Source: Paludibaculum fermentans (GTDB taxonomy: Bacteria; Acidobacteriota; Terriglobia; Bryobacterales; Bryobacteraceae). From it: a stretch of DNA of 64,000 nt. Made by a program: the position numbers and the translations under genes. Location of the stretch: positions 3,906,001 to 3,970,000 of the forward strand of contig NZ_CP063849.1 in NCBI RefSeq assembly GCF_015277775.1. Direction: 5' to 3'. The notes under the pieces are model-generated. The model saw only the letters and a program-made list of their open reading frames with translations. It was not told the origin of the DNA and ran no database searches. This document shows, in pieces, positions 1 through 64,000 of this stretch (positions are counted from its first letter, which is position 1; each line of letters begins with the position of its first letter).

Positions 1-3000
1 CTGCCGTGCAGCCTGGAAGCTTCCCATCCGGGTGTCATCTCATCCCGCATCGACCTCACGGACCGCCGCATCACCCTCAATCCGCGCCTGCCCGATCTCA
101 TCCTGACACCGAAATCCCAGAGCGCCACCCTCCTCGTCAAGGCCAACGTCTCACTCCCGCGAGCCGCCTCCCGCAGTTGGGAGCTGGCCGTCAAACGCCT
201 CACCTCGAACGACTGGGATGGCTCCGAAGCGCCGTTGCGCGCGACCGTGCAGGCGGCGCCCAAGTTCGCGCCCGCCTGGGCCGCGCTGGGCGGTGTCTCT
301 TCGCGCCAGGGCAAGATGGACGAGGCACGCCGCACGCTGGAGCGCGCCGTCGAACTGGATCCTAAACCGATCGCTCCTTACCAGATGCTGGTGCAGGCCC
401 AGGCTGGCCTGAAGGACTGGCCGGCCGTCGCGGCCACCTGCGATAAGCTCTTCGCGGTCGATACCAAGCACGCCTATCTGGAAGCCTACCTATACAGCGC
501 CACGGCCCTCTACCAGTTGCACAACTACGATCAGGCCCTGGCGCGCATCGACGACGCGATCCGCTTCGATCGCCTGCACGAATTCAAACGAGCCGAGTAC
601 ATCCGTGGCATCGTTCTCGAAGCCAAGGGCGACTATGACGCCGCCGCGAAGAATCTCCGCAGCTACCTCGCCGCGAACCCTCGCGCCAAAGAGGCGGCCG
701 CTATCCACCAGAGAATCGAGAACCTCGGCAAGGAACCACCCGCGGACCTCTCAGAGGAACTCAGCAGCCTCGATCTCAACATGGCGGCTACGGGCGAGAC
801 CCAGGTGCCCGGCGGCATCAAAGCGTTCTCCACCATCGCGCAGTTACCCGCCACGCCAACCCCGCACGATTTCTTCCTCGAGTACTGCCGTGCCATCACG
901 GCCAGCCGTCTCGATCTGCCCAACAGGACCCTCGAGGACCAGGAGACCATCGTCGACTTCATCCCGACCATCGCCGCGCTGGAAAGCCTGGGCGAACGCA
1001 CCGAGCGCGGCTCGGTGATCCGCCTCTCCACCACCGGCGACGCCGCCCTGCGCAGAACCCGCGCCATTCTGGCGGAACTCGGCTGGAAGCTGGTCCCTTC
1101 CGGCGAAGGCTACGCCCTGGAAGAGGGTATCCGGAAAGACGGCGCGCTGCGGCAACGAGCCCTGGCCGGCCTGGGCGTGGAAGAACTGGATCTGCGCAAC
1201 GCTCTCCTCCACGCGCGTGAGTTCACTTTTGAAATCCCCAGGGAGACCGCCCGGCTGGTGGGTGGCGCCGCCTGGAGCCTGCTGCTGAAAGGTGTGCCCG
1301 AGGCTGCCGGCGGCCCCGCCGAAATCTTCCTCCGGGACAGGCGTTTCGCCAGGGTCTACGCCGGTCTCGGCGGCATGGATGGTGAATCGGCCGCCGCCCT
1401 TGTGTCGTCGGTGGGCCTGGCGAACCTGATCGTGAAATACTCCGCCATCACGGCCGCCTTTGCTGACTCCGTGGAGATCAGCGGCACGAAGGTAGTGGTC
1501 CCAGGCGGCGTCAAAGCCGAAGCGCTGTGGGCGAAACTGGCCGGTGCAAAACCGCAGGCCATCGCCCCGTTCCTGCGGGGGCTCTTTGAGAAGGACCAGG
1601 GCCGCCTGCTGGCCTTCTATCACGCCCTGGCGCATGCCGATGAGCGGCATCAGCAATTCTTCACGCAGACACCCGAACGCGTGGAGGCTTTCTACAAGTG
1701 GTATCACGACACTGCGCCTGTGCCGGGCTCCGTTTTGGCCTCCAAAGGCTGGCACGAAGAGATCCTGCAGTCGATACCGGTTGACGCTTCCGGCCGGGTT
1801 CAGTTCCCGGGCGGCCGCACCGCGTGGGGCAAGGACTCGGAGACAGACGACGAGATCCTGCTGCGACGCGCCCCACTGGAAGCCCTTGCGGCCCTGGTGC
1901 ACCTGGAGCAGAAGCGCGGCACACCCCTCAGCGGCCCGGCCGCCCAGTTGCTGGCCCGGAACTACGGCGAGTGGCGCAACCTCTTCGGCTACTTCGAGAA
2001 ACTACCCGCCTTGGACGAGGCGGCATTCCATGCCCTGGAGACGTTCGCGACAGAGGCGGCCAAGGCGCCGGAGCGCGACCGCAATCTGATGCTCGGTGAA
2101 TGGCATTCCCTCGTCCAGATCATCGTGCTCGCCAGCAAAGCCGGGTCCCTCAGCGCCGGCCAGGCAAGCCAGGCCTTTCAACAGGTTTGCGGAGCGTTAC
2201 GCCCGCCCAATCCTTCCGCCGGCGCGTTGAGTGCATTGCGTTCGATCGCGGGTGTTGCGCCGGACCTCGACGAAGCCCTCATCAGCCACCTTCTCCATCT
2301 GACCGGCCGCCGCCGGGAAGCCTTTGAGGAGCTGCGGAAACTCCAGGACGTGCCTCGTCTCAATGGAGTCGCAACAGAACCCGGTTCCAGCGCGCCCCTG
2401 CATGCCCTAAGCGGCGCAGTCTACGCGGCCATGCTCGACCCTGGATATCTGCTGACCGCCGAAGACCAGCAACTCCTGCGGAAACACCGCTTCGCCGCCG
2501 GCGGCAGCGCCCCGCAGATGTTCCCGCCGTCGTCCCTGCAAGTCTCCAGCGGACCCGCGGGCAGCAACTTCGAGGGCGGCTTTGCCACGTTCGAAGAAGC
2601 CGCCCAACCCTTGCGCGGCCGGACGGCCGGTGTACCGCTGATGGAGACGGAACCAGCCAGCGGGGCACCGGCTGCCGTGCCGGGCCCACGCCAGGAGGCC
2701 GCGGCAGCGTCGGAGACTGCCCCCGCGGGCGACGCCGATCTCGTTTTCCAGGCGCGCGGACGCGTAGTGGAAGCCTATGCCACCGTCACCGACAGCCATG
2801 GCCGCTACGCGGACGACCTCAACCCTGAGCAGTTCAGCGTCCTCGAAGAAGGGGAAAGCAAACCCGTCTTCGCCTTCGAGAGCCGGATGGCGGGCGTATC
2901 CGTGGCCATGGTCTTTGACACCTCCGGCAGCATGGTGTCCACGCTGCCGAAGCTGAAGAGCGCCGCCCTGCAACTGCTCGACGATCTCCGCCCCGTGGAT

Positions 3001-3540
3001 TCAGCGGCGGTCTACACCTTCGACGACACAGTGACCGCACGGGTGCCCTTCTCCGAGGACAAGGAAGCCGCCAAGCGCGCCATTCTCAAACTGCACGCCT
3101 GCGGGGTCACCGCGCTCTACGAAGCCCTGATCCGCGTCAATCACGATCTGGCGGCGCGCGCGGGCAAGAAAGCCATCATCGTCTTCACCGACGGCGCCGA
3201 CAACGCCAGCATGTTGTCCGCCGGGTTGGCCATCCAGAAAGCCAAGCAGCGCGGCGTGCCCATCTTCACCATCGCCCAAGGCGGCGCCCTGTTCCATCCG
3301 GAACTGGTGAGCGAACTCCACAACATCGCCCAATCCACGGGCGGAGTCCCGTTCCTGATTCACAAGACAGCCGAAATCGCGGATGTGTTCGAGAGGATCT
3401 CGCAGGACCTGGCGCACGGCTACATGGTCGCCTTCCAGCCCACATCCGGCGAACACCGCGGCTGGCGCAAGATCAACGTCGAAGTGAAAGGCGCGAAAGG
3501 CCTCCAGGTCCGGGCCCGCCAGGGCTACTACGCCGAATAG
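1..3540 (+). CDS. TPR plus VWA-domain secreted protein (5' end outside window)
   Basis: The frame is open from base 1, so the gene begins upstream; the first internal ATG is not a credible start. The N-terminal visible part carries TPR-like helices (for example WAALGGVSSRQGKMDEA). A long helical middle follows, then a C-terminal VWA domain with MIDAS motif DTSGSM and the TDGADN segment. The end, VRARQGYYAE, is typical of the acidobacterial VWFA-related family. Such proteins are usually exported and thought to bind protein or metal, but the exact role is unknown. A second member of the family lies at 51089-52066. The domain call is firm; function is not. Confidence 0.9.
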   Translation: MPCSLEASHPGVISSRIDLTDRRITLNPRLPDLILTPKSQSATLLVKANVSLPRAASRSWELAVKRLTSNDWDGSEAPLRATVQAAPKFAPAWAALGGVSSRQGKMDEARRTLERAVELDPKPIAPYQMLVQAQAGLKDWPAVAATCDKLFAVDTKHAYLEAYLYSATALYQLHNYDQALARIDDAIRFDRLHEFKRAEYIRGIVLEAKGDYDAAAKNLRSYLAANPRAKEAAAIHQRIENLGKEPPADLSEELSSLDLNMAATGETQVPGGIKAFSTIAQLPATPTPHDFFLEYCRAITASRLDLPNRTLEDQETIVDFIPTIAALESLGERTERGSVIRLSTTGDAALRRTRAILAELGWKLVPSGEGYALEEGIRKDGALRQRALAGLGVEELDLRNALLHAREFTFEIPRETARLVGGAAWSLLLKGVPEAAGGPAEIFLRDRRFARVYAGLGGMDGESAAALVSSVGLANLIVKYSAITAAFADSVEISGTKVVVPGGVKAEALWAKLAGAKPQAIAPFLRGLFEKDQGRLLAFYHALAHADERHQQFFTQTPERVEAFYKWYHDTAPVPGSVLASKGWHEEILQSIPVDASGRVQFPGGRTAWGKDSETDDEILLRRAPLEALAALVHLEQKRGTPLSGPAAQLLARNYGEWRNLFGYFEKLPALDEAAFHALETFATEAAKAPERDRNLMLGEWHSLVQIIVLASKAGSLSAGQASQAFQQVCGALRPPNPSAGALSALRSIAGVAPDLDEALISHLLHLTGRRREAFEELRKLQDVPRLNGVATEPGSSAPLHALSGAVYAAMLDPGYLLTAEDQQLLRKHRFAAGGSAPQMFPPSSLQVSSGPAGSNFEGGFATFEEAAQPLRGRTAGVPLMETEPASGAPAAVPGPRQEAAAASETAPAGDADLVFQARGRVVEAYATVTDSHGRYADDLNPEQFSVLEEGESKPVFAFESRMAGVSVAMVFDTSGSMVSTLPKLKSAALQLLDDLRPVDSAAVYTFDDTVTARVPFSEDKEAAKRAILKLHACGVTALYEALIRVNHDLAARAGKKAIIVFTDGADNASMLSAGLAIQKAKQRGVPIFTIAQGGALFHPELVSELHNIAQSTGGVPFLIHKTAEIADVFERISQDLAHGYMVAFQPTSGEHRGWRKINVEVKGAKGLQVRARQGYYAE

Positions 3541-3591
3541 CCGGCGGGCACGGCCTGCCTGGGACTTTGCCGGGAGAAGCGGCCACCAACA

Positions 3592-3644
3592 GTTAGGCAT
3601 TGACCTAACCATTCACGTCCGGTATAGTTAGCCGTGTGCCTAAC
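3592..3644 (+). promoter_or_regulatory. arsR promoter with two GTTAG-N8-CTAAC operators
   Basis: A sigma70-type promoter is readable: -35 TTGACC at 3600-3605, a 17-bp spacer, and -10 TATAGT at 3623-3628. Two 18-bp inverted repeats share the exact form GTTAG-N8-CTAAC, at 3592-3609 (over the -35) and 3627-3644 (over the -10 end and start codon), 35 bp centre to centre. Occupancy of either would block the promoter, so autorepression by the ArsR-type regulator is the natural reading. The GTG at 3636 lies 8 nt after the -10, predicting a leaderless mRNA. Confidence 0.75.
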
Positions 3645-3977
3645 CAACAGGCCTCTCAACTGGACCGCGTCTTTCACGGCCTGGCCGATCCAACCAGGCG
3701 CGCCGTACTCAACCGCCTGAGCAGCGGGCCCGCGGCGGTAAGCGAGCTCGCTAACCCTTTCCGCATGTCCCTACCCGCATTTCTGCAGCATCTCGATGTA
3801 CTGGAGGAGTGCGGGCTGGTGAAATCTCGCAAAGCAGGGCGTGTTCGAACCTATCAGCTCACTCCGCAGCCTTTGAAAGCGGCGGAAGGCTGGCTCGAAC
3901 AACAGCGCTCGCTATGGAGCCGCCGGCTGGATCAACTGGATACTTACCTTTCCGATCTAAAGGAGCAGCAACCATGA
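3636..3977 (+). CDS. ArsR/SdpR-family transcriptional repressor
   Basis: This 113-aa winged-helix repressor has the family opening [16 protein letters not shown] and a recognition region around [18 protein letters not shown]. There are no cysteine pairs, so it is the metal-independent type normally paired with an SRPBCC protein. The start is GTG 3636, set by the promoter and operators just upstream; no Shine-Dalgarno is present. The stop overlaps the next gene's ATG (ATGA, 3974-3977), so the two are translationally coupled. The ligand is unknown; in this family the downstream SRPBCC protein often senses or handles the same compound. Confidence 0.92.
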
Positions 3978-4480
3978 CCACTGCATTCGTGAAGACAAAC
4001 CCAAAGCTCGACCTGGTGCTGGAACGGCTGGTCGATGTGCCAAGGGAACTCGTCTGGGCCGCCTGGACGCAGCCCGAACACATCAAGACGTGGTTCACGC
4101 CCGCGCCGTGGAGCACCGTCGATTGCGAGATTGACCTGCGGCCCGGCGGCATCTTCCGGACCGTCATGCGCTCGCCCGAGGGCGAGGAGACGCCCCACGT
4201 TGGTTGTTATCTCGAGGTCGTACCCAACGAGAAGCTCGTCTGGACTTCGGCGCTTGGACCAGGCTACCGGCCGGTCCTCAAGTCCACCGGCACGGGCTCG
4301 TGCGACGAGCTGTACTTCACGGCCATCATCACGCTGGAAGCGCAGGGCAACCAGACGAAGTACAGAGTGATCGCGGTGCACGGTGACGAAGCGGCGGCGA
4401 AGCAGCACGAAGAGATGGGCTTCCACGAAGGCTGGGGCGCCACGCTGGATCAGCTCGTAGCCCTGGTCAAAACGCTGTAG
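3974..4480 (+). CDS. SRPBCC (AHSA1-type) ligand-binding protein
   Basis: This 168-aa protein of the START/Bet v1-like AHSA1 group has the family features [27 protein letters not shown] near residue 55 and a C-terminal GWGATLDQL helix. The start is ATG 3974, overlapping the arsR stop; the frame is open further upstream, but those starts lie inside arsR. These proteins form a hydrophobic cavity and commonly sit in two-gene operons with an ArsR/SdpR repressor. The ligand cannot be read from the sequence. Operon membership is firm, role inferred. Confidence 0.9.
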
Positions 4481-4491
4481 GCGGCTGTGGC

Positions 4492-4526
4492 GGGCTCGCG
4501 GTCCTCAGCAGAACCCCCGCGAGCCC
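4492..4526 (+). terminator. Hairpin downstream of the ArsR-SRPBCC operon
   Basis: A perfect 10-bp stem, GGGCTCGCGG (4492-4501) with CCGCGAGCCC (4517-4526), and a 15-nt loop begins 12 nt after the SRPBCC stop. There is no T-tract, so it may act as a Rho-assisted terminator or an mRNA 3' stabiliser. Confidence 0.5.
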
Positions 4527-4943
4527 CCTGGCTAGACCGTGCGATCCCAGGGCGGCAGACCCAGTCGGCTCAGTACCCGCCAACCCGGACCGAGCTCGCT
4601 CACGCCGGGAGCCTCATCACCCCTTAGCCCCCTCCACTAGCCCCTCAGCCCCAACCGGCCCGGGGCGTGGACGCCTCTCGACCGCCGCCAGGTGATTTCC
4701 GGCGCTGCTCGCCCCGGTCTCCGGTGAAGTCTCCATTAACATTGCTTTCTGATTTTTAAGAATAATCGGGTCTTGAGATCTTTAGTCCGAGCCGATGAGT
4801 TAGAGATGAGGTCTCACACGAGAGGCCCGGAAACGACATCCTCGGCACTTTGCTGTGGCGAGCCGCTCGAAGCCGAAACCTCACGCACGCCCTGGGCCAC
4901 GCACTGGCCAACCCTTGAACCCCCTCAACCAGGAATGTCCTCC
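4527..4943. other. Intergenic region upstream of the phosphatase relative
   Basis: No gene is supported here. A C-rich, low-complexity stretch at 4600-4660 is followed by a distinctly AT-rich block at about 4735-4770 that probably contains the promoter of the downstream gene. No well-spaced -35/-10 pair can be fixed. An in-frame start at 4773 would add 57 residues before the signal peptide, so it is disfavoured. Confidence 0.4.
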
Positions 4944-6305
4944 ATGAACAAGCTCACAAGTCTCCCAATGAAATATTGCCCGATTCCAGCCATTGGACTG
5001 CTTCTCGCCTTGTCGCTCTCCTCCGGACTCGCGCTGGCGCAGTCCCGCGCTGAGGCTGTCGACGATACCCAGCTCAAGCAAGTGATCATCTTTGGCCGTC
5101 ACGGTGTACGGACACCCGTCCTGCCGAATGCCATTCTGAACACGTACTCCTCACAGCCCTTCCCGGACTTCGCCGTGCCCGGCCTGGCCGTCCTGACTCC
5201 GAACGGCAGCAAAAACGAAACGCTCCTCGGCGCCTACTTCCGCCTGCGGCTGATCCAGGAGGGACTCCTGACCGGCCAGGACGAAACCGACGCGGCGTCA
5301 GTCTACCTTCGCGCCAACGCAACGCCGCTGATTCTCGGTACCGCCCAGGCCTTCGCAGCCGGCATGCTCCCGGCGGCCACAGTCGACATCCACTCCTACG
5401 CCGCACCGGCCAACGATCCACTCTTCAACCCCCTGAACGCGGGCGTTGCCACGTTGGATTACCGCAAGGCGGTTGCCGCCGTGAACGGACGTCTCGGCGA
5501 TAATCCTCAAGCGCTGGCCACCGCCTATGCACCCGAACTCGCCCTCACGCGCTCGCTCCTGTTCAACTACCCCGTCAGCCAGGTGCCGGCCCCTGCGGCT
5601 CCTGCAGGCAAGACAGACGTCACAGCCCTCCCCATTACCGTCGCGGTGGGCACCCCCGCTCTGCCCGTCGATCTGGGTGGATTGACCGCTGTCAGCTACG
5701 CCATCGATCCTCTGCTGATGCAGTACGCCGACGGCTTGCCCGCGGCCCAGGTCGGCTGGGGCCGGATGTCGGCGGGCGACCTCCTCCAGACCTTCCGCCT
5801 GTACAACCAGCTCCTCGACCTCGAATTCCGCACACCTTATCTGGCCAAGATCCAGAGCTCCAACGTCGCCTCCCACGTCGTCCGCTCGATGCTGCAGGCC
5901 GCCACCGGCAGCACGATGCCCGGCGCGCTGGGTACGCCCTCTACCAAAGTGGTTGTCCTGGTTGCTTCGAACACCAACGTCACAGGACTCGCAGGCCTGC
6001 TCCACCTCGACTGGCTTCTGCCCGGTTACCAGCCCGACGTGTGCGCGCCCGGCGGCGCCTTGGTCTTCGAACTCCGCCAACAGCTAAGCACCGGTGAGTA
6101 CATCGTCCGGGCCCTCTACATCACGCAGACCATGGATCAACTGCGCAATCTCACAGTCCTGACGCTCGATACGCCGCCGGCCATCGCCCCCGTGTTTATC
6201 CCTGGCTGCAGCATTCGAAATTCGACCTTTGACTGCCCACTCGAGAAGTATGTAGAGCTGTCAAAACAAGTGATCGACCCGCACTCGGTCGATCTGATCA
6301 ACTGA
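4944..6305 (+). CDS. Histidine acid phosphatase-like secreted protein, catalytic HD changed to SN
   Basis: This 453-aa protein has a signal peptide (about residues 1-32, ending ALAQS) and the branch-2 histidine phosphatase motif GRHGVRTP at 51-58, with nucleophile His53. The equivalent of the C-terminal HD motif reads VASNTNVTGLAGLLHLDW, so His-Asp is Ser342-Asn343 and the usual proton donor is missing. The start at ATG 4944 follows AGGA at 4931-4934 and gives a clean signal peptide. It is probably periplasmic or secreted. It could be a slow phosphatase, a phosphate-ester binding protein, or use another acid; activity should not be assumed. Confidence 0.82.
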   Translation: MNKLTSLPMKYCPIPAIGLLLALSLSSGLALAQSRAEAVDDTQLKQVIIFGRHGVRTPVLPNAILNTYSSQPFPDFAVPGLAVLTPNGSKNETLLGAYFRLRLIQEGLLTGQDETDAASVYLRANATPLILGTAQAFAAGMLPAATVDIHSYAAPANDPLFNPLNAGVATLDYRKAVAAVNGRLGDNPQALATAYAPELALTRSLLFNYPVSQVPAPAAPAGKTDVTALPITVAVGTPALPVDLGGLTAVSYAIDPLLMQYADGLPAAQVGWGRMSAGDLLQTFRLYNQLLDLEFRTPYLAKIQSSNVASHVVRSMLQAATGSTMPGALGTPSTKVVVLVASNTNVTGLAGLLHLDWLLPGYQPDVCAPGGALVFELRQQLSTGEYIVRALYITQTMDQLRNLTVLTLDTPPAIAPVFIPGCSIRNSTFDCPLEKYVELSKQVIDPHSVDLIN

Positions 6306-6379
6306 ACCTGGTTCGGAAGAGACGACCGCGAACCGCGCACGGACTGGGTGGATTCCGAGACACGCTGAATACACCACCC

Positions 6380-6631
6380 CTAGCGCGATAAGGCAATCGT
6401 CTCCAGCCAGGTGGCTTCGTGGGACTTATCGCCGCTGAGCGCGCGGCTGGTGCTCTCGAGCTTGTAGCCGACCGCCAGCAGTGCCAGCAGGGCAACGATC
6501 AGGAGACGAGCCGTCTTCAGGCGCTGCTTCGGTTTGGAGCGATCCCTCTTCTCCGGAGGCACGGAGTTGTATTTCAGATAGAGCAGGCCGAAACAGGCCG
6601 CTGCGCCCACGATGAGGCTGAACGACATCAC
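6380..6631 (-). CDS. Small two-helix membrane protein, unknown
   Basis: This 83-aa protein has a hydrophobic segment near residues 3-18, a basic linker (PPEKRDRSKPKQRLKTAR) and a second hydrophobic segment near 42-57, predicting a helical hairpin with a cytoplasmic basic loop. The start is GTG or the adjacent ATG at its upstream end; no clear ribosome site decides. It stands alone, convergent with the phosphatase relative and divergent from the next gene. No family is recognised. Confidence 0.5.
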   Translation of the reverse strand: MMSFSLIVGAAACFGLLYLKYNSVPPEKRDRSKPKQRLKTARLLIVALLALLAVGYKLESTSRALSGDKSHEATWLETIALSR

Positions 6632-6748
6632 TTGGAGCGTATCCGGTTGTGGCGCGGCTGGCGATCAGGCCTTCGCCCGGTTCGGCTCAGAGGTTTGCCC
6701 GATGGCCGCGCCGCCTATTTTGAGGCCATCTAGTAAGCAGGAGGTCGT

Positions 6749-7423
6749 GTGCATCTGCGGCTCGCGGTGGTTGGTCTCTTCAGTCTGGCGGTGGGCACCT
6801 GGGCCCAGTCGGGCCCCCAGCCGTTCGTGATCCCTGAAATCAAGGTCCGCTACCTCTGCGAGAAGACCGGCCGTTATTGGGTCTCCTACGGGAAGAATTC
6901 GAAGGACCGCCACTACTGCTGGGATGGAACCCACTACAGCCGGGCGGAAGGCGGCGTACCTGCGTTCGTCCTGGACTATTGGGCGCAAAAAGAGCAGGAA
7001 CGCGGGCAGATCCGGCGCGAGATCGACGAGCGCGGCGGGGAACTGCGCGCCCAGGTTGCGGCCAACCAGGCGAGGCTGGATGCGGACCGGCGGGCCATGG
7101 GTCTCCCCACCCATGAGGAAATCAGAAGGAACCCCGAACTGGCGCGCTCAGTCCGAATGAGACCCGGGCCAACCGGCGCGAGCCCGGGCGTGGAGTCGAG
7201 TTCCAGACCCAAGGCGCAGCCAGTCGAGCTCGCCCTTTTCGACGGACTCACCGCTGGAATCGACCGCGGCGAGGTGGTGAAACGGCTGGGTGAACCGCAT
7301 GGCCAGATCGGGAACCTCGGCTCCGATGGAGACGAGGAATCCCTCACTTATCTGCTGGCCGGCGGAGGACAGGCCCGCCTGCGGCTCAAGGGCGGGAAAG
7401 TGGTTACGCTGAAATTGCCCTGA
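6749..7423 (+). CDS. Secreted protein with BamE/SmpA-like C-terminus
   Basis: This 224-aa protein has a signal peptide ending TWAQS, a Cys/Tyr-rich segment (YLCEKTGRYWVSYGKNSK), a charged helix and a C-terminal domain whose GLTAGIDRGEVVKRLGEP resembles the short BamE/SmpA fold signature. The start is GTG 6749 behind AGGAGG (6739-6744), an unusually close 4-nt spacing. Export is likely. The BamE comparison rests on one motif and is tentative; no partner gene is adjacent. Confidence 0.7.
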   Translation: MHLRLAVVGLFSLAVGTWAQSGPQPFVIPEIKVRYLCEKTGRYWVSYGKNSKDRHYCWDGTHYSRAEGGVPAFVLDYWAQKEQERGQIRREIDERGGELRAQVAANQARLDADRRAMGLPTHEEIRRNPELARSVRMRPGPTGASPGVESSSRPKAQPVELALFDGLTAGIDRGEVVKRLGEPHGQIGNLGSDGDEESLTYLLAGGGQARLRLKGGKVVTLKLP

Positions 7424-7513
7424 AGGACGCAAGAGGCCTGGGGATCTCCACCGCTCCACCAAGGCACGACCAGGAAGCAGGTTCCTCGCCGCAGGCCACG
7501 GCCACGCGCGTCC

Positions 7514-8506
7514 TCATCGCGGCACTAAAGCCATCCTCCCGCGAACGAATGCAAGACAGCCGGGCACCTGCTCCACGCTCAACCCATGTAGCAGGAGCGG
7601 CCCTTTGAACTCATACTTGCGGAGCAGCCGCAGATACCGGACGTAGTCGAGCACGCCCTGGCCCGCGGGCTTGTGTCCCGCCTCTCCGTCGCGGTCGATG
7701 TCCTTGGCGTGCGCCAGCACCATATCCTTGCCTACGAGCGAGAACGCCTCGTCGAGGATCTCCGCCATGCGAGGCAGTTCCCCCGCATGAAAGAGATTCG
7801 CCGGATCGATCGTGACTTTCAGGTGCGGCGAGCCGATCTCATCCAGCAGCCGGCGGGCCTTCCGTGCGGAATCGACGACGTTGCTCATCTCGGGCTCGAA
7901 CGCCAAGACCACCTTTGCCTGCCTGGCGATGTCGGCCGCCTCGCGCACACAGGCCGCCATGTCCCGCCAAGCCTCGGGTGTACCGTTGTCCGGATGAATC
8001 CTCCACATGCTCGCCGGGTTGCGTGTGCCGGTGCAAATATGAATGAAGGATGTACCCATCCGCGGGCAGGCTTCCGCCAGGACCCGCAGCCGCCGCAACC
8101 CCGCCCGCCGCTGTTCCACATCCGGATGGCACATATTAAAGGTGCCGGTCGCGCTCGCAATTTCGATCCCGCGCGCCGCCGCTTCCCGCCGGATCCGCCC
8201 GGGTATCTCCGCGGGAATCTCATCCGGCAACTCCGGCAGGCCGGCGCAGACCATGCTCATCTGCACGCAGGCGAGCCCGGAAGCCTGAACCGCATCCAAC
8301 CGCTCTTCCAGAGTGCCGGTAGTAAAGGTGGTGGCGATCAGGATGCCGATTCGTGGGAAGTCCGGCTCCGCGGCCAGCACCCGGTCCGGTCCGCAGGCGA
8401 TCCCGGCCGCGACACCACCGGCTACATTGAGGAAATCACGCCGGCTAGGGCCGCGGTTACCAGCGCGAAAACGTCCTGCCCAACTGGCTTGTCTTGCTTC
8501 CCGCAT
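7514..8506 (-). CDS. Tat-exported sugar phosphate isomerase/epimerase (TIM barrel)
   Basis: This 330-aa protein has a twin-arginine leader (PSRRDFLNVAGGVAAG, about residues 20-36) followed by an AP-endonuclease-2-type TIM barrel. Recognisable metal and acid positions occur in VVLAFEPEMSN, LKVTIDPANLFH and VLAHAKDIDRDG. This group interconverts or cleaves oxidised sugars outside the cytoplasm in Acidobacteriota and Planctomycetota. It is divergent from the IclR-led operon and may belong to the same sugar pathway. The family is confident, the substrate unknown. Confidence 0.87.
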   Translation of the reverse strand: MREARQASWAGRFRAGNRGPSRRDFLNVAGGVAAGIACGPDRVLAAEPDFPRIGILIATTFTTGTLEERLDAVQASGLACVQMSMVCAGLPELPDEIPAEIPGRIRREAAARGIEIASATGTFNMCHPDVEQRRAGLRRLRVLAEACPRMGTSFIHICTGTRNPASMWRIHPDNGTPEAWRDMAACVREAADIARQAKVVLAFEPEMSNVVDSARKARRLLDEIGSPHLKVTIDPANLFHAGELPRMAEILDEAFSLVGKDMVLAHAKDIDRDGEAGHKPAGQGVLDYVRYLRLLRKYEFKGPLLLHGLSVEQVPGCLAFVRGRMALVPR

Positions 8507-8648
8507 AGTTCCAGATCCCTTTTCAGTCTTGGACTCTCACCAGCCACACTATACTCCGCCGGCCATCTACTTCAGGGAGGCGGCGCCGCACATACCGCAA
8601 ACCAGCCCGGCCACCCCACCCGTCTCCGCGTTTATGCTAATCTGGCTA

Positions 8649-8663
8649 CCAGAATTGATTCTG
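8649..8663. promoter_or_regulatory. Candidate IclR operator, proximal copy
   Basis: CCAGAATTGATTCTG lies 15 bp before the iclR start codon. It is a near-perfect palindrome and differs by one base from a site at 12594-12608 beyond the end of the operon. IclR-family proteins bind short AT-centred palindromes next to their own genes, so autoregulation is plausible. Confidence 0.5.
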
Positions 8664-8678
8664 CTTGAAGGAATCCTC

Positions 8679-9494
8679 ATGGCTGCGATACGACCCGCCG
8701 GCGCCGAGTCCGACCCTCACTACATCGAACTGGTCGGCAAAGTCATCCAGGTGCTCGAGACCCTCCGTGATGAGCCGCGCGGCATCACCCTGCGCGATCT
8801 GTCTGAACGCACCGGGCAGATCAAGAGTTCCGTCCATCGCATTGTCAGCAGCCTCAAGCGCCACGGCTACGCGGAACAGGAGATCTCCGGCGGTCCCTAC
8901 CGCCTCGGCTTGCAGGCAGTGACCCTCGCACGCGGAGCCGTCGACGGCATCAGCCTCCTGCGCGTCTCCAAACCGATGCTCCGCGAGTTGGCCGATCGTT
9001 TCAACGAGAGCGTCTATCTGGCCGTGGTCGACGGTCCCCGCGCCATCTTCGTCGACGTCCAGGAGTCGCGCCGCGATCTCATGCTCGTCGGGCCGCTCGG
9101 CGCCGAAGTCCACTTCAATGCCACCGCCGCCGGCAAGGTGATCGCCGCTTTCTCCGCGCCGGAAGCGGCCGGCGAAATCCTGCGGCGGCTGCAACTGAAG
9201 CAGTTGACCGAAAGGACGCTCACTGACCCGGCCGCCGTGGAACGCGAATGGTCCAAGGTCCGCCGCGCCGGCTACGCTCGTAACGATGAGGAGACCATCG
9301 TAGGCGCCATCTTCCTGGCCGCGCCTGTCTTCGACGCCACCAACACAGTGTGCGGCAGCGTCAGCATCGGCGTGCCCAAAGCACGCTACCAGCCCGCTCT
9401 CGGCGAATCCATTGCCGTAGCTCTCAAGGAAACCGCCGAGCGGCTGTCCCGTGCCCTCGACGCGGCAGGATACCATCATGCCCGGCGGCGCTGA
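8679..9494 (+). CDS. IclR-family transcriptional regulator
   Basis: This 271-aa protein has an N-terminal winged helix (VIQVLETLRDEPRGITLRDL, then SSVHRIVSSLKRHGY) and a C-terminal effector-binding domain with HFNATAAGKVIAAF and the ending typical of the family. ATG 8679 follows an AAGGA ribosome site; the frame is open further upstream, but residues before it do not look coding. It leads a four-gene operon overlapping at each junction or nearly so, and probably controls it in response to a sugar acid or similar metabolite. The effector is not predictable. Confidence 0.92.
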   Translation: MAAIRPAGAESDPHYIELVGKVIQVLETLRDEPRGITLRDLSERTGQIKSSVHRIVSSLKRHGYAEQEISGGPYRLGLQAVTLARGAVDGISLLRVSKPMLRELADRFNESVYLAVVDGPRAIFVDVQESRRDLMLVGPLGAEVHFNATAAGKVIAAFSAPEAAGEILRRLQLKQLTERTLTDPAAVEREWSKVRRAGYARNDEETIVGAIFLAAPVFDATNTVCGSVSIGVPKARYQPALGESIAVALKETAERLSRALDAAGYHHARRR

Positions 9495-10323
9495 CTCCAT
9501 CACAATTCGACGCCTGTTGCCCGGCGACATCCCCACCGGGCTGCGCCTGTGCCGGGCCAGCCGCTGGAATCAGGTGGAGCGCGATTGGGCGCACTTCCTT
9601 CAACTCAGCCCCCAGGGCTGCCTCGGCGCGCAGGTGGACGATCGCATCGTCGGCACAGTGGCCACGGTTCGCTATGAACCGGACATGGCCTGGATCGGCA
9701 TGGTCCTCGTCGATCCCTCCGCACGCGGCCGCGGCATCGGCACGGTCCTGCTCAACGAGTCTCTGGAACTGTTGCGGGACGTCCCCTCCGTGTGGCTGGA
9801 CGCCACGGCGGCCGGCTACGGCTTGTACAAGAACCGCGGGTTTGAGGAGGACTCGCGCCTGGTGCGCATGGAGTGCCTGGCGCCGCCACTCTCCGCCATC
9901 GACCAGGCGCTACTGCCCTTGACCTCACCCGGCGCGATCGGGGAACTGGACCGCTCCATCTTTGGCGCGGCCCGCCGGTTCCATCTCGCGTGGCTGATCG
10001 AAGGCTGTCCCGAATGCGCCTGGACCTTGCCGGGCAACAGCGGCTACGTCATGGCCCGCCACGGTGAGCACTTCCTTCAGATTGGGCCCGTGGTGGCGCC
10101 CGATCCCCCTGCCGCGGAACTTCTCGTGAAGGCGGCACTGCGCCACGCCCAGGGAAGGCCGGTCGTCATCGACGCCACGTTGCACGATCCCGCGTGGCGC
10201 CAACGCCTCGAAGCCCTCGGCTTTCTCGAACAAAGGGACTTTGTCAGGATGAGGAAAGGACCGGCCGGCAGCAAGCTGCCGCATCCCTGGGAGTACGCGA
10301 TCGTTGGGCCGGAATTCGGATAA
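9478..10323 (+). CDS. GNAT N-acetyltransferase, two-domain
   Basis: This 281-aa protein has an N-terminal GNAT domain with the acetyl-CoA loop ARGRGIGTVLL and the later GLYKNRGF. The C-terminal half (about 150-281) fits the Acetyltransf_18-like second domain. ATG 9478 is chosen because AGGA at 9467-9470 is well spaced; it overlaps the iclR 3' end by 17 bp, implying coupling. The substrate is unknown. Its position in a sugar operon suggests acetylation of an amino sugar or related intermediate, but this is inference. Confidence 0.85.
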   Translation: MPGGADSITIRRLLPGDIPTGLRLCRASRWNQVERDWAHFLQLSPQGCLGAQVDDRIVGTVATVRYEPDMAWIGMVLVDPSARGRGIGTVLLNESLELLRDVPSVWLDATAAGYGLYKNRGFEEDSRLVRMECLAPPLSAIDQALLPLTSPGAIGELDRSIFGAARRFHLAWLIEGCPECAWTLPGNSGYVMARHGEHFLQIGPVVAPDPPAAELLVKAALRHAQGRPVVIDATLHDPAWRQRLEALGFLEQRDFVRMRKGPAGSKLPHPWEYAIVGPEFG

Positions 10324-10331
10324 CGCACACT

Positions 10332-11327
10332 ATGCAATCAACGGAAACGCTAGAAGAACTTCTCAGCCGCCCCAGCGCGGCCGACATCGAAGCCCTCGCC
10401 ACGCTGGACGGCGACATCCTAGTCCTTGGCGCTGGCGGCAAAATGGGACCCACCCTCGTGCAGCGCGCCTGGCGGGCGTCCCAGGAGAGCGGCCGCCCGC
10501 GTCAGGTATTTGCCGTCGCAAGATCCGGCGCGTTCCCGGCTGGCGTGCGCCACATCGCTGCCGATCTCCTCGACCCCGCAGCCATCCAACGCCTGCCCGA
10601 CGCGCCCAACATCATCTATCTCGTGGGCCGCAAATTCGGCTCCTCCGGCAACGAGGCCCTTACCTGGGCCACCAATGCCGCTGTTCCGGTCCTGGTGGGC
10701 GCCCGCTATCCCGGAGCGCGCATCGTCGTCCTCTCCACCGGCAATGTCTATCCGTTCGTAGCCCACGATTCCGGCGGCGCCACCGAAGCCACCCAACCCG
10801 CACCGGTCGGCGAATACGCACAATCGGCCCTGGCCCGCGAACGAATCTTCGAGTACTACGCTCAGGCGCACAGCACCAAGGTAGCCATCATGCGGCTCAA
10901 CTATGCGGTCGAACCGCGCTACGGCGTCCTGGTGGACATCGCCACCAAGATCCTCAACCGGACCGCAATCGACCTCACCATGGGCTACGTCAATTTCATC
11001 TGGCAGGGCGATGCGAACTCCGTCTGTATCCGTGCCTTGCAGCACTGCGAATCGCCGGCCCGCGTCTTCAATCTCACGGGGACTGAGACCCATTCCGTGC
11101 GCTCCCTCGCGCAACAGATCGGTGAGCGGCTGGGCCTGGAACCGGTCTTCTCCGGCCAGGAGGCCGAAACCGCGTTGCTGAGCAGCTCGGCCTCATGCCG
11201 GTCGGTCTTCGGACCACCCTCGATGCCGGTGGAGGTGTCGATCCAGCTCACACTGGACTGGCTCGGCGCCGGCGGCACAACCCTCGGCAAGGCGACACAC
11301 TTCGAAACCCGGAGCGGGAGGTTCTAA
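10332..11327 (+). CDS. NAD(P)-dependent sugar epimerase/dehydratase (extended SDR-like)
   Basis: This 331-aa protein has a Rossmann dinucleotide motif ILVLGAGGKMGPTL near residues 34-47, a VVLSTGNVYPF segment (SDR strand 5 with catalytic Ser/Thr) and EYAQSALARER where the YxxxK tyrosine would fall; the lysine appears replaced. It begins 8 bp after the GNAT gene and its stop overlaps the next start (TAATG). It probably oxidises or epimerises a sugar in the operon's pathway. The degenerate YxxxK makes the exact chemistry uncertain. Confidence 0.85.
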   Translation: MQSTETLEELLSRPSAADIEALATLDGDILVLGAGGKMGPTLVQRAWRASQESGRPRQVFAVARSGAFPAGVRHIAADLLDPAAIQRLPDAPNIIYLVGRKFGSSGNEALTWATNAAVPVLVGARYPGARIVVLSTGNVYPFVAHDSGGATEATQPAPVGEYAQSALARERIFEYYAQAHSTKVAIMRLNYAVEPRYGVLVDIATKILNRTAIDLTMGYVNFIWQGDANSVCIRALQHCESPARVFNLTGTETHSVRSLAQQIGERLGLEPVFSGQEAETALLSSSASCRSVFGPPSMPVEVSIQLTLDWLGAGGTTLGKATHFETRSGRF

Positions 11328-12352
11328 TGTTCGATTGGCGCAAGGCTCTCAATGGCGGGCTCGTCATCCCCGCCCACCCACTGGCCCTGACAGCGGAACG
11401 GAAACTGGATGAACGCCGCCAGCGCGCGCTCTCCCGCTACTATCTCGACGCCGGAGCCGGTGGACTCGCCGTGGGCGTGCACACCACCCAGTTTCAGATT
11501 CGCGACCCCAAGGTCGGCCTTTTCCGCGAGGTGCTGTCGCTAGCGGCCGGCGCCATGGACGGGCTGGATGTAGTGCGGGTGGCCGGCATCTGCGGACCCA
11601 CACACCAGGCGGTCCAGGAAGCGCAGACGGCCCGCTCTCTCGGCTACCACGCCGGTCTCCTGTCGCTCGCCGCCCTGGCCCAGGCGCCGGTGGCGGAACT
11701 CGTCGAACATGCCCGGGCCGTCGGCGAAGTGATGCCGCTGATCGGCTTCTACCTCCAACCCGCGGTCGGCGGCCGCCGCTTGCCGCGTGAATTCTGGCGC
11801 GAATTCGCAGCCCTTCCCTCCGTGGTCGCCATCAAGATCGCGCCCTTCCATCGCTACCAGACCCTGGACGTCCTGCGCGGAGTGGCGGAATCGGGCCGGG
11901 CTTCCGAGATCGCGCTCTACACCGGCAACGACGACCATATCGTGCTCGACCTGCTGAGCCACTGGACGCTGGACGGACACGAACTTCACTTTGCCGGAGG
12001 GCTGCTGGGCCACTGGTCCGTGTGGGCCTTGAGAGCCGTGGAACTCCTCGCTCGCATCCAGGCACTCCGCGCTGCGGGCGGTGCAGCGGGCCCCGAATGG
12101 TTCGAGCTGGCTGAGCAGACCACGGAAGCCAACGCGGCGCTGTTCGACGCGACGAACTCCTTCGCCGGCTGCATCGCCGGGCTCCACGAGATTCTCCGCC
12201 GCCAGGGCCTGCTCGAAGGTACATGGTGCCTCGATCCCGAAGAGGGCCTCTCGCCCGGCCAAAGCGAGGAGCTCGACCGCATCTGCCGCCTCTACCCGCA
12301 CCTCACCGACGATGAGTTCGTCGCCCGCAATCGCGATAAGTGGCTAAATTAG
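11327..12352 (+). CDS. DapA-like (dihydrodipicolinate synthase family) aldolase
   Basis: This 341-aa TIM-barrel protein has the family lysine in SVVAIKIAPFHRYQ as probable Schiff-base residue, and YTGNDDHIVLDLL corresponding to the later glycine-rich strand. ATG 11327 overlaps the previous stop, with GGGAGG just upstream. Members of this superfamily cleave or condense 2-keto acids. With the epimerase and the divergent Tat isomerase, a role in breakdown of an oxidised sugar to pyruvate-type products is likely but inferred. Confidence 0.85.
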   Translation: MFDWRKALNGGLVIPAHPLALTAERKLDERRQRALSRYYLDAGAGGLAVGVHTTQFQIRDPKVGLFREVLSLAAGAMDGLDVVRVAGICGPTHQAVQEAQTARSLGYHAGLLSLAALAQAPVAELVEHARAVGEVMPLIGFYLQPAVGGRRLPREFWREFAALPSVVAIKIAPFHRYQTLDVLRGVAESGRASEIALYTGNDDHIVLDLLSHWTLDGHELHFAGGLLGHWSVWALRAVELLARIQALRAAGGAAGPEWFELAEQTTEANAALFDATNSFAGCIAGLHEILRRQGLLEGTWCLDPEEGLSPGQSEELDRICRLYPHLTDDEFVARNRDKWLN

Positions 12353-12732
12353 GGCGTGGTCAACCTGCCCGGCAACCGCCATGGCCGCTCCGCGCTCCAT
12401 CGTCCCGGCAGGCAGCGTCAATGACCAGGGTGACCCCGCCGACGCCGCATCAGCCTACCCATCTGCCCCCAACGTGGAAGTCCGCCCCAGTGTGGCGTGG
12501 GATCTCGCGGCCTTGTCCTCCCTGTAGCCCGAGCTCTCAGGTTTACATCCCGGGCCAGTGGGTGCGACAGTTCTGTCTTCGCCATGACAGAAACCAGAAT
12601 TAATTCTGATAGTTAGAATTTAGATCGACAGGAGAGCACCGCCCAGCCAACCTTCAGCGAGACTTTGCAGTCAGGTCCGTTCTCCGCTGGCGACGACGGC
12701 GGTGCCCCCGCTACGGGCAAGCCTTCCCACTA
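12353..12732. other. Intergenic region with a second IclR-type palindrome
   Basis: No gene is supported. The region holds a perfect 14-bp palindrome CAGAATTAATTCTG (12595-12608) matching the site in front of iclR, then an AT-rich stretch to about 12625. The palindrome follows the end of the catabolic operon and precedes no obvious plus-strand gene. Confidence 0.5.
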
Positions 12733-13401
12733 TTACGGCGTCCCCGCCGGATAGCCCACTGTCTGCACAAACAGGATCTGCTGATCCCCACGCAGCTTTA
12801 AGGTCTCGGCAAGGCTCTTCGCATCCGGGATGGTCGCCCGGAACCACGCGCCGAGCCCCTCCGAGGCCGCGAACAGATAGACGTTCTGGCCGATAAACCC
12901 GGCGTCCACCGCCGCGAAGGCAGGTGCGCCGCCCCCGGCCTTGGCTGCGTCTGCGACATAGAGAATCGTCACGGCCGCCTTCGCCGCGGCCTCCGGACCA
13001 GTCCGCGCACGAATGTCCCCCTGAGCCACCATCCGCAAACGGTGCGGTTCCGCGTCATAGACATACACGCCGTCGGACAGCGCAAGGTGAAGGTCAATCT
13101 CCTGCCGGTTCCGGGCGGAAGGCGCCGTCCGGCCCAAGCCCGCCTTCTGCGATTGCGTCCGGTTCACGCCAAAGGCTGCCCACAGCAGGTCGGAAAGCGT
13201 CTGCGGTGGCAGCGTGCGATCCGTATACAGCCGGATCGTCTGCCGTTCCGCCAGCGCCCGCATCAGCGGCTTGCCGGCCTCGGTGCGCGGTTTCGGCAGC
13301 ATCACGACACCGGACTGGGCCAGGCAGCCCGCCCCTGCGAACAGGACCGCCAGTACCGCGATGGCCGCCGCCCGCCGGGTTTTCTGGTATTGAGACCTCA
13401 T
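12733..13401 (-). CDS. SagB/ThcOx-type nitroreductase-like oxidoreductase, exported
   Basis: This 222-aa protein has a signal sequence ending CLAQS, then a compact nitroreductase fold: RQTIRLYTDRTLPPQTLSDLLWAAFGVNR binds the FMN phosphate region, and GFIGQNVYLFAASEGLGAW is the family's helix core. This group is FMN-dependent and often of unknown substrate outside peptide cyclodehydratase clusters; no such cluster is present. GAGC at the leader might act as a weak lipobox, but cleavage after AQS is as likely. It is downstream of, but not obviously cotranscribed with, the lipid operon. Confidence 0.85.
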   Translation of the reverse strand: MRSQYQKTRRAAAIAVLAVLFAGAGCLAQSGVVMLPKPRTEAGKPLMRALAERQTIRLYTDRTLPPQTLSDLLWAAFGVNRTQSQKAGLGRTAPSARNRQEIDLHLALSDGVYVYDAEPHRLRMVAQGDIRARTGPEAAAKAAVTILYVADAAKAGGGAPAFAAVDAGFIGQNVYLFAASEGLGAWFRATIPDAKSLAETLKLRGDQQILFVQTVGYPAGTP

Positions 13402-13509
13402 AGACTCAATCTATCTCGATAGACGCCGGCCATGGATCGGCCCTCAATTGGCCTCAACCCGCACCGCCATCCTGCGGCACCGCTCCAAGGCCCGGCCCAT
13501 CAGGGAAGA

Positions 13510-14448
13510 CTACGGTGTGAAGAAGAAGCGCGTCAGGTGGAAGAAGATCGGAGCCGAGAAGGCCACGGAATCCAACCGGTCCAGCATCCCGCCGTGCCCT
13601 TCAATCAGGTGGCCCCAGTCCTTCACACCGCGATCGCGCTTGATGGCCGACATGACGAGCCCGCCGAGAAAGCCCATCATCGTCACGACGAAGGCCATGC
13701 CCGCCGCCTGCCACCACTGAAACGGCGTCAGCTTCCACAGGCACGCGCCCAACACCGTGGCGCTCAGCACCCCGCCGATCAGCCCTTCCACGGTCTTGGA
13801 AGGAGACAACTCCGGCGCCACCAGATGGCGGCCGAACAACTTCCCCCAGATGTACTGAAGTACATCACTGGACTGCACCACGATCAACAGGAAGACGATT
13901 AGCAGCGCATCGCGCCCCGCGTAGCCCGGGATGTGCAGCGTCAGCAGAGCCGGCACATGCGAGATGCAATAAACGGTGATCATCAACCCCCACTGCGTCT
14001 CCGCCGTCCGGGCCAGGAAGTTTCTCGGATCGCCGAAGACCACCGACGCAATCGGCAGCACGAGGAACCCATACACGGGGATGAGCACGGCAAAGAACCC
14101 GAACCAGTCCACGGTTGCCAGCCAATACTGCATCGGCAGCACCACGAAGAAGCTCATGAACAATGCGATGTGATCCGCGCGGTGCGTCGGCGTCAGGGTG
14201 ATGAATTCGCGCAGCGCGGCAAACGACACGAATGCGAACAGCAACGTCACGGCCAGGGGGCCCGCCAGAAACGCCGCGGCCAGGACAAAGATCATCACCC
14301 ACCACGCGTTGATGCGCGCGTTGAGATTGTCCAGCACGGCATTTGGCCCCGGCCGCGCCCGCTTGCGCAGAATGAACGAAGTCAGGCTCGCCACGGTCAG
14401 CACACCCACCAGGACAGAGAGCGTGACCATTACTTCCGGCGTGTTCAT
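13510..14448 (-). CDS. ynbB: Phosphatidate cytidylyltransferase (CdsA/YnbB-like)
   Basis: This 312-aa polytopic membrane enzyme makes CDP-diacylglycerol from phosphatidate and CTP. About eight hydrophobic segments precede the C-terminal CDS signature, visible as SPSKTVEGLIGG and DRGVKDWGHLIEGHGGMLDR (about residues 215-298). Its ATG overlaps the stop of the acyltransferase gene (14445-14448). As the last gene of a minus-strand operon matching E. coli ynbABCD in content, it should supply the CDP-DAG used by the YnbA-like transferase at 18610-19245. Confidence 0.92.
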   Translation of the reverse strand: MNTPEVMVTLSVLVGVLTVASLTSFILRKRARPGPNAVLDNLNARINAWWVMIFVLAAAFLAGPLAVTLLFAFVSFAALREFITLTPTHRADHIALFMSFFVVLPMQYWLATVDWFGFFAVLIPVYGFLVLPIASVVFGDPRNFLARTAETQWGLMITVYCISHVPALLTLHIPGYAGRDALLIVFLLIVVQSSDVLQYIWGKLFGRHLVAPELSPSKTVEGLIGGVLSATVLGACLWKLTPFQWWQAAGMAFVVTMMGFLGGLVMSAIKRDRGVKDWGHLIEGHGGMLDRLDSVAFSAPIFFHLTRFFFTP

Positions 14449-15059
14449 GCGTCCCCCAACTCGACCAGCGCTCGCCTCAGGCGCTCCAGGAACTCCATCT
14501 TCCCTTCGTTCTCACCTAACTTCATCGGCGCTCCAAAGGCAACCGAGCACAGCAGCGGCAACGGCAGCAGCGTCCCCTTTGGCATCACCCGATGCGCGTT
14601 ATCGATCCACACCGGCACCAGTTCCAGCTCCCCGTAAGCCAGCGCCAACTGAAACACGCCGGATTTAAATGGCTGCACCGCTCCGCCCGTCCCGCGCGTG
14701 CCCTCCGGAAACAGCAGCAGCGAATCCCCCTCGTCCAGCGCGGCGCACATCGCCGTCAGCGGGTTATGCTCCCGCTCCACCTTGCCCCTCGCAATCAGCA
14801 CTCCCCGGAACACCTGGTGGATCAGGAACTTCCTCATCCGCCCCCTGTTCCAATAGTCGTCCGCCGCCACAGGCCTCACACGGCGTCTCATCCGAGGCGG
14901 CAGGACAGACCAGACGAGCACAAAATCCAGGTGGCTGGCGTGGTTGGCGAAATACAACCGTTGCGACTCACTCGGCGCACACCCCAACCAGCGGCCCTGC
15001 ACACCCGTCATCAGCCGCGTCGCACCCGTAATCAGCGCCCCCGCGAGCTCAGCCAGCAT
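14445..15059 (-). CDS. Lysophospholipid/1-acylglycerol-3-phosphate acyltransferase (PlsC-like)
   Basis: This 204-aa acyltransferase shows motif I NHASHLD (His40-x4-Asp45) and motif III FPEGTRG (117-123), the catalytic and phosphate-binding signatures of the PlsC family. It overlaps the 142-aa membrane gene by 11 bp and the cytidylyltransferase by 4 bp. It would make phosphatidate, the substrate of the next enzyme in the operon. E. coli ynbABCD, as I recall it, lacks such a gene, so this is an extension of the system. Confidence 0.92.
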   Translation of the reverse strand: MLAELAGALITGATRLMTGVQGRWLGCAPSESQRLYFANHASHLDFVLVWSVLPPRMRRRVRPVAADDYWNRGRMRKFLIHQVFRGVLIARGKVEREHNPLTAMCAALDEGDSLLLFPEGTRGTGGAVQPFKSGVFQLALAYGELELVPVWIDNAHRVMPKGTLLPLPLLCSVAFGAPMKLGENEGKMEFLERLRRALVELGDA

Positions 15060-15477
15060 CCGGCCTCCAGGCCTGCAGCACCAGGCCTGCCGCCAGCGCC
15101 GCGAACTGGACCGCCGCCACCACGATCAGCCGGATCCACAGCCGCAGGGCGCCCCGGCTCCGCTCTTCCATCGACCGCTCACGCGCTGGCTGGCCCACTC
15201 CTCTCGCCCGCAGCCACTCATCCAACGAGCGGCCACCGTCTTCGGGCTTCTCGGCCAGGTCCCGGAACAACCCCGCGTCAATCGACACGCGTAAGCCCAA
15301 ATAAACCGCAACCAGCCAGAGAACGGCGGAGGCTGCGAACCACACCCGCCCCGCGCCCGGCCGCCCCAGCAGCAGGCCAACCCCGGCGATCACCGCCGCG
15401 CAGTTGCTCGCATTCGACACCACCTGGCCGGACCGCAGAAAACTCGCCGTCACCTTCCCATCGAACTCCAGGGTCAC
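15049..15477 (-). CDS. Small polytopic membrane protein in the lipid operon, unknown
   Basis: This 142-aa protein starts at GTG 15477, which overlaps the stop of the PAP2/phosphatase gene (GTGA, 15474-15477). Hydrophobic segments lie near residues 20-35, 43-61 and 112-133, with a charged loop (RDLAEKPEDGGRSLDEWLRARG) between. It ends inside the acyltransferase start. No family is recognised. Its fixed place between a lipid phosphatase and an acyltransferase suggests a subunit, scaffold or lipid-handling role. Confidence 0.75.
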   Translation of the reverse strand: MTLEFDGKVTASFLRSGQVVSNASNCAAVIAGVGLLLGRPGAGRVWFAASAVLWLVAVYLGLRVSIDAGLFRDLAEKPEDGGRSLDEWLRARGVGQPARERSMEERSRGALRLWIRLIVVAAVQFAALAAGLVLQAWRPDAG

Positions 15478-16835
15478 CGCGAGGCCCTCCCCTTGGCCCA
15501 CACTGCCAGCGCCTGCCTGTGCGCGGCCCCCAGCAGAATGACCGGCCGCCGGATTCTCACCTGTGCGATCGCTTCGTCCACCGACGCCGCACGCCCGGTC
15601 GCAATCAGCCACGCCGCCATGGCTGTGGCGCTTCGGGAGTACCCCAGCGCGCAGCACACCAGCGTGGGCCGAGCCGCTGCAAATGCCTCAATCGCGTCCA
15701 CCGCTGCATCCAGTTGATCCGCTCCAGGAGCCATCAGGTCCAGCATCGGAACACTTCGATACTCGACGCCCCGTCCCGTGAAGGGCAGTTCAGCCGTGAC
15801 ATCCACCACTGAAGCCATACCCCTGGCCGTGAGCTCGCCCGGAGTCGGAAACCGCCCCAGCCACACGCCCTCTACAATTTCGTTCGCAGGCATCTGGCCG
15901 CGAGTGAACCACCGCGAGCTCAACCAGGCCAAAGCGATATACGGCGCCAACAGGCTCATCGCCGCTGGAGCCATTCTCCCTCCCGACTTGCCAAACAGCC
16001 AGGGTTGCCCGGACCAGTAGATCCCGGCCACCAGCACCAGCGCCGCTGCCAGCCACGCAAGAATCCACCCGCCCCCACCGATACGATGCGCGGCATACGC
16101 GCAAAGCAGCCCAGCCGTCACATACGCCATACCCAGCGGAAACCGCTGCTGGTCACCCGACCGCGCATGCCTTGGCGCGATCTCCTGCTCGGGAAACAAC
16201 GCCATGGCCACCAGTCCCACCCACAATCCCGCCGGCAGGTCGATGAAGTGGTGCTGATACGTCGTCAATGTCGAAACAGCCATCAGCACAAACCAGAGCC
16301 GAAGCAGCCACATCGTGACGCCGCTGAAGTGCCGCGCATATCGCGCCCACAGCACCGCAATCAGCGCGATGTGCAGCGAAGGCGCCTGGTTGAACGGCTT
16401 ATCGAAACTCATCAGTGCATCAAACAACTGGCCGAACAGCCCCTCTGCTGCGGGGCGCTCGAATCCGAATCGCAGCGGCGCCAGCAGGAAGCCGGCCACG
16501 CACAGCACCTGCACCGCGATCAACCGGCTGACGTGCGTCCGCAACTCGGCCCGCGTACGGCATAGAAACACCGACACCGCATAGAAGAGGTCTGTCGACC
16601 AGTAAGGGATGATCGTCCACGCCAGGAACGGGATCCTGTGCTCCCACGCGAACGCCACCTCCGGCACAGCCCGGCGCAGTCCCGTCACCCAGTTCGCGAA
16701 CCCGTAACTCAGGAAGAACAACGGCCCCAGCGCGGCCAGCCAAAGCAGGGCCGGCAGCCAGGGCCGGGATTCAGCAGAACTCGTTTCAAAGGGGCCGGGT
16801 TCGGCGGATCGGGCCGCGACTTCGGGACTACTCAA
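15474..16835 (-). CDS. ynbD: PAP2 lipid phosphatase fused to dual-specificity phosphatase (YnbD-like)
   Basis: This 453-aa fusion has an N-terminal membrane PAP2 half with APSLH (151-155) and YQHHFIDLPAG (193-203), then about 120 residues of membrane helices, and a C-terminal dual-specificity phosphatase domain with the C-x5-R loop CALGYSR (Cys395, Arg401). E. coli YnbD has the same order. The product would dephosphorylate a lipid intermediate, for example a phosphatidylglycerol-phosphate-like molecule made by the operon. Its ATG overlaps the ynbC-like stop at 16832-16835. Confidence 0.9.
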   Translation of the reverse strand: MSSPEVAARSAEPGPFETSSAESRPWLPALLWLAALGPLFFLSYGFANWVTGLRRAVPEVAFAWEHRIPFLAWTIIPYWSTDLFYAVSVFLCRTRAELRTHVSRLIAVQVLCVAGFLLAPLRFGFERPAAEGLFGQLFDALMSFDKPFNQAPSLHIALIAVLWARYARHFSGVTMWLLRLWFVLMAVSTLTTYQHHFIDLPAGLWVGLVAMALFPEQEIAPRHARSGDQQRFPLGMAYVTAGLLCAYAAHRIGGGGWILAWLAAALVLVAGIYWSGQPWLFGKSGGRMAPAAMSLLAPYIALAWLSSRWFTRGQMPANEIVEGVWLGRFPTPGELTARGMASVVDVTAELPFTGRGVEYRSVPMLDLMAPGADQLDAAVDAIEAFAAARPTLVCCALGYSRSATAMAAWLIATGRAASVDEAIAQVRIRRPVILLGAAHRQALAVWAKGRASR

Positions 16836-18600
16836 TCACCCATCCTTTGGGCGGCCGAGACCGTGAAGATCCCCCATTCGTCCGAGAGTTGTTCGGTCTT
16901 GCGGAAACCCGCCGCCGCCACCAGTTCATCCATTTCCACCTGGGTCCGGCGCCGCATGATCCAAGGCCGGTGATTGCGGTGGCTCGGCAGGGTACGCGCG
17001 ATCATTTCCAGTTGCGGATGCCAGGGTTGCCCCGTGTAGATCAGGAACCCTCCTGGAGCGATCGCCTCCGCCAACCCGGCCAGCGACTCGCGGATCGGTC
17101 CGTTCTCGGGAAACAACTCATACAACCCGGAGACGATCCCCAGTGTCGGCCGCGGCGTCATCGCCGCCACACTGCCCCGATCGAATGCATCGCCTTGCTC
17201 AAACTGCGCAATCCCGTCCAGACCCTTCTGCCGGATTAGTTCCCTACCCTGCCTGACGTTGATCTCGCTGTAATCGCGCAGCAGAATATGCTCCGGCTTC
17301 GCCTCCCCCCCTCAATCGCCTCCAGCACATACCGCCCATGCCCCGCCGCGATATCGGCGATCCGCACCGGTTGCCCGGCGGCCTGCAGCGCCGCAATCGC
17401 TCCGCGCAGCAGTTGTTCAATATGCGCCTTCCTCACGCGGATGCCGCGCCACCCGATCGCGTTCAAGTAGAACCAGTCGATCAACTTGCCCAACGGTGTG
17501 ATGCCGGAGGCCTTGTTGCGGTAGATGTAGTCCAGCGTGCTGCCGGAGTCGAACCCCGTCTCCAGCCCCAACCGGATGCCGTCCGAGAGCCGTCCGCCGG
17601 TCTTCATGCCGAACCGGGTCATCCCAAAATTCAGCGCCTTCGGATGCAGCGCCGGCAGCGGCTTGCTCAGCCGGTCGAACTCGTCTTTCGTATACCCCGT
17701 CTTGTCCGCCTCCAGCAGCGAAGCCCGCGGCGGCGCTTCGGCGAAGCACTTCTGCAGGAACCCGCGTGCCTTCGCAATCGCCGGAGCCCGATCCCGCTCG
17801 CCCAGGGTGTCGTGATAGAAGCCCTCGAAAACATGCACCTCTTTCACCTTCGACCCCAGCCGTTCAAAGAACTGGTGCTGCGGCTTGTGGTGCACGACGA
17901 AGTCGGCGCCCGAGATCAGGATCTGCGTCGGCACCTGGATCGCCGCGGCGTCTTCAATCAGCCGGTCCGCCGTGCTGTACAGCGCCAGCAGGATGTTCAC
18001 CGAGATCGGCCGCCGGATCAGCGGGTCCGCTTTATACGAAGCAATCCGTTCGGGATCGTGCGTCAACGCGCTGGGCTTCACATAGGAATTGACGTGGAAG
18101 TTGCCGAACAACTGATGAAACAGCCCCAGCGCCGGGCGCGCCAGCGGCACATAGAGCTTCACGCTGAAAGCAGGGGAAGCCAACACCATGCACCGGATCG
18201 GCGGGGCATAATCGTGCACCCACGCCGCGGCCAGCACACTGCCCACGCTCTGCCCCAGCAGCGCAATGTCTTCCATGGCGATCGCGAACTCGCCGCAAAT
18301 GTGCCGTACAAACACATCCACGTCCTTGACCAGGGTGCCCATCGTCGGGACGTGCCCGTTCGCCGGCGTACTCGCAGCGGACTCGACTGACCGCCCATGC
18401 CCGCGAGCGTCCCACGCGAACATCGCCGTCCCAGGCAGGTCCAGTTCGTCCACCACGTGCTGCAACCGGCCCGAATGCTCGTGGCCTCGATGAAATAAAA
18501 CTACGGCTTCCTTGGCTGGTCCCTGTAAGGACGGCCAGTAGCGGTAGAACAGCCGCGTACCATCACTGGTAGTGAAATAGCGCTCTTCCGGAATACGCAT
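16832..18600 (-). pseudogene. ynbC: Alpha/beta hydrolase-methyltransferase fusion (YnbC-like), frameshifted at a C7 tract
   Basis: Two consecutive frames together encode one YnbC-like protein. 18600 down to about 17305 holds an alpha/beta hydrolase (nucleophile in LLGQSVGS) and the start of a SAM methyltransferase (RIADIAAGHGRYVLEAIEGG). The frame then breaks at seven Cs (17305-17311, plus strand) and runs to a stop at 17236. With one more G on the coding strand, translation continues into the rest of the methyltransferase (GIVSGLYELFPENG) to 16832, giving about 589 residues, close to the roughly 585 of E. coli YnbC. It may be a sequencing indel, true mutation, transcriptional slippage or phase variation. 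The stop overlaps ynbD. Confidence 0.85.
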
Positions 18601-18609
18601 AAGGTCTGA

Positions 18610-19245
18610 CTACGAAACGCCCTTCTCCTCCTGGGCGGCTTTCTTTTCACCGAGCCCGCCCAATACTCGATTCACGATGGTAACTGCCAGCAGCAAGGCA
18701 AGCAACCGGGGAAAGCCCCACCCCAACCAGCCCGGAACAACGCCGCCGGCCCCAATCCATAGAGCCAGCGCGCCAAACACAAAGGCCCGGTCGCTCTTGC
18801 CCATCGGCCCGTCATAACGCCGGCCCGCGCCGGTCATCACCGCGACCGTCCCGGCCATCTCGGAAAGCGCCGAGAGCCAGATCACGCCGCCTATCCAAAG
18901 CGCCTCAAATTCCGGCAAATAAGCAAACGGCAGCAACAGAAAACCATCCGAAATTACATCCGCCAGTTCATTCAGATACGCGCCCAAATCCGACTTCTGC
19001 CCGAACTCCCGGGCCAGCATTCCATCGACGGCGTTCAGTGCCATGCGTACAAACAGAAACCCGGGCACCACCAGGAACAGGGCCCGATCCTGAATGCGAG
19101 CCGTCAACAGCAGCCCCAGCCCGACGGAAAGCAGGCAAGCGGCGACGGTGACGTGGTTGGCCGTAACGCCAGAGCGGGCCAGGAATCGTGCGAGCGGACG
19201 AAGCAAACCTTGAAAACGAGGCTTCAGCGAATAAATGCTCGGCAC
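18610..19245 (-). CDS. ynbA: CDP-alcohol phosphatidyltransferase (YnbA-like)
   Basis: This 211-aa membrane enzyme shows the CDP-alcohol transferase motif NAVDGMLARE...GAYLNELADVISD at about residues 71-100. The first and third aspartates of the canonical D-D-D-D set are Asn here, as I recall for E. coli YnbA, which would make this a subfamily feature. It starts at GTG 19245, the first gene of the operon, and ends 9 bp before ynbC. It would transfer a phosphatidyl group from CDP-DAG to an unknown alcohol acceptor. Confidence 0.9.
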   Translation of the reverse strand: MPSIYSLKPRFQGLLRPLARFLARSGVTANHVTVAACLLSVGLGLLLTARIQDRALFLVVPGFLFVRMALNAVDGMLAREFGQKSDLGAYLNELADVISDGFLLLPFAYLPEFEALWIGGVIWLSALSEMAGTVAVMTGAGRRYDGPMGKSDRAFVFGALALWIGAGGVVPGWLGWGFPRLLALLLAVTIVNRVLGGLGEKKAAQEEKGVS

Positions 19246-19480
19246 AGGATATCAGTGTACCCAAGCAGGCAAAGAAAGGGGGGGGAAACGCAATCCACTC
19301 AGGCCCCAATCCCTGCCAAACCCTCTCGGCCCCCGGTCGCACATCCGCCCGGGGCCTCAGGATTGCGCTACGATCGGGCAGGGGCAAATTCCCTGAGCGC
19401 CGTAGTTCAGGTTTCCGAGCGTTAGGATTCTCCGGGGTAACGCAACAGACCGCCGCGATTCGAAAGCAGCAGGAGGACTC

Positions 19481-19678
19481 ATGAGCGACCGCTTCGACTT
19501 TGAAGTTGTGTGTCCGAACAACCACAACCAGACCGTTACCTTCCGTCAGGAAGAATTCGAAGAGGCACTGAAGTCCGGTGCGCTGGTATTCCACTGCAAT
19601 ACCTGCGACACCAACTGGCCTCCAACCAGCGACCAACTTGCCATGTTTCGAAAGCAGTTCGCCAAGAACGAGGACTAG
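19481..19678 (+). CDS. Small zinc-ribbon-like protein
   Basis: This 65-aa cytoplasmic protein has two Cys-containing knuckles, CPNNH and CNTC, about 26 residues apart, suggesting a C-H/C-C zinc-binding fold. A strong AGGAGG-type ribosome site lies just upstream of ATG 19481. It is encoded alone, divergent from the lipid operon. No family name is recognised; a small nucleic-acid- or protein-binding role is a guess. Confidence 0.75.
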   Translation: MSDRFDFEVVCPNNHNQTVTFRQEEFEEALKSGALVFHCNTCDTNWPPTSDQLAMFRKQFAKNED

Positions 19679-19745
19679 CACCTGGCAGGGCAGCCAGCGA
19701 TCCGTCCGCTACCTCGAACGCCTGGCCTTTAGCCGCCTGAGAAGC

Positions 19746-21998
19746 TCAGCGCTTGGCTCGCTGGGCATGCCATTCGCTGGTCGCGGCATTGGGCATGACG
19801 CCCCAGGCGTTGATGTCGATAGTCCCCTTCAACGCCTCTTTGCCCAGCAGATTGCCCTGGTAGTCAGCGGTGGAGCGGTCTTCCGCCTTCGCGCGCCAGG
19901 TCAGCACACCATCCTTATAGGTGGCAATCCCCGTACTGCCATAGCGCTGGCCTTCCTTGTCGCGGTACTCCATCGAGAAGTCATACTTTCCTTCCTCCTG
20001 TGCCCGCTTCGTCAGCACGAACGAGAAGGGATTCGTCTCCACGTTCATCTTGATTGAGGCCGCAGCCGCCCCGCGCAGGTCCGCTTCGCTGCGATCCGGC
20101 AGAAACGCCCGCAGGACGATGACAACCAGGTCCTCCACGTGCTTCCGGAAAACCTCCGTGCCCCGCACCGTCATCTCTCCGTTCCAGGTCCCGCTCAGGT
20201 CGTCATCTCCATACAGAATCCGCACCCTCTTGAAATCGATATACTGCGCCTTACCGTCGGCATCCACCTTGTAGTAATAGAAGCCGAGGTTATTGACACC
20301 CTTGTCCAGACTGAAGTTGTAGTAGTATTCGCCCCGCCCATCGAACGCCCCGTTGGCCAACAAGGTGGTGTCCTTGAACAGATCGACCCGGTACTCCGCC
20401 GCTCCCGTCGTATAGGGAAACTTGACCTCGAACCGGAGCATCCCTTTCAACCCCGCACCCGGCAGCATCGTAGTGACCTCATCGGTCTTAATCACCTTCG
20501 GGACTTCCGGCCACTTCTTGTCCGCGCCCTCCTGGATCAGGTACCGCACCTTCCACTTGGGAAACTTGTCATTGCCGATGGTTCCCGCGGCGATCTCCGC
20601 ATACCGCGCGCCAACCTTCCCCCAATCGGCTATCGCCGTCTTGCCGATGTAGAGCAGGATCGGGAAGCTGATGCCGTTGCCCTTGTCGATCTCGGCTCTG
20701 TTGAGGCCAGAGTTGTAGGGCTGCAGTTCACCGTTCGCGAGATTGATTCTACGGTTCTCGTTGCCGTGGTAGTTTGGGTCGGCGATGTACAACCCGCTGG
20801 CATCCGCTTTGTAGACGACCATCGCGTGGCCCGCTTCCACGGGCTGCCCCTTCGCATCGGTCGTCTGCCCCCAGATCTCGATGTACTGCGGTTCTCCCGT
20901 CAGTTGAATCGAATAGGCAAAGGCAAACCACGTCAGGCCGGTAGGGAAGCCGTTGATCTTCCGCACAATCCTGCGGCTGAGGCTGTCCCAATCGAGTTCG
21001 CTCTGAACCATGGAGGCGAAGCGGTAGCCCCACGAGTCGTCCTCCTGCAGTTGGATCGTGCCCATGCCGTAGTCATTGTTGTCATAGCGGCCGTACAGCG
21101 CCCGTTCCCCGGCGGCCTGCTTCTTCTCGAGGTAGTACCACATCGAGGTAATCGACTGGCCCGCGCAGTGCCCGGCCGGTGCCAGCCACGAGCCGAAGTT
21201 CGTGAACTGCCAGTCGTCGACACCTGGCAGGTAGCCGCTGGCGGCAGGCAACCCCCGAACAATCTCCGCCTTCTTCGCCTTACTGATCACGAGATCCGAG
21301 AAATGCCTGGTGAGAATCGTGATCGACTGGGCATCCTCTCCCACCAGCGGGAGTCCTTCCAGCTTCCCCGTCTTGCGGTCGTAGTAGAACCCCAGCGCAA
21401 ACTCGTCCCGTGCGATGCTCACGGGGATCTTCACCGCCATCGGGTCGTTCGAGTACACATGACCGTTGTCGATCGTGATCAGCGGAGTGGCCGGATGAAA
21501 CAACGGGCCCAACTGATGACTGGTGATCTCTGTCGCCTGGATCCGGAAGGGAAGGTCCTTGCCATACGCCTCGGCGCTCACGCTCACGCTCATCCCGTTC
21601 AACGGGGAACCCGGCTTGCCGATCGTGATCGAGCCGCCAGTGGAGGGCACGGTTGCCGACGCAAGGGTCGCCGCTGAGCCCAGCCCCATGTTGCCGCTGT
21701 CTTTGTACTTCAGCCAGAGAACCAGGCCGCCGATCAGCAGCACAGGAATGAGAATCAGCGTGCCCAGGCAGCCGAGGCATCCAAACCTCCGCTGTCTTTT
21801 TCCAGGCGGGACGACTGCAGCAGGCGGCGCCTGCGACGGCCATAGGAAACCAGCCTGCGCGGCCGGAACCCAATTCGGTGAGCCTTCGGCCCAAACCATG
21901 TCGGCAGGCGACAATCTACCCTGCGCGATCATGTCCTGCATCGCCTGCCGGTCGTATGGACCGTACTGTTGTCCGTCCCGGACCAGGTACCAGTTCAT
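19746..21998 (-). CDS. GYF_2-domain membrane protein with papain-like cysteine peptidase domain
   Basis: This 750-aa protein begins with a GYF_2 domain (WYLVRDGQQYGPYD, residues 3-16, to about 55), then a basic stretch and one transmembrane helix (about 76-97). The external part contains a plausible papain-fold triad: Cys278 in GHCAGQS, His391 in AGHAMVVYK and Asp407/Asn409 in IADPNYHG. Further beta-rich regions follow to the C-terminus. ATG 21998 is chosen because the GYF_2 domain begins there and a GGAGG lies upstream; the frame extends 30 residues further. Substrate unknown; the peptidase call is inferred from motif order only. Confidence 0.72.
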   Translation of the reverse strand: MNWYLVRDGQQYGPYDRQAMQDMIAQGRLSPADMVWAEGSPNWVPAAQAGFLWPSQAPPAAVVPPGKRQRRFGCLGCLGTLILIPVLLIGGLVLWLKYKDSGNMGLGSAATLASATVPSTGGSITIGKPGSPLNGMSVSVSAEAYGKDLPFRIQATEITSHQLGPLFHPATPLITIDNGHVYSNDPMAVKIPVSIARDEFALGFYYDRKTGKLEGLPLVGEDAQSITILTRHFSDLVISKAKKAEIVRGLPAASGYLPGVDDWQFTNFGSWLAPAGHCAGQSITSMWYYLEKKQAAGERALYGRYDNNDYGMGTIQLQEDDSWGYRFASMVQSELDWDSLSRRIVRKINGFPTGLTWFAFAYSIQLTGEPQYIEIWGQTTDAKGQPVEAGHAMVVYKADASGLYIADPNYHGNENRRINLANGELQPYNSGLNRAEIDKGNGISFPILLYIGKTAIADWGKVGARYAEIAAGTIGNDKFPKWKVRYLIQEGADKKWPEVPKVIKTDEVTTMLPGAGLKGMLRFEVKFPYTTGAAEYRVDLFKDTTLLANGAFDGRGEYYYNFSLDKGVNNLGFYYYKVDADGKAQYIDFKRVRILYGDDDLSGTWNGEMTVRGTEVFRKHVEDLVVIVLRAFLPDRSEADLRGAAAASIKMNVETNPFSFVLTKRAQEEGKYDFSMEYRDKEGQRYGSTGIATYKDGVLTWRAKAEDRSTADYQGNLLGKEALKGTIDINAWGVMPNAATSEWHAQRAKR

Positions 21999-22177
21999 CG
22001 AACTCAACCTCCCGGCTGCGGCCATCCACCCCATGCGACGCCAGTCGCCAAGTTCCGCCCCGTGCGGTGCGCGGAACTGATGCCGCAAGACAGCAGTTTA
22101 GTTCTATCGGATCTGAAACGGTGAAATAAACACCAGCCCGGATTCCCCGAGGCGGTCCCGCCGGAGCCGGAAAGCCT

Positions 22178-22696
22178 TTAAGGCTTCCTCTCGTACATCA
22201 CGGTGGCGTGCCCTTTGTACGTCGTCCGGCAGTACTCCTGGAATCCGCACTTCTCCGCCACACGAACGGACGCAGCGTTCTCAGGGTTGATCAGGCACAC
22301 GGTCCGGCCGGCTTTCAGATGCACGTCGCTCCACTCTAGCGCGGCCCGCGCCGCCTCAGTGGCGAATCCTTTGCCCTGCGCCTCGGGCGCCAGTGCCCAT
22401 CCCAGCTCCGGGATCCCCTGGATCGAGGGCTCAACCTCCCGTTTGAAGTCGGCGAAGCCAACCTCACCCACAAAACGCCCGGTCGCTCGTTCTTCGACCG
22501 CCCAATACCCGAAGCCCAGGAACTGCCAGAGGCCCGAGTAGCGCAGGAACCGCGCCCAGATCTCTTCTTCCGTGAACGGCCGTCCGCCGATGAACCGCGT
22601 CACTCCGGCATCGGACCACATAGCGGCGGAAGGGAGGAAATCCTCCATGCGATGGCCGCGCATTCGCAGCCGGTCTGTTTCGATCAAAGGAATCAT
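22178..22696 (-). CDS. GNAT acetyltransferase, RimJ/RimL-like
   Basis: This 172-aa protein has the RimJ-type opening IETDRLRMRGHRMEDF, the acetyl-CoA loop LAPEAQGKGFATEA and the later INPENAASVRVAEKCGF. The start at ATG 22696 is preferred over an upstream in-frame codon because the extra residues are not family-like. This group acetylates N-terminal or small-molecule amines. It is not clearly in an operon. Confidence 0.9.
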   Translation of the reverse strand: MIPLIETDRLRMRGHRMEDFLPSAAMWSDAGVTRFIGGRPFTEEEIWARFLRYSGLWQFLGFGYWAVEERATGRFVGEVGFADFKREVEPSIQGIPELGWALAPEAQGKGFATEAARAALEWSDVHLKAGRTVCLINPENAASVRVAEKCGFQEYCRTTYKGHATVMYERKP

Positions 22697-22791
22697 CGGG
22701 GCACCTGGAGCTTCAGCAGTCTGTACTGCCGGCTCACCATAATCTAGCAGGCAGACGGCTGGACAGTGGCACGGTCGCGGCCTGGCCCAGC

Positions 22792-23814
22792 TCAAACCGG
22801 CCCATTCCACTGCACACCAATCGACACGCCGCCTGGCAATGGCAGCCCTACCGCCTCCGTCTCAACCGCCGCCCGCTCCTTCGACGTGAGCCTCCGCCAG
22901 CAGTCGATCGACACCTCCGCCCCCGCCCGCCGCCATACCCCTGCGATCTCGCCGCCCACCAGCAGCGCACCGGGCCAGACCCGCGACGTCCACAGCTCCG
23001 CCCGCCGCCGCTCATCCGGCACGATCAAGGCCCGGTCGGCGCCCCACGCCAGATAGAACGCATCGCCGCTAGGCAGCAGCCGAGCCGCGGCCACCGGTCC
23101 GGCCTTGGCCCGGAGCGCCCCCTCATCCTCAGCCAGGATCCAGCCTTCGCCCACCGGAGTCCGCACCGCCGCCAGCGTACCGGCCAGTTCCCGGAACACA
23201 GCGTTCGCCGCCGCGCCGCTCACCCCCGCCCAGCGGGAGAAAGACGCAGCCGTACCCGGCCCAAACACGTGCAGATACCGCCGCGCGAGTTCGCGCCGCG
23301 CCTCCTCCGGCTGCATCTCCGGGGGCGGCCCAGTCCAGACGACCGGCTGGCGCGCACCCTCCCAACGCATCAGCACCCGGCCCGTCGCCGCACCATACCG
23401 GAGACTGTTGGGCGGCACGCCCATGGCCCGCCCGGCTTGCCCGAACGGCATCCGGCCACCGTCCAGGAACGCATGAAGCCGCTCCGCCGTGTCGTGCGCC
23501 CGGGCCCGCCGCACCGCATCCGCCGGCAGCCGCCCCAGCGAGAACACAGCCAGGTCTTTTGCCGCCACCACGTAGTCATTGAACCGCGGACCCCACAACT
23601 GCACCAGCGACGGATGCTCCCAACTGGCAGGGCTCGTCTCCGCCACGCGGGCATGAATCGAAAGCAGCGCCGCCCGCGGCACCGAATCCTGCAGCCCCGC
23701 CCAGGCGGCCGTCCGCAGCGACTCCTCGCCCTCCGGCAACCGTTCGTCCAGTGCGTTCACCCGCCTCCGGAAGCTCAGAATCTGCGATCGCGTCAACACC
23801 AGCCGGGTAGTCAT
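22792..23814 (-). CDS. Winged-helix DNA-binding protein, AlkZ/YcaQ superfamily
   Basis: This 340-aa protein fits the HTH_42 (PF06224-type) family that includes the DNA glycosylases AlkZ and YcaQ. The region aligned with the catalytic Q-x-Q/D motif reads GLQDSVPRAALLS (Gln42-Asp43-Ser44), so the second catalytic residue seems replaced by Ser. Start ATG 23814 is chosen from the TTRLVLTRSQ family opening. It may be a repair protein with altered chemistry or a non-catalytic DNA binder. Confidence 0.82.
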   Translation of the reverse strand: MTTRLVLTRSQILSFRRRVNALDERLPEGEESLRTAAWAGLQDSVPRAALLSIHARVAETSPASWEHPSLVQLWGPRFNDYVVAAKDLAVFSLGRLPADAVRRARAHDTAERLHAFLDGGRMPFGQAGRAMGVPPNSLRYGAATGRVLMRWEGARQPVVWTGPPPEMQPEEARRELARRYLHVFGPGTAASFSRWAGVSGAAANAVFRELAGTLAAVRTPVGEGWILAEDEGALRAKAGPVAAARLLPSGDAFYLAWGADRALIVPDERRRAELWTSRVWPGALLVGGEIAGVWRRAGAEVSIDCWRRLTSKERAAVETEAVGLPLPGGVSIGVQWNGPV

Positions 23815-23885
23815 CAAAAGCCCAGTTCCTCGAGATATTCTACTTGCTGTCTCGAACCCGCCGGGTGCTGGGCTATCCTTGAGTC

Positions 23886-25790
23886 TTGCCAGAGCCGAGC
23901 GGCCCGACCGAACCACCGAAGGTTGCCCCCACGGAAGACGATATCCGCTCGCAACTGGCGGCGATTCTCGCCAGCGCGCCCTTCACCAACGCCAACCGCT
24001 CCAGCCGTTTTCTCGAGTTCTGCGTCCAGCAGGCGCTCGCCGGCGCACAGGACTCCATCAAGGAGTCCGTCCTCGGCGCCGAGGTCTTCGACCGCAGGGT
24101 GGATTTCGACCCGCGCACCGATCCCATCGTCCGCGTGGAGGCCGGCAAGCTCCGCGCACGCCTGAAGGACTACTACACCGGCGAGGGGCTCGAGTCGCCG
24201 GTCATCATTGAGATGCCCAAGGGGACCTATGTCCCCAGGTTCGCATTGCGCCCGCCAGTCGCCGACGCCCGCCCTGCTGTCGCTCCGGCTCCGAAACCGC
24301 GCTGGATTCTGATCGCCTCCACCGTGGCCTTAGCGGCAGTAGTCATCCTCGCACTCGCCGGACTGCTTCGAATCGGGTCCCCCTCCGAGCCCGAAGTCCC
24401 CGCTGTCGCCGTCCTCCCCTTCCTGAACCTGAGTTCCGATCCCCGGAACGAGTACTTCAGCGACGGCCTCGCCGACCAGCTCACCGACGCCCTGGCCCAG
24501 GTGGACGGACTCCACGTCGCTTCCCGCACCTCCGCCTTCTCCTTTAAAGGCAAGCCGGTCGACGCGGTCGCCATCGGGGCCAAACTGCGGGTGAACGCCA
24601 TCCTTGAAGGCAGCGTCCAGAAATCCGGCGATCGTCTCAGGATCACCGTGCAGATCATCCGTACCCGCGACGGCTACCACCTCTGGTCCAAGACCTTCGA
24701 CCGCGAATTCAAGGCCATCTTTGACGTCCAGGATGAGATCTCGCGCTCCGTCGTGCACGCGCTCCAGGTCAGCCTGGCCGACGACTCCAGCCGGAAACTG
24801 TTCCGGCGCTATACCAGCGACCCGGAAGCCTTTGACCTCTACCTGCGGGGCCGCCACGCCCTCGATGGACTGCAGCCGGACTCCGCCACCCAGGCCATTG
24901 CGCTGTTTCAGCGCGCCATCGACCGCGATCCCAGGTTCGCCCTGGCCTACGCCGGCCTCGCCACCGGCGCGGCACAGGGGATCTTTTCCGAGTCCGTGCC
25001 CCCCGATGAGTTACGCCGGCAGGTGAAAGCCGCCGCGGGCAAAGCCCTGGAAATTGACCCTACGCTGGCCGAGGCACAGGCGATCCTGGCCACGGTCGAA
25101 GCCCGCTTCGACTGGAACTGGAGCGGCGCCGAACAGCGCTTCCGCCGGGCCATCGCGCTGAGTCCCAGGTCTCCGGCGGCCCACGTCGGACTGGCCCTCA
25201 GCGTACTCCTCCCCCTGCGCCGCTTCGACGCAGCACTGGCCGAATGCCGCATCGCCCTCGACCTCGACCCCCTGTCCGCACAGACCGCCTTCTGCACCCC
25301 CTGGGTTCACATCTTCCAGGGCAAAGCCGACCTGGCCATGGCGGAACTCCGCAAGCTCCAGGAAGATCAGCCCGCCTCGCCCGCCTTTGGCGGAGGTATC
25401 GCGATCGCGGCGGTCCATGCCGGCCATGTGGCGGAGGTCATCTCCCTTTCAGAGAAGATGGAGCCGGATCCGGCCCGCCGCCTGGGCCAGAGTCCCGCCC
25501 AGCTGGGATTCCTCGCCTACGCCTACGGCCGTGCCGGCCGCACTTCCGACGCCGCCGGAATCGAGCGCCACTTCAAAGACCTCAGCCGGACCGGGTACGT
25601 GCCCCCGGGCGCCCTCTGCCTCCTCTACCTCGGCCTGGACCGCCTGCCCGAGGCTCGCGCCGCCGCCGTCCAGCAGATTCACGAGCACGGCGCTAACGTT
25701 CTCTATCTGGCAGTCGACCCGCTGTTCGCGCCGCTGCGTACCGATCCGCAATTCGCAGCCGTATTAAAGTCGACCGGACTCCCGTTCTAA
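23886..25790 (+). CDS. TolB-like/FlgO-domain and TPR membrane signalling protein
   Basis: This 634-aa protein has an N-terminal domain (RFLEFCVQQALAGAQDSIKE, GAEVFDRRVDFDPRTDPIVR) common in Acidobacteriota and followed by one transmembrane helix near 140-160. A TolB N-terminal/FlgO-like domain comes next (VAVLPFLNLSSDPRNEYFSD, about 177-300), then multiple TPR units to the C-terminus. The start is TTG 23886: an in-frame TGA at 23880-23882 excludes longer forms. No ribosome site is visible. A sensory or scaffold role is likely; effectors are unknown. Confidence 0.85.
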   Translation: MPEPSGPTEPPKVAPTEDDIRSQLAAILASAPFTNANRSSRFLEFCVQQALAGAQDSIKESVLGAEVFDRRVDFDPRTDPIVRVEAGKLRARLKDYYTGEGLESPVIIEMPKGTYVPRFALRPPVADARPAVAPAPKPRWILIASTVALAAVVILALAGLLRIGSPSEPEVPAVAVLPFLNLSSDPRNEYFSDGLADQLTDALAQVDGLHVASRTSAFSFKGKPVDAVAIGAKLRVNAILEGSVQKSGDRLRITVQIIRTRDGYHLWSKTFDREFKAIFDVQDEISRSVVHALQVSLADDSSRKLFRRYTSDPEAFDLYLRGRHALDGLQPDSATQAIALFQRAIDRDPRFALAYAGLATGAAQGIFSESVPPDELRRQVKAAAGKALEIDPTLAEAQAILATVEARFDWNWSGAEQRFRRAIALSPRSPAAHVGLALSVLLPLRRFDAALAECRIALDLDPLSAQTAFCTPWVHIFQGKADLAMAELRKLQEDQPASPAFGGGIAIAAVHAGHVAEVISLSEKMEPDPARRLGQSPAQLGFLAYAYGRAGRTSDAAGIERHFKDLSRTGYVPPGALCLLYLGLDRLPEARAAAVQQIHEHGANVLYLAVDPLFAPLRTDPQFAAVLKSTGLPF

Positions 25791-25930
25791 CCCCCTTTCT
25801 TTGCAGCGCGTATACCGTAACTTACCCACGCGTTAACCCCAGGACACTCCTCCGCGGGCAGCACCGCCCCGCAAACTTGCATCTGTCGCAGGGACACCCT
25901 GCCGAACGCCGCGTAAGGAGCGAATCAGCA

Positions 25931-26728
25931 ATGGCCGTCGTCGATCTGAACAACCTCGTGATGACCCGCCCAGTGGTCATCGGCCCCACCGAAATCGACC
26001 TTCACCTGGGCCATGCCGTCCAACTGAAGTCGGCCCGCATCCGCGCCGAAGCCGACGTGACCCTCATGGACGGCATTCCGGGCAGCTTCACCGGCAGTTG
26101 GAAGTTCGGCTTCATCCAACTGGAGTACAGCGAGACGAACTACGCCCGCTATCGCGGCCGGCAGCAGTCCCACGGCAGTACACTCTCCACCTCCACCCGC
26201 CGCTTCCTGGTGCGCGATACCGACGAAACGGCGCCCGATATCTGGTACGACCCACCCAGCGGTGGCGTTGTCGAAGGACGAGGGACCCAGGTTCTCAGGA
26301 CCACCACCCCGATTCCCTCGGCTGGACGGCTCACCACGCACGTCATGATGGAGGACCGGCCGACCCAACCGTTCTCCACCCGCATCACCAACGGCTCCAC
26401 CGGATTCTTCAACTTCCTGCACCACATGGAGTCGACCTTCATGTTCTGCACCATCCTGGCCGCCCAGGAACCCGGCGGCCGCTTCCACTTCCTCAAGCAC
26501 TTCTACTGGAACCTCGACTTCGAAGGCTTCTTCGATCAGGACCTGACAGGCCGCATCCGCCTCAGCCGGGTAGTCCGCCGCGGAGTAAACCTCCAGGGCG
26601 CCCTCCACAGCGGCGCTCCGCGCGACCCTCGCTTCCACGGCCGGGAACTCGATCAATCCCTCCGAATTGCCAACAACTTCGGCACCCGCGACGTCTTCAG
26701 CCGAACCTGGGACGGCCCGGCCGCCTAA
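25931..26728 (+). CDS. Unrecognised 265-aa soluble protein
   Basis: No family is recognised. The protein is soluble, without signal peptide or transmembrane helix, rich in beta-prone segments (SARIRAEADVTLMDGIPGSFTGS) and aromatic residues around GFFNFLHHMESTFMFC. AAGGAG at 25915-25920 supports ATG 25931. Composition matches its neighbours, so it is a genuine chromosomal gene rather than recent foreign DNA. It lies between the TPR protein and a membrane methyltransferase without overlap. Confidence 0.7.
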   Translation: MAVVDLNNLVMTRPVVIGPTEIDLHLGHAVQLKSARIRAEADVTLMDGIPGSFTGSWKFGFIQLEYSETNYARYRGRQQSHGSTLSTSTRRFLVRDTDETAPDIWYDPPSGGVVEGRGTQVLRTTTPIPSAGRLTTHVMMEDRPTQPFSTRITNGSTGFFNFLHHMESTFMFCTILAAQEPGGRFHFLKHFYWNLDFEGFFDQDLTGRIRLSRVVRRGVNLQGALHSGAPRDPRFHGRELDQSLRIANNFGTRDVFSRTWDGPAA

Positions 26729-26814
26729 GTGGCCGCGAGGCAGGGACTTCGGGGGCCGGGGCATTCCACGCCTTTCAGGCCCGAAATGCTAAAATACTCA
26801 ACCGGAGGAAACGC

Positions 26815-27486
26815 ATGCGTCTTCCGGACATCAAGCAGTTGGCCTCGATTGTCTTCAGCCTCGCCATCACGGCAGCGTGTTTGTTCGGGGCAGCGGGCCG
26901 GCTCGCCTGGCAAAATGCCTGGGTACTCTTGGGACTCTCTCTTCTCACCGGGTTGGCCTTCACTCTCGGACGCGACCCGGAACTGGCCGCCGAACGCCGC
27001 AACGTCAAGGAAGGCAAGAGCTGGGACAAGCTGCTGGTCGGCATCACCGTCCTGCTGGGACCCATGGCCGTCTGGATCACCGCCGGCCTCGACATCCGCT
27101 TCCACTGGTCGAAAGCCGTCTCCACCGTGGCCGTTTCCCTGGGCATCGCCGCGGCGGTCCTCTCCGCCGCCCTCATCGCCTGGGCGATGCGCACCAACCG
27201 CTTCTTCTCTTCCGTGGTCCGCATTCAAAAGGACCGCGGCCACACCGTGATCGACGGCGGCCCCTATCGCTTCATCCGCCACCCCGGCTATGCCGGCTCG
27301 GCCGTCTACCTGCTGGCGACCCCCTTGATCCTCGGCTCCACCTGGGCCCTCCTGCCCGCCGCGGCGACAGCCTTGGTCATGATGCTCCGCACCAGCCTGG
27401 AAGACGCAACCCTCCACAACGAACTGGACGGGTACGCCGACTACGCGCGCAGGGTGCGCTACCGCCTCTGCCCCGCCATCTGGTAG
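26815..27486 (+). CDS. Isoprenylcysteine carboxyl methyltransferase-family membrane protein
   Basis: This 223-aa protein has about five transmembrane helices and the family's cytoplasmic signature GPYRFIRHPGYAGS (SAM binding) followed by a membrane re-entry and EDATLHNELDGYADYARRVRYR. GGAGGA at 26804-26809 precedes ATG 26815. Bacterial members methylate lipids or small molecules; the substrate is not predictable. It is not coupled to the ynb lipid operon. Confidence 0.88.
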   Translation: MRLPDIKQLASIVFSLAITAACLFGAAGRLAWQNAWVLLGLSLLTGLAFTLGRDPELAAERRNVKEGKSWDKLLVGITVLLGPMAVWITAGLDIRFHWSKAVSTVAVSLGIAAAVLSAALIAWAMRTNRFFSSVVRIQKDRGHTVIDGGPYRFIRHPGYAGSAVYLLATPLILGSTWALLPAAATALVMMLRTSLEDATLHNELDGYADYARRVRYRLCPAIW

Positions 27487-27586
27487 CGCCGTCCCTACGA
27501 AGCCTCACCCCGGCAGGCGAATCGCAAGCCCGGTCTAGGGCGAATACCCGGTAACCAGCCGCGCTCAATCCGCCGAACTTCCGTGG

Positions 27587-27940
27587 ATGAGCCTGACGAT
27601 TCTGCCGGCGCTGTTCGCCGTGACACTGTTCCTCTGCATGGCGGTGTTGCTCCACCTCACCAGGAAGAAACTCATCGAGGAGCCTCTCCAGCAGGCCCGG
27701 GCCCGCCGCTCCCCCATAGCCGCCTTCGTCGACGACCTGCAACATCATCGCTGGATCGTCATCATCGGGCTCGCCCTGCTGGTCGCCCTGGACAAGCACT
27801 TCGGCTTCTCCGGCGGCCTGCTGCAATCGCGGCTCGTCCTGGCGATCCTCATCACCTCGATCTTCCTGGGCCGTCTGCTGCTGCGGCGCAGCCAGGCAGC
27901 CCCGCCGCCCACGGCCGGTTCGCCCAACCTGAACCACTAG
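27587..27940 (+). CDS. Small membrane protein, unknown
   Basis: This 117-aa protein has hydrophobic segments near residues 3-22, 57-67 and 80-92, separated by basic loops. ATG 27587 has no evident ribosome site. It lies 100 bp after the methyltransferase on the same strand and converges with the serine hydrolase. No family recognised. Confidence 0.6.
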   Translation: MSLTILPALFAVTLFLCMAVLLHLTRKKLIEEPLQQARARRSPIAAFVDDLQHHRWIVIIGLALLVALDKHFGFSGGLLQSRLVLAILITSIFLGRLLLRRSQAAPPPTAGSPNLNH

Positions 27941-27949
27941 CCGGTCCCG

Positions 27950-29431
27950 CTACCGCTCCTTCCGCTTCGCCACGCCCCCATCGGCCAGCAGTTCCATGCC
28001 GCCATCCGCCCCCTTCCGGAAGCGCGTCGGCGGCACGTGCCCGTCCATGTCGAAGAACGAAGCCGGCCCGTCCGCCAGCAGCGGAACACCCACTTCGCCG
28101 AGCCCCGACGTCAGCCGCCCGTCCTTCACTCGAATATGGACTACCGGCCCGCCCGGAAATGCATAATCCCCCACATACGACGCCAGCACCGCCCCCTCCA
28201 GCGCCACCACGGCCCGTTCCACCGGCAGGTAATCCACCCAGCCATACTCCACCGCGATCGACCGCAGAATCTCCATCGCCAGGTCGCTGCCGTTGTCGCT
28301 GTTCGTCATGACCACCGCCCCATCGCCCGAATCCCGGTAAGCGAAGTAGTGGCAGCGGTAGCCCTCATTCGCCCCGCCATGTGAGAACGACGCCCGCCCG
28401 GCCGTCTCGTTCAGCCCCAGGCCCAGCCCGTAGTTCCCTGCCCCCTTGGTCATCAGCAGCTTCACGGTGTCGGCCTTGAACACGCCGCCCGGCTTCTGGA
28501 TCGCCAGCACCCACCGCGAGAACTCGCCCGGCGTCGTCCACAACCCCGCCGCCGTCTTCTCCGGATAGGTATGCCACCGCCCCGCGATCGGCTGCCCGCT
28601 CTCCTGGTAGCCCACCGCCGCATTCCGCGCCCGCTCCGCCCCCAGCGGCTGCTCATAGGCGCTCCGCTTCATGCCCAGAGGATCCAGCACCAGCGTCCGC
28701 GCCAGCTCCGCAAACGGCCGGCCCGTCACATCCTCCAGCAGCAGTTGCATCACCTCGTACCCGCCGCCGGAGTAACTGTACCGGCTGCCCGGAACGGTCG
28801 TCACCCGCACCGCCGACGTATTCGCCGGAGCCTTCCCGTCCAGCACCTGCGGCAGCGACGGCACCGCCGCGCCCTCCGCATACCCGGGAAACCCGTGCAC
28901 CGTCAATCCCGCGCTGTGACTCAGCAGCCGCCGCAGCGTCACCTTCCCGGTCTTCGTGAACTCGTTTTCCGGCACCTGCCAGCTCCGCAGCTTGCCGTTC
29001 ACGTCCTCATCCAGGTTCAGCTTCCCCTGCGCCACCAGTTGCATCGCCACCGTCGCCGCCACGCCTTTGCTCAGCGAGGCCGCCTGGAACAGCGTCTCGG
29101 CGGTCACCGGGGCGCCGCTCGCCGCATCGCGCTGGCCATACCCCCGGGCCCACTCCACCCGGCCCTCGTGGATCACCGCCACGCTCACGCCCGGCACCTT
29201 GTAGTGCGCCAGGCGCTCGGCGATCTTCATCCGTTCCGCCGGACTCCCTTTCAACCGGTTCGGCTTCAGCAGCCCGTTCTCCACGCGGGCAATCCGCTCG
29301 TCCAACGGCGAGGCAGCCCGCGCCGCCGGCCCCGCGGCCAGCAGGCACACCGCCGCCGCCGCAATCCAAGTGCGTGAGTTCATGCCAGTCAATACGGATC
29401 TCCCGACCCCGCGTTCCGGTCTTTTCTTCAT
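27950..29431 (-). CDS. Secreted serine hydrolase, beta-lactamase/PBP4* fold
   Basis: This 493-aa protein has a signal peptide (MNSRTWIAAAAVCLLAAGP...ARA), the SxxK tetrad SLSK with nucleophilic Ser in AASLSKGV, a YSGGGY segment in the position of the YxN motif, and HGGAN near the C-terminal KTG-equivalent. The family includes esterases, D-aminopeptidases and PBP-like enzymes. ATG 29431 is preferred, with a weak AGGG upstream and 5 bp from the LysR stop; ATG 29383 would give a cleaner leader. Probably periplasmic. Confidence 0.88.
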   Translation of the reverse strand: MKKRPERGVGRSVLTGMNSRTWIAAAAVCLLAAGPAARAASPLDERIARVENGLLKPNRLKGSPAERMKIAERLAHYKVPGVSVAVIHEGRVEWARGYGQRDAASGAPVTAETLFQAASLSKGVAATVAMQLVAQGKLNLDEDVNGKLRSWQVPENEFTKTGKVTLRRLLSHSAGLTVHGFPGYAEGAAVPSLPQVLDGKAPANTSAVRVTTVPGSRYSYSGGGYEVMQLLLEDVTGRPFAELARTLVLDPLGMKRSAYEQPLGAERARNAAVGYQESGQPIAGRWHTYPEKTAAGLWTTPGEFSRWVLAIQKPGGVFKADTVKLLMTKGAGNYGLGLGLNETAGRASFSHGGANEGYRCHYFAYRDSGDGAVVMTNSDNGSDLAMEILRSIAVEYGWVDYLPVERAVVALEGAVLASYVGDYAFPGGPVVHIRVKDGRLTSGLGEVGVPLLADGPASFFDMDGHVPPTRFRKGADGGMELLADGGVAKRKER

Positions 29432-29436
29432 GAACC

Positions 29437-30346
29437 CTACTTCTTCCGCTTCTCGGCCGACTCCCGCAGATACCCCGTGAACGCCTCCAGCGCCTTCGAC
29501 AGGTAGCGCCGCTCCAGTCGGATATAGCCCACCCGCCGGCTCGCCTTCGGTTCCAGCTCAATCATCCGGCAGCCCGCGCTCAACCCCCGCCCCATCTCCG
29601 GCACGATGCTCACCCCAAACCCGGCCCGGATCAGCTCGAAGATCGTCAGGAACTGGTCCGCCTCAAACTGCCCCGAGAACCGCGCCCGCGCCCGGTCGCA
29701 CACCGCCAGCGTCTCGTCCCGCAGGCAGTGCCCGTCCTTCAGGATCAGCAGCCGCTCCTCCGACACCCGCCGCAACTGCACCTTTTCCGCCCCGGCCAGC
29801 GGGTGGCTCTCCGGCACCGCCAGGTACAGAGGATCCCGGAACAGCTCCTTCATCACCAGCCCCGCGCCCTCCACGGGCAGGCTCACCACCGCGACGTCCA
29901 TCTGCCCTTCCAGCACCAGTTCCACCAACTCCGCCGTCGTCCCCTCCCGCACATGCAGGTCGACATCCTGATAGCGCTCAATGAAGCCCTTCAGCAGCGG
30001 CGTCAGGTAGTACGGCAGGATGGTCGGAATCGCCCCCACCCGCAGCGGACCGTGCATCCCCTTCCGCGCCCGTTCGAAATGGTCCGGCAGCGCCGCCGCA
30101 TCCTCCAGCAGAGCCTGCGCCTTGCCCAGGATCGCCTCCCCCAGCGGAGTCAGCTCCACCCGCCGGTTCAGCCGCTCAAACAGGGCTCCGCCCAGCCCCT
30201 CCTCCAGCCGCGCAATCTGTTCGGAAAGCGAGGGTTGCGCGATCCCCAGGTCGTCGGCCGCCTTGGTGAAACTGCCCGTCCGCGCCACCGCGCAGAAGTA
30301 CTCCAGTTGCCGCAGGTCGAACCCCCGCGCCCGTGTCTTCAGTGCC

Positions 30347-30348
<2 letters not shown>
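29437..30348 (-). CDS. oxyR: OxyR-type LysR-family peroxide sensor
   Basis: This 303-aa LysR protein (winged helix residues 12-70, including GSFTKAADDLGIAQPSLSEQ) has the OxyR redox signature KDGHCLRDETLAVC with Cys208 and Cys217, the exact C-x8-C spacing of E. coli Cys199/Cys208. It should form a disulfide with H2O2 and activate the divergent katG. The first half-site of the OxyR box overlaps its own start codon, implying autoregulation. GGAG precedes ATG 30348. Confidence 0.93.
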
Positions 30349-32633
<2,285 letters not shown>

Positions 32634-32642
32634 ACAAGGCAC

Positions 32643-32663
32643 GGGCGGCCCAACCAGCCGCCC
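32643..32663 (+). terminator. Rho-independent terminator of katG
   Basis: GGGCGGC (32643-32649) pairs with GCCGCCC (32657-32663) around a 7-nt loop, beginning 9 nt after the katG stop and followed by TTTCC. A compact GC stem with a short T-run. Confidence 0.7.
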
Positions 32664-32794
32664 TTTCCTCGTGGGGCGAGCCACCAGGCTTGCGGGCCGG
32701 CTCTCGGGCCGGCCATCTTTCTCCGCTCCGCAATCCCCTGCCCCGCTGATCACTTTCCACTCCCCGCGCGCCCCTTCGTGAGAGAGGTGCGAAC

Positions 32795-34141
32795 ATGACA
32801 GCCGACAACGCCAGCCCGGCCTGGGTGAGCGACAACCCTTTTCTCCACGGACCCTACGCCCCCGTCTTCGAGGAGCGGGACGACCGGAACCTGCCCGTCC
32901 AGGGCGAGATCCCGCGCGACCTGAACGGGGCCTTCCTCCGCAACGGCCCGAATCCCCAATTCGCACCGGAAATCTACCAGTACCCGATGGACGGAACGGG
33001 CATGGTCCACGCCATTTACTTCGAGGACGGGCAGGCCCGCTACCGCAACCGCTGGGTGCGCACCACCGAATTCCTGCAGGAGCAGGCGGCCGGCCACCGC
33101 CTCTTCGGCCCCACCTTCGGCCCGCCCCCGGTGGCCAACCTGGCGAACACCCACATCATCCGCCACGCCGGCCGCTACCTCGCCTTGTGGGAAGGCGGGC
33201 TGCCCCACCTGCTGGACCGCGACCTGAACACCCTGCATCCGCACGACTTCGACGGCCGCCTGCCGGGCGCGATGTCCGCCCACCCCAAGTTCGACCCGGA
33301 TACCGGCGAGATGGTCGCCGTCGCCTACGACGCCAACGAGCCCCGTCTCGACTACCTCGTCGTGGACCGCCACGGAGTGCTCACCAAGGCCCTGAGCTTC
33401 GACGGCCCCTGGCCGGCGATGATCCACGACGTGGCCATCACCCGCAACTACGTGGTCGCCTTCGTCTGCCCCTACGTGCTGGAACAGCCTCAGCCCCAAT
33501 GGCGGCCGGCCCTGGGCACGGCGATCGCGGTGATCCCGCGGCGCGGCGGCGGCCAGGCGATCCGCTGGCTGGAGGCGCCGCCCTTCTTCCATTTCCACGT
33601 GATGAACGCCTTTGAGCGCGACCACTACATTGAGGTTCAATTGCCGTGGTTCTCGTCGTACGGGACTCCGGGCCGGCTGGAGCTCCACCGCCTGCGGATC
33701 AGCCTGGAGAACGGAGCCACCCAGGACGAGCCGCTCGACGACTGCCCCTGCGAGTTCCCGAGGATCAACGACCGCTTCGCGATGCGCGAGAACCGGTTCG
33801 GGTACGTCGCCTTCCGGAACCCGCGGCCCAACGAGACGCCGACGCCCGGAGTGTTCGAGGCGCTGGCCCGTTACGATCTGAAGACGGGCAGCCGCGTCGT
33901 GCGGACGTTGCCGGCGGGCGAGTTCGTGGGCGAGCCGGTGTTCGTGCCGGCTCCGGGCGGTACGGCGGAGGATGACGGCTATGTGATCACGTTTGTATAC
34001 AACGCGAGGGACGATCGCAGCAGCGTCCATCTGTATGACGCGCGGGACCTGTATGCAGCCCCGGTGGCGCAGATTCCGCTGCCGGCGCGGGTGCCGGCGG
34101 GCCTGCATGGGTCCTGGGTTCCGGAGGGAGGGGCGGCGTAG
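32795..34141 (+). CDS. Carotenoid cleavage oxygenase (RPE65 family)
   Basis: This 448-aa non-heme iron dioxygenase has the four-His iron set in SAHPKFD, IHDVAIT, FHFHVMNAFE and GLHGSW, plus the family blade motifs FLRNGPNPQF and GEPVFVP. GAGAGAGGTGCG precedes ATG 32795. It should cleave carotenoids, apocarotenoids or stilbene-like compounds. No carotenoid-synthesis genes are visible nearby, so the substrate is open. It faces an eroding repeat-rich gene whose frame continues antisense through it. Confidence 0.92.
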   Translation: MTADNASPAWVSDNPFLHGPYAPVFEERDDRNLPVQGEIPRDLNGAFLRNGPNPQFAPEIYQYPMDGTGMVHAIYFEDGQARYRNRWVRTTEFLQEQAAGHRLFGPTFGPPPVANLANTHIIRHAGRYLALWEGGLPHLLDRDLNTLHPHDFDGRLPGAMSAHPKFDPDTGEMVAVAYDANEPRLDYLVVDRHGVLTKALSFDGPWPAMIHDVAITRNYVVAFVCPYVLEQPQPQWRPALGTAIAVIPRRGGGQAIRWLEAPPFFHFHVMNAFERDHYIEVQLPWFSSYGTPGRLELHRLRISLENGATQDEPLDDCPCEFPRINDRFAMRENRFGYVAFRNPRPNETPTPGVFEALARYDLKTGSRVVRTLPAGEFVGEPVFVPAPGGTAEDDGYVITFVYNARDDRSSVHLYDARDLYAAPVAQIPLPARVPAGLHGSWVPEGGAA

Positions 34142-35488
34142 GCGATCGGCCGCGGGATGGCGGGCGTCGGTGGTTGGCGGGCGGCTGGCGGGCGGGTTGG
34201 GGTCCTCGATTGAATGGGTTTGGTCGGCCACACTTTCGAAGAGGCTGGGTTCGGCGATTGCTTGCGGGACTGAGTTGGCGGAGCTTGGGTTTGGCTCGGG
34301 TGTCGTTGGAGTTGGGATGGGCCCCCGGCTGCGCCGGGGGTAAGGCTGGGGGCGGCTGGCCGGCTGTTGGGGCGGGGGGTGCAGGTGGGTTTGCTCGGCC
34401 AGATTTGCCGAATGAGATTGGCCGGCGGCGAATTCGCTGGGGATGGGATTAGGGATAACTGGCGGCGCTTTGGCGGATGAGTATTCGTTTGGCTCGGGCG
34501 TCGTTGGGGTTGCAGCGGGCCCCCGGCTGCGCCGGGGGTAAGGCTGGGGGCGGCTGGCCGGCTGTTGGGGCGGGGGGTGCAGGTGGGTTTGCTCGGCCAG
34601 ATTTGCCGAATGAGATTGGCCGGCGGCGAATTCGCTGGGGATGGGATTAGGGATAACTGGCGGCGCTTTGGCGGATGAGTATTCGTTTGGCTCGGGCATT
34701 GTCGTTGTTGCGGCGGGCCCCCGGCTGCGCCGGGGGTAAGGCTGGGGGTGGCTGGCGTTGGGGTTGGGGATTGAGGCCGCGGTTGGCGCCGTGGAGGGCG
34801 GGCTGGACGGATTGAGACTGCGGGGTGAATCGGGGTGGCTGGCGTTGGGGTTGGGGATTGAGGCCGCGGTTGGCGCCGTGGAGGGCGGGCTGGACGGATT
34901 GAGACTGCGGGGTGAATGGGTTTGGTCGGCCAAATTGGACGAATGGGTTTGGTCACTCTGTTCCTTGCCGGGGACGGGCGGCTGAGGCGGCTGCGGGGCC
35001 GAGGCTATGGGTTGAGTTTGGGCTAGTTCGGCTTCGAGCTTCTTGGGCTCGGCGCTTAGGGCTTGCTCGACTTTGCGGAGGCGGGCCTGGATCCAGCCGG
35101 CGTAGCGGTTTAGGGCTTGGAGATAGCCGGTTTGGCGTAGCACCCATTGGGTGGCGATTTCCTCGTTGCCCTCGGCATATTCGAGGCCGGCGTTGAAGAG
35201 GCCACGCTCTCGGGTTTCGTGGAGGATGCGGTGGCCTTCGAGCATCCACCAGTCGTAGTGGAGGGCTCGGCGGGCGGGGTCGGCGATGGCCCTGGATTTG
35301 GTTTCGGCGATGGCGCGGAAGTGAGTCTCGAGATGGGGCGGCATGCGGTGGACGCGGGCGTAGGCTCGGGTGCGGCAGCCGTTGGCGGAGACGGCGGCTT
35401 TGCCGGCGGCGGTACGGGGTCCGGTGGACTTGCGGGCATTGGCTCGGTTGGCAGCGAGGCGTTTTTCCGAAATTGTTTCCAGGGGCAT
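34142..35488 (-). CDS. Repeat-rich protein of unknown function, 3' end not definable
   Basis: The N-terminus (MPLETISEKRLAANRANARK then STGPRTAAGKAAVS) matches a recurring acidobacterial/planctomycete protein family of unknown function. After about 150 residues it becomes Pro/Ser/Thr-rich, with in-frame tandem repeats: 29 aa twice (87 bp) and 66 aa twice plus a partial copy (198 bp). The frame has no stop before the convergent carotenoid oxygenase and stays open antisense to 32750, so the listed end is where that gene stops. It follows the 159-aa gene by 58 bp. Probably a decayed or recombined surface or DNA-binding protein. Confidence 0.55.
34322..34736. repeat. 198-bp tandem repeat with hairpin, inside the repeat-rich gene
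   Basis: The palindromic stem CCCCCGGCTGCGCCGGGGG recurs at 34322-34340, 34520-34538 and 34718-34736, exactly 198 bp apart each time. Intervening sequence is nearly identical for the two full units. 198 is 66 codons, so the copies keep one frame. Confidence 0.85.
34750..34923. repeat. 87-bp tandem duplication
   Basis: A unit beginning GGCTGGCGTTGGGGTTGGGG at 34750 repeats at 34837, 87 bp later, almost without change. 87 bp is 29 codons, so the copies encode repeated 29-aa Pro/Ser-rich units in the minus-strand gene. Confidence 0.85.
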
Positions 35489-35546
35489 GAGCGGAGCCTT
35501 TCTATCGAAGTTCCTGCGCGCGTCGGGGTTTGTGAGGAATTGCCGG

Positions 35547-36026
35547 TCAATTCGGGTGAAGCCGCTGAACGAGGCGGAGTTCGGCGGCGAGGACGCGGTG
35601 GCGGCGCCAGTAGCGCTCCTCGAGCTTGAGGGCTTCCTGGAGCGATTTGCGCTGAATGGGATCCATTGTGAGCCAGCCCTGCAAGGCGTGGATGCCGGGG
35701 TTGGCTTTGGGCACGAGCTCATTTGTGTTGTCCCATTGGCGTTGGATCTGGAGCGTGAGGGCATTCGCTTCGAAGGAGGCGTAGCGTTCGGCGCGCCAGA
35801 TGCAGTCGGCCATGCGGTCGGCGAGGATGTGCTGATAGACGGTGGTGGGTTTGTACTGTTCGTGGACGGCGGCACGAAGCTTTTTGTAGTATTCCTTGCG
35901 TTCGCAGAAGGTGAGCGCCCCGGTGGCTCTGGGGCCGGTCAGGATGCCGTCCTCCGCGACGGTGGTGTTGCGCAAGATGCGGTCGGCATCGGTGATAGTG
36001 AAGTTTGAATCCTCGTAGATGTTCAC
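35547..36026 (-). CDS. Unknown 159-aa helical protein, partner of the repeat-rich gene
   Basis: This soluble, helix-rich protein (YKKLRAAVHEQYKPTTVYQH, LKLEERYWRRHRVLAAELRL) has no recognised family. It lies 58 bp upstream of the repeat-rich gene on the same strand, which makes a two-gene unit. Such pairs recur in Acidobacteriota genomes as far as I recall, but no function is known. ATG 36026 is the only sensible start. Confidence 0.65.
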   Translation of the reverse strand: MNIYEDSNFTITDADRILRNTTVAEDGILTGPRATGALTFCERKEYYKKLRAAVHEQYKPTTVYQHILADRMADCIWRAERYASFEANALTLQIQRQWDNTNELVPKANPGIHALQGWLTMDPIQRKSLQEALKLEERYWRRHRVLAAELRLVQRLHPN

Positions 36027-36748
36027 GACGAATATTCCTCTATAACCAGCTTAGAGAGGGGTCTCCAAGTCTTACGGGTCCGAAAATCCATAACTGATTG
36101 AATCCGTTGAGCGAGATTTTTTTCGAAGTGTGGTGATGAACTTTTCGCAATGTGCGGAAAGGGGGGAGATCCGGGAGTAGGCGAGGCGTGTTTTGGTGGC
36201 GGATGGCCTCATCTGCCTTGGGGGACACCTCAATCCGGCCAATGAGGGACACCAAAAAAGCGGCCAACGAAGTTGGCCTTCCAGAGGAGAGTGCGTGGCA
36301 AGACGTGGCGCCGAGAATGCCTAGCTTCGGACGTTGGGGACTCTGTCCCCAAACCCCTGGGATTTAACGCTTTAGGCGAGAATGGCGTCGCCTACCGCCC
36401 GCTGCTGCCGGAGATTCGCCACTACGTTCGGAAGTGCCCAATAATATAGAGGTTGCGCATTGGCCGGATTTGAGGTGTCCCTCGTTGGCCGGATTCATAG
36501 TGTCCCCCGAGGTCATCTGGAACAGCGACGGGGCCTTTCGCTGGGTGATGCCGCCGGGTTCGGGTGGGTCGAACTTTGGGAGCCGGTTGGACAGGATTAC
36601 CGGTACTGTCGCGGAAGAGGGTGCGCTTGCAACGGAGGGGACCGTCCGCTGTGGGAGGCTGGTGCCCCTGCGGCTGTCTCCTCGCGTCGGGGGCGCGAAA
36701 TCTCGTGTCGTAAGACTCGCGGGACATCTGCCGCGAACTAACGCCAAC
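36027..36748. other. Gene-free 720-bp region with IS21-like end remnants
   Basis: No intact gene is supported. The middle of the region is framed by inverted 34-35-bp ends listed separately. Short open frames on both strands give no family-like protein, and the region separates the repeat-rich gene pair from vapBC. Confidence 0.55.
36220..36508. mobile_element. IS21-like terminal inverted repeats, non-autonomous remnant
   Basis: Inverted ends at 36220-36253 and 36474-36508 share GGGGGACAC, a 3-4-nt variable spacer, then a 22-nt block with one mismatch (AATCCGGCCAA...GAGGGACACC). The right end continues into another ATCCGGCC copy, the internally repeated form seen in IS21-family ends. Only about 220 bp lie between the arms and no IstA/IstB frame is visible, so this is a deletion derivative or MITE. 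Confidence 0.6.
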
Positions 36749-37126
36749 TCAGTCGAAGAAGGTGAGGTCCTTCATCGGGTAGTGTTTGCGATTGCGAGTC
36801 CAGAGAACGGCGTGTCTTGCCAGAGCACAGGCGGCAATCAGCGCATCGCCGAGCTCCACAGCATGGCTCTTTCGATATAGGCGCAGGAAGTCTCCCGCGT
36901 GACGTCCGATGGAGGAATCCACCGGTACGCAGACCAGGGCTTCGAACAGCGATTCAAGGGTGTCGGCCTCGCCTGGCCGCACGCCCGCCCAGAGTTCAGC
37001 CACGCTGACGGCGGAGTAGAGAACCAGAGCATCCGAATCGCTTAACGCCATCCATTGAGAGACGACGGACGCGTTTCTGCCCCGGGCGACCTCGATCAGG
37101 ATGTCGGAATCGACGAGAACCGTCAT
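36749..37126 (-). CDS. vapC: VapC-type PIN-domain toxin ribonuclease
   Basis: This 125-aa PIN-domain protein has the acidic set Asp6 (LVDSDILIE), Glu44 (SVAELWAG), Asp94 (LGDALIAAC) and the fourth position in TRNRKHYP (Asn112). ATG 37126 overlaps the antitoxin stop (ATGA, 37123-37126). It should cleave RNA, typically tRNA, when freed from the antitoxin. Confidence 0.92.
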   Translation of the reverse strand: MTVLVDSDILIEVARGRNASVVSQWMALSDSDALVLYSAVSVAELWAGVRPGEADTLESLFEALVCVPVDSSIGRHAGDFLRLYRKSHAVELGDALIAACALARHAVLWTRNRKHYPMKDLTFFD

Positions 37127-37380
37127 TCCGTTTCGAGCCGGTCCAGACGCGACCCGCGCCGCAGGTTCCGGATCTCCTCAGTAGCGCTGGCTGCATGGGC
37201 CAAAGCCTTGCGGCTGCCTACGAAAGACTGCATGGCCAATCTTCGCTGTTCCCGGCTACCGAGGTACTTTTCGCGCACGGCTTGGCGGACCAGTTCCGAG
37301 ACGGTTGTTTTCTCATTGCTGGCGCGCGCGTGGAGGGCGCTCCAGAGTTGATCGTCGAGGTAGAGCTGAGTTCTCCTCAT
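37123..37380 (-). CDS. vapB: VapB-type ribbon-helix-helix antitoxin
   Basis: This 85-aa protein opens with a ribbon-helix-helix domain, RRTQLYLDDQLWSALHARA (residues 2-20) and TTVSELVRQAVREKY, with a basic C-terminal tail expected to contact the toxin. ATG 37380 is fixed by the operator/promoter directly upstream; no ribosome site exists, so the mRNA is probably leaderless. It should repress its own operon through the palindrome at 37381-37397. Confidence 0.9.
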   Translation of the reverse strand: MRRTQLYLDDQLWSALHARASNEKTTVSELVRQAVREKYLGSREQRRLAMQSFVGSRKALAHAASATEEIRNLRRGSRLDRLETE

Positions 37381-37397
37381 GATGTATAGTATACATC
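37381..37397 (-). promoter_or_regulatory. vapBC operator overlapping the -10
   Basis: GATGTATAGTATACATC is a perfect 17-bp palindrome (8-bp arms around one G) ending one base before the vapB ATG. The minus-strand -10 TATACT (37393-37388) lies inside it; 17 bp upstream is AAGACT, which shares GAC with the -35 consensus. Start codon 8 nt after the -10 predicts a leaderless transcript. Confidence 0.75.
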
Positions 37398-37692
37398 GCC
37401 GCGGCGGGAGAGTCTTGGCTGAAGGAGACAGGCAGCGCCTGATCGCCATTCGGGCGACAAATGGCTCCTTTGGAGTGCTCCTGCAAAGCGCCTGCCTGCC
37501 GAGAATTCGAGTATCTTCCGTGGATGCCCGGCCGGCCTCAGCGAAGATGGCCAGCGTGAGATCCCCATTCTCTTGCCGCGCAACCGCTCCACAGGACCGC
37601 CCTCTCCTCAGGAGTTGCGCACCCATTTGCCACGGATCAGATCATTTCCTGCTACCTGGGACCGCTTGACCAGGGTCATCGCCCGGAACGGA
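37398..37692. other. Intergenic region between vapB and the Mrr-type gene
   Basis: About 295 bp with no supported gene, RNA or repeat. It contains the upstream flank of the vapB promoter and the 3' side of the minus-strand nuclease gene. Confidence 0.4.
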
Positions 37693-39303
37693 TTACGCGT
37701 CATCTTCGGGGAAGATGATGCAGGCCTTAATGCCAGCTTTCTCCTCGAGATAGTAGAGCAGCCCGGATCCATCAATCAATTCGATTGGCTTCCCCTTGAT
37801 GAACTCATAAGCATCGACACCATAGTGGCTGGTTGCCACGAGGATTCCCTTGTTTGCCCCCTCATGGCTCATCGTTCCGAACAGATCACGCACAGCGGAA
37901 ACTCCCACAGTGTTTCGATACCGTTTTGCTTGGATCACGACTTTGCCACCCACCAGGGGCCGAGTGTCAAACGCGACTACATCGACGCCACCGTCGCGGG
38001 AGGATCGTGTTTGCTTGCTATCAAGCCCCATTTTGGAGAAGAGGTTTCCGACCAGTTGCTCGAACTCGAAGGGTGTAAGGTCCATGAGGTTCGGGCGGGA
38101 TTCGAGATCCGCGAGCACGTCTGTGCCTTCGACAAACCTCCGGTCCACCATGTCGAACTCGATCAGTGGTTTCACCGGGCGGAGGTCCGCAGCTTGCGGC
38201 GACACTTGCGCTCCAAGGTTGCGAAGGCATGCCCGCTTGTCGATCCTGGCGAGATCTATCTCTTCGAAGTTCTCTTTCGTGGCTCGAACGGAGATCAGGT
38301 ACGGAGTTATGTCCTTGCCAGTGGAAGGATCGACGGCTTGAACAAAGCCGTTGAATACGACAATCGAGAGGTGACCGCCCTGGTCTGCTTCGAATACCTC
38401 ATGAATCGTGCGCAGGGTAACAGCGGCAATCACATCCTGGTAGATTTCCTTCACTTCGGCGGTCTTGCGCGGCTTCTCCTCGATCGAGTCCTTGGTCTTC
38501 ATGTAACGGTACTCCGCAACCGGCGGAATCACACTGAGGGCGGGCAACTCGTAATCGATCACCAACTGCTTGCATTCAGGGTCATAGGCCAAGCGGAACC
38601 GTTGCGGGAACCCCTCCGGATAGGAGGAGCGCTCCAAGACCATGGAACAATAGGTTCTGACCGCGCTAGATTCGCCCGAATCGTAGGCCCGAATCAAGGC
38701 GTCGACCTCAGAGTTGCGTTGGCGGATCCCGGCAAGCCGCTTCGCGTTCTTCTGCTCATGTTCGATCGCTAACCTGGCTATCGTTGCCTTTCGTTCTTCC
38801 TCCGCGGCGATCCGCTGCCGTGTAGCCTCATCGAACCGGGATTCCGCTTCCCGCAACTCAAGCTCATACCGCTGGTGCCGCGACAGAAACCGTTCCAGGA
38901 ATGTAACCGGGCGGACCCGGAGCATAAAATCCTCCCGCTTCGGGAGGGATTTGCCTTCAAGCAGTTCTGGGGGAGGGGCGAATGGAACAGTCTTCTCAGT
39001 AGTTCGTAGGGACGAAAAATCGAGCGTGTCGTCGACTTCGAGCGTATCCTCAAGGATCGTTCGAAGGGCGCAGACCAAGTCTTCGACTTCGCCGGACTTC
39101 TCTTCGGCCTCGGCTGCGCGATCCAGCGCATACTGCTGGCGCTCGACTTTGTCGAGTTGCGCACTGAGCCGCAGCTGTTCACGTTGGTAGCGAAGTTGTT
39201 CCCGTGCTTGCCGCTGACGGGTTGCCTCGGCGATCCGTTGCTGACGTGCGGATTCTCTTGCGACTTGCCCCAATGCGGCCAAAAAACCACTTCTGCGCGC
39301 CAT
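37693..39303 (-). CDS. Mrr-type restriction endonuclease with long coiled coils
   Basis: This 536-aa protein has two long N-terminal coiled coils (about residues 10-70 and 150-210), a middle domain of unknown type and a C-terminal Mrr/PD-(D/E)XK nuclease domain. The nuclease shows LTPFEFEQLVGNLF, SRDGGVDVVAFD and VVIQAKRY, the catalytic Asp and Q-x-K signature. GGAGGAG precedes ATG 39303. Mrr-like enzymes cut methylated or foreign DNA; the coiled coils may tether it to a partner. Part of the defence island. Confidence 0.87.
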   Translation of the reverse strand: MARRSGFLAALGQVARESARQQRIAEATRQRQAREQLRYQREQLRLSAQLDKVERQQYALDRAAEAEEKSGEVEDLVCALRTILEDTLEVDDTLDFSSLRTTEKTVPFAPPPELLEGKSLPKREDFMLRVRPVTFLERFLSRHQRYELELREAESRFDEATRQRIAAEEERKATIARLAIEHEQKNAKRLAGIRQRNSEVDALIRAYDSGESSAVRTYCSMVLERSSYPEGFPQRFRLAYDPECKQLVIDYELPALSVIPPVAEYRYMKTKDSIEEKPRKTAEVKEIYQDVIAAVTLRTIHEVFEADQGGHLSIVVFNGFVQAVDPSTGKDITPYLISVRATKENFEEIDLARIDKRACLRNLGAQVSPQAADLRPVKPLIEFDMVDRRFVEGTDVLADLESRPNLMDLTPFEFEQLVGNLFSKMGLDSKQTRSSRDGGVDVVAFDTRPLVGGKVVIQAKRYRNTVGVSAVRDLFGTMSHEGANKGILVATSHYGVDAYEFIKGKPIELIDGSGLLYYLEEKAGIKACIIFPEDDA

Positions 39304-39359
39304 TATCTCCTCCGACCGAGAGAATAATCATATCCTTGGTGCCAGTTGCTATCTTCGAT

Positions 39360-40412
39360 TTAAGCATCTGGCGGCTCGTCCGCCGCATCGAAATTCCCCG
39401 CCGTGTGCCAATCCGTTCGGTGCTCCGTTTTCACCCCGCATCCTGCGGTCCTCAGACGGTCCGCAAGGCCCTGTCGCCTGCGGAGCTCGTTCGAAATATA
39501 CAGTACGTTCCGCCCGACGACATCGCTGAATGGGCGGGTTCGCCCGAGAAGCACCAGTATCGTCCTTTCAGGATACTTACCAAAGGCCATCCCCGCCTCA
39601 AAGATCACATTGGGCCGAGCCTGCGGGGTCGACTCTCTTTCTTCCGGGGAATCGTGGGGCTCAATATACCGCGTGCCGAGCCGGGCCACGTCATCGCCAG
39701 TAATGAGGACGACGACAGCTTGGGCGGCTGCAAATGCGTGATCGAGCACTTCGCCTGTATATGGCGATCCTTGGCCGGTCAGAGCGAGAGCTTCGCCCCA
39801 CTCCATCGGTTCCAATCCTATCGCCCGCAAGAACGTGAACATCGCATCGCGGGCGATGAGGTTGCGTCCATGAACAACCCACACCTTGCCCTTGTCTCTG
39901 GCTTCCATCTTTACCATGCTTTCTTCTTTGCTGACGGCTTGAAGCGCGTGTTCGCATTTGAGCATTTCGATCTCTCTTCGGGCGTGCGCCTTGAGCGTGG
40001 TGGCGTCCAATTCACTTTTCGGGCGAAGGGCATCGACAGCAACATGAAAGCCGAGACGGCTGAGGTGTTGAGGAATGGAGGCAAGTACGCGGTCGATCGT
40101 TGAGTAAGCTGAGTCCCGAAGGCGATTGAACTCTTCTTCAGAACCCAATTCCGGCACAGATTGCAAAGTGGCGCGCCGGAGTTCCATCTGTTTGTCCAAG
40201 ATTCGCTTCGCCCGATCCTGATGGATTGCTGCAATTCGCCCGGCGAACTGTCCGGATTGCAGTGTACCCCGGGCCGCAGCGGCTCTCACGGCCTGCTGCT
40301 CATCACGCCGAGATTCCTCGTTGATCGCTTCCGTTGCCTTCGACCAAGCGAGTTTTTCGAGTTCCCGCGCGTGGGTCACCCTGTGTGCGTCGCTTCTGTT
40401 CGTCGAAACCAT
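39360..40412 (-). CDS. TIR-like (PF10137-type) nucleotide-binding defence protein
   Basis: This 350-aa protein has an N-terminal coiled coil (about 1-150) and a C-terminal TIR-like domain with KVWVVHGRNLIARDAMFTFL, GQGSPYTGEVLDHAFAAAQA, RPNVIFEAGMAFGKYPERT and DRLRTAGCGV. The domain is used as effector in cyclic-nucleotide defence systems (CBASS/Pycsar); here no cyclase is adjacent. A minus-strand GATAAT lies 7 nt before ATG 40412, so this may also be leaderless. NAD depletion on infection is the likely role. Confidence 0.82.
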   Translation of the reverse strand: MVSTNRSDAHRVTHARELEKLAWSKATEAINEESRRDEQQAVRAAAARGTLQSGQFAGRIAAIHQDRAKRILDKQMELRRATLQSVPELGSEEEFNRLRDSAYSTIDRVLASIPQHLSRLGFHVAVDALRPKSELDATTLKAHARREIEMLKCEHALQAVSKEESMVKMEARDKGKVWVVHGRNLIARDAMFTFLRAIGLEPMEWGEALALTGQGSPYTGEVLDHAFAAAQAVVVLITGDDVARLGTRYIEPHDSPEERESTPQARPNVIFEAGMAFGKYPERTILVLLGRTRPFSDVVGRNVLYISNELRRRQGLADRLRTAGCGVKTEHRTDWHTAGNFDAADEPPDA

Positions 40413-40481
40413 TTTCCGATTATCTCAGAAGGCCATTCGGCCTCGATGCCCCCGTCCTGGGTTTCTTAGATAGTAGTCTGC

Positions 40482-41510
40482 TTAATCATTGCGACTCTTG
40501 AATCTCGTCTGTGAGTTGAGTCTATCTGCCACAATCAGAACACGTTCGTCCTTGATCACGCCTCGCAAGCGGGTTGCCGCATAGAGCGGCCACCACTGCA
40601 ATGTCGTCGGGTCGAATCGATATACAAGCTTCTCAGGTCCGAATGGGCGGAGGGCGATGAGAAGGGAATGCGCACTAGAAGCGGCCTCGTCAATCTTCGC
40701 GGCAGCTGTCCGCAACACGACACGATCTCGTGATGGCACAATGAGTTCCACTCGACAGCCCCCTTCCACGCATTCGAATTCAAAAAGAGCTTCCTTTTCT
40801 AATCGGCTGAACGCTCCGAATACCTTGTCCCTGAGCCATGAGGAAAGCGCGAAAGCCGTGTCTGCGGCGTGATCACCAAGCCGTTCAGAAACTTTCTTTG
40901 CGAACGGACTGCTTGCGAGCAGCCACAGTGAGGTCGACAGGGCAAGAATCGCAATTGAGTCAGCGCTCTTCCTGCGAGCGACTCCTGGGCGCGCAGCAAC
41001 CTCGACTGGCCTTTCTTGCAGGAGTTCGTCGATCATTGATTTCGGAATCTCGTGAGAATTGTAGACAAGTGTAATTGTTCCATCGCGGCTTTTGTCGATG
41101 GGATCTGATGAGCTTAGTCCGGTTGGGCACTTCTCGGGAATGCATCCAAGGGATGTAAAGGTGGGGTAAGTAGATTGGTCGTAGAAACCAAATACACCAG
41201 CGACGAAGTATAACTGTCGTTCCGGCGCATAAAAAGTTCTTGCGGTCAATACGCGACCGAGCGGCATAATTAGCGGATTGTGTTCATGCATGACCCAAAG
41301 TGATTGCCGTTGGATTGTCTCAGCCATGTCAGTTAAGCACTCGGGACTGAAGCGCTCATTCTGAAGATCAATTCCGCTTGTAGCAAGTACAGCACCTTGA
41401 ACTGCGACAAACGTTTCATCCGGAAAGCGCTTGTATTGATCGAAGGTTGTAGCGGTGTCCGCTATGAATTGGCCGGCCTCTGGGGTCTCGTCTATCAGAG
41501 TTGTACTCAT
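40482..41510 (-). CDS. Unknown 342-aa protein with one membrane segment (defence-island gene 1)
   Basis: No family is recognised with confidence. Residues 30-105 (AVQGAVLATSGIDLQNERFS, LWVMHEHNPLIMPLGRVL) weakly resemble the fold of HK97-type prohead proteases. A hydrophobic segment sits near 187-203 (SIAILALSTSLWLLASSPF) and a soluble C-terminal domain follows. A minus-strand TAAACT lies 11 nt before ATG 41510. It is on the same strand as the TIR-like gene 69 bp downstream and the 209-aa gene 206 bp upstream, suggesting one module. Confidence 0.65.
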   Translation of the reverse strand: MSTTLIDETPEAGQFIADTATTFDQYKRFPDETFVAVQGAVLATSGIDLQNERFSPECLTDMAETIQRQSLWVMHEHNPLIMPLGRVLTARTFYAPERQLYFVAGVFGFYDQSTYPTFTSLGCIPEKCPTGLSSSDPIDKSRDGTITLVYNSHEIPKSMIDELLQERPVEVAARPGVARRKSADSIAILALSTSLWLLASSPFAKKVSERLGDHAADTAFALSSWLRDKVFGAFSRLEKEALFEFECVEGGCRVELIVPSRDRVVLRTAAAKIDEAASSAHSLLIALRPFGPEKLVYRFDPTTLQWWPLYAATRLRGVIKDERVLIVADRLNSQTRFKSRND

Positions 41511-41716
41511 GCTGCTGGGGAGTTTAGCATGATGGGCGCCCTCGTTCAGCCATCCAGATTGCTGCCTCTGCCAGTAGAGGCCGATCCAGGAATTGCCTCA
41601 GCGACGCAATCGTTGAGTATCGGCTGAGAATGCTGGTTCACAGGAAGCAGTCGTCCATTTGAACCAGCCATCAAAGTTGAGCCTAAACCGAAGACGTCCT
41701 GTTCGCAGGCGTCACA

Positions 41717-42346
41717 CTATGTCAGTTCTGACGGAGCCTTTCCCTGGACTGGATCCAAGAACACAAATAGGTTGTTACTTGCATCGTAGGTTACCAGAAT
41801 AGTTCGCGCGACCCGGCGGGCAGCGCCGAGGCGGGCTTCGGATGCCGGATCAAGGTTGCCAGAGTAGTACTTCTGAAGAAAATCAAAGAAGAGAGCGATG
41901 GCTGTATTGTAATCGAGTGCGGACATCTCGTCTGGGAACAATAACTTGAAATGTAGGCCTGGGCCGGCCTCTGCGAGAAGTGAGATCCCCAGTGAATACT
42001 TGGCTGCTTCGAGAGGGATTTTCCCAGCCGTGCCAACAGCAGTTATCTTGATGAGTCGTTTCTTCCCGAAGAATACGGGCCAAAGCGAGGCAAGGCCCAG
42101 CTGGAGAGCCGAATAATGGTTCTTGCCTGCTTCTTTTAGAAACCCATCGAAATATGATTTGCCGACCCAAATAAAAAGCGCAGTCGGTATTAGCCAATGG
42201 ATGCCAGCGTAAGGACCAGATGGGGGGCGAGGTTCTATGGAAATGGAGAGTCCTGACGCCTCGACGCTATCAATCAATGGCTGAATGTAAGCCATAGAGA
42301 GGGGGGGCTGGTAGCTGACGAGGAGGTCCGGTGGTGTCTGCTTCAT
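41717..42346 (-). CDS. Unknown 209-aa protein with amphipathic/membrane segment (defence-island gene 2)
   Basis: No family recognised. A mildly hydrophobic stretch (GIHWLIPTALFIWVGKSYFD, about 48-67) is followed by GFLKEAGKNHYSALQLGLA, the form of membrane-associating effectors. The remainder is alpha/beta with LLFPDEMSALDYNTAIALFF. Codon use and GC are lower than the surrounding chromosome. Located directly upstream of the 342-aa gene on the same strand; an effector-like role is a guess. Confidence 0.65.
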   Translation of the reverse strand: MKQTPPDLLVSYQPPLSMAYIQPLIDSVEASGLSISIEPRPPSGPYAGIHWLIPTALFIWVGKSYFDGFLKEAGKNHYSALQLGLASLWPVFFGKKRLIKITAVGTAGKIPLEAAKYSLGISLLAEAGPGLHFKLLFPDEMSALDYNTAIALFFDFLQKYYSGNLDPASEARLGAARRVARTILVTYDASNNLFVFLDPVQGKAPSELT

Positions 42347-42568
42347 GACTCATCGCCTCTGACAGATGCTCATATCTTCCCTCATTCCGGCATCATAGCA
42401 GGGTCATGAGCGTTTAAGCCTGTGAACGCCGGTCTGACTCCGGAACCATTTCCCGCCTTCTGAGGCTTCGATGACCTCAATCCAATTCATCAGGGGATCT
42501 GGATGGCCTGACGTGTGTCCGCTCGAAGGAATCTGAACAGCATAGACCTGCTGCCCGTGACACTCCTT

Positions 42569-43594
42569 CTAATAGAGGGACAGACGTTCCGTGGATTCCT
42601 GAAGAGAGACGGCGATGTCCTGGAACCACTCGTGTTCACGGAGTTCGGGGTACTGGCTAACGAGTAGATCGAATTGCTGTTGTTGATCCTGGGCATGCGT
42701 GAGAGCGAGGGTCGCGGCCCTGACGGCTTGGGTGTGGTCTTGATCTTTGAGGAGCAGTGGGATGGCGATATGGATTTTGTCGACGATGGATGGGTCCTCA
42801 TAGAGGAGGACGTCGAGGCACTCCCCGAGCGTTCCAGGGCCATAGTCACGGTGGTCAACGGCACGGATCATGTGGACGAGCTCTTCGGGCGACCACCGGA
42901 ATGAAGGTAGGAGCTGTTTTTGGATGTCCGGCGCGATCCAGTTTTCCTTGGTCCAGAAGATGTTTGGGTGCGAGCCCACGTGGGACAAGAGCCAGATTGT
43001 GCGTCGAAGTGGTTCCGGCTGGAGGTCCATGATGAATCGACGGAGGATTAGTAGGTACTTGGGCTCTGACCGGCTGAGCGCCCATGCATCGTAAACCGCG
43101 CCGGTCTGAAACGGGTCGAGGGCAAGGAGGTTCAGGACGAGATCGCTCGTCCCGCGCGGTCCATATGCGCGTACCGAACCCGTGAACGTTCCATGGAGAG
43201 AAAGCTCATCGAGGATTCGCCCGGCTGAGACGGGCACGCTCCCGGTAATCTGCTCAGGGTGCGCACGCAAATAGCCGGTTAGGTCCACCCAGCGAAGTTT
43301 GTTATCGACGGGGTCGTGCACGATGCCGAAGACCGGGACCGTGGATCGTCGCCACAGCTCAGTGTGGTCGGCCAACGGTATCAGGTACTCTCCATTCTTT
43401 TTCCGGTATGACGCGCCCGCCTTGATCTGGAGCGCGACGCACAACGGCGTAATACCAGCCTTGTCCACAAGGTCAACATAGGCGTCCTTCCCGATATCCT
43501 GCTGCTGGTCGACCTCCTGAAACCGGCAACCGTGGTGCTCGAAGAACGAGCGAACAGAATTGACACCATCTCTACTCGTGATCCGCGACCGCAT
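42569..43594 (-). CDS. DUF4365-type PD-(D/E)XK nuclease-fold protein
   Basis: This 341-aa protein starts with the DUF4365 (PF14280-type) domain: FFEHHGCRFQEVDQQQDIGK then DAYVDLVDKAG and VALQIKAGASYRK give the D-x(n)-Q-x-K nuclease signature. The C-terminal 180 residues are an uncharacterised helical region. These proteins occur in defence islands, alone or with TIR or ATPase partners. It is divergent from the membrane module at 43784. Confidence 0.82.
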   Translation of the reverse strand: MRSRITSRDGVNSVRSFFEHHGCRFQEVDQQQDIGKDAYVDLVDKAGITPLCVALQIKAGASYRKKNGEYLIPLADHTELWRRSTVPVFGIVHDPVDNKLRWVDLTGYLRAHPEQITGSVPVSAGRILDELSLHGTFTGSVRAYGPRGTSDLVLNLLALDPFQTGAVYDAWALSRSEPKYLLILRRFIMDLQPEPLRRTIWLLSHVGSHPNIFWTKENWIAPDIQKQLLPSFRWSPEELVHMIRAVDHRDYGPGTLGECLDVLLYEDPSIVDKIHIAIPLLLKDQDHTQAVRAATLALTHAQDQQQQFDLLVSQYPELREHEWFQDIAVSLQESTERLSLY

Positions 43595-43753
43595 AACTCA
43601 TTCTCGCGCGCTCCGCACCGAGCAGCACGAAATCGGCGAGGTGCGTGCTGATGGGCTCGGGGGAGTCGCCGATGAAACGGCGTGGTAAGCGCTTCCCAAT
43701 AGCTTGTCGTTGGTCGGAGCAGTTAGAAAATGCTCCTGCACACGCGCGTTTTT

Positions 43754-43762
43754 TGCTATAAC
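43754..43762 (+). promoter_or_regulatory. Extended -10 promoter of the membrane module
   Basis: TGCTATAAC (43754-43762) is an extended -10 element without a recognisable -35. It lies 22 nt before GTG 43784, leaving room for the AAGGA ribosome site at 43771-43775. Confidence 0.5.
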
Positions 43763-43783
43763 ACTTGGGGAAGGAATACAGTC

Positions 43784-44281
43784 GTGTGGTACATGTATGG
43801 TGCCGTTCGGGAAGAGATTCTGCTGAACCTTGCGCTCATGCATTGGTTGAGTATTGTCGTGGTAATCGCGTTGTTTGCGGGTGTTGCGTTCTGTGAGGCC
43901 CGAACGACGGTCCTGAGTGTGCTTTTGTCGCTCTTGGGCATTGCCTGGGCGGCCGCGACGCTTCGGTTCGATTTTCTGATCCACCGACAAGGAGCGTACC
44001 TTCGGCAACTTGAATCTGCTCATGTACAGCAAGGCGCATCGATGATGTGGGAAACGTGGAAGCAAGAGCATCGATCACAGAACCTTGCGCTCCCCATTCT
44101 CGACCTGCTAGCTGCGCTCCCCATCGTTGCGGCAACTGCGTACCTAGCCTGTCGATCCGCAAGGCTGTACCTCACGAAATGCAGCATCCCCGGCGCACGA
44201 GCGTACCCGTGGGTTGTCATGATCCTGCAAATGACTTTGCTTGCTCTACTCGCTATCATCCCAGTAATCGCCGGACGGTGA
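43784..44281 (+). CDS. Membrane protein of the two-gene module, unknown
   Basis: This 165-aa protein has about four hydrophobic segments (HWLSIVVVIALFAGVAF, TVLSVLLSLLGIAWAAATL, LALPILDLLAALPIVAATAY, AYPWVVMILQMTLLALLAII). GTG 43784 is supported by AAGGA 8 nt upstream; the frame extends further but without ribosome site. The next gene starts 27 bp after its stop. No family recognised. Confidence 0.65.
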   Translation: MWYMYGAVREEILLNLALMHWLSIVVVIALFAGVAFCEARTTVLSVLLSLLGIAWAAATLRFDFLIHRQGAYLRQLESAHVQQGASMMWETWKQEHRSQNLALPILDLLAALPIVAATAYLACRSARLYLTKCSIPGARAYPWVVMILQMTLLALLAIIPVIAGR

Positions 44282-44307
44282 CCCCGCGGACAGAACTAGT
44301 CGACCCC

Positions 44308-45171
44308 ATGAGCACACTCCAGCCCCTTAGCCAGGACCAATTGGCGACGTTCCGGAAGGACTTCCAAGACAAGGAAGGAGAGATCAATAAATACATCAGC
44401 GTCTACCTCAGTGCTCTTGCTGTAGTCACCGGGTGGATTATTGGGCCAACCAGCAAGAGCGCGATTACCTTGCTCGTTGGGAACAACGCATACAACCTTG
44501 TGTTCTGGTTTGCGATCGTCTTCATAAATATCGTATTCAGCACTTTCCTCGCGTACAAAGGACTCATTATCCACGACATCATGCAGTTCGTCACGTACAA
44601 CTCACCACTTGGTGACGGGCTCCTTGCTTGGGAGTCGTGGCGTCGCAGCACTCAAAGCTCGACAGTACGCGTCAGGACCATGTATACGATCACGATCGCG
44701 GCTATTCCCTCCGTGGTCGCCGTCATCCTCATGGTCGTCTTGTTCTGGTTCCTGGTGCAGTCTCCACAGCAACTGATCACTTGGGCAAAGAGCGCTGACG
44801 GTAGTGGGAACTATGATCTCAGTCAGGTGACCCACGCGCGTATCCTAGGATGGTGCTTCTGGCTGCTCTTGCTCGCCCTACACGCCGTACCACTGCGGAT
44901 GTTCATTGAGAGCGCCGGTCCGACGCAACAACGTTGGCAGGAAATCCTCGCGCTAAGACCGGACATCCCGCGATTCGAAAAGCTATGCCCGCATCCATTC
45001 GCACCCTCTGTTTTGCAGGCAATGGCCACAGAGCACACCCCTGCAACACAACGTGAATCAATTCCCGAGGGAGCCGCCCCATTGCCGCCCATGCCCACCC
45101 CCTTGCCGGCCGAACCTGAGCCACCAAACGCGGCCACACACACCTCTCCCGAGACGACACCCGAAAGGTGA
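44308..45171 (+). CDS. Polytopic membrane protein of the two-gene module, unknown
   Basis: This 287-aa protein has about five transmembrane segments (YISVYLSALAVVTGWIIG, VFWFAIVFINIVFSTFLAY, IAAIPSVVAVILMVVLFWFLV, ILGWCFWLLLLALHAV) and a long acidic, Pro-rich, disordered tail. ATG 44308 lies 26 bp after the preceding stop. It is plausible as the membrane effector of a defence or stress module with the 165-aa protein, but no homology is recognised. Confidence 0.65.
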   Translation: MSTLQPLSQDQLATFRKDFQDKEGEINKYISVYLSALAVVTGWIIGPTSKSAITLLVGNNAYNLVFWFAIVFINIVFSTFLAYKGLIIHDIMQFVTYNSPLGDGLLAWESWRRSTQSSTVRVRTMYTITIAAIPSVVAVILMVVLFWFLVQSPQQLITWAKSADGSGNYDLSQVTHARILGWCFWLLLLALHAVPLRMFIESAGPTQQRWQEILALRPDIPRFEKLCPHPFAPSVLQAMATEHTPATQRESIPEGAAPLPPMPTPLPAEPEPPNAATHTSPETTPER

Positions 45172-45365
45172 CAGGACTACGCAGCTTTTCAGACATGCCC
45201 CGATGGCGACTGTTCGCGCACAGTGAACTTACTGTCCGACTTTTGCGATCGGGAGAGAAATCGGACGCTGCGCTCTGGGCGATTCGACCACTTTGTGCGG
45301 GCGGGTGGACGAGCACTGCCGGACGGCTGAGTCGGTTTGTCGGCGGCAGGGGCTAGACTCGGGTG

Positions 45366-45676
45366 ATGGACGAGCTAGCCGGTCGATCCCGCGCGGCCGA
45401 TACCCGGCTCGCGGTGTATGGAAGTTGGCTCCGGGGCGGGTGAATCATGGCCAGATTTCGGCTCTGGGAAGGGCTTGGCGGCGGGGTACGGTCTGGGGCT
45501 TTTTGCGGCCCTCGGGCTTAGGCGCGGCATTGGGGTTTCCGGATTTGATGGTGGATGCGGCGGGGCGTGCGGTCGGGGTAGAGGTGTTCGAGTCAGCGGA
45601 GTTGCCGGGGCACTGGACGCACCTTCCGCGGATCCTATCACCGTGGGATTTTGTACTTGCGCCCGCGTTATCCTGT
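45366..45676 (+). pseudogene. Broken gamma-glutamylcyclotransferase-like (AIG2) gene
   Basis: The first frame (ATG 45366) gives MDELAGRSRAADTRLAVYGS, then a stop. One base later the second frame continues APGRVNHGQISALGRAWRR and WGFLRP.. GAALGFPDLMVDAAG.. VFESAELPGHWTHL, a clear GGCT-like pattern. The family's C-terminal LDEFEGxxYRR is degenerate (LPRILS), with YHRGIL in another frame. So at least two frameshifts have destroyed it. Confidence 0.75.
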
Positions 45677-45688
45677 GAATTCAAAACT

Positions 45689-45973
45689 ATGGATGTCGGC
45701 TCCAATCCTTCTGTCATCGTGCTGATCGTTCTGGTCGCGTTCCTGGCGATCTTTGGCCCGCCCGCCTGGTGGTACACGCGCGGGCGCAGGCCGGGCGAGC
45801 GACGGGAAAAGAGATGGGGCGCCATTCTGCTCGGCATCCTGATGATCGTCTCGATCAGCTACGTCCAGCCATCCGTGCGCGGCGATTGGTTCGGCTGGAG
45901 TGCCAACATGGCGCGCGTGGTGGGCGGAGTGTGGTTGCTGGCGTGGGGGGCGAAGGGGGCTCGCGTGGCGTGA
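45689..45973 (+). CDS. Small two-helix membrane protein, unknown
   Basis: This 94-aa protein has hydrophobic helices near residues 9-27 (VIVLIVLVAFLAIFGPPAWW) and 45-57 (GAILLGILMIVSISYV). ATG 45689 has no ribosome site. The frame is also the one continued from the broken cyclotransferase upstream, so it could equally be debris. Its membrane profile supports a real small protein. Confidence 0.45.
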   Translation: MDVGSNPSVIVLIVLVAFLAIFGPPAWWYTRGRRPGERREKRWGAILLGILMIVSISYVQPSVRGDWFGWSANMARVVGGVWLLAWGAKGARVA

Positions 45974-46030
45974 TGGCCAGTGAAGCCGGTATCGTCTGGA
46001 TCGAGGGCCGGGTTCCCAGAGGTTAGCCTG

Positions 46031-46306
46031 ATGGAGAAACCAAGTACATCGCGTTCAGGTTTTGGAATGCTCTCCGTGTCACTGGCTGTTGCCGCAACTG
46101 GCGTTCATTTTTGGGCCGGGTGGGCAGACGCAGGCCATCTCGTCCTTCGTCCGGTTGGGCACATTGCCATTCTCGCTGCGATGGCTTGGCTTGTGGCGAT
46201 GGTCGTGGCTCTTCTCGTCGCAGCCTTCAGCCGTCGAGGCAGAACCCAGGCATTGGGCGCCTTGGCGGGTTGCGCTCTTGGTATGTTGATGCTCCTGAGT
46301 GCCTGA
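46031..46306 (+). CDS. Small three-helix membrane protein, unknown
   Basis: This 91-aa protein has three hydrophobic stretches (MLSVSLAVAATGVHFWAGW, IAILAAMAWLVAMVVALLVA, ALAGCALGMLMLLSA). ATG 46031 is chosen for its position before the first helix. No family recognised, no operon partner. Confidence 0.5.
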   Translation: MEKPSTSRSGFGMLSVSLAVAATGVHFWAGWADAGHLVLRPVGHIAILAAMAWLVAMVVALLVAAFSRRGRTQALGALAGCALGMLMLLSA

Positions 46307-47345
46307 TGGCGCACATTTCTTGATGCCGTTCTTCCCGGTGGAGCCCTGAGAGCATGATCCGGCCGAGTTTGAGCCCGGCGGGCTTACTCCACGAGAGTTC
46401 TGCTAATTGCATCACGTGACGCTGTCCACCTTCGGCCGGTCCTGGGAGCCCATGAGGTGTCCATTGAAGACTCGTGCGTATCCGCGGCGCGCTCCATTGA
46501 TGACGCGCGGGTAGCCCGTCGCTGCGCTCTGGGACTGGGAATGCGTGGGCGGCTTCCTTCGCTTGGCGGCCCGTGGGGCCATGCGGGGACTCCGTTGAGG
46601 ACGCGTGTGTAGCCCGTCGCTGCGGTACGGGGCGGGTGGACGAGTGTGTTGCGCTTCCGAGATTGGACTTGGCGCCTGGCCGCACGCTGCTGGGATGGTT
46701 TGGGTTGGTCTTCGGGCGGTTGCTGGGTTGGGGCGGGCCCCCGCCTTCGCCTGCGGCTCCGACGGGGGTAATGCTGGGGGTGGCGGTTCGGGTTGATGCG
46801 GGTTTGTGATGCTGGGTGGTCGACCCAGGGGACGGACCAGGCGAGGAGGCGCGGGGGCGCGGCCCGCGCTATCGATGACTCGCGGGTAGCCCGTCGCTGC
46901 GGTGCGGGGTGGGTGGACGCGTGTGTTGCGCTTCCGAGATTGGACTTGGTGCCTGGCCGCACGTTGCTGGGATGGTTTGGGTTGGTCTTCGGGTGGTTGC
47001 TGGGTTGGGGCGGGCCCCCGCCTTCGCCTGCGGCTCCGACGGGGGTAATGCTGGGGGTGGCGGTTCGGGTTGATGCGGGTTTGTGATGTTGGGTGGTCAA
47101 CCCAGGGGACGGACCGGGAGAGGAGGCGCGAGGGCGCGGCTTGCTCAATCAATGACGCGCGGGTAGCCCGTCGCTGCGCTCCGGGACTGGTGGTGGGTGG
47201 GCGGGCTTTCGAATTTTTTGTTGGGGCGTTTCGTTGGGGTGCCCGCTCATTGACATTCGCGGCTCCATGCGCGGGGTCCCGCACGCTGCTGGGCAGGGCC
47301 GGCGGTCTGCCGCCTGCCCTGCCTCTTTTGCAGTTACACCGGCTG
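46307..47345. repeat. 277-bp tandem repeat tract, non-coding
   Basis: A motif GGGTAGCCCGTCGCTGCG (or GTGTAGCCCG...) recurs with its AGCCCGTCGC at 46513, 46611, 46888 and 47165. The last three are exactly 277 bp apart and two full 277-bp units are nearly identical. Each carries a hairpin-forming GGCGGGCCCCCG...CGGGGGTAA. The period is not a multiple of 3, and open frames across it on the minus strand are low-complexity, so the tract is not a gene. Confidence 0.75.
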
Positions 47346-48008
47346 CTACACCGGCAGCCTCGGTTTCGGTCCCCCCAGGTGCACGGGCAGCGCTACCGAC
47401 CGCTCGCCTACCACTGGTTGCGGACGGGCCGACCACACGGCCAGCGCCAAGGCGAACGCCATGTCGTCCGGCGTCCGGCTTTTGGGATCCCCCAACGCCC
47501 GCAGCTCCTGCTTCAACTCGCGCAGTAGCCGCAGCCCCGAGGGGATGCGCAGCCCGCCCGTCTCCAACACGACCCGCAGGTTCTGCAGCAGCATCGAGCG
47601 CGGCACACTCGCCGCATGCGGCAACTGCCCCACGGACTCTCCGCCCGTGATCACCACCGGCTTCAGCCGCGCCGGCAATTGCGCCAGTTGCAGAAGCTCC
47701 ACCACCGGCAGGCCCACGCCCGTCGCATCGACCACCAGATGCACCGGACCGCGCCGCGCCAGGCCCTCCAGATAGCGCTCCAGATAGCCCGGCAGCTCCG
47801 CATACGGAGTCTCCAGCGGCAACCGCTGCAGGTTCCGCAGCACCAGCACCGTCTCCATCACATGCGTGTAATACACATAGTCGAACTTACCCGTCGGCCG
47901 CGTCACATCCTCCACCAGCGCCAGCGCCGTCGGATTCCGCCGCAACCCCAGGTCCAGTCCCAGATGGAACACCGAACCCGCTTTCTGCCTGCTTGCTGTC
48001 ATCAACAT
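47346..48008 (-). CDS. Terminase large subunit, nuclease half
   Basis: This 220-aa protein matches the RNase H-like nuclease domain of phage terminase: HLGLDLGLRRNPTALAL (first Asp) near residue 17, and VHLVVDATGVGLPVVELL near 95-110, ending TPDDMAFALALAVW with the last acidic pair. An AAGGA 7 nt upstream of ATG 48008 supports independent translation. In-frame with, and 33 bp after, the ATPase gene; only a TAG separates them. Confidence 0.82.
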   Translation of the reverse strand: MLMTASRQKAGSVFHLGLDLGLRRNPTALALVEDVTRPTGKFDYVYYTHVMETVLVLRNLQRLPLETPYAELPGYLERYLEGLARRGPVHLVVDATGVGLPVVELLQLAQLPARLKPVVITGGESVGQLPHAASVPRSMLLQNLRVVLETGGLRIPSGLRLLRELKQELRALGDPKSRTPDDMAFALALAVWSARPQPVVGERSVALPVHLGGPKPRLPV

Positions 48009-48041
48009 CTCTCGTTCCTTCCGCCCGGCCCAGCCGGCCGG

Positions 48042-48851
48042 CTAGCCGGCCAGTGGCGTCTCATACAGAGGCTCCTCGTCGTCCGTCACCGCGCCCTCCA
48101 CCAGGTGCCCGGGGATCATCTGCAGGTCGCTGGGCAGAAACTCGCACAGATACTCCTGCGCGTACATCCGCTCGCCCAGCGCCACGCGTTCCTGCGCCAG
48201 CACCTCCGGCCGGAACCGCTCGCACTCCGCCGCCGAGACCTTGAACCGCGCCCAGCCCGCCTCCTCGTCGTGCCAGGCGTCGTGGAAGAACCCGCTCTGC
48301 CCGTGCGGCGTCGAGATCAGCCACAACAATCCATCCGACAGCACCCGCATGGGCCGCGTCGCCGTGTAAACGCTGTCCTCGATCAGCGCTGCCTCGTCCA
48401 GAATCAGGAACCCCACGTTGTCGAACCCGCGGATCGTCCCCTCCTGGCCCGGCAGCCCGATGATCGACGACCCGTTCGGGAGCTTCACCGAAGCCGCCTC
48501 CCGCGGATCCCGCACCACCGGACCCTTCAGGAACCGCTGCACCTTCTCCAGGAACAGCCCGCTCTGCCGCTGCGACGGCGCGACACACAGCACCGTCGTG
48601 CCCGGATGATGCTCAGCGAAGTGCAGCGCCCGCAGCGCCGTCACCGTCGACTTGCCCCACTGCCGCGAACAACACAGCAGCACGCGCCGCGCGTCGGTAT
48701 CCAGAACCTCCTGCTGGCGGGCATCCGCCTCAAAGCCAAACTCCGCCCGCGCCCACGCCGAGGGCGTCTTCACCAGTGCCGGTCCACGCCGCACCCGCTT
48801 CAACTGCTCCATCACACTCCGAGCCATGCTCTCCACACTGGAAGCAAACAT
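48042..48851 (-). CDS. Terminase large subunit, ATPase half
   Basis: This 269-aa protein has a terminase ATPase domain: Walker A CSRQWGKST (61-69), Walker B FLILDEA (148-154) and coupling motif ISTPHGQSGFF. ATG 48851 follows AGGAG. It ends with TAG (48044-48042). Eleven sense codons in the same frame lead into the nuclease gene, so the pair equals a TerL of about 500 aa interrupted by one amber codon. No capsid, portal or tail gene is nearby, so this is a remnant or domesticated motor. Confidence 0.85.
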   Translation of the reverse strand: MFASSVESMARSVMEQLKRVRRGPALVKTPSAWARAEFGFEADARQQEVLDTDARRVLLCCSRQWGKSTVTALRALHFAEHHPGTTVLCVAPSQRQSGLFLEKVQRFLKGPVVRDPREAASVKLPNGSSIIGLPGQEGTIRGFDNVGFLILDEAALIEDSVYTATRPMRVLSDGLLWLISTPHGQSGFFHDAWHDEEAGWARFKVSAAECERFRPEVLAQERVALGERMYAQEYLCEFLPSDLQMIPGHLVEGAVTDDEEPLYETPLAG

Positions 48852-49340
48852 ATGAATGCTCCTCACCTTTCCGGCCGCACTTCGCAGCCGCCAAGAGCAT
48901 TACCCCAGGCAATTGAATTCCAGCCCCACGTTTCCCCCAAGCCATTGATAACAAACAGAAGATATTCTCTGAATTGCGGAACTGCCGGGGAGCGCACCCC
49001 GCAAAACCGCCCGAAACCGGGCTCCGGAGGGCGTGCGGCGGCCGGAATCCCGGGCTTTGGAGCGGACTTTGGTCGAGTGCGCGACGGGCGCGGAGGAGGG
49101 GAACGGCGGGTGAGGGAAGCGGAGGGGAACGGCTGCGAGGGGACGAAAGAGAGGTCGAGCGGGCAGAGCTACGCGTGGGTCCAGGATGATCTAGTACTAC
49201 TTCAGGGCCAATCCAGCCTGGGCTGCCCGGGCGATGGCCGGGTGGCACCCCGTGAGTTCCACTACGAGCGATCCACCCAGGTTGTGCCGGCCAGGCCCAT
49301 CCGTTGCGAACTCCGCGCGGATGGGCCCGGCCGTCGGCGT
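48852..49340. other. Intergenic region between terminase and M91 peptidase
   Basis: No gene supported. An AT-rich patch at about 48935-48975 probably holds the minus-strand promoter of the terminase genes. The M91 terminator hairpin is at 49294-49327. The rest is GC-rich and purine-biased without further structure. Confidence 0.4.
49294..49327 (-). terminator. Hairpin downstream of the M91-type peptidase
   Basis: GGCCCATCCG (49294-49303) pairs perfectly with CGGATGGGCC (49318-49327), and flanking GCCGGCC/GGCCG lengthen the stem. It begins 13 nt after the peptidase stop. Symmetric, so it may also block readthrough from the other side. Confidence 0.6.
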
Positions 49341-50387
49341 TTAAAACATGGTCCCTTTGTAGCCCTTGCTACTCACCTGGCCGTGCATCGTCTGCATCAG
49401 CTCAGAGGAGTGCCGGTTGTTGGCGTACTCTTTGCGCTGCTTCAGGCCAAGGTCGGCCCGGAAGGAGTTCTCGGTCATCCGCCAGTTGGTGAACGGCCCG
49501 ATGCCCGAGGTCATCGCCTCTTCCTCCCAGCCCCCAGCCACCACGCGGCGGCCGGCCATCATGCGCCAGGCGTGGACCAGTTCGTGCGCCAGAATGACGG
49601 CGTCCAGGGTCTTGGTCGTTTCCGTCTTGCCCCGCAGCAGCTTCTTCTCGGCCTCAATGTCGTTGCGGAAATCGTACTCGAAGGTCTTCTGGTTCATCAC
49701 GCGGATCTGCGCGTCGGTCCCGGCTCCTGGCATCGCATAGTCGTAGAGCAGGAAACACAGCGGGTAGTACACCGAGTCCGGCATGTACTTGATGCCGCAG
49801 ATCATGTCGTCAAATTCGGTCGGCGAAATGTTCAGCTTCGCGGCCAGTTCCTGCTCCGGACGGCGGAACCGCGAGTGCGTGATCCTCGGCTCCAGACTCA
49901 TCCCCAGGTGGGCCCGGTTCAGCATCGCCCTCATGATCGGCGCAGTCTCCGACTTCTTCGTCGCCTGCCCCAGTTGCTGCATCTGCAGCTTGATCTGCGC
50001 CTTCTTGTCGGTGCGGTCGTCCTTGGCGTCCAGGCCTCTCCACGCCGACTCGCTGCCTTTCAGCGCCAGCTCGATGTTGTGGTGCGCCGGCCGGAACGGC
50101 TTGATCGCGGCCGCGGTCCCGTTGGCCGTCGTGTTGGGATCCATCTTGGCCGCGTTGTCCTGATAGTCGTCGCCGACGTGAATCTTCACGCGCTTCCCCG
50201 TCACTTGCAGGCTCTGGAACAGCATGCGGCCTGTCTTCGTCTTCCTCAGCATCTCCAGCAGGACGACGATCCGGTCGCGGAACGGAACGAACTCCTCCAT
50301 CGTCAGGACTTTGCCCGTCGTGAGTGCGCTGCCTTGCCATCCAGTAATCAGGATCGACTGGCAGGGAATGTACGTGGATTCAATCAT
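49341..50387 (-). CDS. M91-type zinc metallopeptidase (NleD-like)
   Basis: This 348-aa protein carries HExxH as AHELVH (His268, Glu269, His272) and a downstream acidic cluster GWEEEA (287-291) for the third zinc ligand, with TENSFRADLGLKQRKEY near the end. This pattern fits the peptidase M91 family, which includes the type III effector NleD. The N-terminal 170 residues are of unknown type. ATG 50387 follows AGGAGAAGC. Isolated gene with its own terminator; delivery system not visible. Confidence 0.8.
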   Translation of the reverse strand: MIESTYIPCQSILITGWQGSALTTGKVLTMEEFVPFRDRIVVLLEMLRKTKTGRMLFQSLQVTGKRVKIHVGDDYQDNAAKMDPNTTANGTAAAIKPFRPAHHNIELALKGSESAWRGLDAKDDRTDKKAQIKLQMQQLGQATKKSETAPIMRAMLNRAHLGMSLEPRITHSRFRRPEQELAAKLNISPTEFDDMICGIKYMPDSVYYPLCFLLYDYAMPGAGTDAQIRVMNQKTFEYDFRNDIEAEKKLLRGKTETTKTLDAVILAHELVHAWRMMAGRRVVAGGWEEEAMTSGIGPFTNWRMTENSFRADLGLKQRKEYANNRHSSELMQTMHGQVSSKGYKGTMF

Positions 50388-51088
50388 TTTCTGCTTCTCC
50401 TCGATAATTCGACCGGATCTCTGCCCCGCCTGCTCGAGCCGCCCAACTGCGCCGGCGCCCGGACGTCCATGCGGGATCTCCGCCCACCTGGGCGGCTTCC
50501 CCAAACCTGGCATCGGATTGCCCAGGGCGAGCCGGTTGGCTGGGGAACACGCGCTGCGCGGTTCCGCCGGCCTCGTTATGCCCTGCTCTCTTCTCTCTTC
50601 AGACGCGGACTGGGTGATTGCACAACGACGATCCTCGCCTCCGGGTTCGCTCCCAGGTCAGCGTCGATGGCGATCCGCACCGCTGCCGTGGCCGGTAATT
50701 CTCCACGACACGCGCGGACTGCGGGCATTCTCCGAGTTGCCCCAGCCACCGGCTCGTCCCCCGGACGGGCGCCGGATGCCCTTGTTTTTCTGTCTTCCTC
50801 CCAGCACCGCTGCCATGCCCACTCTTCCACCCTCGATGTGACCTGTCCCCCCGACGCTGGGTTACACCGATTGCCAGTTCAGATTCCAAATAGTATACAC
50901 AAGGGTGCAAGAACGAGACACCCTTGCTTACGTGACTCTTCGCCCAGTGGTACTACAGCGGGCGCGCGCGTTGCATCTTTCGTCTCATCGGGTACTGTTT
51001 GGTCAAGTTTCCAGCGGGCCAGAGCCACCTTCCGGCTACCCCCGGGAACCCAATCGCCCCTGCCCGCATCTGGTACTACGGACCCTTT
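50388..51088. other. Gene-free 700-bp region with an 8-bp inverted repeat
   Basis: No gene supported. A perfect inverted repeat CAAGGGTG-N11-CACCCTTG lies at 50900-50926, next to an AT-rich stretch with TATACT on the minus strand. It may be an orphan terminator or an operator. The rest contains the upstream regions of the divergent M91 and VWA genes. Confidence 0.45.
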
Positions 51089-52066
51089 GTGACCCGAACC
51101 ATCGCCCCATCCTCGCGGACCCTGACTCGCCGGGCCTGGCTCGCGGCCGCCGGACTGGCCGGAGCCTGCCTGGCCAGCGCCCAGCCGCCCGAGCCGTCGG
51201 ACGACCAGCCGATCTTCTCCTCCAACGTCCGCGTGGTCAGCCTGCTGGCCACGGTCGCCACGAAGAAGGGCGAGATCGTCCGCGACCTCACCAAGGACGA
51301 CTTCACGCTGCTGGAGGACGGCCGGCCCCAGTCCATCCGCTACTTCTCGCGCGAGACCGACCTGCCGCTCACGCTGGGTCTGCTCATCGACACCTCGATG
51401 AGCCAGGAGAAGGTGCTCGACAAGGAACGCGGAGCCTCGTTCCGCTTCATCGACCAGGTGCTGCGCGACACCAAGGACCAGTTCTTCATCCTGCAGTTCG
51501 ACATGGGCGTCTATGTCCGGCAGAAGCTGACGGCCTCCCGCAAGGAGCTCGACGAGGCGCTCAACTATGTCGACACGCCCACGCGCCGAGAGCTGAACAT
51601 GCCCAGCGGAGCCGGCACCCGCCTGTATGACGCGGTGGTCGTCTCCAGCCGCGACGTCATGAAGGACCGGCACGACCGCAAGGCGATCATCATTATGTCC
51701 GACGGGGTGGACACCGGCAGCCAGGCCACCTTTGCCGAGTCGCTGGAGGTGGCCCAGCGCAACGACACCCTGATCTACTCCATCTACTTCTCCGACTCTG
51801 GAGCCTACTTCGGAGGAGCCCCGGATGGCCGCGGAGTCCTGGAACGCCTGGCCCGCGAAACGGGAGGCGGCTTCTTCGAAGTGACCAGGAAGCGGCCCAT
51901 TGAGCAGATCTTCGCGACGATCCAGGACGAGTTGAGAAGCCAGTACAGCCTGGGGTTCGTGAGTGATGTGCCGGTGACAGTTCACGGTTTCCGCAAGCTC
52001 CAGCTCACGGCCAAGACGAAGGGCCTGCAGGTGCAGGCACGGGACCGCTACTGGGCCGCGCGCTAG
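51089..52066 (+). CDS. Acidobacterial VWFA-related secreted protein
   Basis: This 325-aa protein has an N-terminal leader with twin arginine (LTRRAWLAAAGLAG), then a VWA domain with MIDAS LLIDTSMSQ (D-x-S-x-S), and the family ending LQVQARDRYWAAR. GTG 51089 gives the cleanest leader but has no ribosome site, so the exact start is uncertain; the frame extends 90 bp upstream. Second member of the family in the window; role unknown. Confidence 0.88.
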   Translation: MTRTIAPSSRTLTRRAWLAAAGLAGACLASAQPPEPSDDQPIFSSNVRVVSLLATVATKKGEIVRDLTKDDFTLLEDGRPQSIRYFSRETDLPLTLGLLIDTSMSQEKVLDKERGASFRFIDQVLRDTKDQFFILQFDMGVYVRQKLTASRKELDEALNYVDTPTRRELNMPSGAGTRLYDAVVVSSRDVMKDRHDRKAIIIMSDGVDTGSQATFAESLEVAQRNDTLIYSIYFSDSGAYFGGAPDGRGVLERLARETGGGFFEVTRKRPIEQIFATIQDELRSQYSLGFVSDVPVTVHGFRKLQLTAKTKGLQVQARDRYWAAR

Positions 52067-52226
52067 CGGGGACGTTATCCCACCGGGGACGTTTATCCCC
52101 TGTCCCGAAACGCACGAGATCCGCACTGCCCGGAGGGCCGCCAGGTGGACAGGGCGGAAACGTCCCCCCACCGAAAAGGCCCCAGCAACCCCTGCCCGGT
52201 CCCATCCCGGAATGCGAAGATAGACT

Positions 52227-52865
52227 GTGCAGTTCGAGGACGAATTACAGCAGGTACTCCCGCCCGGCCTCCCCAACCGGGAGGAGCTCATCATCAAGGG
52301 CGCAGCCCATCTCCGCCTCATCGTGGAGACGAACGAACAGTTCAACCTGACACGCATCACCACGCCGCGCGAAGCCGCCATCAAGCACGTGCTCGACTCG
52401 ATTCTGCCGTGGCGCCTGTTCGAAAAGGCCGGCCTGGTGCTGGACGCGGGGACCGGACCCGGCTTCCCCGGCCTGCCCCTGGCGATCGTCCTGCCCCATG
52501 TCCGCTGGGTCCTGGCCGAGTCCACCCAGAAGAAGGCGGCCTTCGTGGAAGCAGCCGCCCAGGCCCTGGGCATCGGGAACGTGGAGGTGATGCCGCTGCG
52601 CGCCGAGGACGTCCTCAAGAAGGCCCGCATGGACCTGATCACGGCCCGGGCGGTGGCGCCGCTCACCAAGGCCGCCGCGCTGTTCGGGCCGGCCGTTCGG
52701 CAGGGTACGCGCGCGCTGCTGTATAAGGGGCCCGACGCCGAACTGGAGATCGCCGAAGCCCTTCCGGAGGCCCGCAAGCGCCGTCTGCTGATGAAGGTGG
52801 TGGAGCGGTTCGAGCTGCCGGAGAATCTGGGCGTCCGCTGTATCGTCGAGCTGACCCAGGGGTAG
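52227..52865 (+). CDS. rsmG: 16S rRNA 7-methylguanosine-527 methyltransferase
   Basis: This 212-aa SAM methyltransferase matches RsmG/GidB: NEQFNLTRITTPREAAIKHV (52-67 region), the SAM loop LVLDAGTGPGFPGLPLAI, and the motif DLITARAVAPL. Start GTG 52227. It methylates G527 of 16S rRNA; loss confers low-level streptomycin resistance in many bacteria. It stands alone here rather than beside gidA/parA. Confidence 0.95.
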   Translation: MQFEDELQQVLPPGLPNREELIIKGAAHLRLIVETNEQFNLTRITTPREAAIKHVLDSILPWRLFEKAGLVLDAGTGPGFPGLPLAIVLPHVRWVLAESTQKKAAFVEAAAQALGIGNVEVMPLRAEDVLKKARMDLITARAVAPLTKAAALFGPAVRQGTRALLYKGPDAELEIAEALPEARKRRLLMKVVERFELPENLGVRCIVELTQG

Positions 52866-53036
52866 CCGGGCGCCGCTCTCCACGGTGCGAACCGCGACCG
52901 GCAGGGCGCGGGCCACTGGCTTCCCTGGTTGGTGGCACTGGCTGGTTGGTTGATTGCTTGGGGCGTTTTGGGGGCTCCTCCGCTCCCTCACGGTCGCGGC
53001 TCAAGGCGCGTGGGTCGTGTTGCCTCGTCGGCGGAG

Positions 53037-54437
53037 TCAGCGCTTTAGCGCTATTACCGTGTGCCGGGCTTGCACGGTGAACGCCACGCCGCGGTCCAGG
53101 CCGGTGGCCTTCCACGTCACGTCCGGAGCCCGGGGGATCGAGGCTACCGACACCGTGGCTGAACTCGTCTCCGGCAGAGCCGCCCGCACCCACGCGGGCA
53201 CCACGAACCGCCCCGCCTCCGGAGCCGCCACACAGAGCGCCATCACCATGGCCCGGTTCTGCGCATCCGAAGCGGTCACCGCCACCAGCGCCAGGCGGTC
53301 CGGCCCGATTCCTGTCCACGACAGGCTCAACGGAGCCGCCCCCAGCACGCTGTCTCCGGCCGGCAGCACGGCCGGGAAGCCCGGCGTCATCGTCAGCACA
53401 AACGACAGGCCCGCCACCGCCTTGCCGCCCATCGACTGCACCAGCAACCGCCCGCCCTCCAGGAACGGCCCGTTCGGCAGCGGATCCAGCGTCCGCGTAT
53501 AGAAGCCCGGCGACCGCAGGGCCAGCGCCCGCGCCTGCGGCCCGTTCGCAATGGTGATGCGGGCACCCGCATCCAGTCCCTCCCCAGGCACGCGGCCTGT
53601 CATCTGCGCCAGGATCGACCCGCGCGGATCGAAGCCCTCATCCGCCCGGTAGAGCCCGCAACTGCCCGGAAGCAGCGATGGCCAGCTCGCCTCCTCACCG
53701 CGCACGGTGAACAGCGCCGCGCCCTCATCCGTCGCCCGGGCTCCCTGATATGACCGCGACAGCACGATGAGCCCTGTCCGGCCGGGCCGCCCGAGTGCGC
53801 TTGTCCAAGCATCCGCTGGACACGGCTGCCCCTTCTCGCTGACGGCCATCGCAATCGTATTGCCCGGAACGCCGTCGGCGCCCACCGCCGTGACCGGCAC
53901 GCCGCAGCCCAACGGGACAGAGGCCGGAACACGCGCCCGCACTTCGTCGGTCCCATCGCCGCGGGAGCGCCGGACCACCGCCACGCGCACCCCGCCCATC
54001 CACAACTCGACAGCCGGTGCTCCGGTCGCAACCAGTGAAAGCAACCCGCCGCGCTCCACCGCGGCCTTCTTCGCCGGCTCATACAAGCCTGGAGACGCCG
54101 CCCCGATCACTACGGACACCGGCTTGCTCTTCCGGCCATCCACGGTGACGCTGAGCGGCACAACACCGGGCTTCAGGCGGAACGGCAGCGCGACCTCCAA
54201 CTCCTCCGGAGCGCTGCGCAACATCGGAGCCACCTGCCCGCCCACCTCGACGCGCACGCTGCCGGGACTCAAGCGCAAGCCGCCGATCACCGCGCGGCTA
54301 CCAGGGTGCAAACCGGAACCAGGCAATCCCGGCGCGATCCGGCTGGCGCCGTTGCGCACGGCATCCGCCGTCACCACAGGGGGTTGCTGCGCGAGGAGCG
54401 AGGTGCCGGCCAGAATCCAGAGGCAGTGTCTCAACAT
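53037..54437 (-). CDS. Secreted protein with Solibacter-type (TIGR03437-like) domains
   Basis: This 466-aa protein has a signal peptide (MLRHCLWILAGTSLLAQ) and beta-rich IPT/TIG-like domains, with the pattern GSRAVIGGLRLSPGSVRVEV, LEVALPFRLKPGVVPLSVTV and VVIGAASPGLYEP typical of the TIGR03437 group. Similar segments recur to the C-terminus. No catalytic motif. Likely extracellular; function unknown. Convergent with rsmG. Confidence 0.8.
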   Translation of the reverse strand: MLRHCLWILAGTSLLAQQPPVVTADAVRNGASRIAPGLPGSGLHPGSRAVIGGLRLSPGSVRVEVGGQVAPMLRSAPEELEVALPFRLKPGVVPLSVTVDGRKSKPVSVVIGAASPGLYEPAKKAAVERGGLLSLVATGAPAVELWMGGVRVAVVRRSRGDGTDEVRARVPASVPLGCGVPVTAVGADGVPGNTIAMAVSEKGQPCPADAWTSALGRPGRTGLIVLSRSYQGARATDEGAALFTVRGEEASWPSLLPGSCGLYRADEGFDPRGSILAQMTGRVPGEGLDAGARITIANGPQARALALRSPGFYTRTLDPLPNGPFLEGGRLLVQSMGGKAVAGLSFVLTMTPGFPAVLPAGDSVLGAAPLSLSWTGIGPDRLALVAVTASDAQNRAMVMALCVAAPEAGRFVVPAWVRAALPETSSATVSVASIPRAPDVTWKATGLDRGVAFTVQARHTVIALKR

Positions 54438-54498
54438 GCTGATGGGTCTCTAAACAGGCTACGATGTTCCACAGGCCCGCACGGGCAACCGTTTCCAC

Positions 54499-56712
54499 AT
54501 GACCCTGCGCCAGGTACTGCGATACACCAGCCGCGACCTGCGCGGAGCACCGTGGCGCTCGCTCGGCGTCATCCTCTCGCTCGCCTCCGCCGTCGCCTCC
54601 GTCTACATCGCTGTTGCCTGTCTCTCGTCGTTCCGGCTCTTCCTGGTGGGCGGCTCGCGGCAGTGGCTGGGCGCGGATCTGCAAGTGAATCTGGATCGCG
54701 TACCGCTGCCGGAAGACCTCGCTGCCCTGCCCGCGCGGTTGGCGCGCTCGACGGCGGTCATCGAGACCTTGGTCAACGCCCGCTCGCCCGAAACCGGTGA
54801 AAGCGCGCCGATCGTGCTGAAGGCGGTGGAACCCGGCGATTACCCCTTCTACGGCGCCTTGTCTGTCGCTCCGCCGCAACCGCTCACGTCGGCGCTAGCC
54901 AGTCAGCAGGTGGCGGTGAGTCCGGAACTGCTTGCCGCACTCGGCATCCCGATCGGCGGACTTGTGGAGATCAACGGCCATCGCTTCACCGCCGCCGTCA
55001 CCATCGTGCGCGAACCCGACCGCTTCGCCGCGTCGCCTTACACGTTCAACCGAGTCCTGATGAGCCGCGCGTCGCTGGAAGACTCCGGGGTTCTGCGCCG
55101 CGGGAACAACCTGAACGGACGCCTTCTCTTCGGTCTGCGCGACCCGTCCACCCTGCTGGAAGCACGAGCGCTGTTGGAAGCGCGCTTTCCGGACGCCGAC
55201 ATCGCCGACTACCACCAACCCGACCCGCGCACCGTGCAGACGCTCGACTCCGCCGGCTTCTTCCTGGCGATTGGCCTGATTCTGTCCCTGCTCTCCTCGT
55301 TCATCGCCTCCGCGCTGCTGCTGCATCTGCACCTCGACACCCACCTCGACACGATGGCGATCCTGAAGGTGTTGGGCGCGGGTACGCGGCAGCTCTTGCT
55401 CCTTTCCGCCGCATACACCGCCGCGCTCGCCGGTGGCGCGTGCGTGCTGGGACTGGCCGCGGGCGAGATTGTGGTGCGCGTCATGCTCCCGTTGTTCGAG
55501 CACTGGTTTCGCCTCCAACTGCCGCCGCATCCGCTGCTGCCCGCGCTGGGTTGGTCGCTCGCCGCCTGCCTGCTCGCCGGATTCCTGCTCTTCGTGCGAA
55601 ATTCGGCGCTCTCCGTCCGCGTGCGTCCGCTACGCCTGTTCCGCCGTCACTTCGAACACGCACACCGTCTGCTGCTGCGACCGGGCCGCCGGCTGGCATC
55701 GACGATCAGTGCGCTGGCCGCGGGGGCCGCGCTGCTTGTGCTCATGTCGATTCTCGAACTCGGCCTCACTCCAGCTCTTTCGCACGCGCTGCTGTCGCCC
55801 GAATCCGATCTGGGCATCGTCAGCCATCCGCAGCAGCAGTTCGCCGAGTTGCAGGCGTGGCTCGCCGCGCATCCCGAGTACCCACGCATCGAGCGCACCT
55901 TTCCGGTGGTTCGCCTGCGGCTGAAGCAGGTAAATGGCCAAGCCTCGCTCGCCGATCGCATGTGGTGGGCAAACTGCCGCGACAACGGCACGCTTGCCCA
56001 GGGGGCAGCCGTTCTCTCGCCCGCGCAGGCGCAAGCGTTGGGCGTGAACACCGGGTCGACGCTCGACTTTCAACTGCCTGGGCGCACTTTGCGGGTGCGC
56101 GTCGTCGAGATCGAGGATCGCAAAACCCTCATCCAGTCGCTGATCGGCATCGACCTCGCCTGCGCCGACGTGAGTGACGCGCACCTGCTGAAGTACGTCA
56201 CCTTTCGCGTGGACCGCGCACGGACGCCGGCCTTCCGGCGCGAGCTGTCGAAGGCCTTTCCGACGCTGGTGCACATCTCGCGCAGCGACGTGGAAGATCT
56301 GAGCCAGGAGGTCGTTGACCACGGACTGCTGCTCGTTCGTGCGGGATTCAGCGCGGTCGCGTTCTCCTGCGCGCTGATCATGGTGCTGATCGCGGCAGCG
56401 GAAGCGCGGCAGCGCCGGCCGGAGACCGCAATTCTGCGAGTGTTGGGTGCAAGCAGGAGCAGGCTGATGCGCCGCGCACTGCGAACGTACGGCGCATCCG
56501 GGGCCATCGCCGGAGCAATGGGAGGAATGATTGGCGCGCTGGCGGCGTACCTGTTGATCGCGAGAATGACGCACACGTCGACGGCACTGTCTGTTTACGC
56601 ACCAGCGCTGCTGGCGGTACCATTGACGAGCGCAGTGGCCGTCTGCGCCGGATGGTTGGCCACCCGGCGCGTGCTGAAGATCCGGCCGATGGAAACGCTG
56701 CGCGAGCAGTAG
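54499..56712 (+). CDS. FtsX/MacB-type ABC transporter permease
   Basis: This 737-aa protein has the layout of large FtsX-family permeases: one N-terminal helix (about 22-45), an external domain, three helices (about 255-370), a second external domain and three C-terminal helices (about 625-720), ending RRVLKIRPMETLREQ. FtsX motifs such as LKVLGAGTRQLLLL and LRVLGASRSRLMRR are repeated, indicating internal duplication. No ATPase partner is adjacent, so it probably works with an unlinked one, as a lipid or lipoprotein exporter. Confidence 0.88.
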   Translation: MTLRQVLRYTSRDLRGAPWRSLGVILSLASAVASVYIAVACLSSFRLFLVGGSRQWLGADLQVNLDRVPLPEDLAALPARLARSTAVIETLVNARSPETGESAPIVLKAVEPGDYPFYGALSVAPPQPLTSALASQQVAVSPELLAALGIPIGGLVEINGHRFTAAVTIVREPDRFAASPYTFNRVLMSRASLEDSGVLRRGNNLNGRLLFGLRDPSTLLEARALLEARFPDADIADYHQPDPRTVQTLDSAGFFLAIGLILSLLSSFIASALLLHLHLDTHLDTMAILKVLGAGTRQLLLLSAAYTAALAGGACVLGLAAGEIVVRVMLPLFEHWFRLQLPPHPLLPALGWSLAACLLAGFLLFVRNSALSVRVRPLRLFRRHFEHAHRLLLRPGRRLASTISALAAGAALLVLMSILELGLTPALSHALLSPESDLGIVSHPQQQFAELQAWLAAHPEYPRIERTFPVVRLRLKQVNGQASLADRMWWANCRDNGTLAQGAAVLSPAQAQALGVNTGSTLDFQLPGRTLRVRVVEIEDRKTLIQSLIGIDLACADVSDAHLLKYVTFRVDRARTPAFRRELSKAFPTLVHISRSDVEDLSQEVVDHGLLLVRAGFSAVAFSCALIMVLIAAAEARQRRPETAILRVLGASRSRLMRRALRTYGASGAIAGAMGGMIGALAAYLLIARMTHTSTALSVYAPALLAVPLTSAVAVCAGWLATRRVLKIRPMETLREQ

Positions 56713-56714
56713 CT

Positions 56715-59700
56715 TTACTGAACGCGCACTTTCACGGTGTTGGAAGTAGCGCCATCCAAAGTCACCGCGATATCAACATCGCCGCGGCCGATTAATGTCC
56801 GAGGCAAAAGAAACCGCATTTCATCGAGGCCTGGATAGCCGGGATTGGCTGCGATGGCCGGGGCTGAGGCCTCCCCGCCCACGCTGACCGAGCCGGCCTC
56901 GGGGGCGCTGACGAAGCGGAGGCCGGTGCCGTAGAGGACCAGGAAGACCTGGGTGCCGTCGGGGCCGAGGTCGATCGCGACGGGGTCCTGCGCGCCGGTG
57001 TCGGGGTTGGTGACGGCGAATTCCATGGGCGTTTGGGTGCCGTCCGGATCCACGCGTACCAGATAGCCCTGGGCCAGGCCGGTGGCCGCATTTACCGTGC
57101 AGAGGCCAGGGCTCACGTTGGCGATCTGCGCGGTCGTGGTCCAGACCTGTCCGTCGGCGCCGGTCAACGTGATGGTGGCCGCGCCGGCCGCGGCATCGGG
57201 CACGATGAAGCGGATGGAGGTCTTCGAAGCGGAGTAGAGCTTGGCTGCGAACTCGACTCCGGCCGAATCCACCAGCTTGATTCTGGCGCCGGCGAGGGTC
57301 TCCGGCAGACTGGCCGGATCGCCCGTTTCGTCACCCGTCGTGAGGTTCTTGCCTTTGGCGGTGACCATGGATTGGGGAGCGATGGTTGTGGCCGCTGCGC
57401 CGGAGGCTGTGTTGGCCAGGGCGAGCGTGTTCACCCGGGAATAGACATTGCGCAGGAATGCGAGGGCGCCGCTGGAGCCGGAACTCTGGGTGCCGATGAC
57501 GACATCCAGACGGCCGTCGCCATCGTAGTCGATCAGCTTGAGGATATTGGGGGACGAGATCACCGGCAGGAACGTCTCGGCGCCAAACGTGCCGTCGCCC
57601 ACACCCTGGTAGAAGCCGAGGGAGGTGTCGCCGCAGCAGTGAGGGATGGCGAGATCCGGAATGCCGTCGCCATTCAGGTCGCCGATTCCGATGTCCTGCG
57701 GACCGAACGCGGTGGGAATCTGCACGACCGGTTCGAACCCGCCGCCCTGTTTCCCCAACAGCTCGAACAGGCGGAACGAATAGGACGGAGTCTGCCCGCC
57801 GGCAATGACATCGGTGATGCCGTCGCCGTTCAGGTCGCCGAGCTGCATACGGGTCGTCTGGCCCGTGGCGGCCAACGAAACCGGGTTCTGGAAGCTGCCG
57901 TTGCCGTTGCCGGCGATGAGGGAGATGCTGCCGTTGACGGAGCCGAAGACGCCTTTGTCGAGGGCAAGGAAGTCCAACTTGCCGTCCTTGTTAAAGTCGC
58001 CCACCTCCAACTGCGTGACGTTCGTGCCAATCGTGAGGGACCCCGCCGGCAGATAGAAACCGCCCGCCGCGAGGAAGATCATCAGGGTCGAGATGGGCGG
58101 GTTCGCACCGGACTGCACGGTGCCGGCGAGATCGAGCTGGCCGTCGCCGTTGAAGTCGCCCACGGCGACGACAGTCACCGGAGCGGGCGTGGGGCGGCTG
58201 ATGGGCGCGTCGAACGTGCCGTCTCCTTTGCCGTTCAGGATGCTGACACTGGTGCCACCATCCAGGACGAGCGCCAGATCCTGCTTCCCGTCGGTGTTGA
58301 AGTCGGCCACGAGAATGGAGGTCACGGTGGGCTTCCGGCCATTGGTGGGCGGCAGTGGAATCGCGGTTGGCGCGGCGGGCACACCAGTGGCGGAGCCGAG
58401 AACGATCGAGGCTCCACCGGCTGTACCGTTGGCCATGACGAGATCGGAGATGCCGTCGCCATTAAAGTCGGCGTTTACCATGATTGTGGCGGACCTGGGC
58501 AGGGCGAAGGTCGGCATGCCGCTGAAGGTGCCATCACCGTTGCCGAACAGGACCGCGGTGGTGTCGCCGTAATAGCCGCGCGAGAGGACATTGGCGTCGA
58601 TCGCGCCGGTGACAATGTCGAGGTGTCCGTCGAGGTCGACATCGGTCACGACGGTTTCCAGCGGGTGATATCCGGCCAGACCGGCGCCGCCGGATTTGAA
58701 GGTGCCGTCGGGCTGAGCGAGGTAGATGGAGATGGTTTGAGCGTTGACATCCGAGTAGACGATGTCTGGCCGGCCGTCCTCGTTGAAATCACCGGTGGCG
58801 ATATAGTTCGCGTAGCCCTCCAAACTCACTTTGACCGCGGCCAGGAAAGTGCCGCCGCCGTTGCCAGGCAGATAGTACGCGCCATTTCCGCCGGTGCCGA
58901 AGAGCAGATCCTGCTTGCCGTCACCGTTGATGTCGGCCACGACGACGGAGGTCTCATAGCCGAGAGTCTTCAGAGTGACAGGGGCACCCAGCGTGCCGTC
59001 GCCGTTGCCGTAGAGGATGTACGCCACGTTGGCGGTGCCGCCGGTGACAATGACGTCCAGCTTGCCGTCGCCGTTAATATCACCCGCGCCCAGGTTGTTG
59101 CCGCCGTCTCCGGCCGGATAGCTCTTGCCGGTGAAGGTCCCGTCTCCGTTGCCGAGGAACACGGTGACCTGCGAAACAGGATTGGCGCCTGTGCCGAAGA
59201 CGAAGACCGCCGCGTCGGTCTGCTGGTCGCCGTTGAAATCGCCGATGACGAGGTTGCCAGGGGAGCCCGGCACATCGTATTGCACCGTGCGGTCGAGGTT
59301 GCGCGCGTCCTTGCCGATGAAGACGACCAGCTTCTGGCGTCCGAGGTAGTCGTTGACCATCAACAGGACGCTGCGGCCGTCGGCCAGTTGGAAGACGCGT
59401 TGAAAGCGTGCGGCCACGCCGACGGGCTCCGCGCCGAGTTTGTTCGTGAAGTTCGGGGGCAGGCTTGTGGCGAAGGTGCGTACGGGCAAGCCGCTGCACG
59501 TGCTCAAACGAGTCTGCGCGTTCGGCGTAGAACTGAGCTTGTTGAACGGAGTTTGCGTCGAGAAGCGCTCGTCCGTCAGGGAGCCATCCGCTTCCCGGGT
59601 CAGACCGGATGTGAAGTAGTTATTGTTGCCGACGCCCCAGGTTTTGACCGAGTAACCTGTCGCGAATTGGAAGGGTCCACAGTTTGGATCGGATTGTCCC

Positions 59701-59756
59701 ACCACAAGACACACCGATCCCGAGAGGCCTAATAGAAGTCGAGTCGCCCAGCTCAA
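56715..59756 (-). CDS. Secreted FG-GAP/VCBS repeat protein with Solibacter C-terminal domain
   Basis: This 1013-aa protein has a signal peptide (LLLGLSGSVCLVVGQS), then a beta-propeller-like run of at least a dozen FG-GAP repeats with Ca-binding DxNxDxxxD loops (DFNGDQQTD, DINGDGKLD), and a TIGR03437-like C-terminal domain (SLPETLAGARIKLVDSAG). TTG 59756 is chosen: GGAGG lies 6 nt upstream and the leader then fits; the open frame extends 61 codons beyond. Probably outer-surface, calcium-dependent binding. Confidence 0.87.
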   Translation of the reverse strand: MSWATRLLLGLSGSVCLVVGQSDPNCGPFQFATGYSVKTWGVGNNNYFTSGLTREADGSLTDERFSTQTPFNKLSSTPNAQTRLSTCSGLPVRTFATSLPPNFTNKLGAEPVGVAARFQRVFQLADGRSVLLMVNDYLGRQKLVVFIGKDARNLDRTVQYDVPGSPGNLVIGDFNGDQQTDAAVFVFGTGANPVSQVTVFLGNGDGTFTGKSYPAGDGGNNLGAGDINGDGKLDVIVTGGTANVAYILYGNGDGTLGAPVTLKTLGYETSVVVADINGDGKQDLLFGTGGNGAYYLPGNGGGTFLAAVKVSLEGYANYIATGDFNEDGRPDIVYSDVNAQTISIYLAQPDGTFKSGGAGLAGYHPLETVVTDVDLDGHLDIVTGAIDANVLSRGYYGDTTAVLFGNGDGTFSGMPTFALPRSATIMVNADFNGDGISDLVMANGTAGGASIVLGSATGVPAAPTAIPLPPTNGRKPTVTSILVADFNTDGKQDLALVLDGGTSVSILNGKGDGTFDAPISRPTPAPVTVVAVGDFNGDGQLDLAGTVQSGANPPISTLMIFLAAGGFYLPAGSLTIGTNVTQLEVGDFNKDGKLDFLALDKGVFGSVNGSISLIAGNGNGSFQNPVSLAATGQTTRMQLGDLNGDGITDVIAGGQTPSYSFRLFELLGKQGGGFEPVVQIPTAFGPQDIGIGDLNGDGIPDLAIPHCCGDTSLGFYQGVGDGTFGAETFLPVISSPNILKLIDYDGDGRLDVVIGTQSSGSSGALAFLRNVYSRVNTLALANTASGAAATTIAPQSMVTAKGKNLTTGDETGDPASLPETLAGARIKLVDSAGVEFAAKLYSASKTSIRFIVPDAAAGAATITLTGADGQVWTTTAQIANVSPGLCTVNAATGLAQGYLVRVDPDGTQTPMEFAVTNPDTGAQDPVAIDLGPDGTQVFLVLYGTGLRFVSAPEAGSVSVGGEASAPAIAANPGYPGLDEMRFLLPRTLIGRGDVDIAVTLDGATSNTVKVRVQ

Positions 59757-59847
59757 GATATTCCTCCAAGAATACTGACATTGTACGGCAGTTTCCAGGA
59801 AAGCTAGCCAGGGATTGATATGATGGCCGCCGAGAGAGCCGTACCGT

Positions 59848-61272
59848 ATGCGTTTCACAGCAATCCTGATCGTCCTGAGCCTGACAGCCATGTCAGCACC
59901 CCCAAAGGGTTTGCCGCGACTGAAAGTGAGTGAGAACAAGCGTTTCCTGGTGACGGAAGATGGCCAACCTTTCTTCTACTTAGCCGACACCGCGTGGGAG
60001 CTTTTCCATCGCCTGGACCGCCAGCAGGCAACGCACTATCTCGATGTGCGCGCCGCGCAGAAGTACACGGCGATTCAAGCTGTCGCACTGGCGGAAGAAA
60101 ACGGCATCACCGAACCCAACGCCTATGGCAAACTGCCGCTGATCGACGCGGATCCCCTAAAGCCGGCGGTGACACCGGGCAACAAGCCGGGGGATCTGAA
60201 GCAGTACGACTACTGGGATCACGTCGATTACATCGTGGACCAGGCCAACGCCCGGGGACTGTATGTGGCGATGCTGCCGACCTGGGGGAGTTGGACCCGG
60301 GATGGCGGGGCTCGGGACCATGCCTACATCACGCCGCAGAATGCGCAGGGTTATGGCGAGTTCCTGGGGAAGCGGTATGGGAAGAAGGGCATCATCTGGG
60401 TGCTGGGCGGTGACCGGAATCCGGCTGGGGTGGAGAGCACGTGGCGGGCGCTGGCGAAAGGCATTGCGATTGGGGTGAGCGGCAAAGAAGACTACGATGC
60501 GGTGCTGATGACGTTTCACCCGCGGGGCGGTCAGACCTCCTCGACGGACTTCCACAACGACATCTGGCTGGACTTCAACATGCAGCAGGACGGGCATGGG
60601 ATTCCAGGCGTTGCGAAGTCGTGGGAGAAGGTGGCGGCGGACTACAACCGGACTCCTGTGAAGCCGGTGCTGGATGGCGAGCCGCTGTATGAGGATCATC
60701 CCCTGGCGTTCCGGGCAAAGGACTTCGGGTATTCCCTGGACGCGCATGTGCGGCAGTACGCCTACTGGGACACGTTTTCGGGGGCTTGCGGGCACACTTA
60801 CGGGAATCATGCGATCTGGCAGTTTTTCCAGCCCGGGCGGAAGCGGGTGAACGGTCCGCTGATGTATTGGGAACAGGCGGTGCTGCGGCCGGGCGGGGCG
60901 CAGATGCAGTATGTCCGGGGGCTGCTGGAGTCGCGGCCGTATCTGTCGCGGGTGCCGGACCCGTCGCTGGTGGTGGATGCCCTGGAAGGCGCGGATCACA
61001 TCGCAGCGACGCGGGGCGACGGGTATGCGCTCTTCTATAGCGCGCAGGGGCGAAAGATCAAGGTCCGGATGGGCAAGATCTCGGGCACGACGCTGAAGGC
61101 GTGGTGGTACAACCCGCGCAACGGCTCGGCAGAGGATGCGGGGACGGCTCAGAATAGCGGCGAAGTCGAGTTCACACCGCCGTCGGAGGGGTTCAGCAGC
61201 GATTGGGTGCTGGTGCTGGATGACGCTTCGAAGGGATTCGCCGCACCGGGCACGGCGACGGCGCGGCGCTGA
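59848..61272 (+). CDS. DUF4038/GH140-like glycoside hydrolase
   Basis: This 474-aa protein has a short signal peptide, the DUF4038 TIM barrel (FYLADTAWELFHRLDRQQA, VAMLPTWGSWTRDGGARDHA), candidate acids in LGGDRNPAG and LDGEPLYED, and a C-terminal putative collagen-binding domain. The family includes GH140 apiosidases that act on pectin side chains. Its 3' end overlaps the convergent PepSY gene by 124 bp. Substrate inferred only. Confidence 0.88.
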   Translation: MRFTAILIVLSLTAMSAPPKGLPRLKVSENKRFLVTEDGQPFFYLADTAWELFHRLDRQQATHYLDVRAAQKYTAIQAVALAEENGITEPNAYGKLPLIDADPLKPAVTPGNKPGDLKQYDYWDHVDYIVDQANARGLYVAMLPTWGSWTRDGGARDHAYITPQNAQGYGEFLGKRYGKKGIIWVLGGDRNPAGVESTWRALAKGIAIGVSGKEDYDAVLMTFHPRGGQTSSTDFHNDIWLDFNMQQDGHGIPGVAKSWEKVAADYNRTPVKPVLDGEPLYEDHPLAFRAKDFGYSLDAHVRQYAYWDTFSGACGHTYGNHAIWQFFQPGRKRVNGPLMYWEQAVLRPGGAQMQYVRGLLESRPYLSRVPDPSLVVDALEGADHIAATRGDGYALFYSAQGRKIKVRMGKISGTTLKAWWYNPRNGSAEDAGTAQNSGEVEFTPPSEGFSSDWVLVLDDASKGFAAPGTATARR

Positions 61273-62402
61273 GCCGCCAGACGCTGCCGGAGGACGCGGT
61301 TCCACCACATCACTGTGCCTGTCACGAAGAGCAGGGCGGGCGTGAGCCCGAGAATTGTCCACAGGATCCGGACGGGCAGTCCGCCGATCAAGCCGAAATG
61401 GAGGGGCACGATCCAGCGGATGAGCTCGTCTGCCGCGGAGGCGCTGATGCCTCGGCGCCAGGTGCTGAGATAGGCGCCGGAGGAGCGGTCGAAGTAGAGG
61501 TAGTCGCAGTTCTGCTTCGTGCCTGGTTCGTTCCGCGCCATGAAGACGATGTAGGTGGAGCGTTTGCCGGCGGGTAGCTGCAATCCGAAGAATCGGCCCC
61601 GCGGGGCGAGGCGGGCGGCTTCGGTGACCATGGCTTCCAGGTTCGGTTTGGTTTTGCCGGATGCCGGGCGCGACTCGGGCGCGGCCAGGGAGCTGACGGG
61701 CGAGAAGCGATGGAGGAAGGCATTGACCTGCTGGGAGAAGCCGAAGTAGGCGCCGGTGAGGGCCCACATGGCGAGGACGGCGGCGGTCCAGAAGCCGGCG
61801 GCGGAGTGCAGGTCGAAGTTGACGCGGCGCCAGTTGCGGCGGAAGTCGACGGCAAGGGCGCTGGTCCAGCGGCTCATGCCCGGCCACCAGACGAACAAGC
61901 CGGAGACGCAGAGAAGAAACAGCAGGAGGCCGCCGACGCCGTTCACGGTGCGGCCGGTGCGGCCGGAGAAGAGGTTGAAGTGGAGATCCTGCAACCACCG
62001 GACCGCCGAGGTGGACGGCGTGGTGGAGGCGAGCAGTTCGGCCGTGACGGGATGGAGATAGGCGTGGAGAACCTCGTCGCCCTGTTTCATGTAAACGACC
62101 GGCGTGGGGCGGTGGGCCGTGGGGGCGTAAAGGGCCGTGGCCTGGCGATGGGGGAAGGCGCGGCGGGCAGAGGCGAAGAGGACGGAAGCGGATGCCGGGG
62201 GGCCGGCCTGCGGCTCCACCTGCTGGATCGCGGGGTGGAGCCAACCCTCGAGTTCGTCGGCAAAGACCAGCGTGGAACCGGTAATGCCCATGGCCAGCAG
62301 GTAGAGGCCGAAGCCCAGGCCCACCCAGAGGTGGACCTGGAACAGCACCTGACGCAGGACGGATCGGCGGGGTTGGTGTAACAGCTGGCTGAACGCGCTC
62401 AT
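61149..62402 (-). CDS. PepSY-associated transmembrane protein (iron-uptake type)
   Basis: This 417-aa protein has four transmembrane helices around PepSY domains: VLFQVHLWVGLGFGLYLLAM, LQDLHFNLFSGRTGRTVNGV, NFDLHSAAGFWTAAVLAMWA and LHFGLIGGLPVRILWTILGL, with the His-rich heme/metal-contact positions of the PiuB-like family. It begins 2 bp after the TonB receptor stop, so the pair is an operon; ferric or heme reduction at the inner membrane is the usual role. The last 40 codons are antisense to the glycosidase. Confidence 0.87.
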   Translation of the reverse strand: MSAFSQLLHQPRRSVLRQVLFQVHLWVGLGFGLYLLAMGITGSTLVFADELEGWLHPAIQQVEPQAGPPASASVLFASARRAFPHRQATALYAPTAHRPTPVVYMKQGDEVLHAYLHPVTAELLASTTPSTSAVRWLQDLHFNLFSGRTGRTVNGVGGLLLFLLCVSGLFVWWPGMSRWTSALAVDFRRNWRRVNFDLHSAAGFWTAAVLAMWALTGAYFGFSQQVNAFLHRFSPVSSLAAPESRPASGKTKPNLEAMVTEAARLAPRGRFFGLQLPAGKRSTYIVFMARNEPGTKQNCDYLYFDRSSGAYLSTWRRGISASAADELIRWIVPLHFGLIGGLPVRILWTILGLTPALLFVTGTVMWWNRVLRQRLAAQRRAVAVPGAANPFEASSSTSTQSLLNPSDGGVNSTSPLF

Positions 62403-62404
62403 GG

Positions 62405-64000
62405 CTAGAAGATGAAGCGGACACCCACTTGCAGCTGCCGGGCGGGGTCGCTGTTGGCGAGGCCGGCCACCGGCTGGAGGAAGGTGGCGAGGGGCAGCGC
62501 GGTGTCTCCGTAGGTCGCATTGACCTTGAGGTAGTTGGAGCGGTTAAGCAGGTTGGTGCCTTCGACGCGTAGTTCCGCACGGACTCTTTCCGTGATGGGG
62601 ATTCGCTTTAGTAAGGAGAGGTCGACGGTGTTCTGGTAGGGAGCGCGGTAGCTGTTGCGGCCCAGGCCGACGGGCCGGTCGAGCACGTTGCCATCGCCGT
62701 TGTTGTCGACGCCGGTGAGTGGGTTGACCGGCAGGCCGGAGGCGGCGATGAGGAAGGCACTGAGCTGCAGGCCGTAGGGCAGTTCGTAGATACCCTGGGC
62801 GGTGAAGCGGTGGCGCTGGAAGTAGTCATTGGGGCCGCGCTCGTCGATGCTGCGGTTGTTCCAATCGGAGGGCACGCCCGTGTTGGCTCCGCCGGTGAAG
62901 AAGACATAGGTGATGGAGGAGCTGTAGAGGTAGTGCGCGTTCATCTGGAAGCGACGGGTGAAGCGCTTGGAGAGCTGAGCGTCGAAGGCGGTGTAGCGGC
63001 TGCTGCCGGTGTTCTCGAAGACGCCGACGGTGCGGACCGGGATGCCCTCGTAGGTGGCGTAGGGCCGGGTGGCGTCGGCGGCCGCGGCGGTGCGGCGCTG
63101 GCCGGCGGCGGTGCGGAGGAACTGGGTGGGTGCGTTGATGTCGAGCACACGCTGCTGCTTGCGGCTGAGCATGTGGCTGACGTTCATCGAGAGGGTCCAG
63201 TCGCGGCCGAGCACCTGCTGGACGCCGAAGGAGAACTGGCCGGTGTAGGGGTTCAGGCGGTTCTCGGGAAAGACAGCCAGGGCCCGGCGGTCACCGGCAC
63301 CGGTGGGCGGGGCGGTGAGGGAGTTCGGGAAGGTGGGGAAGCCGGCCACGCCGTACGGCAAGGTGTAGGTGGCCTGTTGCGAGGCGGGACCCTGCTGCAG
63401 GGCTCCACGAACGACCTGGAGGAACATCTGGTCGTAGTAGAGGCCGGCTCCACCACGAATGACGGTGCGGCCGGAACCAAAAACATCCCAGGCAAAGCCG
63501 AAGCGGGGGGCGACATTGTTGAGGTCGCCGGTGGTGGACTGGAAGTCGTAGCGCAGGCCGAGGTTGAGGGTCACGCGGGGGCGGATGCGCCAGTCGTCCT
63601 GGATGAAGGCGGAGGCGAGGGTGTCGCCGTAGCGGACGGGCGCGGCGCCGAAGGTCTGGGTGTACTGGACGGGCGTCTCGCCAGGACGGGGGGCTCCGGC
63701 GGCCATGCGGTAGCTGCCGTAGAGGCTGGCGGAGATGTCGCGGAACTTGTTGCGGATGAAGTCGCCGCCCATGCGGAGCTGGTGGCGGCCGAGCTGCCAG
63801 GTGTAGAGGTCGTTGGCCTGCCAGGTGAGGACGCGTGAATCGAAGTAGTCGGAGAGGCCTTCTGTGGAGTAGGACGGGCGGACGATCTGGGTCTGGGGAT
63901 TCAGGGCGTAGTAGGAGAGGGGCACGCTCTTGGAGGAGCCGACGCGGAGTTCGTTGACGCGGGTGGGCGACATGATCCAGCGGTGGGTGGCCTGGAAGCC
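62405..64000 (-). CDS. TonB-dependent receptor, Oar-like (5' part outside window)
   Basis: The frame is open to base 64000; 531 residues of the C-terminal beta-barrel are visible, ending QLQVGVRFIF with the aromatic last residue used for outer-membrane insertion. Segments such as WQANDLYTWQLGRHQLRMGG, IRPRVTLNLGLRYDFQS and APRFGFAWDVFG are typical of Solibacter-type Oar receptors. It is cotranscribed with the PepSY protein, suggesting uptake of an iron complex. Confidence 0.9.
   Translation of the reverse strand, partial: GFQATHRWIMSPTRVNELRVGSSKSVPLSYYALNPQTQIVRPSYSTEGLSDYFDSRVLTWQANDLYTWQLGRHQLRMGGDFIRNKFRDISASLYGSYRMAAGAPRPGETPVQYTQTFGAAPVRYGDTLASAFIQDDWRIRPRVTLNLGLRYDFQSTTGDLNNVAPRFGFAWDVFGSGRTVIRGGAGLYYDQMFLQVVRGALQQGPASQQATYTLPYGVAGFPTFPNSLTAPPTGAGDRRALAVFPENRLNPYTGQFSFGVQQVLGRDWTLSMNVSHMLSRKQQRVLDINAPTQFLRTAAGQRRTAAAADATRPYATYEGIPVRTVGVFENTGSSRYTAFDAQLSKRFTRRFQMNAHYLYSSSITYVFFTGGANTGVPSDWNNRSIDERGPNDYFQRHRFTAQGIYELPYGLQLSAFLIAASGLPVNPLTGVDNNGDGNVLDRPVGLGRNSYRAPYQNTVDLSLLKRIPITERVRAELRVEGTNLLNRSNYLKVNATYGDTALPLATFLQPVAGLANSDPARQLQVGVRFIF

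Follow-up and report, generated by a model that had tools for sequence, protein, structure and literature searches.

In Paludibaculum fermentans we found a real operon of six membrane-lipid genes related to the ynb genes of E. coli, and we give about even odds (a probability near 0.5) to the reading that it encodes a conserved, modular accessory phospholipid pathway, in which CDP-diacylglycerol would be turned into a phosphatidyl-alcohol or phosphatidyl-alcohol phosphate that is trimmed by C and the D-E pair. In the window, that is, the whole stretch of 64,000 nucleotides analysed, positions 13510-19245 of the minus strand hold six gene-sized coding regions in the order A-C-D-E-P-B (Table 1). 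By ORF coordinates, A and C are 9 nt apart, overlaps of 4 nt join the second frame of C to D, D to E, and P to B, and E overlaps P by 11 nt. The first-pass annotation had described six tightly packed minus-strand genes; their order and, by Pfam matches, their families were borne out, but C is frameshifted rather than intact.

Table 1. Features of the operon, with positions counted from the first letter of the window
Feature	Description	Position	Strand	Evidence
A	YnbA-like CDP-alcohol phosphatidyltransferase homologue, 211 aa, GTG start	18610..19245	-	PF01066, motif
C, first part	YnbC-like hydrolase domain and start of methyltransferase domain, 454-aa ORF	17236..18600	-	PF12146, PF12147
G run	Frame break in C	17305..17311	-	Sequence; PF12147 matches adjoining in two frames
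C, second part	Remaining methyltransferase domain, other frame, 157 aa open	16832..17305	-	PF12147
D	YnbD-like fusion of membrane PAP2 domain and dual-specificity phosphatase, 453 aa, TTG start	15474..16835	-	PF00782, motifs
E	142-aa helical protein, probably membrane	15049..15477	-	Alignment, model, synteny with D
P	PlsC-like acyltransferase, 204 aa	14445..15059	-	PF01553, HX4D and FPEGTR
B	CdsA/YnbB-like phosphatidate cytidylyltransferase, 312 aa	13510..14448	-	PF01148

The homologues of A, B, C and D are neighbours in E. coli K-12 as well, as ynbABCD (NC_000913.3, 1477621-1482201), and the proposed correspondence of four genes to ynbA, C, D and B was confirmed by identities of 47% for A, 55% and 68% for the first and second parts of C, 39% for D, and 39% for B. 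The E. coli order is A-B-C-D, YnbC is intact in contrast to C, and neither PlsC nor the 142-aa gene was found by HMM in an 18-kb E. coli stretch. Of 310 D relatives, 80 were kept; 70 of these 80 loci showed the order A-C-D-E-P-B, and since the arrangement recurs in several phyla it is far beyond chance. A survey of 249 Pseudomonadota genomes found E and full-length D in an identical set of 18, nested within 19 with C and these within 26 with A; of the surveyed members (A, C, D and E), A was thus retained most widely. E adjoins D in 77 of the 80 loci and in all 18 genomes with full-length D. Given this conserved order and nested co-occurrence, neither PlsC nor E is a local addition; both are syntenic with the ynb genes in most relatives, contrary to the refuting condition set in the first-pass annotation, and the idea of a conserved lipid-synthesis operon related to ynb stands on synteny and co-occurrence.

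The unit is modular, comprising an A-B-P core, C, and a D-E pair. Five of the 249 Pseudomonadota genomes carry A-B-P without C, D or E, two Methylococcales genomes carry A-B-P apart from C-D-E, and in the L015 genome A-B-P is likewise away from C-D. Because A-B-P occurs without C-D-E, the earlier view of PlsC as an extension of the ynb operon fails, and the E. coli form looks like a reduced version; as for the further claim that PlsC and CdsA were both added, PlsC does lie beyond ynbABCD but CdsA is simply the YnbB counterpart. When 130 neighbouring ORFs (each at least 110 aa) of 18 non-Pseudomonas loci, the window included, were compared all against all, no further gene recurred beside the operon across phyla. 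The families that emerged were four that the three Methylococcales loci have in common, four pairs spanning two loci each, and one made up of E homologues left unmasked (L009, L021 and L028), and further operon genes were rejected on this basis. A search of the six proteins, with the intact C of L006 replacing the broken one, gave no PADLOC match at E <= 0.01, and a defence system was likewise rejected.

Protein A exceeds the family threshold of PF01066 (37.8 bits vs a cut-off of 22), and its signature in the window reads NxxDGxxAR x8 GxxxNxxxD, hereafter N-type. This signature is present in 78/78 A copies, E. coli YnbA included, and puts Asn in place of D1 and D3, which belong to the four metal-binding signature aspartates of CDP-APs and have been called absolutely conserved; the canonical signature occurs in none of 76 A copies and in all five other CDP-APs of this genome. 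This replacement is our basis for naming A, as judged from its residues, a divergent N-type homologue and not a canonical CDP-AP member. In 76/76 copies there is no variation in the rest of the signature (D2, G, AR, G and D4) or in the loop GPxGKSDRA on the acceptor side; a group of four divergent copies, A', is additionally without the signature Arg. Substituting Ser or Asn for signature aspartates of an archaeal serine synthase is described as removing much or all of its activity (PMC8633023); with D1 and D3 missing, A may therefore have no activity or may catalyze other chemistry. A phylogenetic tree set A and A' apart from the genome's five canonical CDP-APs, with a support of only 84/84 and on long branches. 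By profile, the solved structures closest to A were those of phosphatidylinositol-phosphate (PIP) synthases (6h53, 1.3e-11), whose RxxR motif and C-terminal Arg have counterparts in the invariant KSDR and R193 of A, KSDR lining up with RxxR once the HMMER alignment is shifted by one residue. PIP synthases are reported to use a phosphorylated acceptor, which makes a later phosphatase necessary (PMC4634129). A is a profile relative of PIP and archaetidylinositol-phosphate synthases with Lys/Arg counterparts of their acceptor-phosphate site, but it differs from them in the Asn residues at D1 and D3 and scores far below the NCBIfam equivalog cut-offs for phosphatidylinositol and archaetidylinositol phosphate synthases (42.8 vs 170 and 62.6 vs 180 bits). 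Inositol as a universal acceptor is disfavoured because PF07994, the inositol-phosphate synthase family, has a member in this genome (2.2e-100) but no match in the ynb-carrying E. coli control.

The two enzymes that accompany A in the core show conserved motifs. P matches PF01553 (4e-18) and keeps HX4D and FPEGTR in 76/76 copies (L075 left out); its acceptor is unsure on sequence grounds because it reached 50 bits with the 1-acylglycerol-3-phosphate acyltransferase model TIGR00530, whose cut-off is 103. B matches PF01148 (2e-67, 228 bits), of which the genome has one further gene, and has the C-terminal signature pattern (Pro or Glu before GHGG) that is present in 73 of 77 homologues, window B among them. 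As a PF01148 member and YnbB homologue, B belongs with the CdsA/YnbB enzymes of CDP-diacylglycerol and MPIase precursor synthesis; unlike them, it is tied to PlsC and an N-type CDP-AP and has EGHGG for PGHGG, a replacement seen in 72/77 homologues.

D combines a DSPc match (PF00782) with a sub-threshold PAP2_3 match (19.4 bits vs a gathering score of 27), the latter accompanied by PAP2 motifs C2 (PSxH) in 80/81 and C3 (Hx3D) in 81/81 copies. Window D keeps PSLH, HHFID and Cx5R, and the catalytic motifs are kept in 80 to 81 of 81 copies. In the structure model (mean pLDDT 86.9) the phosphatase half matches DUSP structures; D has the DSP fold and Cx5R loop in common with the eukaryotic lipid and protein phosphatases PTPMT1 and DUSP, but its phosphatase is fused to a PAP2 membrane domain. 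Loop charges weakly favour PAP2 outside and phosphatase inside. E gave no family match in Pfam or NCBIfam and no PDB match by profile at E <= 1; its model has a pLDDT of 92.3, and R63, D67, D86, L89, R101 and R106 are conserved in the alignment. The 142-aa gene, which had been called new, is new to Pfam and NCBIfam but not to the locus, where it is the regular neighbour of D.

C is broken at the G run into the 454-aa ORF and a second frame (about 17305 down to 16832), and the PF12147 profile resumes in the second frame where the first stops (profile positions 2-156, then 156-309 with an E value of 2.6e-77); the first frame also matches PF12146 (3e-68). C was intact in 82 of the 83 sequences analysed (an automated check passed 81, and L007, which it flagged, has a 581-aa ORF), with catalytic motifs kept in 78 to 81 of 81 copies. 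A programmed frameshift is unsupported because C is unbroken in relatives and the G run is absent from the closely related L006. Searches with the methyltransferase domain matched only generic methyltransferases (best 5.9e-4), which gave no substrate clue. Since C is frameshifted, the lipid route may be incomplete in this genome if the break is real and not an assembly error.

From gene content, synteny, co-occurrence and motif conservation we infer the following reactions, their order, a phosphorylated acceptor and the topology. P would acylate lysophosphatidate to phosphatidate, B would activate phosphatidate to CDP-diacylglycerol, and A would transfer the phosphatidyl group to a small, probably phosphate-bearing acceptor. 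The phosphatase half of D, predicted to be cytosolic, would strip the terminal phosphate from the product, and its PAP2 half, predicted at the outer face, would cleave or transfer the head group once the lipid is across the membrane, with E as a dedicated small partner of D. C may methylate the head group or a precursor, remove an acyl chain through its hydrolase domain, or both. This pathway is favoured by the conserved order, the nested and the unlinked co-occurrence of modules, the kept motifs of P, B, C and D, the PIP-synthase likeness of A, the loop charges of D, and the in vitro CDP-diacylglycerol synthesis by E. coli YnbB stated in a review (PMC7018664). Against it stand the loss of D1 and D3 in A, an E. 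coli form without P and E nearby, partial loci (L130 with A-C and without B, P, D and E within 12 kb; L133 with A and C-D-E and without B or P; L116 with C alone), and three of the 80 loci with D and no E match (L007, L008 and L015). In published work on the E. coli proteins, YnbB was unable to replace CdsA ('data not shown'; PMC6362211), a ynbB knockout had no phospholipid defect (PMC7018664), and YnbD failed to replace the PGP or C55-PP phosphatases (PMC7413402). The original claim of a complete route to an exotic phospholipid is thus plausible but too strong as worded, given the two of four metal-binding aspartates absent from A and the frameshift in C.

Literature searches on the ynb genes and on such a cluster yielded no paper describing the six-gene unit. 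The statement that the ynb product lipid is undefined agrees with the literature found, except for a proposal that E. coli YnbB serves as a backup in making the glycolipid MPIase (PMC6362211, PMC7018664). In one strain background, ynbC transposon insertions are reported to raise polyphosphate and Keio deletions are not (PMC2435150), a rise that we take as non-specific stress. ynbA is listed in a c-di-GMP screen table (PMC13031359) and in a radiation transcriptome (PMC10134817).

As to how A might act, N-type CDP-APs (YnbA and the A' group) occur here with PlsC and a CdsA paralogue, and we tentatively suggest, as a possibility somewhat to be doubted, that they form a separate active class of phosphatidyltransferases with an altered metal centre (for example, one metal or a phosphate nucleophile) that, together with D-E and the YnbC fusion, would make an undescribed phospholipid in many bacteria, including E. 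coli K-12. The opposite reading, that YnbA-type proteins are inactive relatives serving in binding or as scaffolds and that the operon recycles ordinary phospholipids (C deacylating, P reacylating, D dephosphorylating and B re-forming CDP-diacylglycerol for housekeeping enzymes), we regard as unlikely. It would explain Asn at two of the four signature aspartates in every copy, the loss of the signature Arg in A', and the presence of five canonical CDP-APs elsewhere in the genome; however, a scaffold need not keep the remaining signature residues and GPxGKSDRA invariant, and A is the most retained surveyed member and in five genomes has B and P as its only companions from the set.

Overproduced E. 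coli YnbB raises the glycolipid MPIase, to which YnbB is described as dedicated (PMC6362211, PMC7018664), so the operon might instead make an MPIase-type pyrophosphate-linked glycolipid precursor (sugar-PP-diacylglycerol), A or B joining phosphatidyl to a sugar phosphate; fewer negative charges at the metal site of A could suit such an anionic nucleophile. We consider this improbable, because MPIase is reported unchanged in a ynbB single deletion (PMC6362211), ynbB is stated to be dispensable for phosphoglyceride-linked ECA (PMC8609368), the absence of a recurrent extra gene in the 18 loci means that no glycosyltransferase recurs there, and A retains the presumed base D4. A backup phosphatidylglycerol route with D as a PTPMT1-like PGP phosphatase has very little to recommend it, as YnbD is reported not to rescue a strain without PGP phosphatases (PMC7413402) and A is far under the cut-off of the pgsA model (24 vs 109 bits).

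A six-gene membrane-lipid operon is common to many unrelated bacteria, and E. coli K-12 keeps a shortened form of four genes without an assigned product. The comparison defines the full set, in which E is the missing partner of YnbD and PlsC the usual partner of YnbA and YnbB. The oddity is that all YnbA-type proteins in the main set analysed have another residue at two of the four metal-binding aspartate positions, and the lipid may be made in an unusual way because the key enzyme A is without two groups that its studied relatives need. If the N-type proteins are inactive, annotations of YnbA as a transferase would be misleading; if they are active, the accepted CDP-AP signature would not be universal and a minor bacterial phospholipid would await identification.

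The window carries six adjacent genes on its minus strand (13510-19245), which we call A, C, D, E, P and B (YnbA-, YnbC- and YnbD-like, the 142-aa protein, PlsC-like and YnbB/CdsA-like, respectively). By their ORF coordinates, A and C are 9 nt apart and the other genes overlap, by 4 nt at C-D, D-E and P-B and by 11 nt at E-P. Because the genes overlap or nearly touch, the layout suggests a single transcript with coupled translation. The host genome comprises 9.5 Mb in two contigs, and the closest relative of the operon among the best 80 of 310 loci encoding D was that of an Acidobacteria MAG (L006), with 76-90% identity across the genes.

Features in the window
Feature	Position	Strand	Basis or remark
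A, CDP-alcohol transferase homologue	18610-19245	-	ORF and family matches
C, hydrolase-methyltransferase, broken	16832-18600	-	ORFs and family matches
D, PAP2 and dual-specificity phosphatase	15474-16835	-	ORF and family matches
E, 142 aa	15049-15477	-	ORF; no Pfam/NCBIfam family
P, PlsC-like	14445-15059	-	ORF and family matches
B, CdsA-like	13510-14448	-	ORF and family matches
Nitroreductase-family protein	12733-13401	-	108 nt downstream of B
780-aa protein with GYF_2 domain	19746-22088		upstream of operon
Lower G+C stretch (0.53-0.59)	36-46 kb		
Mrr-type restriction endonuclease, CAP12/Pycsar TIR effector, DUF4365 protein	37693-43594		in low-G+C stretch; defence-island-like

In C of the window, the PF12147 profile matched up to position 156 in one frame and onward from 156 in another, and the frames meet at a G run (17305-17311). 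A script found C intact as one ORF in 81 of 83 homologues (80 loci, locus L002, E. coli and the window), the exceptions being the window and L007; the latter, flagged because the match of a second query ran past the stop codon, has in fact an intact ORF of 581 aa. Among the homologues examined, C is broken in the window only, and the cause is either a recent mutation or an assembly error. A, D, E, P and B all have intact reading frames.

The gene set recurs in other genomes. The 310 loci came from a search of genome contigs for D, and the analysis used the best 80; D is there by construction and Pseudomonas predominates. The order A-C-D-E-P-B was found in 70 of these 80, and an E profile, built with 15 of the loci it matched, had matches in 77. 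Three loci were scored as ACDPB: in L058 an E match exists and had been dropped by a position filter, and in L007 and L008 the E search of these 80 loci found none. The other orders were CDE (three loci, Methylococcales) and, in one locus each, CD (L015), ABPCDE (Hymenobacter), CDEPB (where the contig ends) and ACDEBP as scored (L075). The P of L075 was discounted as a PlsC, being a weak 27% match inside a large protein. No additional gene recurring as a member of the set was seen in 18 non-Pseudomonas loci.

We also surveyed a single draw of 249 Pseudomonadota genomes by profile searches. Strong A matches (E <1e-45) occurred in 26 genomes, with weaker ones in 4 further places, C in 19, E in 18, and full-length D (E <1e-130) in 18, with only the second half of D in 7 more. 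The D and E genomes were the same 18, nested within the C genomes and these within the A genomes (lists of A, C and E compared directly, D matched by eye), and E adjoined D by coordinates in all 18; G569, the sole C genome of the draw without E, also lacks D. Fisher tests gave p = 1.7e-26 for the pair E and C and p = 4.8e-23 for the pair C and A, both overstated since shared ancestry is ignored. Strong PF12147 matches were present in 4 of 296 other Acidobacteriota genomes (one draw) and in 2 of 40 relatives, and the six-gene set is rare in this phylum.

The set also occurs in parts. The seven A genomes without C contained A, B and P together (five), fragments of A and B (one) or a lone degenerate A (one). 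A-B-P is located elsewhere in the genomes of two Methylococcales with C-D-E (L021, L024) and of L015, and A elsewhere in that of the third Methylococcales (L028). In a 2-Mb genome (G503; loci L131, L132), A-C-P-B lies ~43 kb from D-E, which remain adjacent; a TGA falls within its A match. In E. coli K-12 the order is A-B-C-D, and P and E were not found in the 18 kb examined. Four loci count against a perfect module rule: L116 (C; the other five genes not found in 15 kb), L117 (A-B-P-C; D and E not found in 14 kb), L130 (A-C; B, P, D and E not found in 12 kb) and L133 (A divergent to C-D-E; B and P not found in 12 kb).

A departs from the signature of the CDP-alcohol phosphatidyltransferases, D1xxD2GxxAR...GxxxD3xxxD4, whose eight residues are called absolutely conserved in excerpts of PMC4634129, where D1-D3 are metal ligands and D4 the base; a later structure is described as having all four aspartates hold two metals (PMC6506517). 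All 78 A homologues (75 of the best 80 of 310 loci, L002, the window and E. coli YnbA) have Asn at D1 and D3, whereas the five other such enzymes of the host genome have Asp. The alignment register was confirmed against solved enzymes. Replacing signature aspartates by Ser or Asn is reported to lower or abolish the activity of an archaeal phosphatidylserine synthase (PMC8633023, in part). All 76 A copies compared share D2, D4 and an acceptor-side loop, GPxGKSDRA, a pattern of sequence conservation that argues against simple decay of A, and in all 76 the second Asn is followed by Glu (LNE). Fifteen further copies fit the N-type pattern (17 matches less L118 and L086, which are L002 and E. coli). 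Five others do not: a divergent group of four (L126-L129), with P and B alongside, keeps both Asn and lacks the signature Arg, and a lone A (L124) has lost D1 and Arg and retains Asn at D3. In L066 (Xanthomonas maliensis), a second N-type copy, related and with both Asn and the Arg, lies with a ~490-aa open frame between E and P (8332-11523). In the A tree, the window groups with L006 (100/99), next to Myxococcota and Rokubacteria, and apart from the Acidobacteriota L009, L020, L035 and L117 (90/90), a placement that hints at horizontal transfer.

E matched no Pfam or NCBIfam family; 16 members gave seven weak Pfam matches, in one member each (best E 0.004), and a profile search of the PDB found no relative. 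Its structure model is confident and helical (mean pLDDT 92.3; helices 3-15, 17-37, 42-76, 83-91, 103-136), with no meaningful match among known folds. The conserved charged residues in the alignment (R63, D67, D86, R101, R106) appear to fall outside the putative membrane-spanning segments. D has the motifs PSLH (80/81), HHFID (81/81) and a Cx5R loop (81/81); its C-terminal half matched DUSP folds, with PTPMT1 one of many ties, and the fold searches hardly probed the membrane half. Mean net charges of its loops L1 to L8 (-0.7, +0.4, -0.6, +2.1, 0, +0.6, +0.2, +1.9) fit a predicted topology with the PAP2 site outside and the phosphatase inside, although the differences are small. The operon CdsA paralogues have EGHGG in 72 of 77 cases, in contrast to PGHGG in E. 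coli YnbB.

The families are already known, with a public model for each except E, and their functions are established. Among titles and abstract beginnings, with few subscription journals covered, we found no paper that dealt with the six genes as a unit, with D and E as a pair or with the N-type signature. We infer which acceptor is used, what product forms, where each step takes place and what E does. P and B could provide CDP-diacylglycerol, reported as an in vitro product of E. coli YnbB (PMC7018664, in part), and A, if active, would transfer the phosphatidyl group onward. The solved relatives nearest to A are described as using a phosphorylated acceptor, with the leftover phosphate removed later (PMC4634129); because of this and because the operon encodes a phosphatase, a phosphatidyl-alcohol-phosphate is the favoured intermediate. 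E. coli YnbD, according to excerpts of PMC7413402, did not substitute for PGP or C55-PP phosphatases, a result that speaks against glycerol as the head group. Judging by its domains alone, C would methylate and deacylate.
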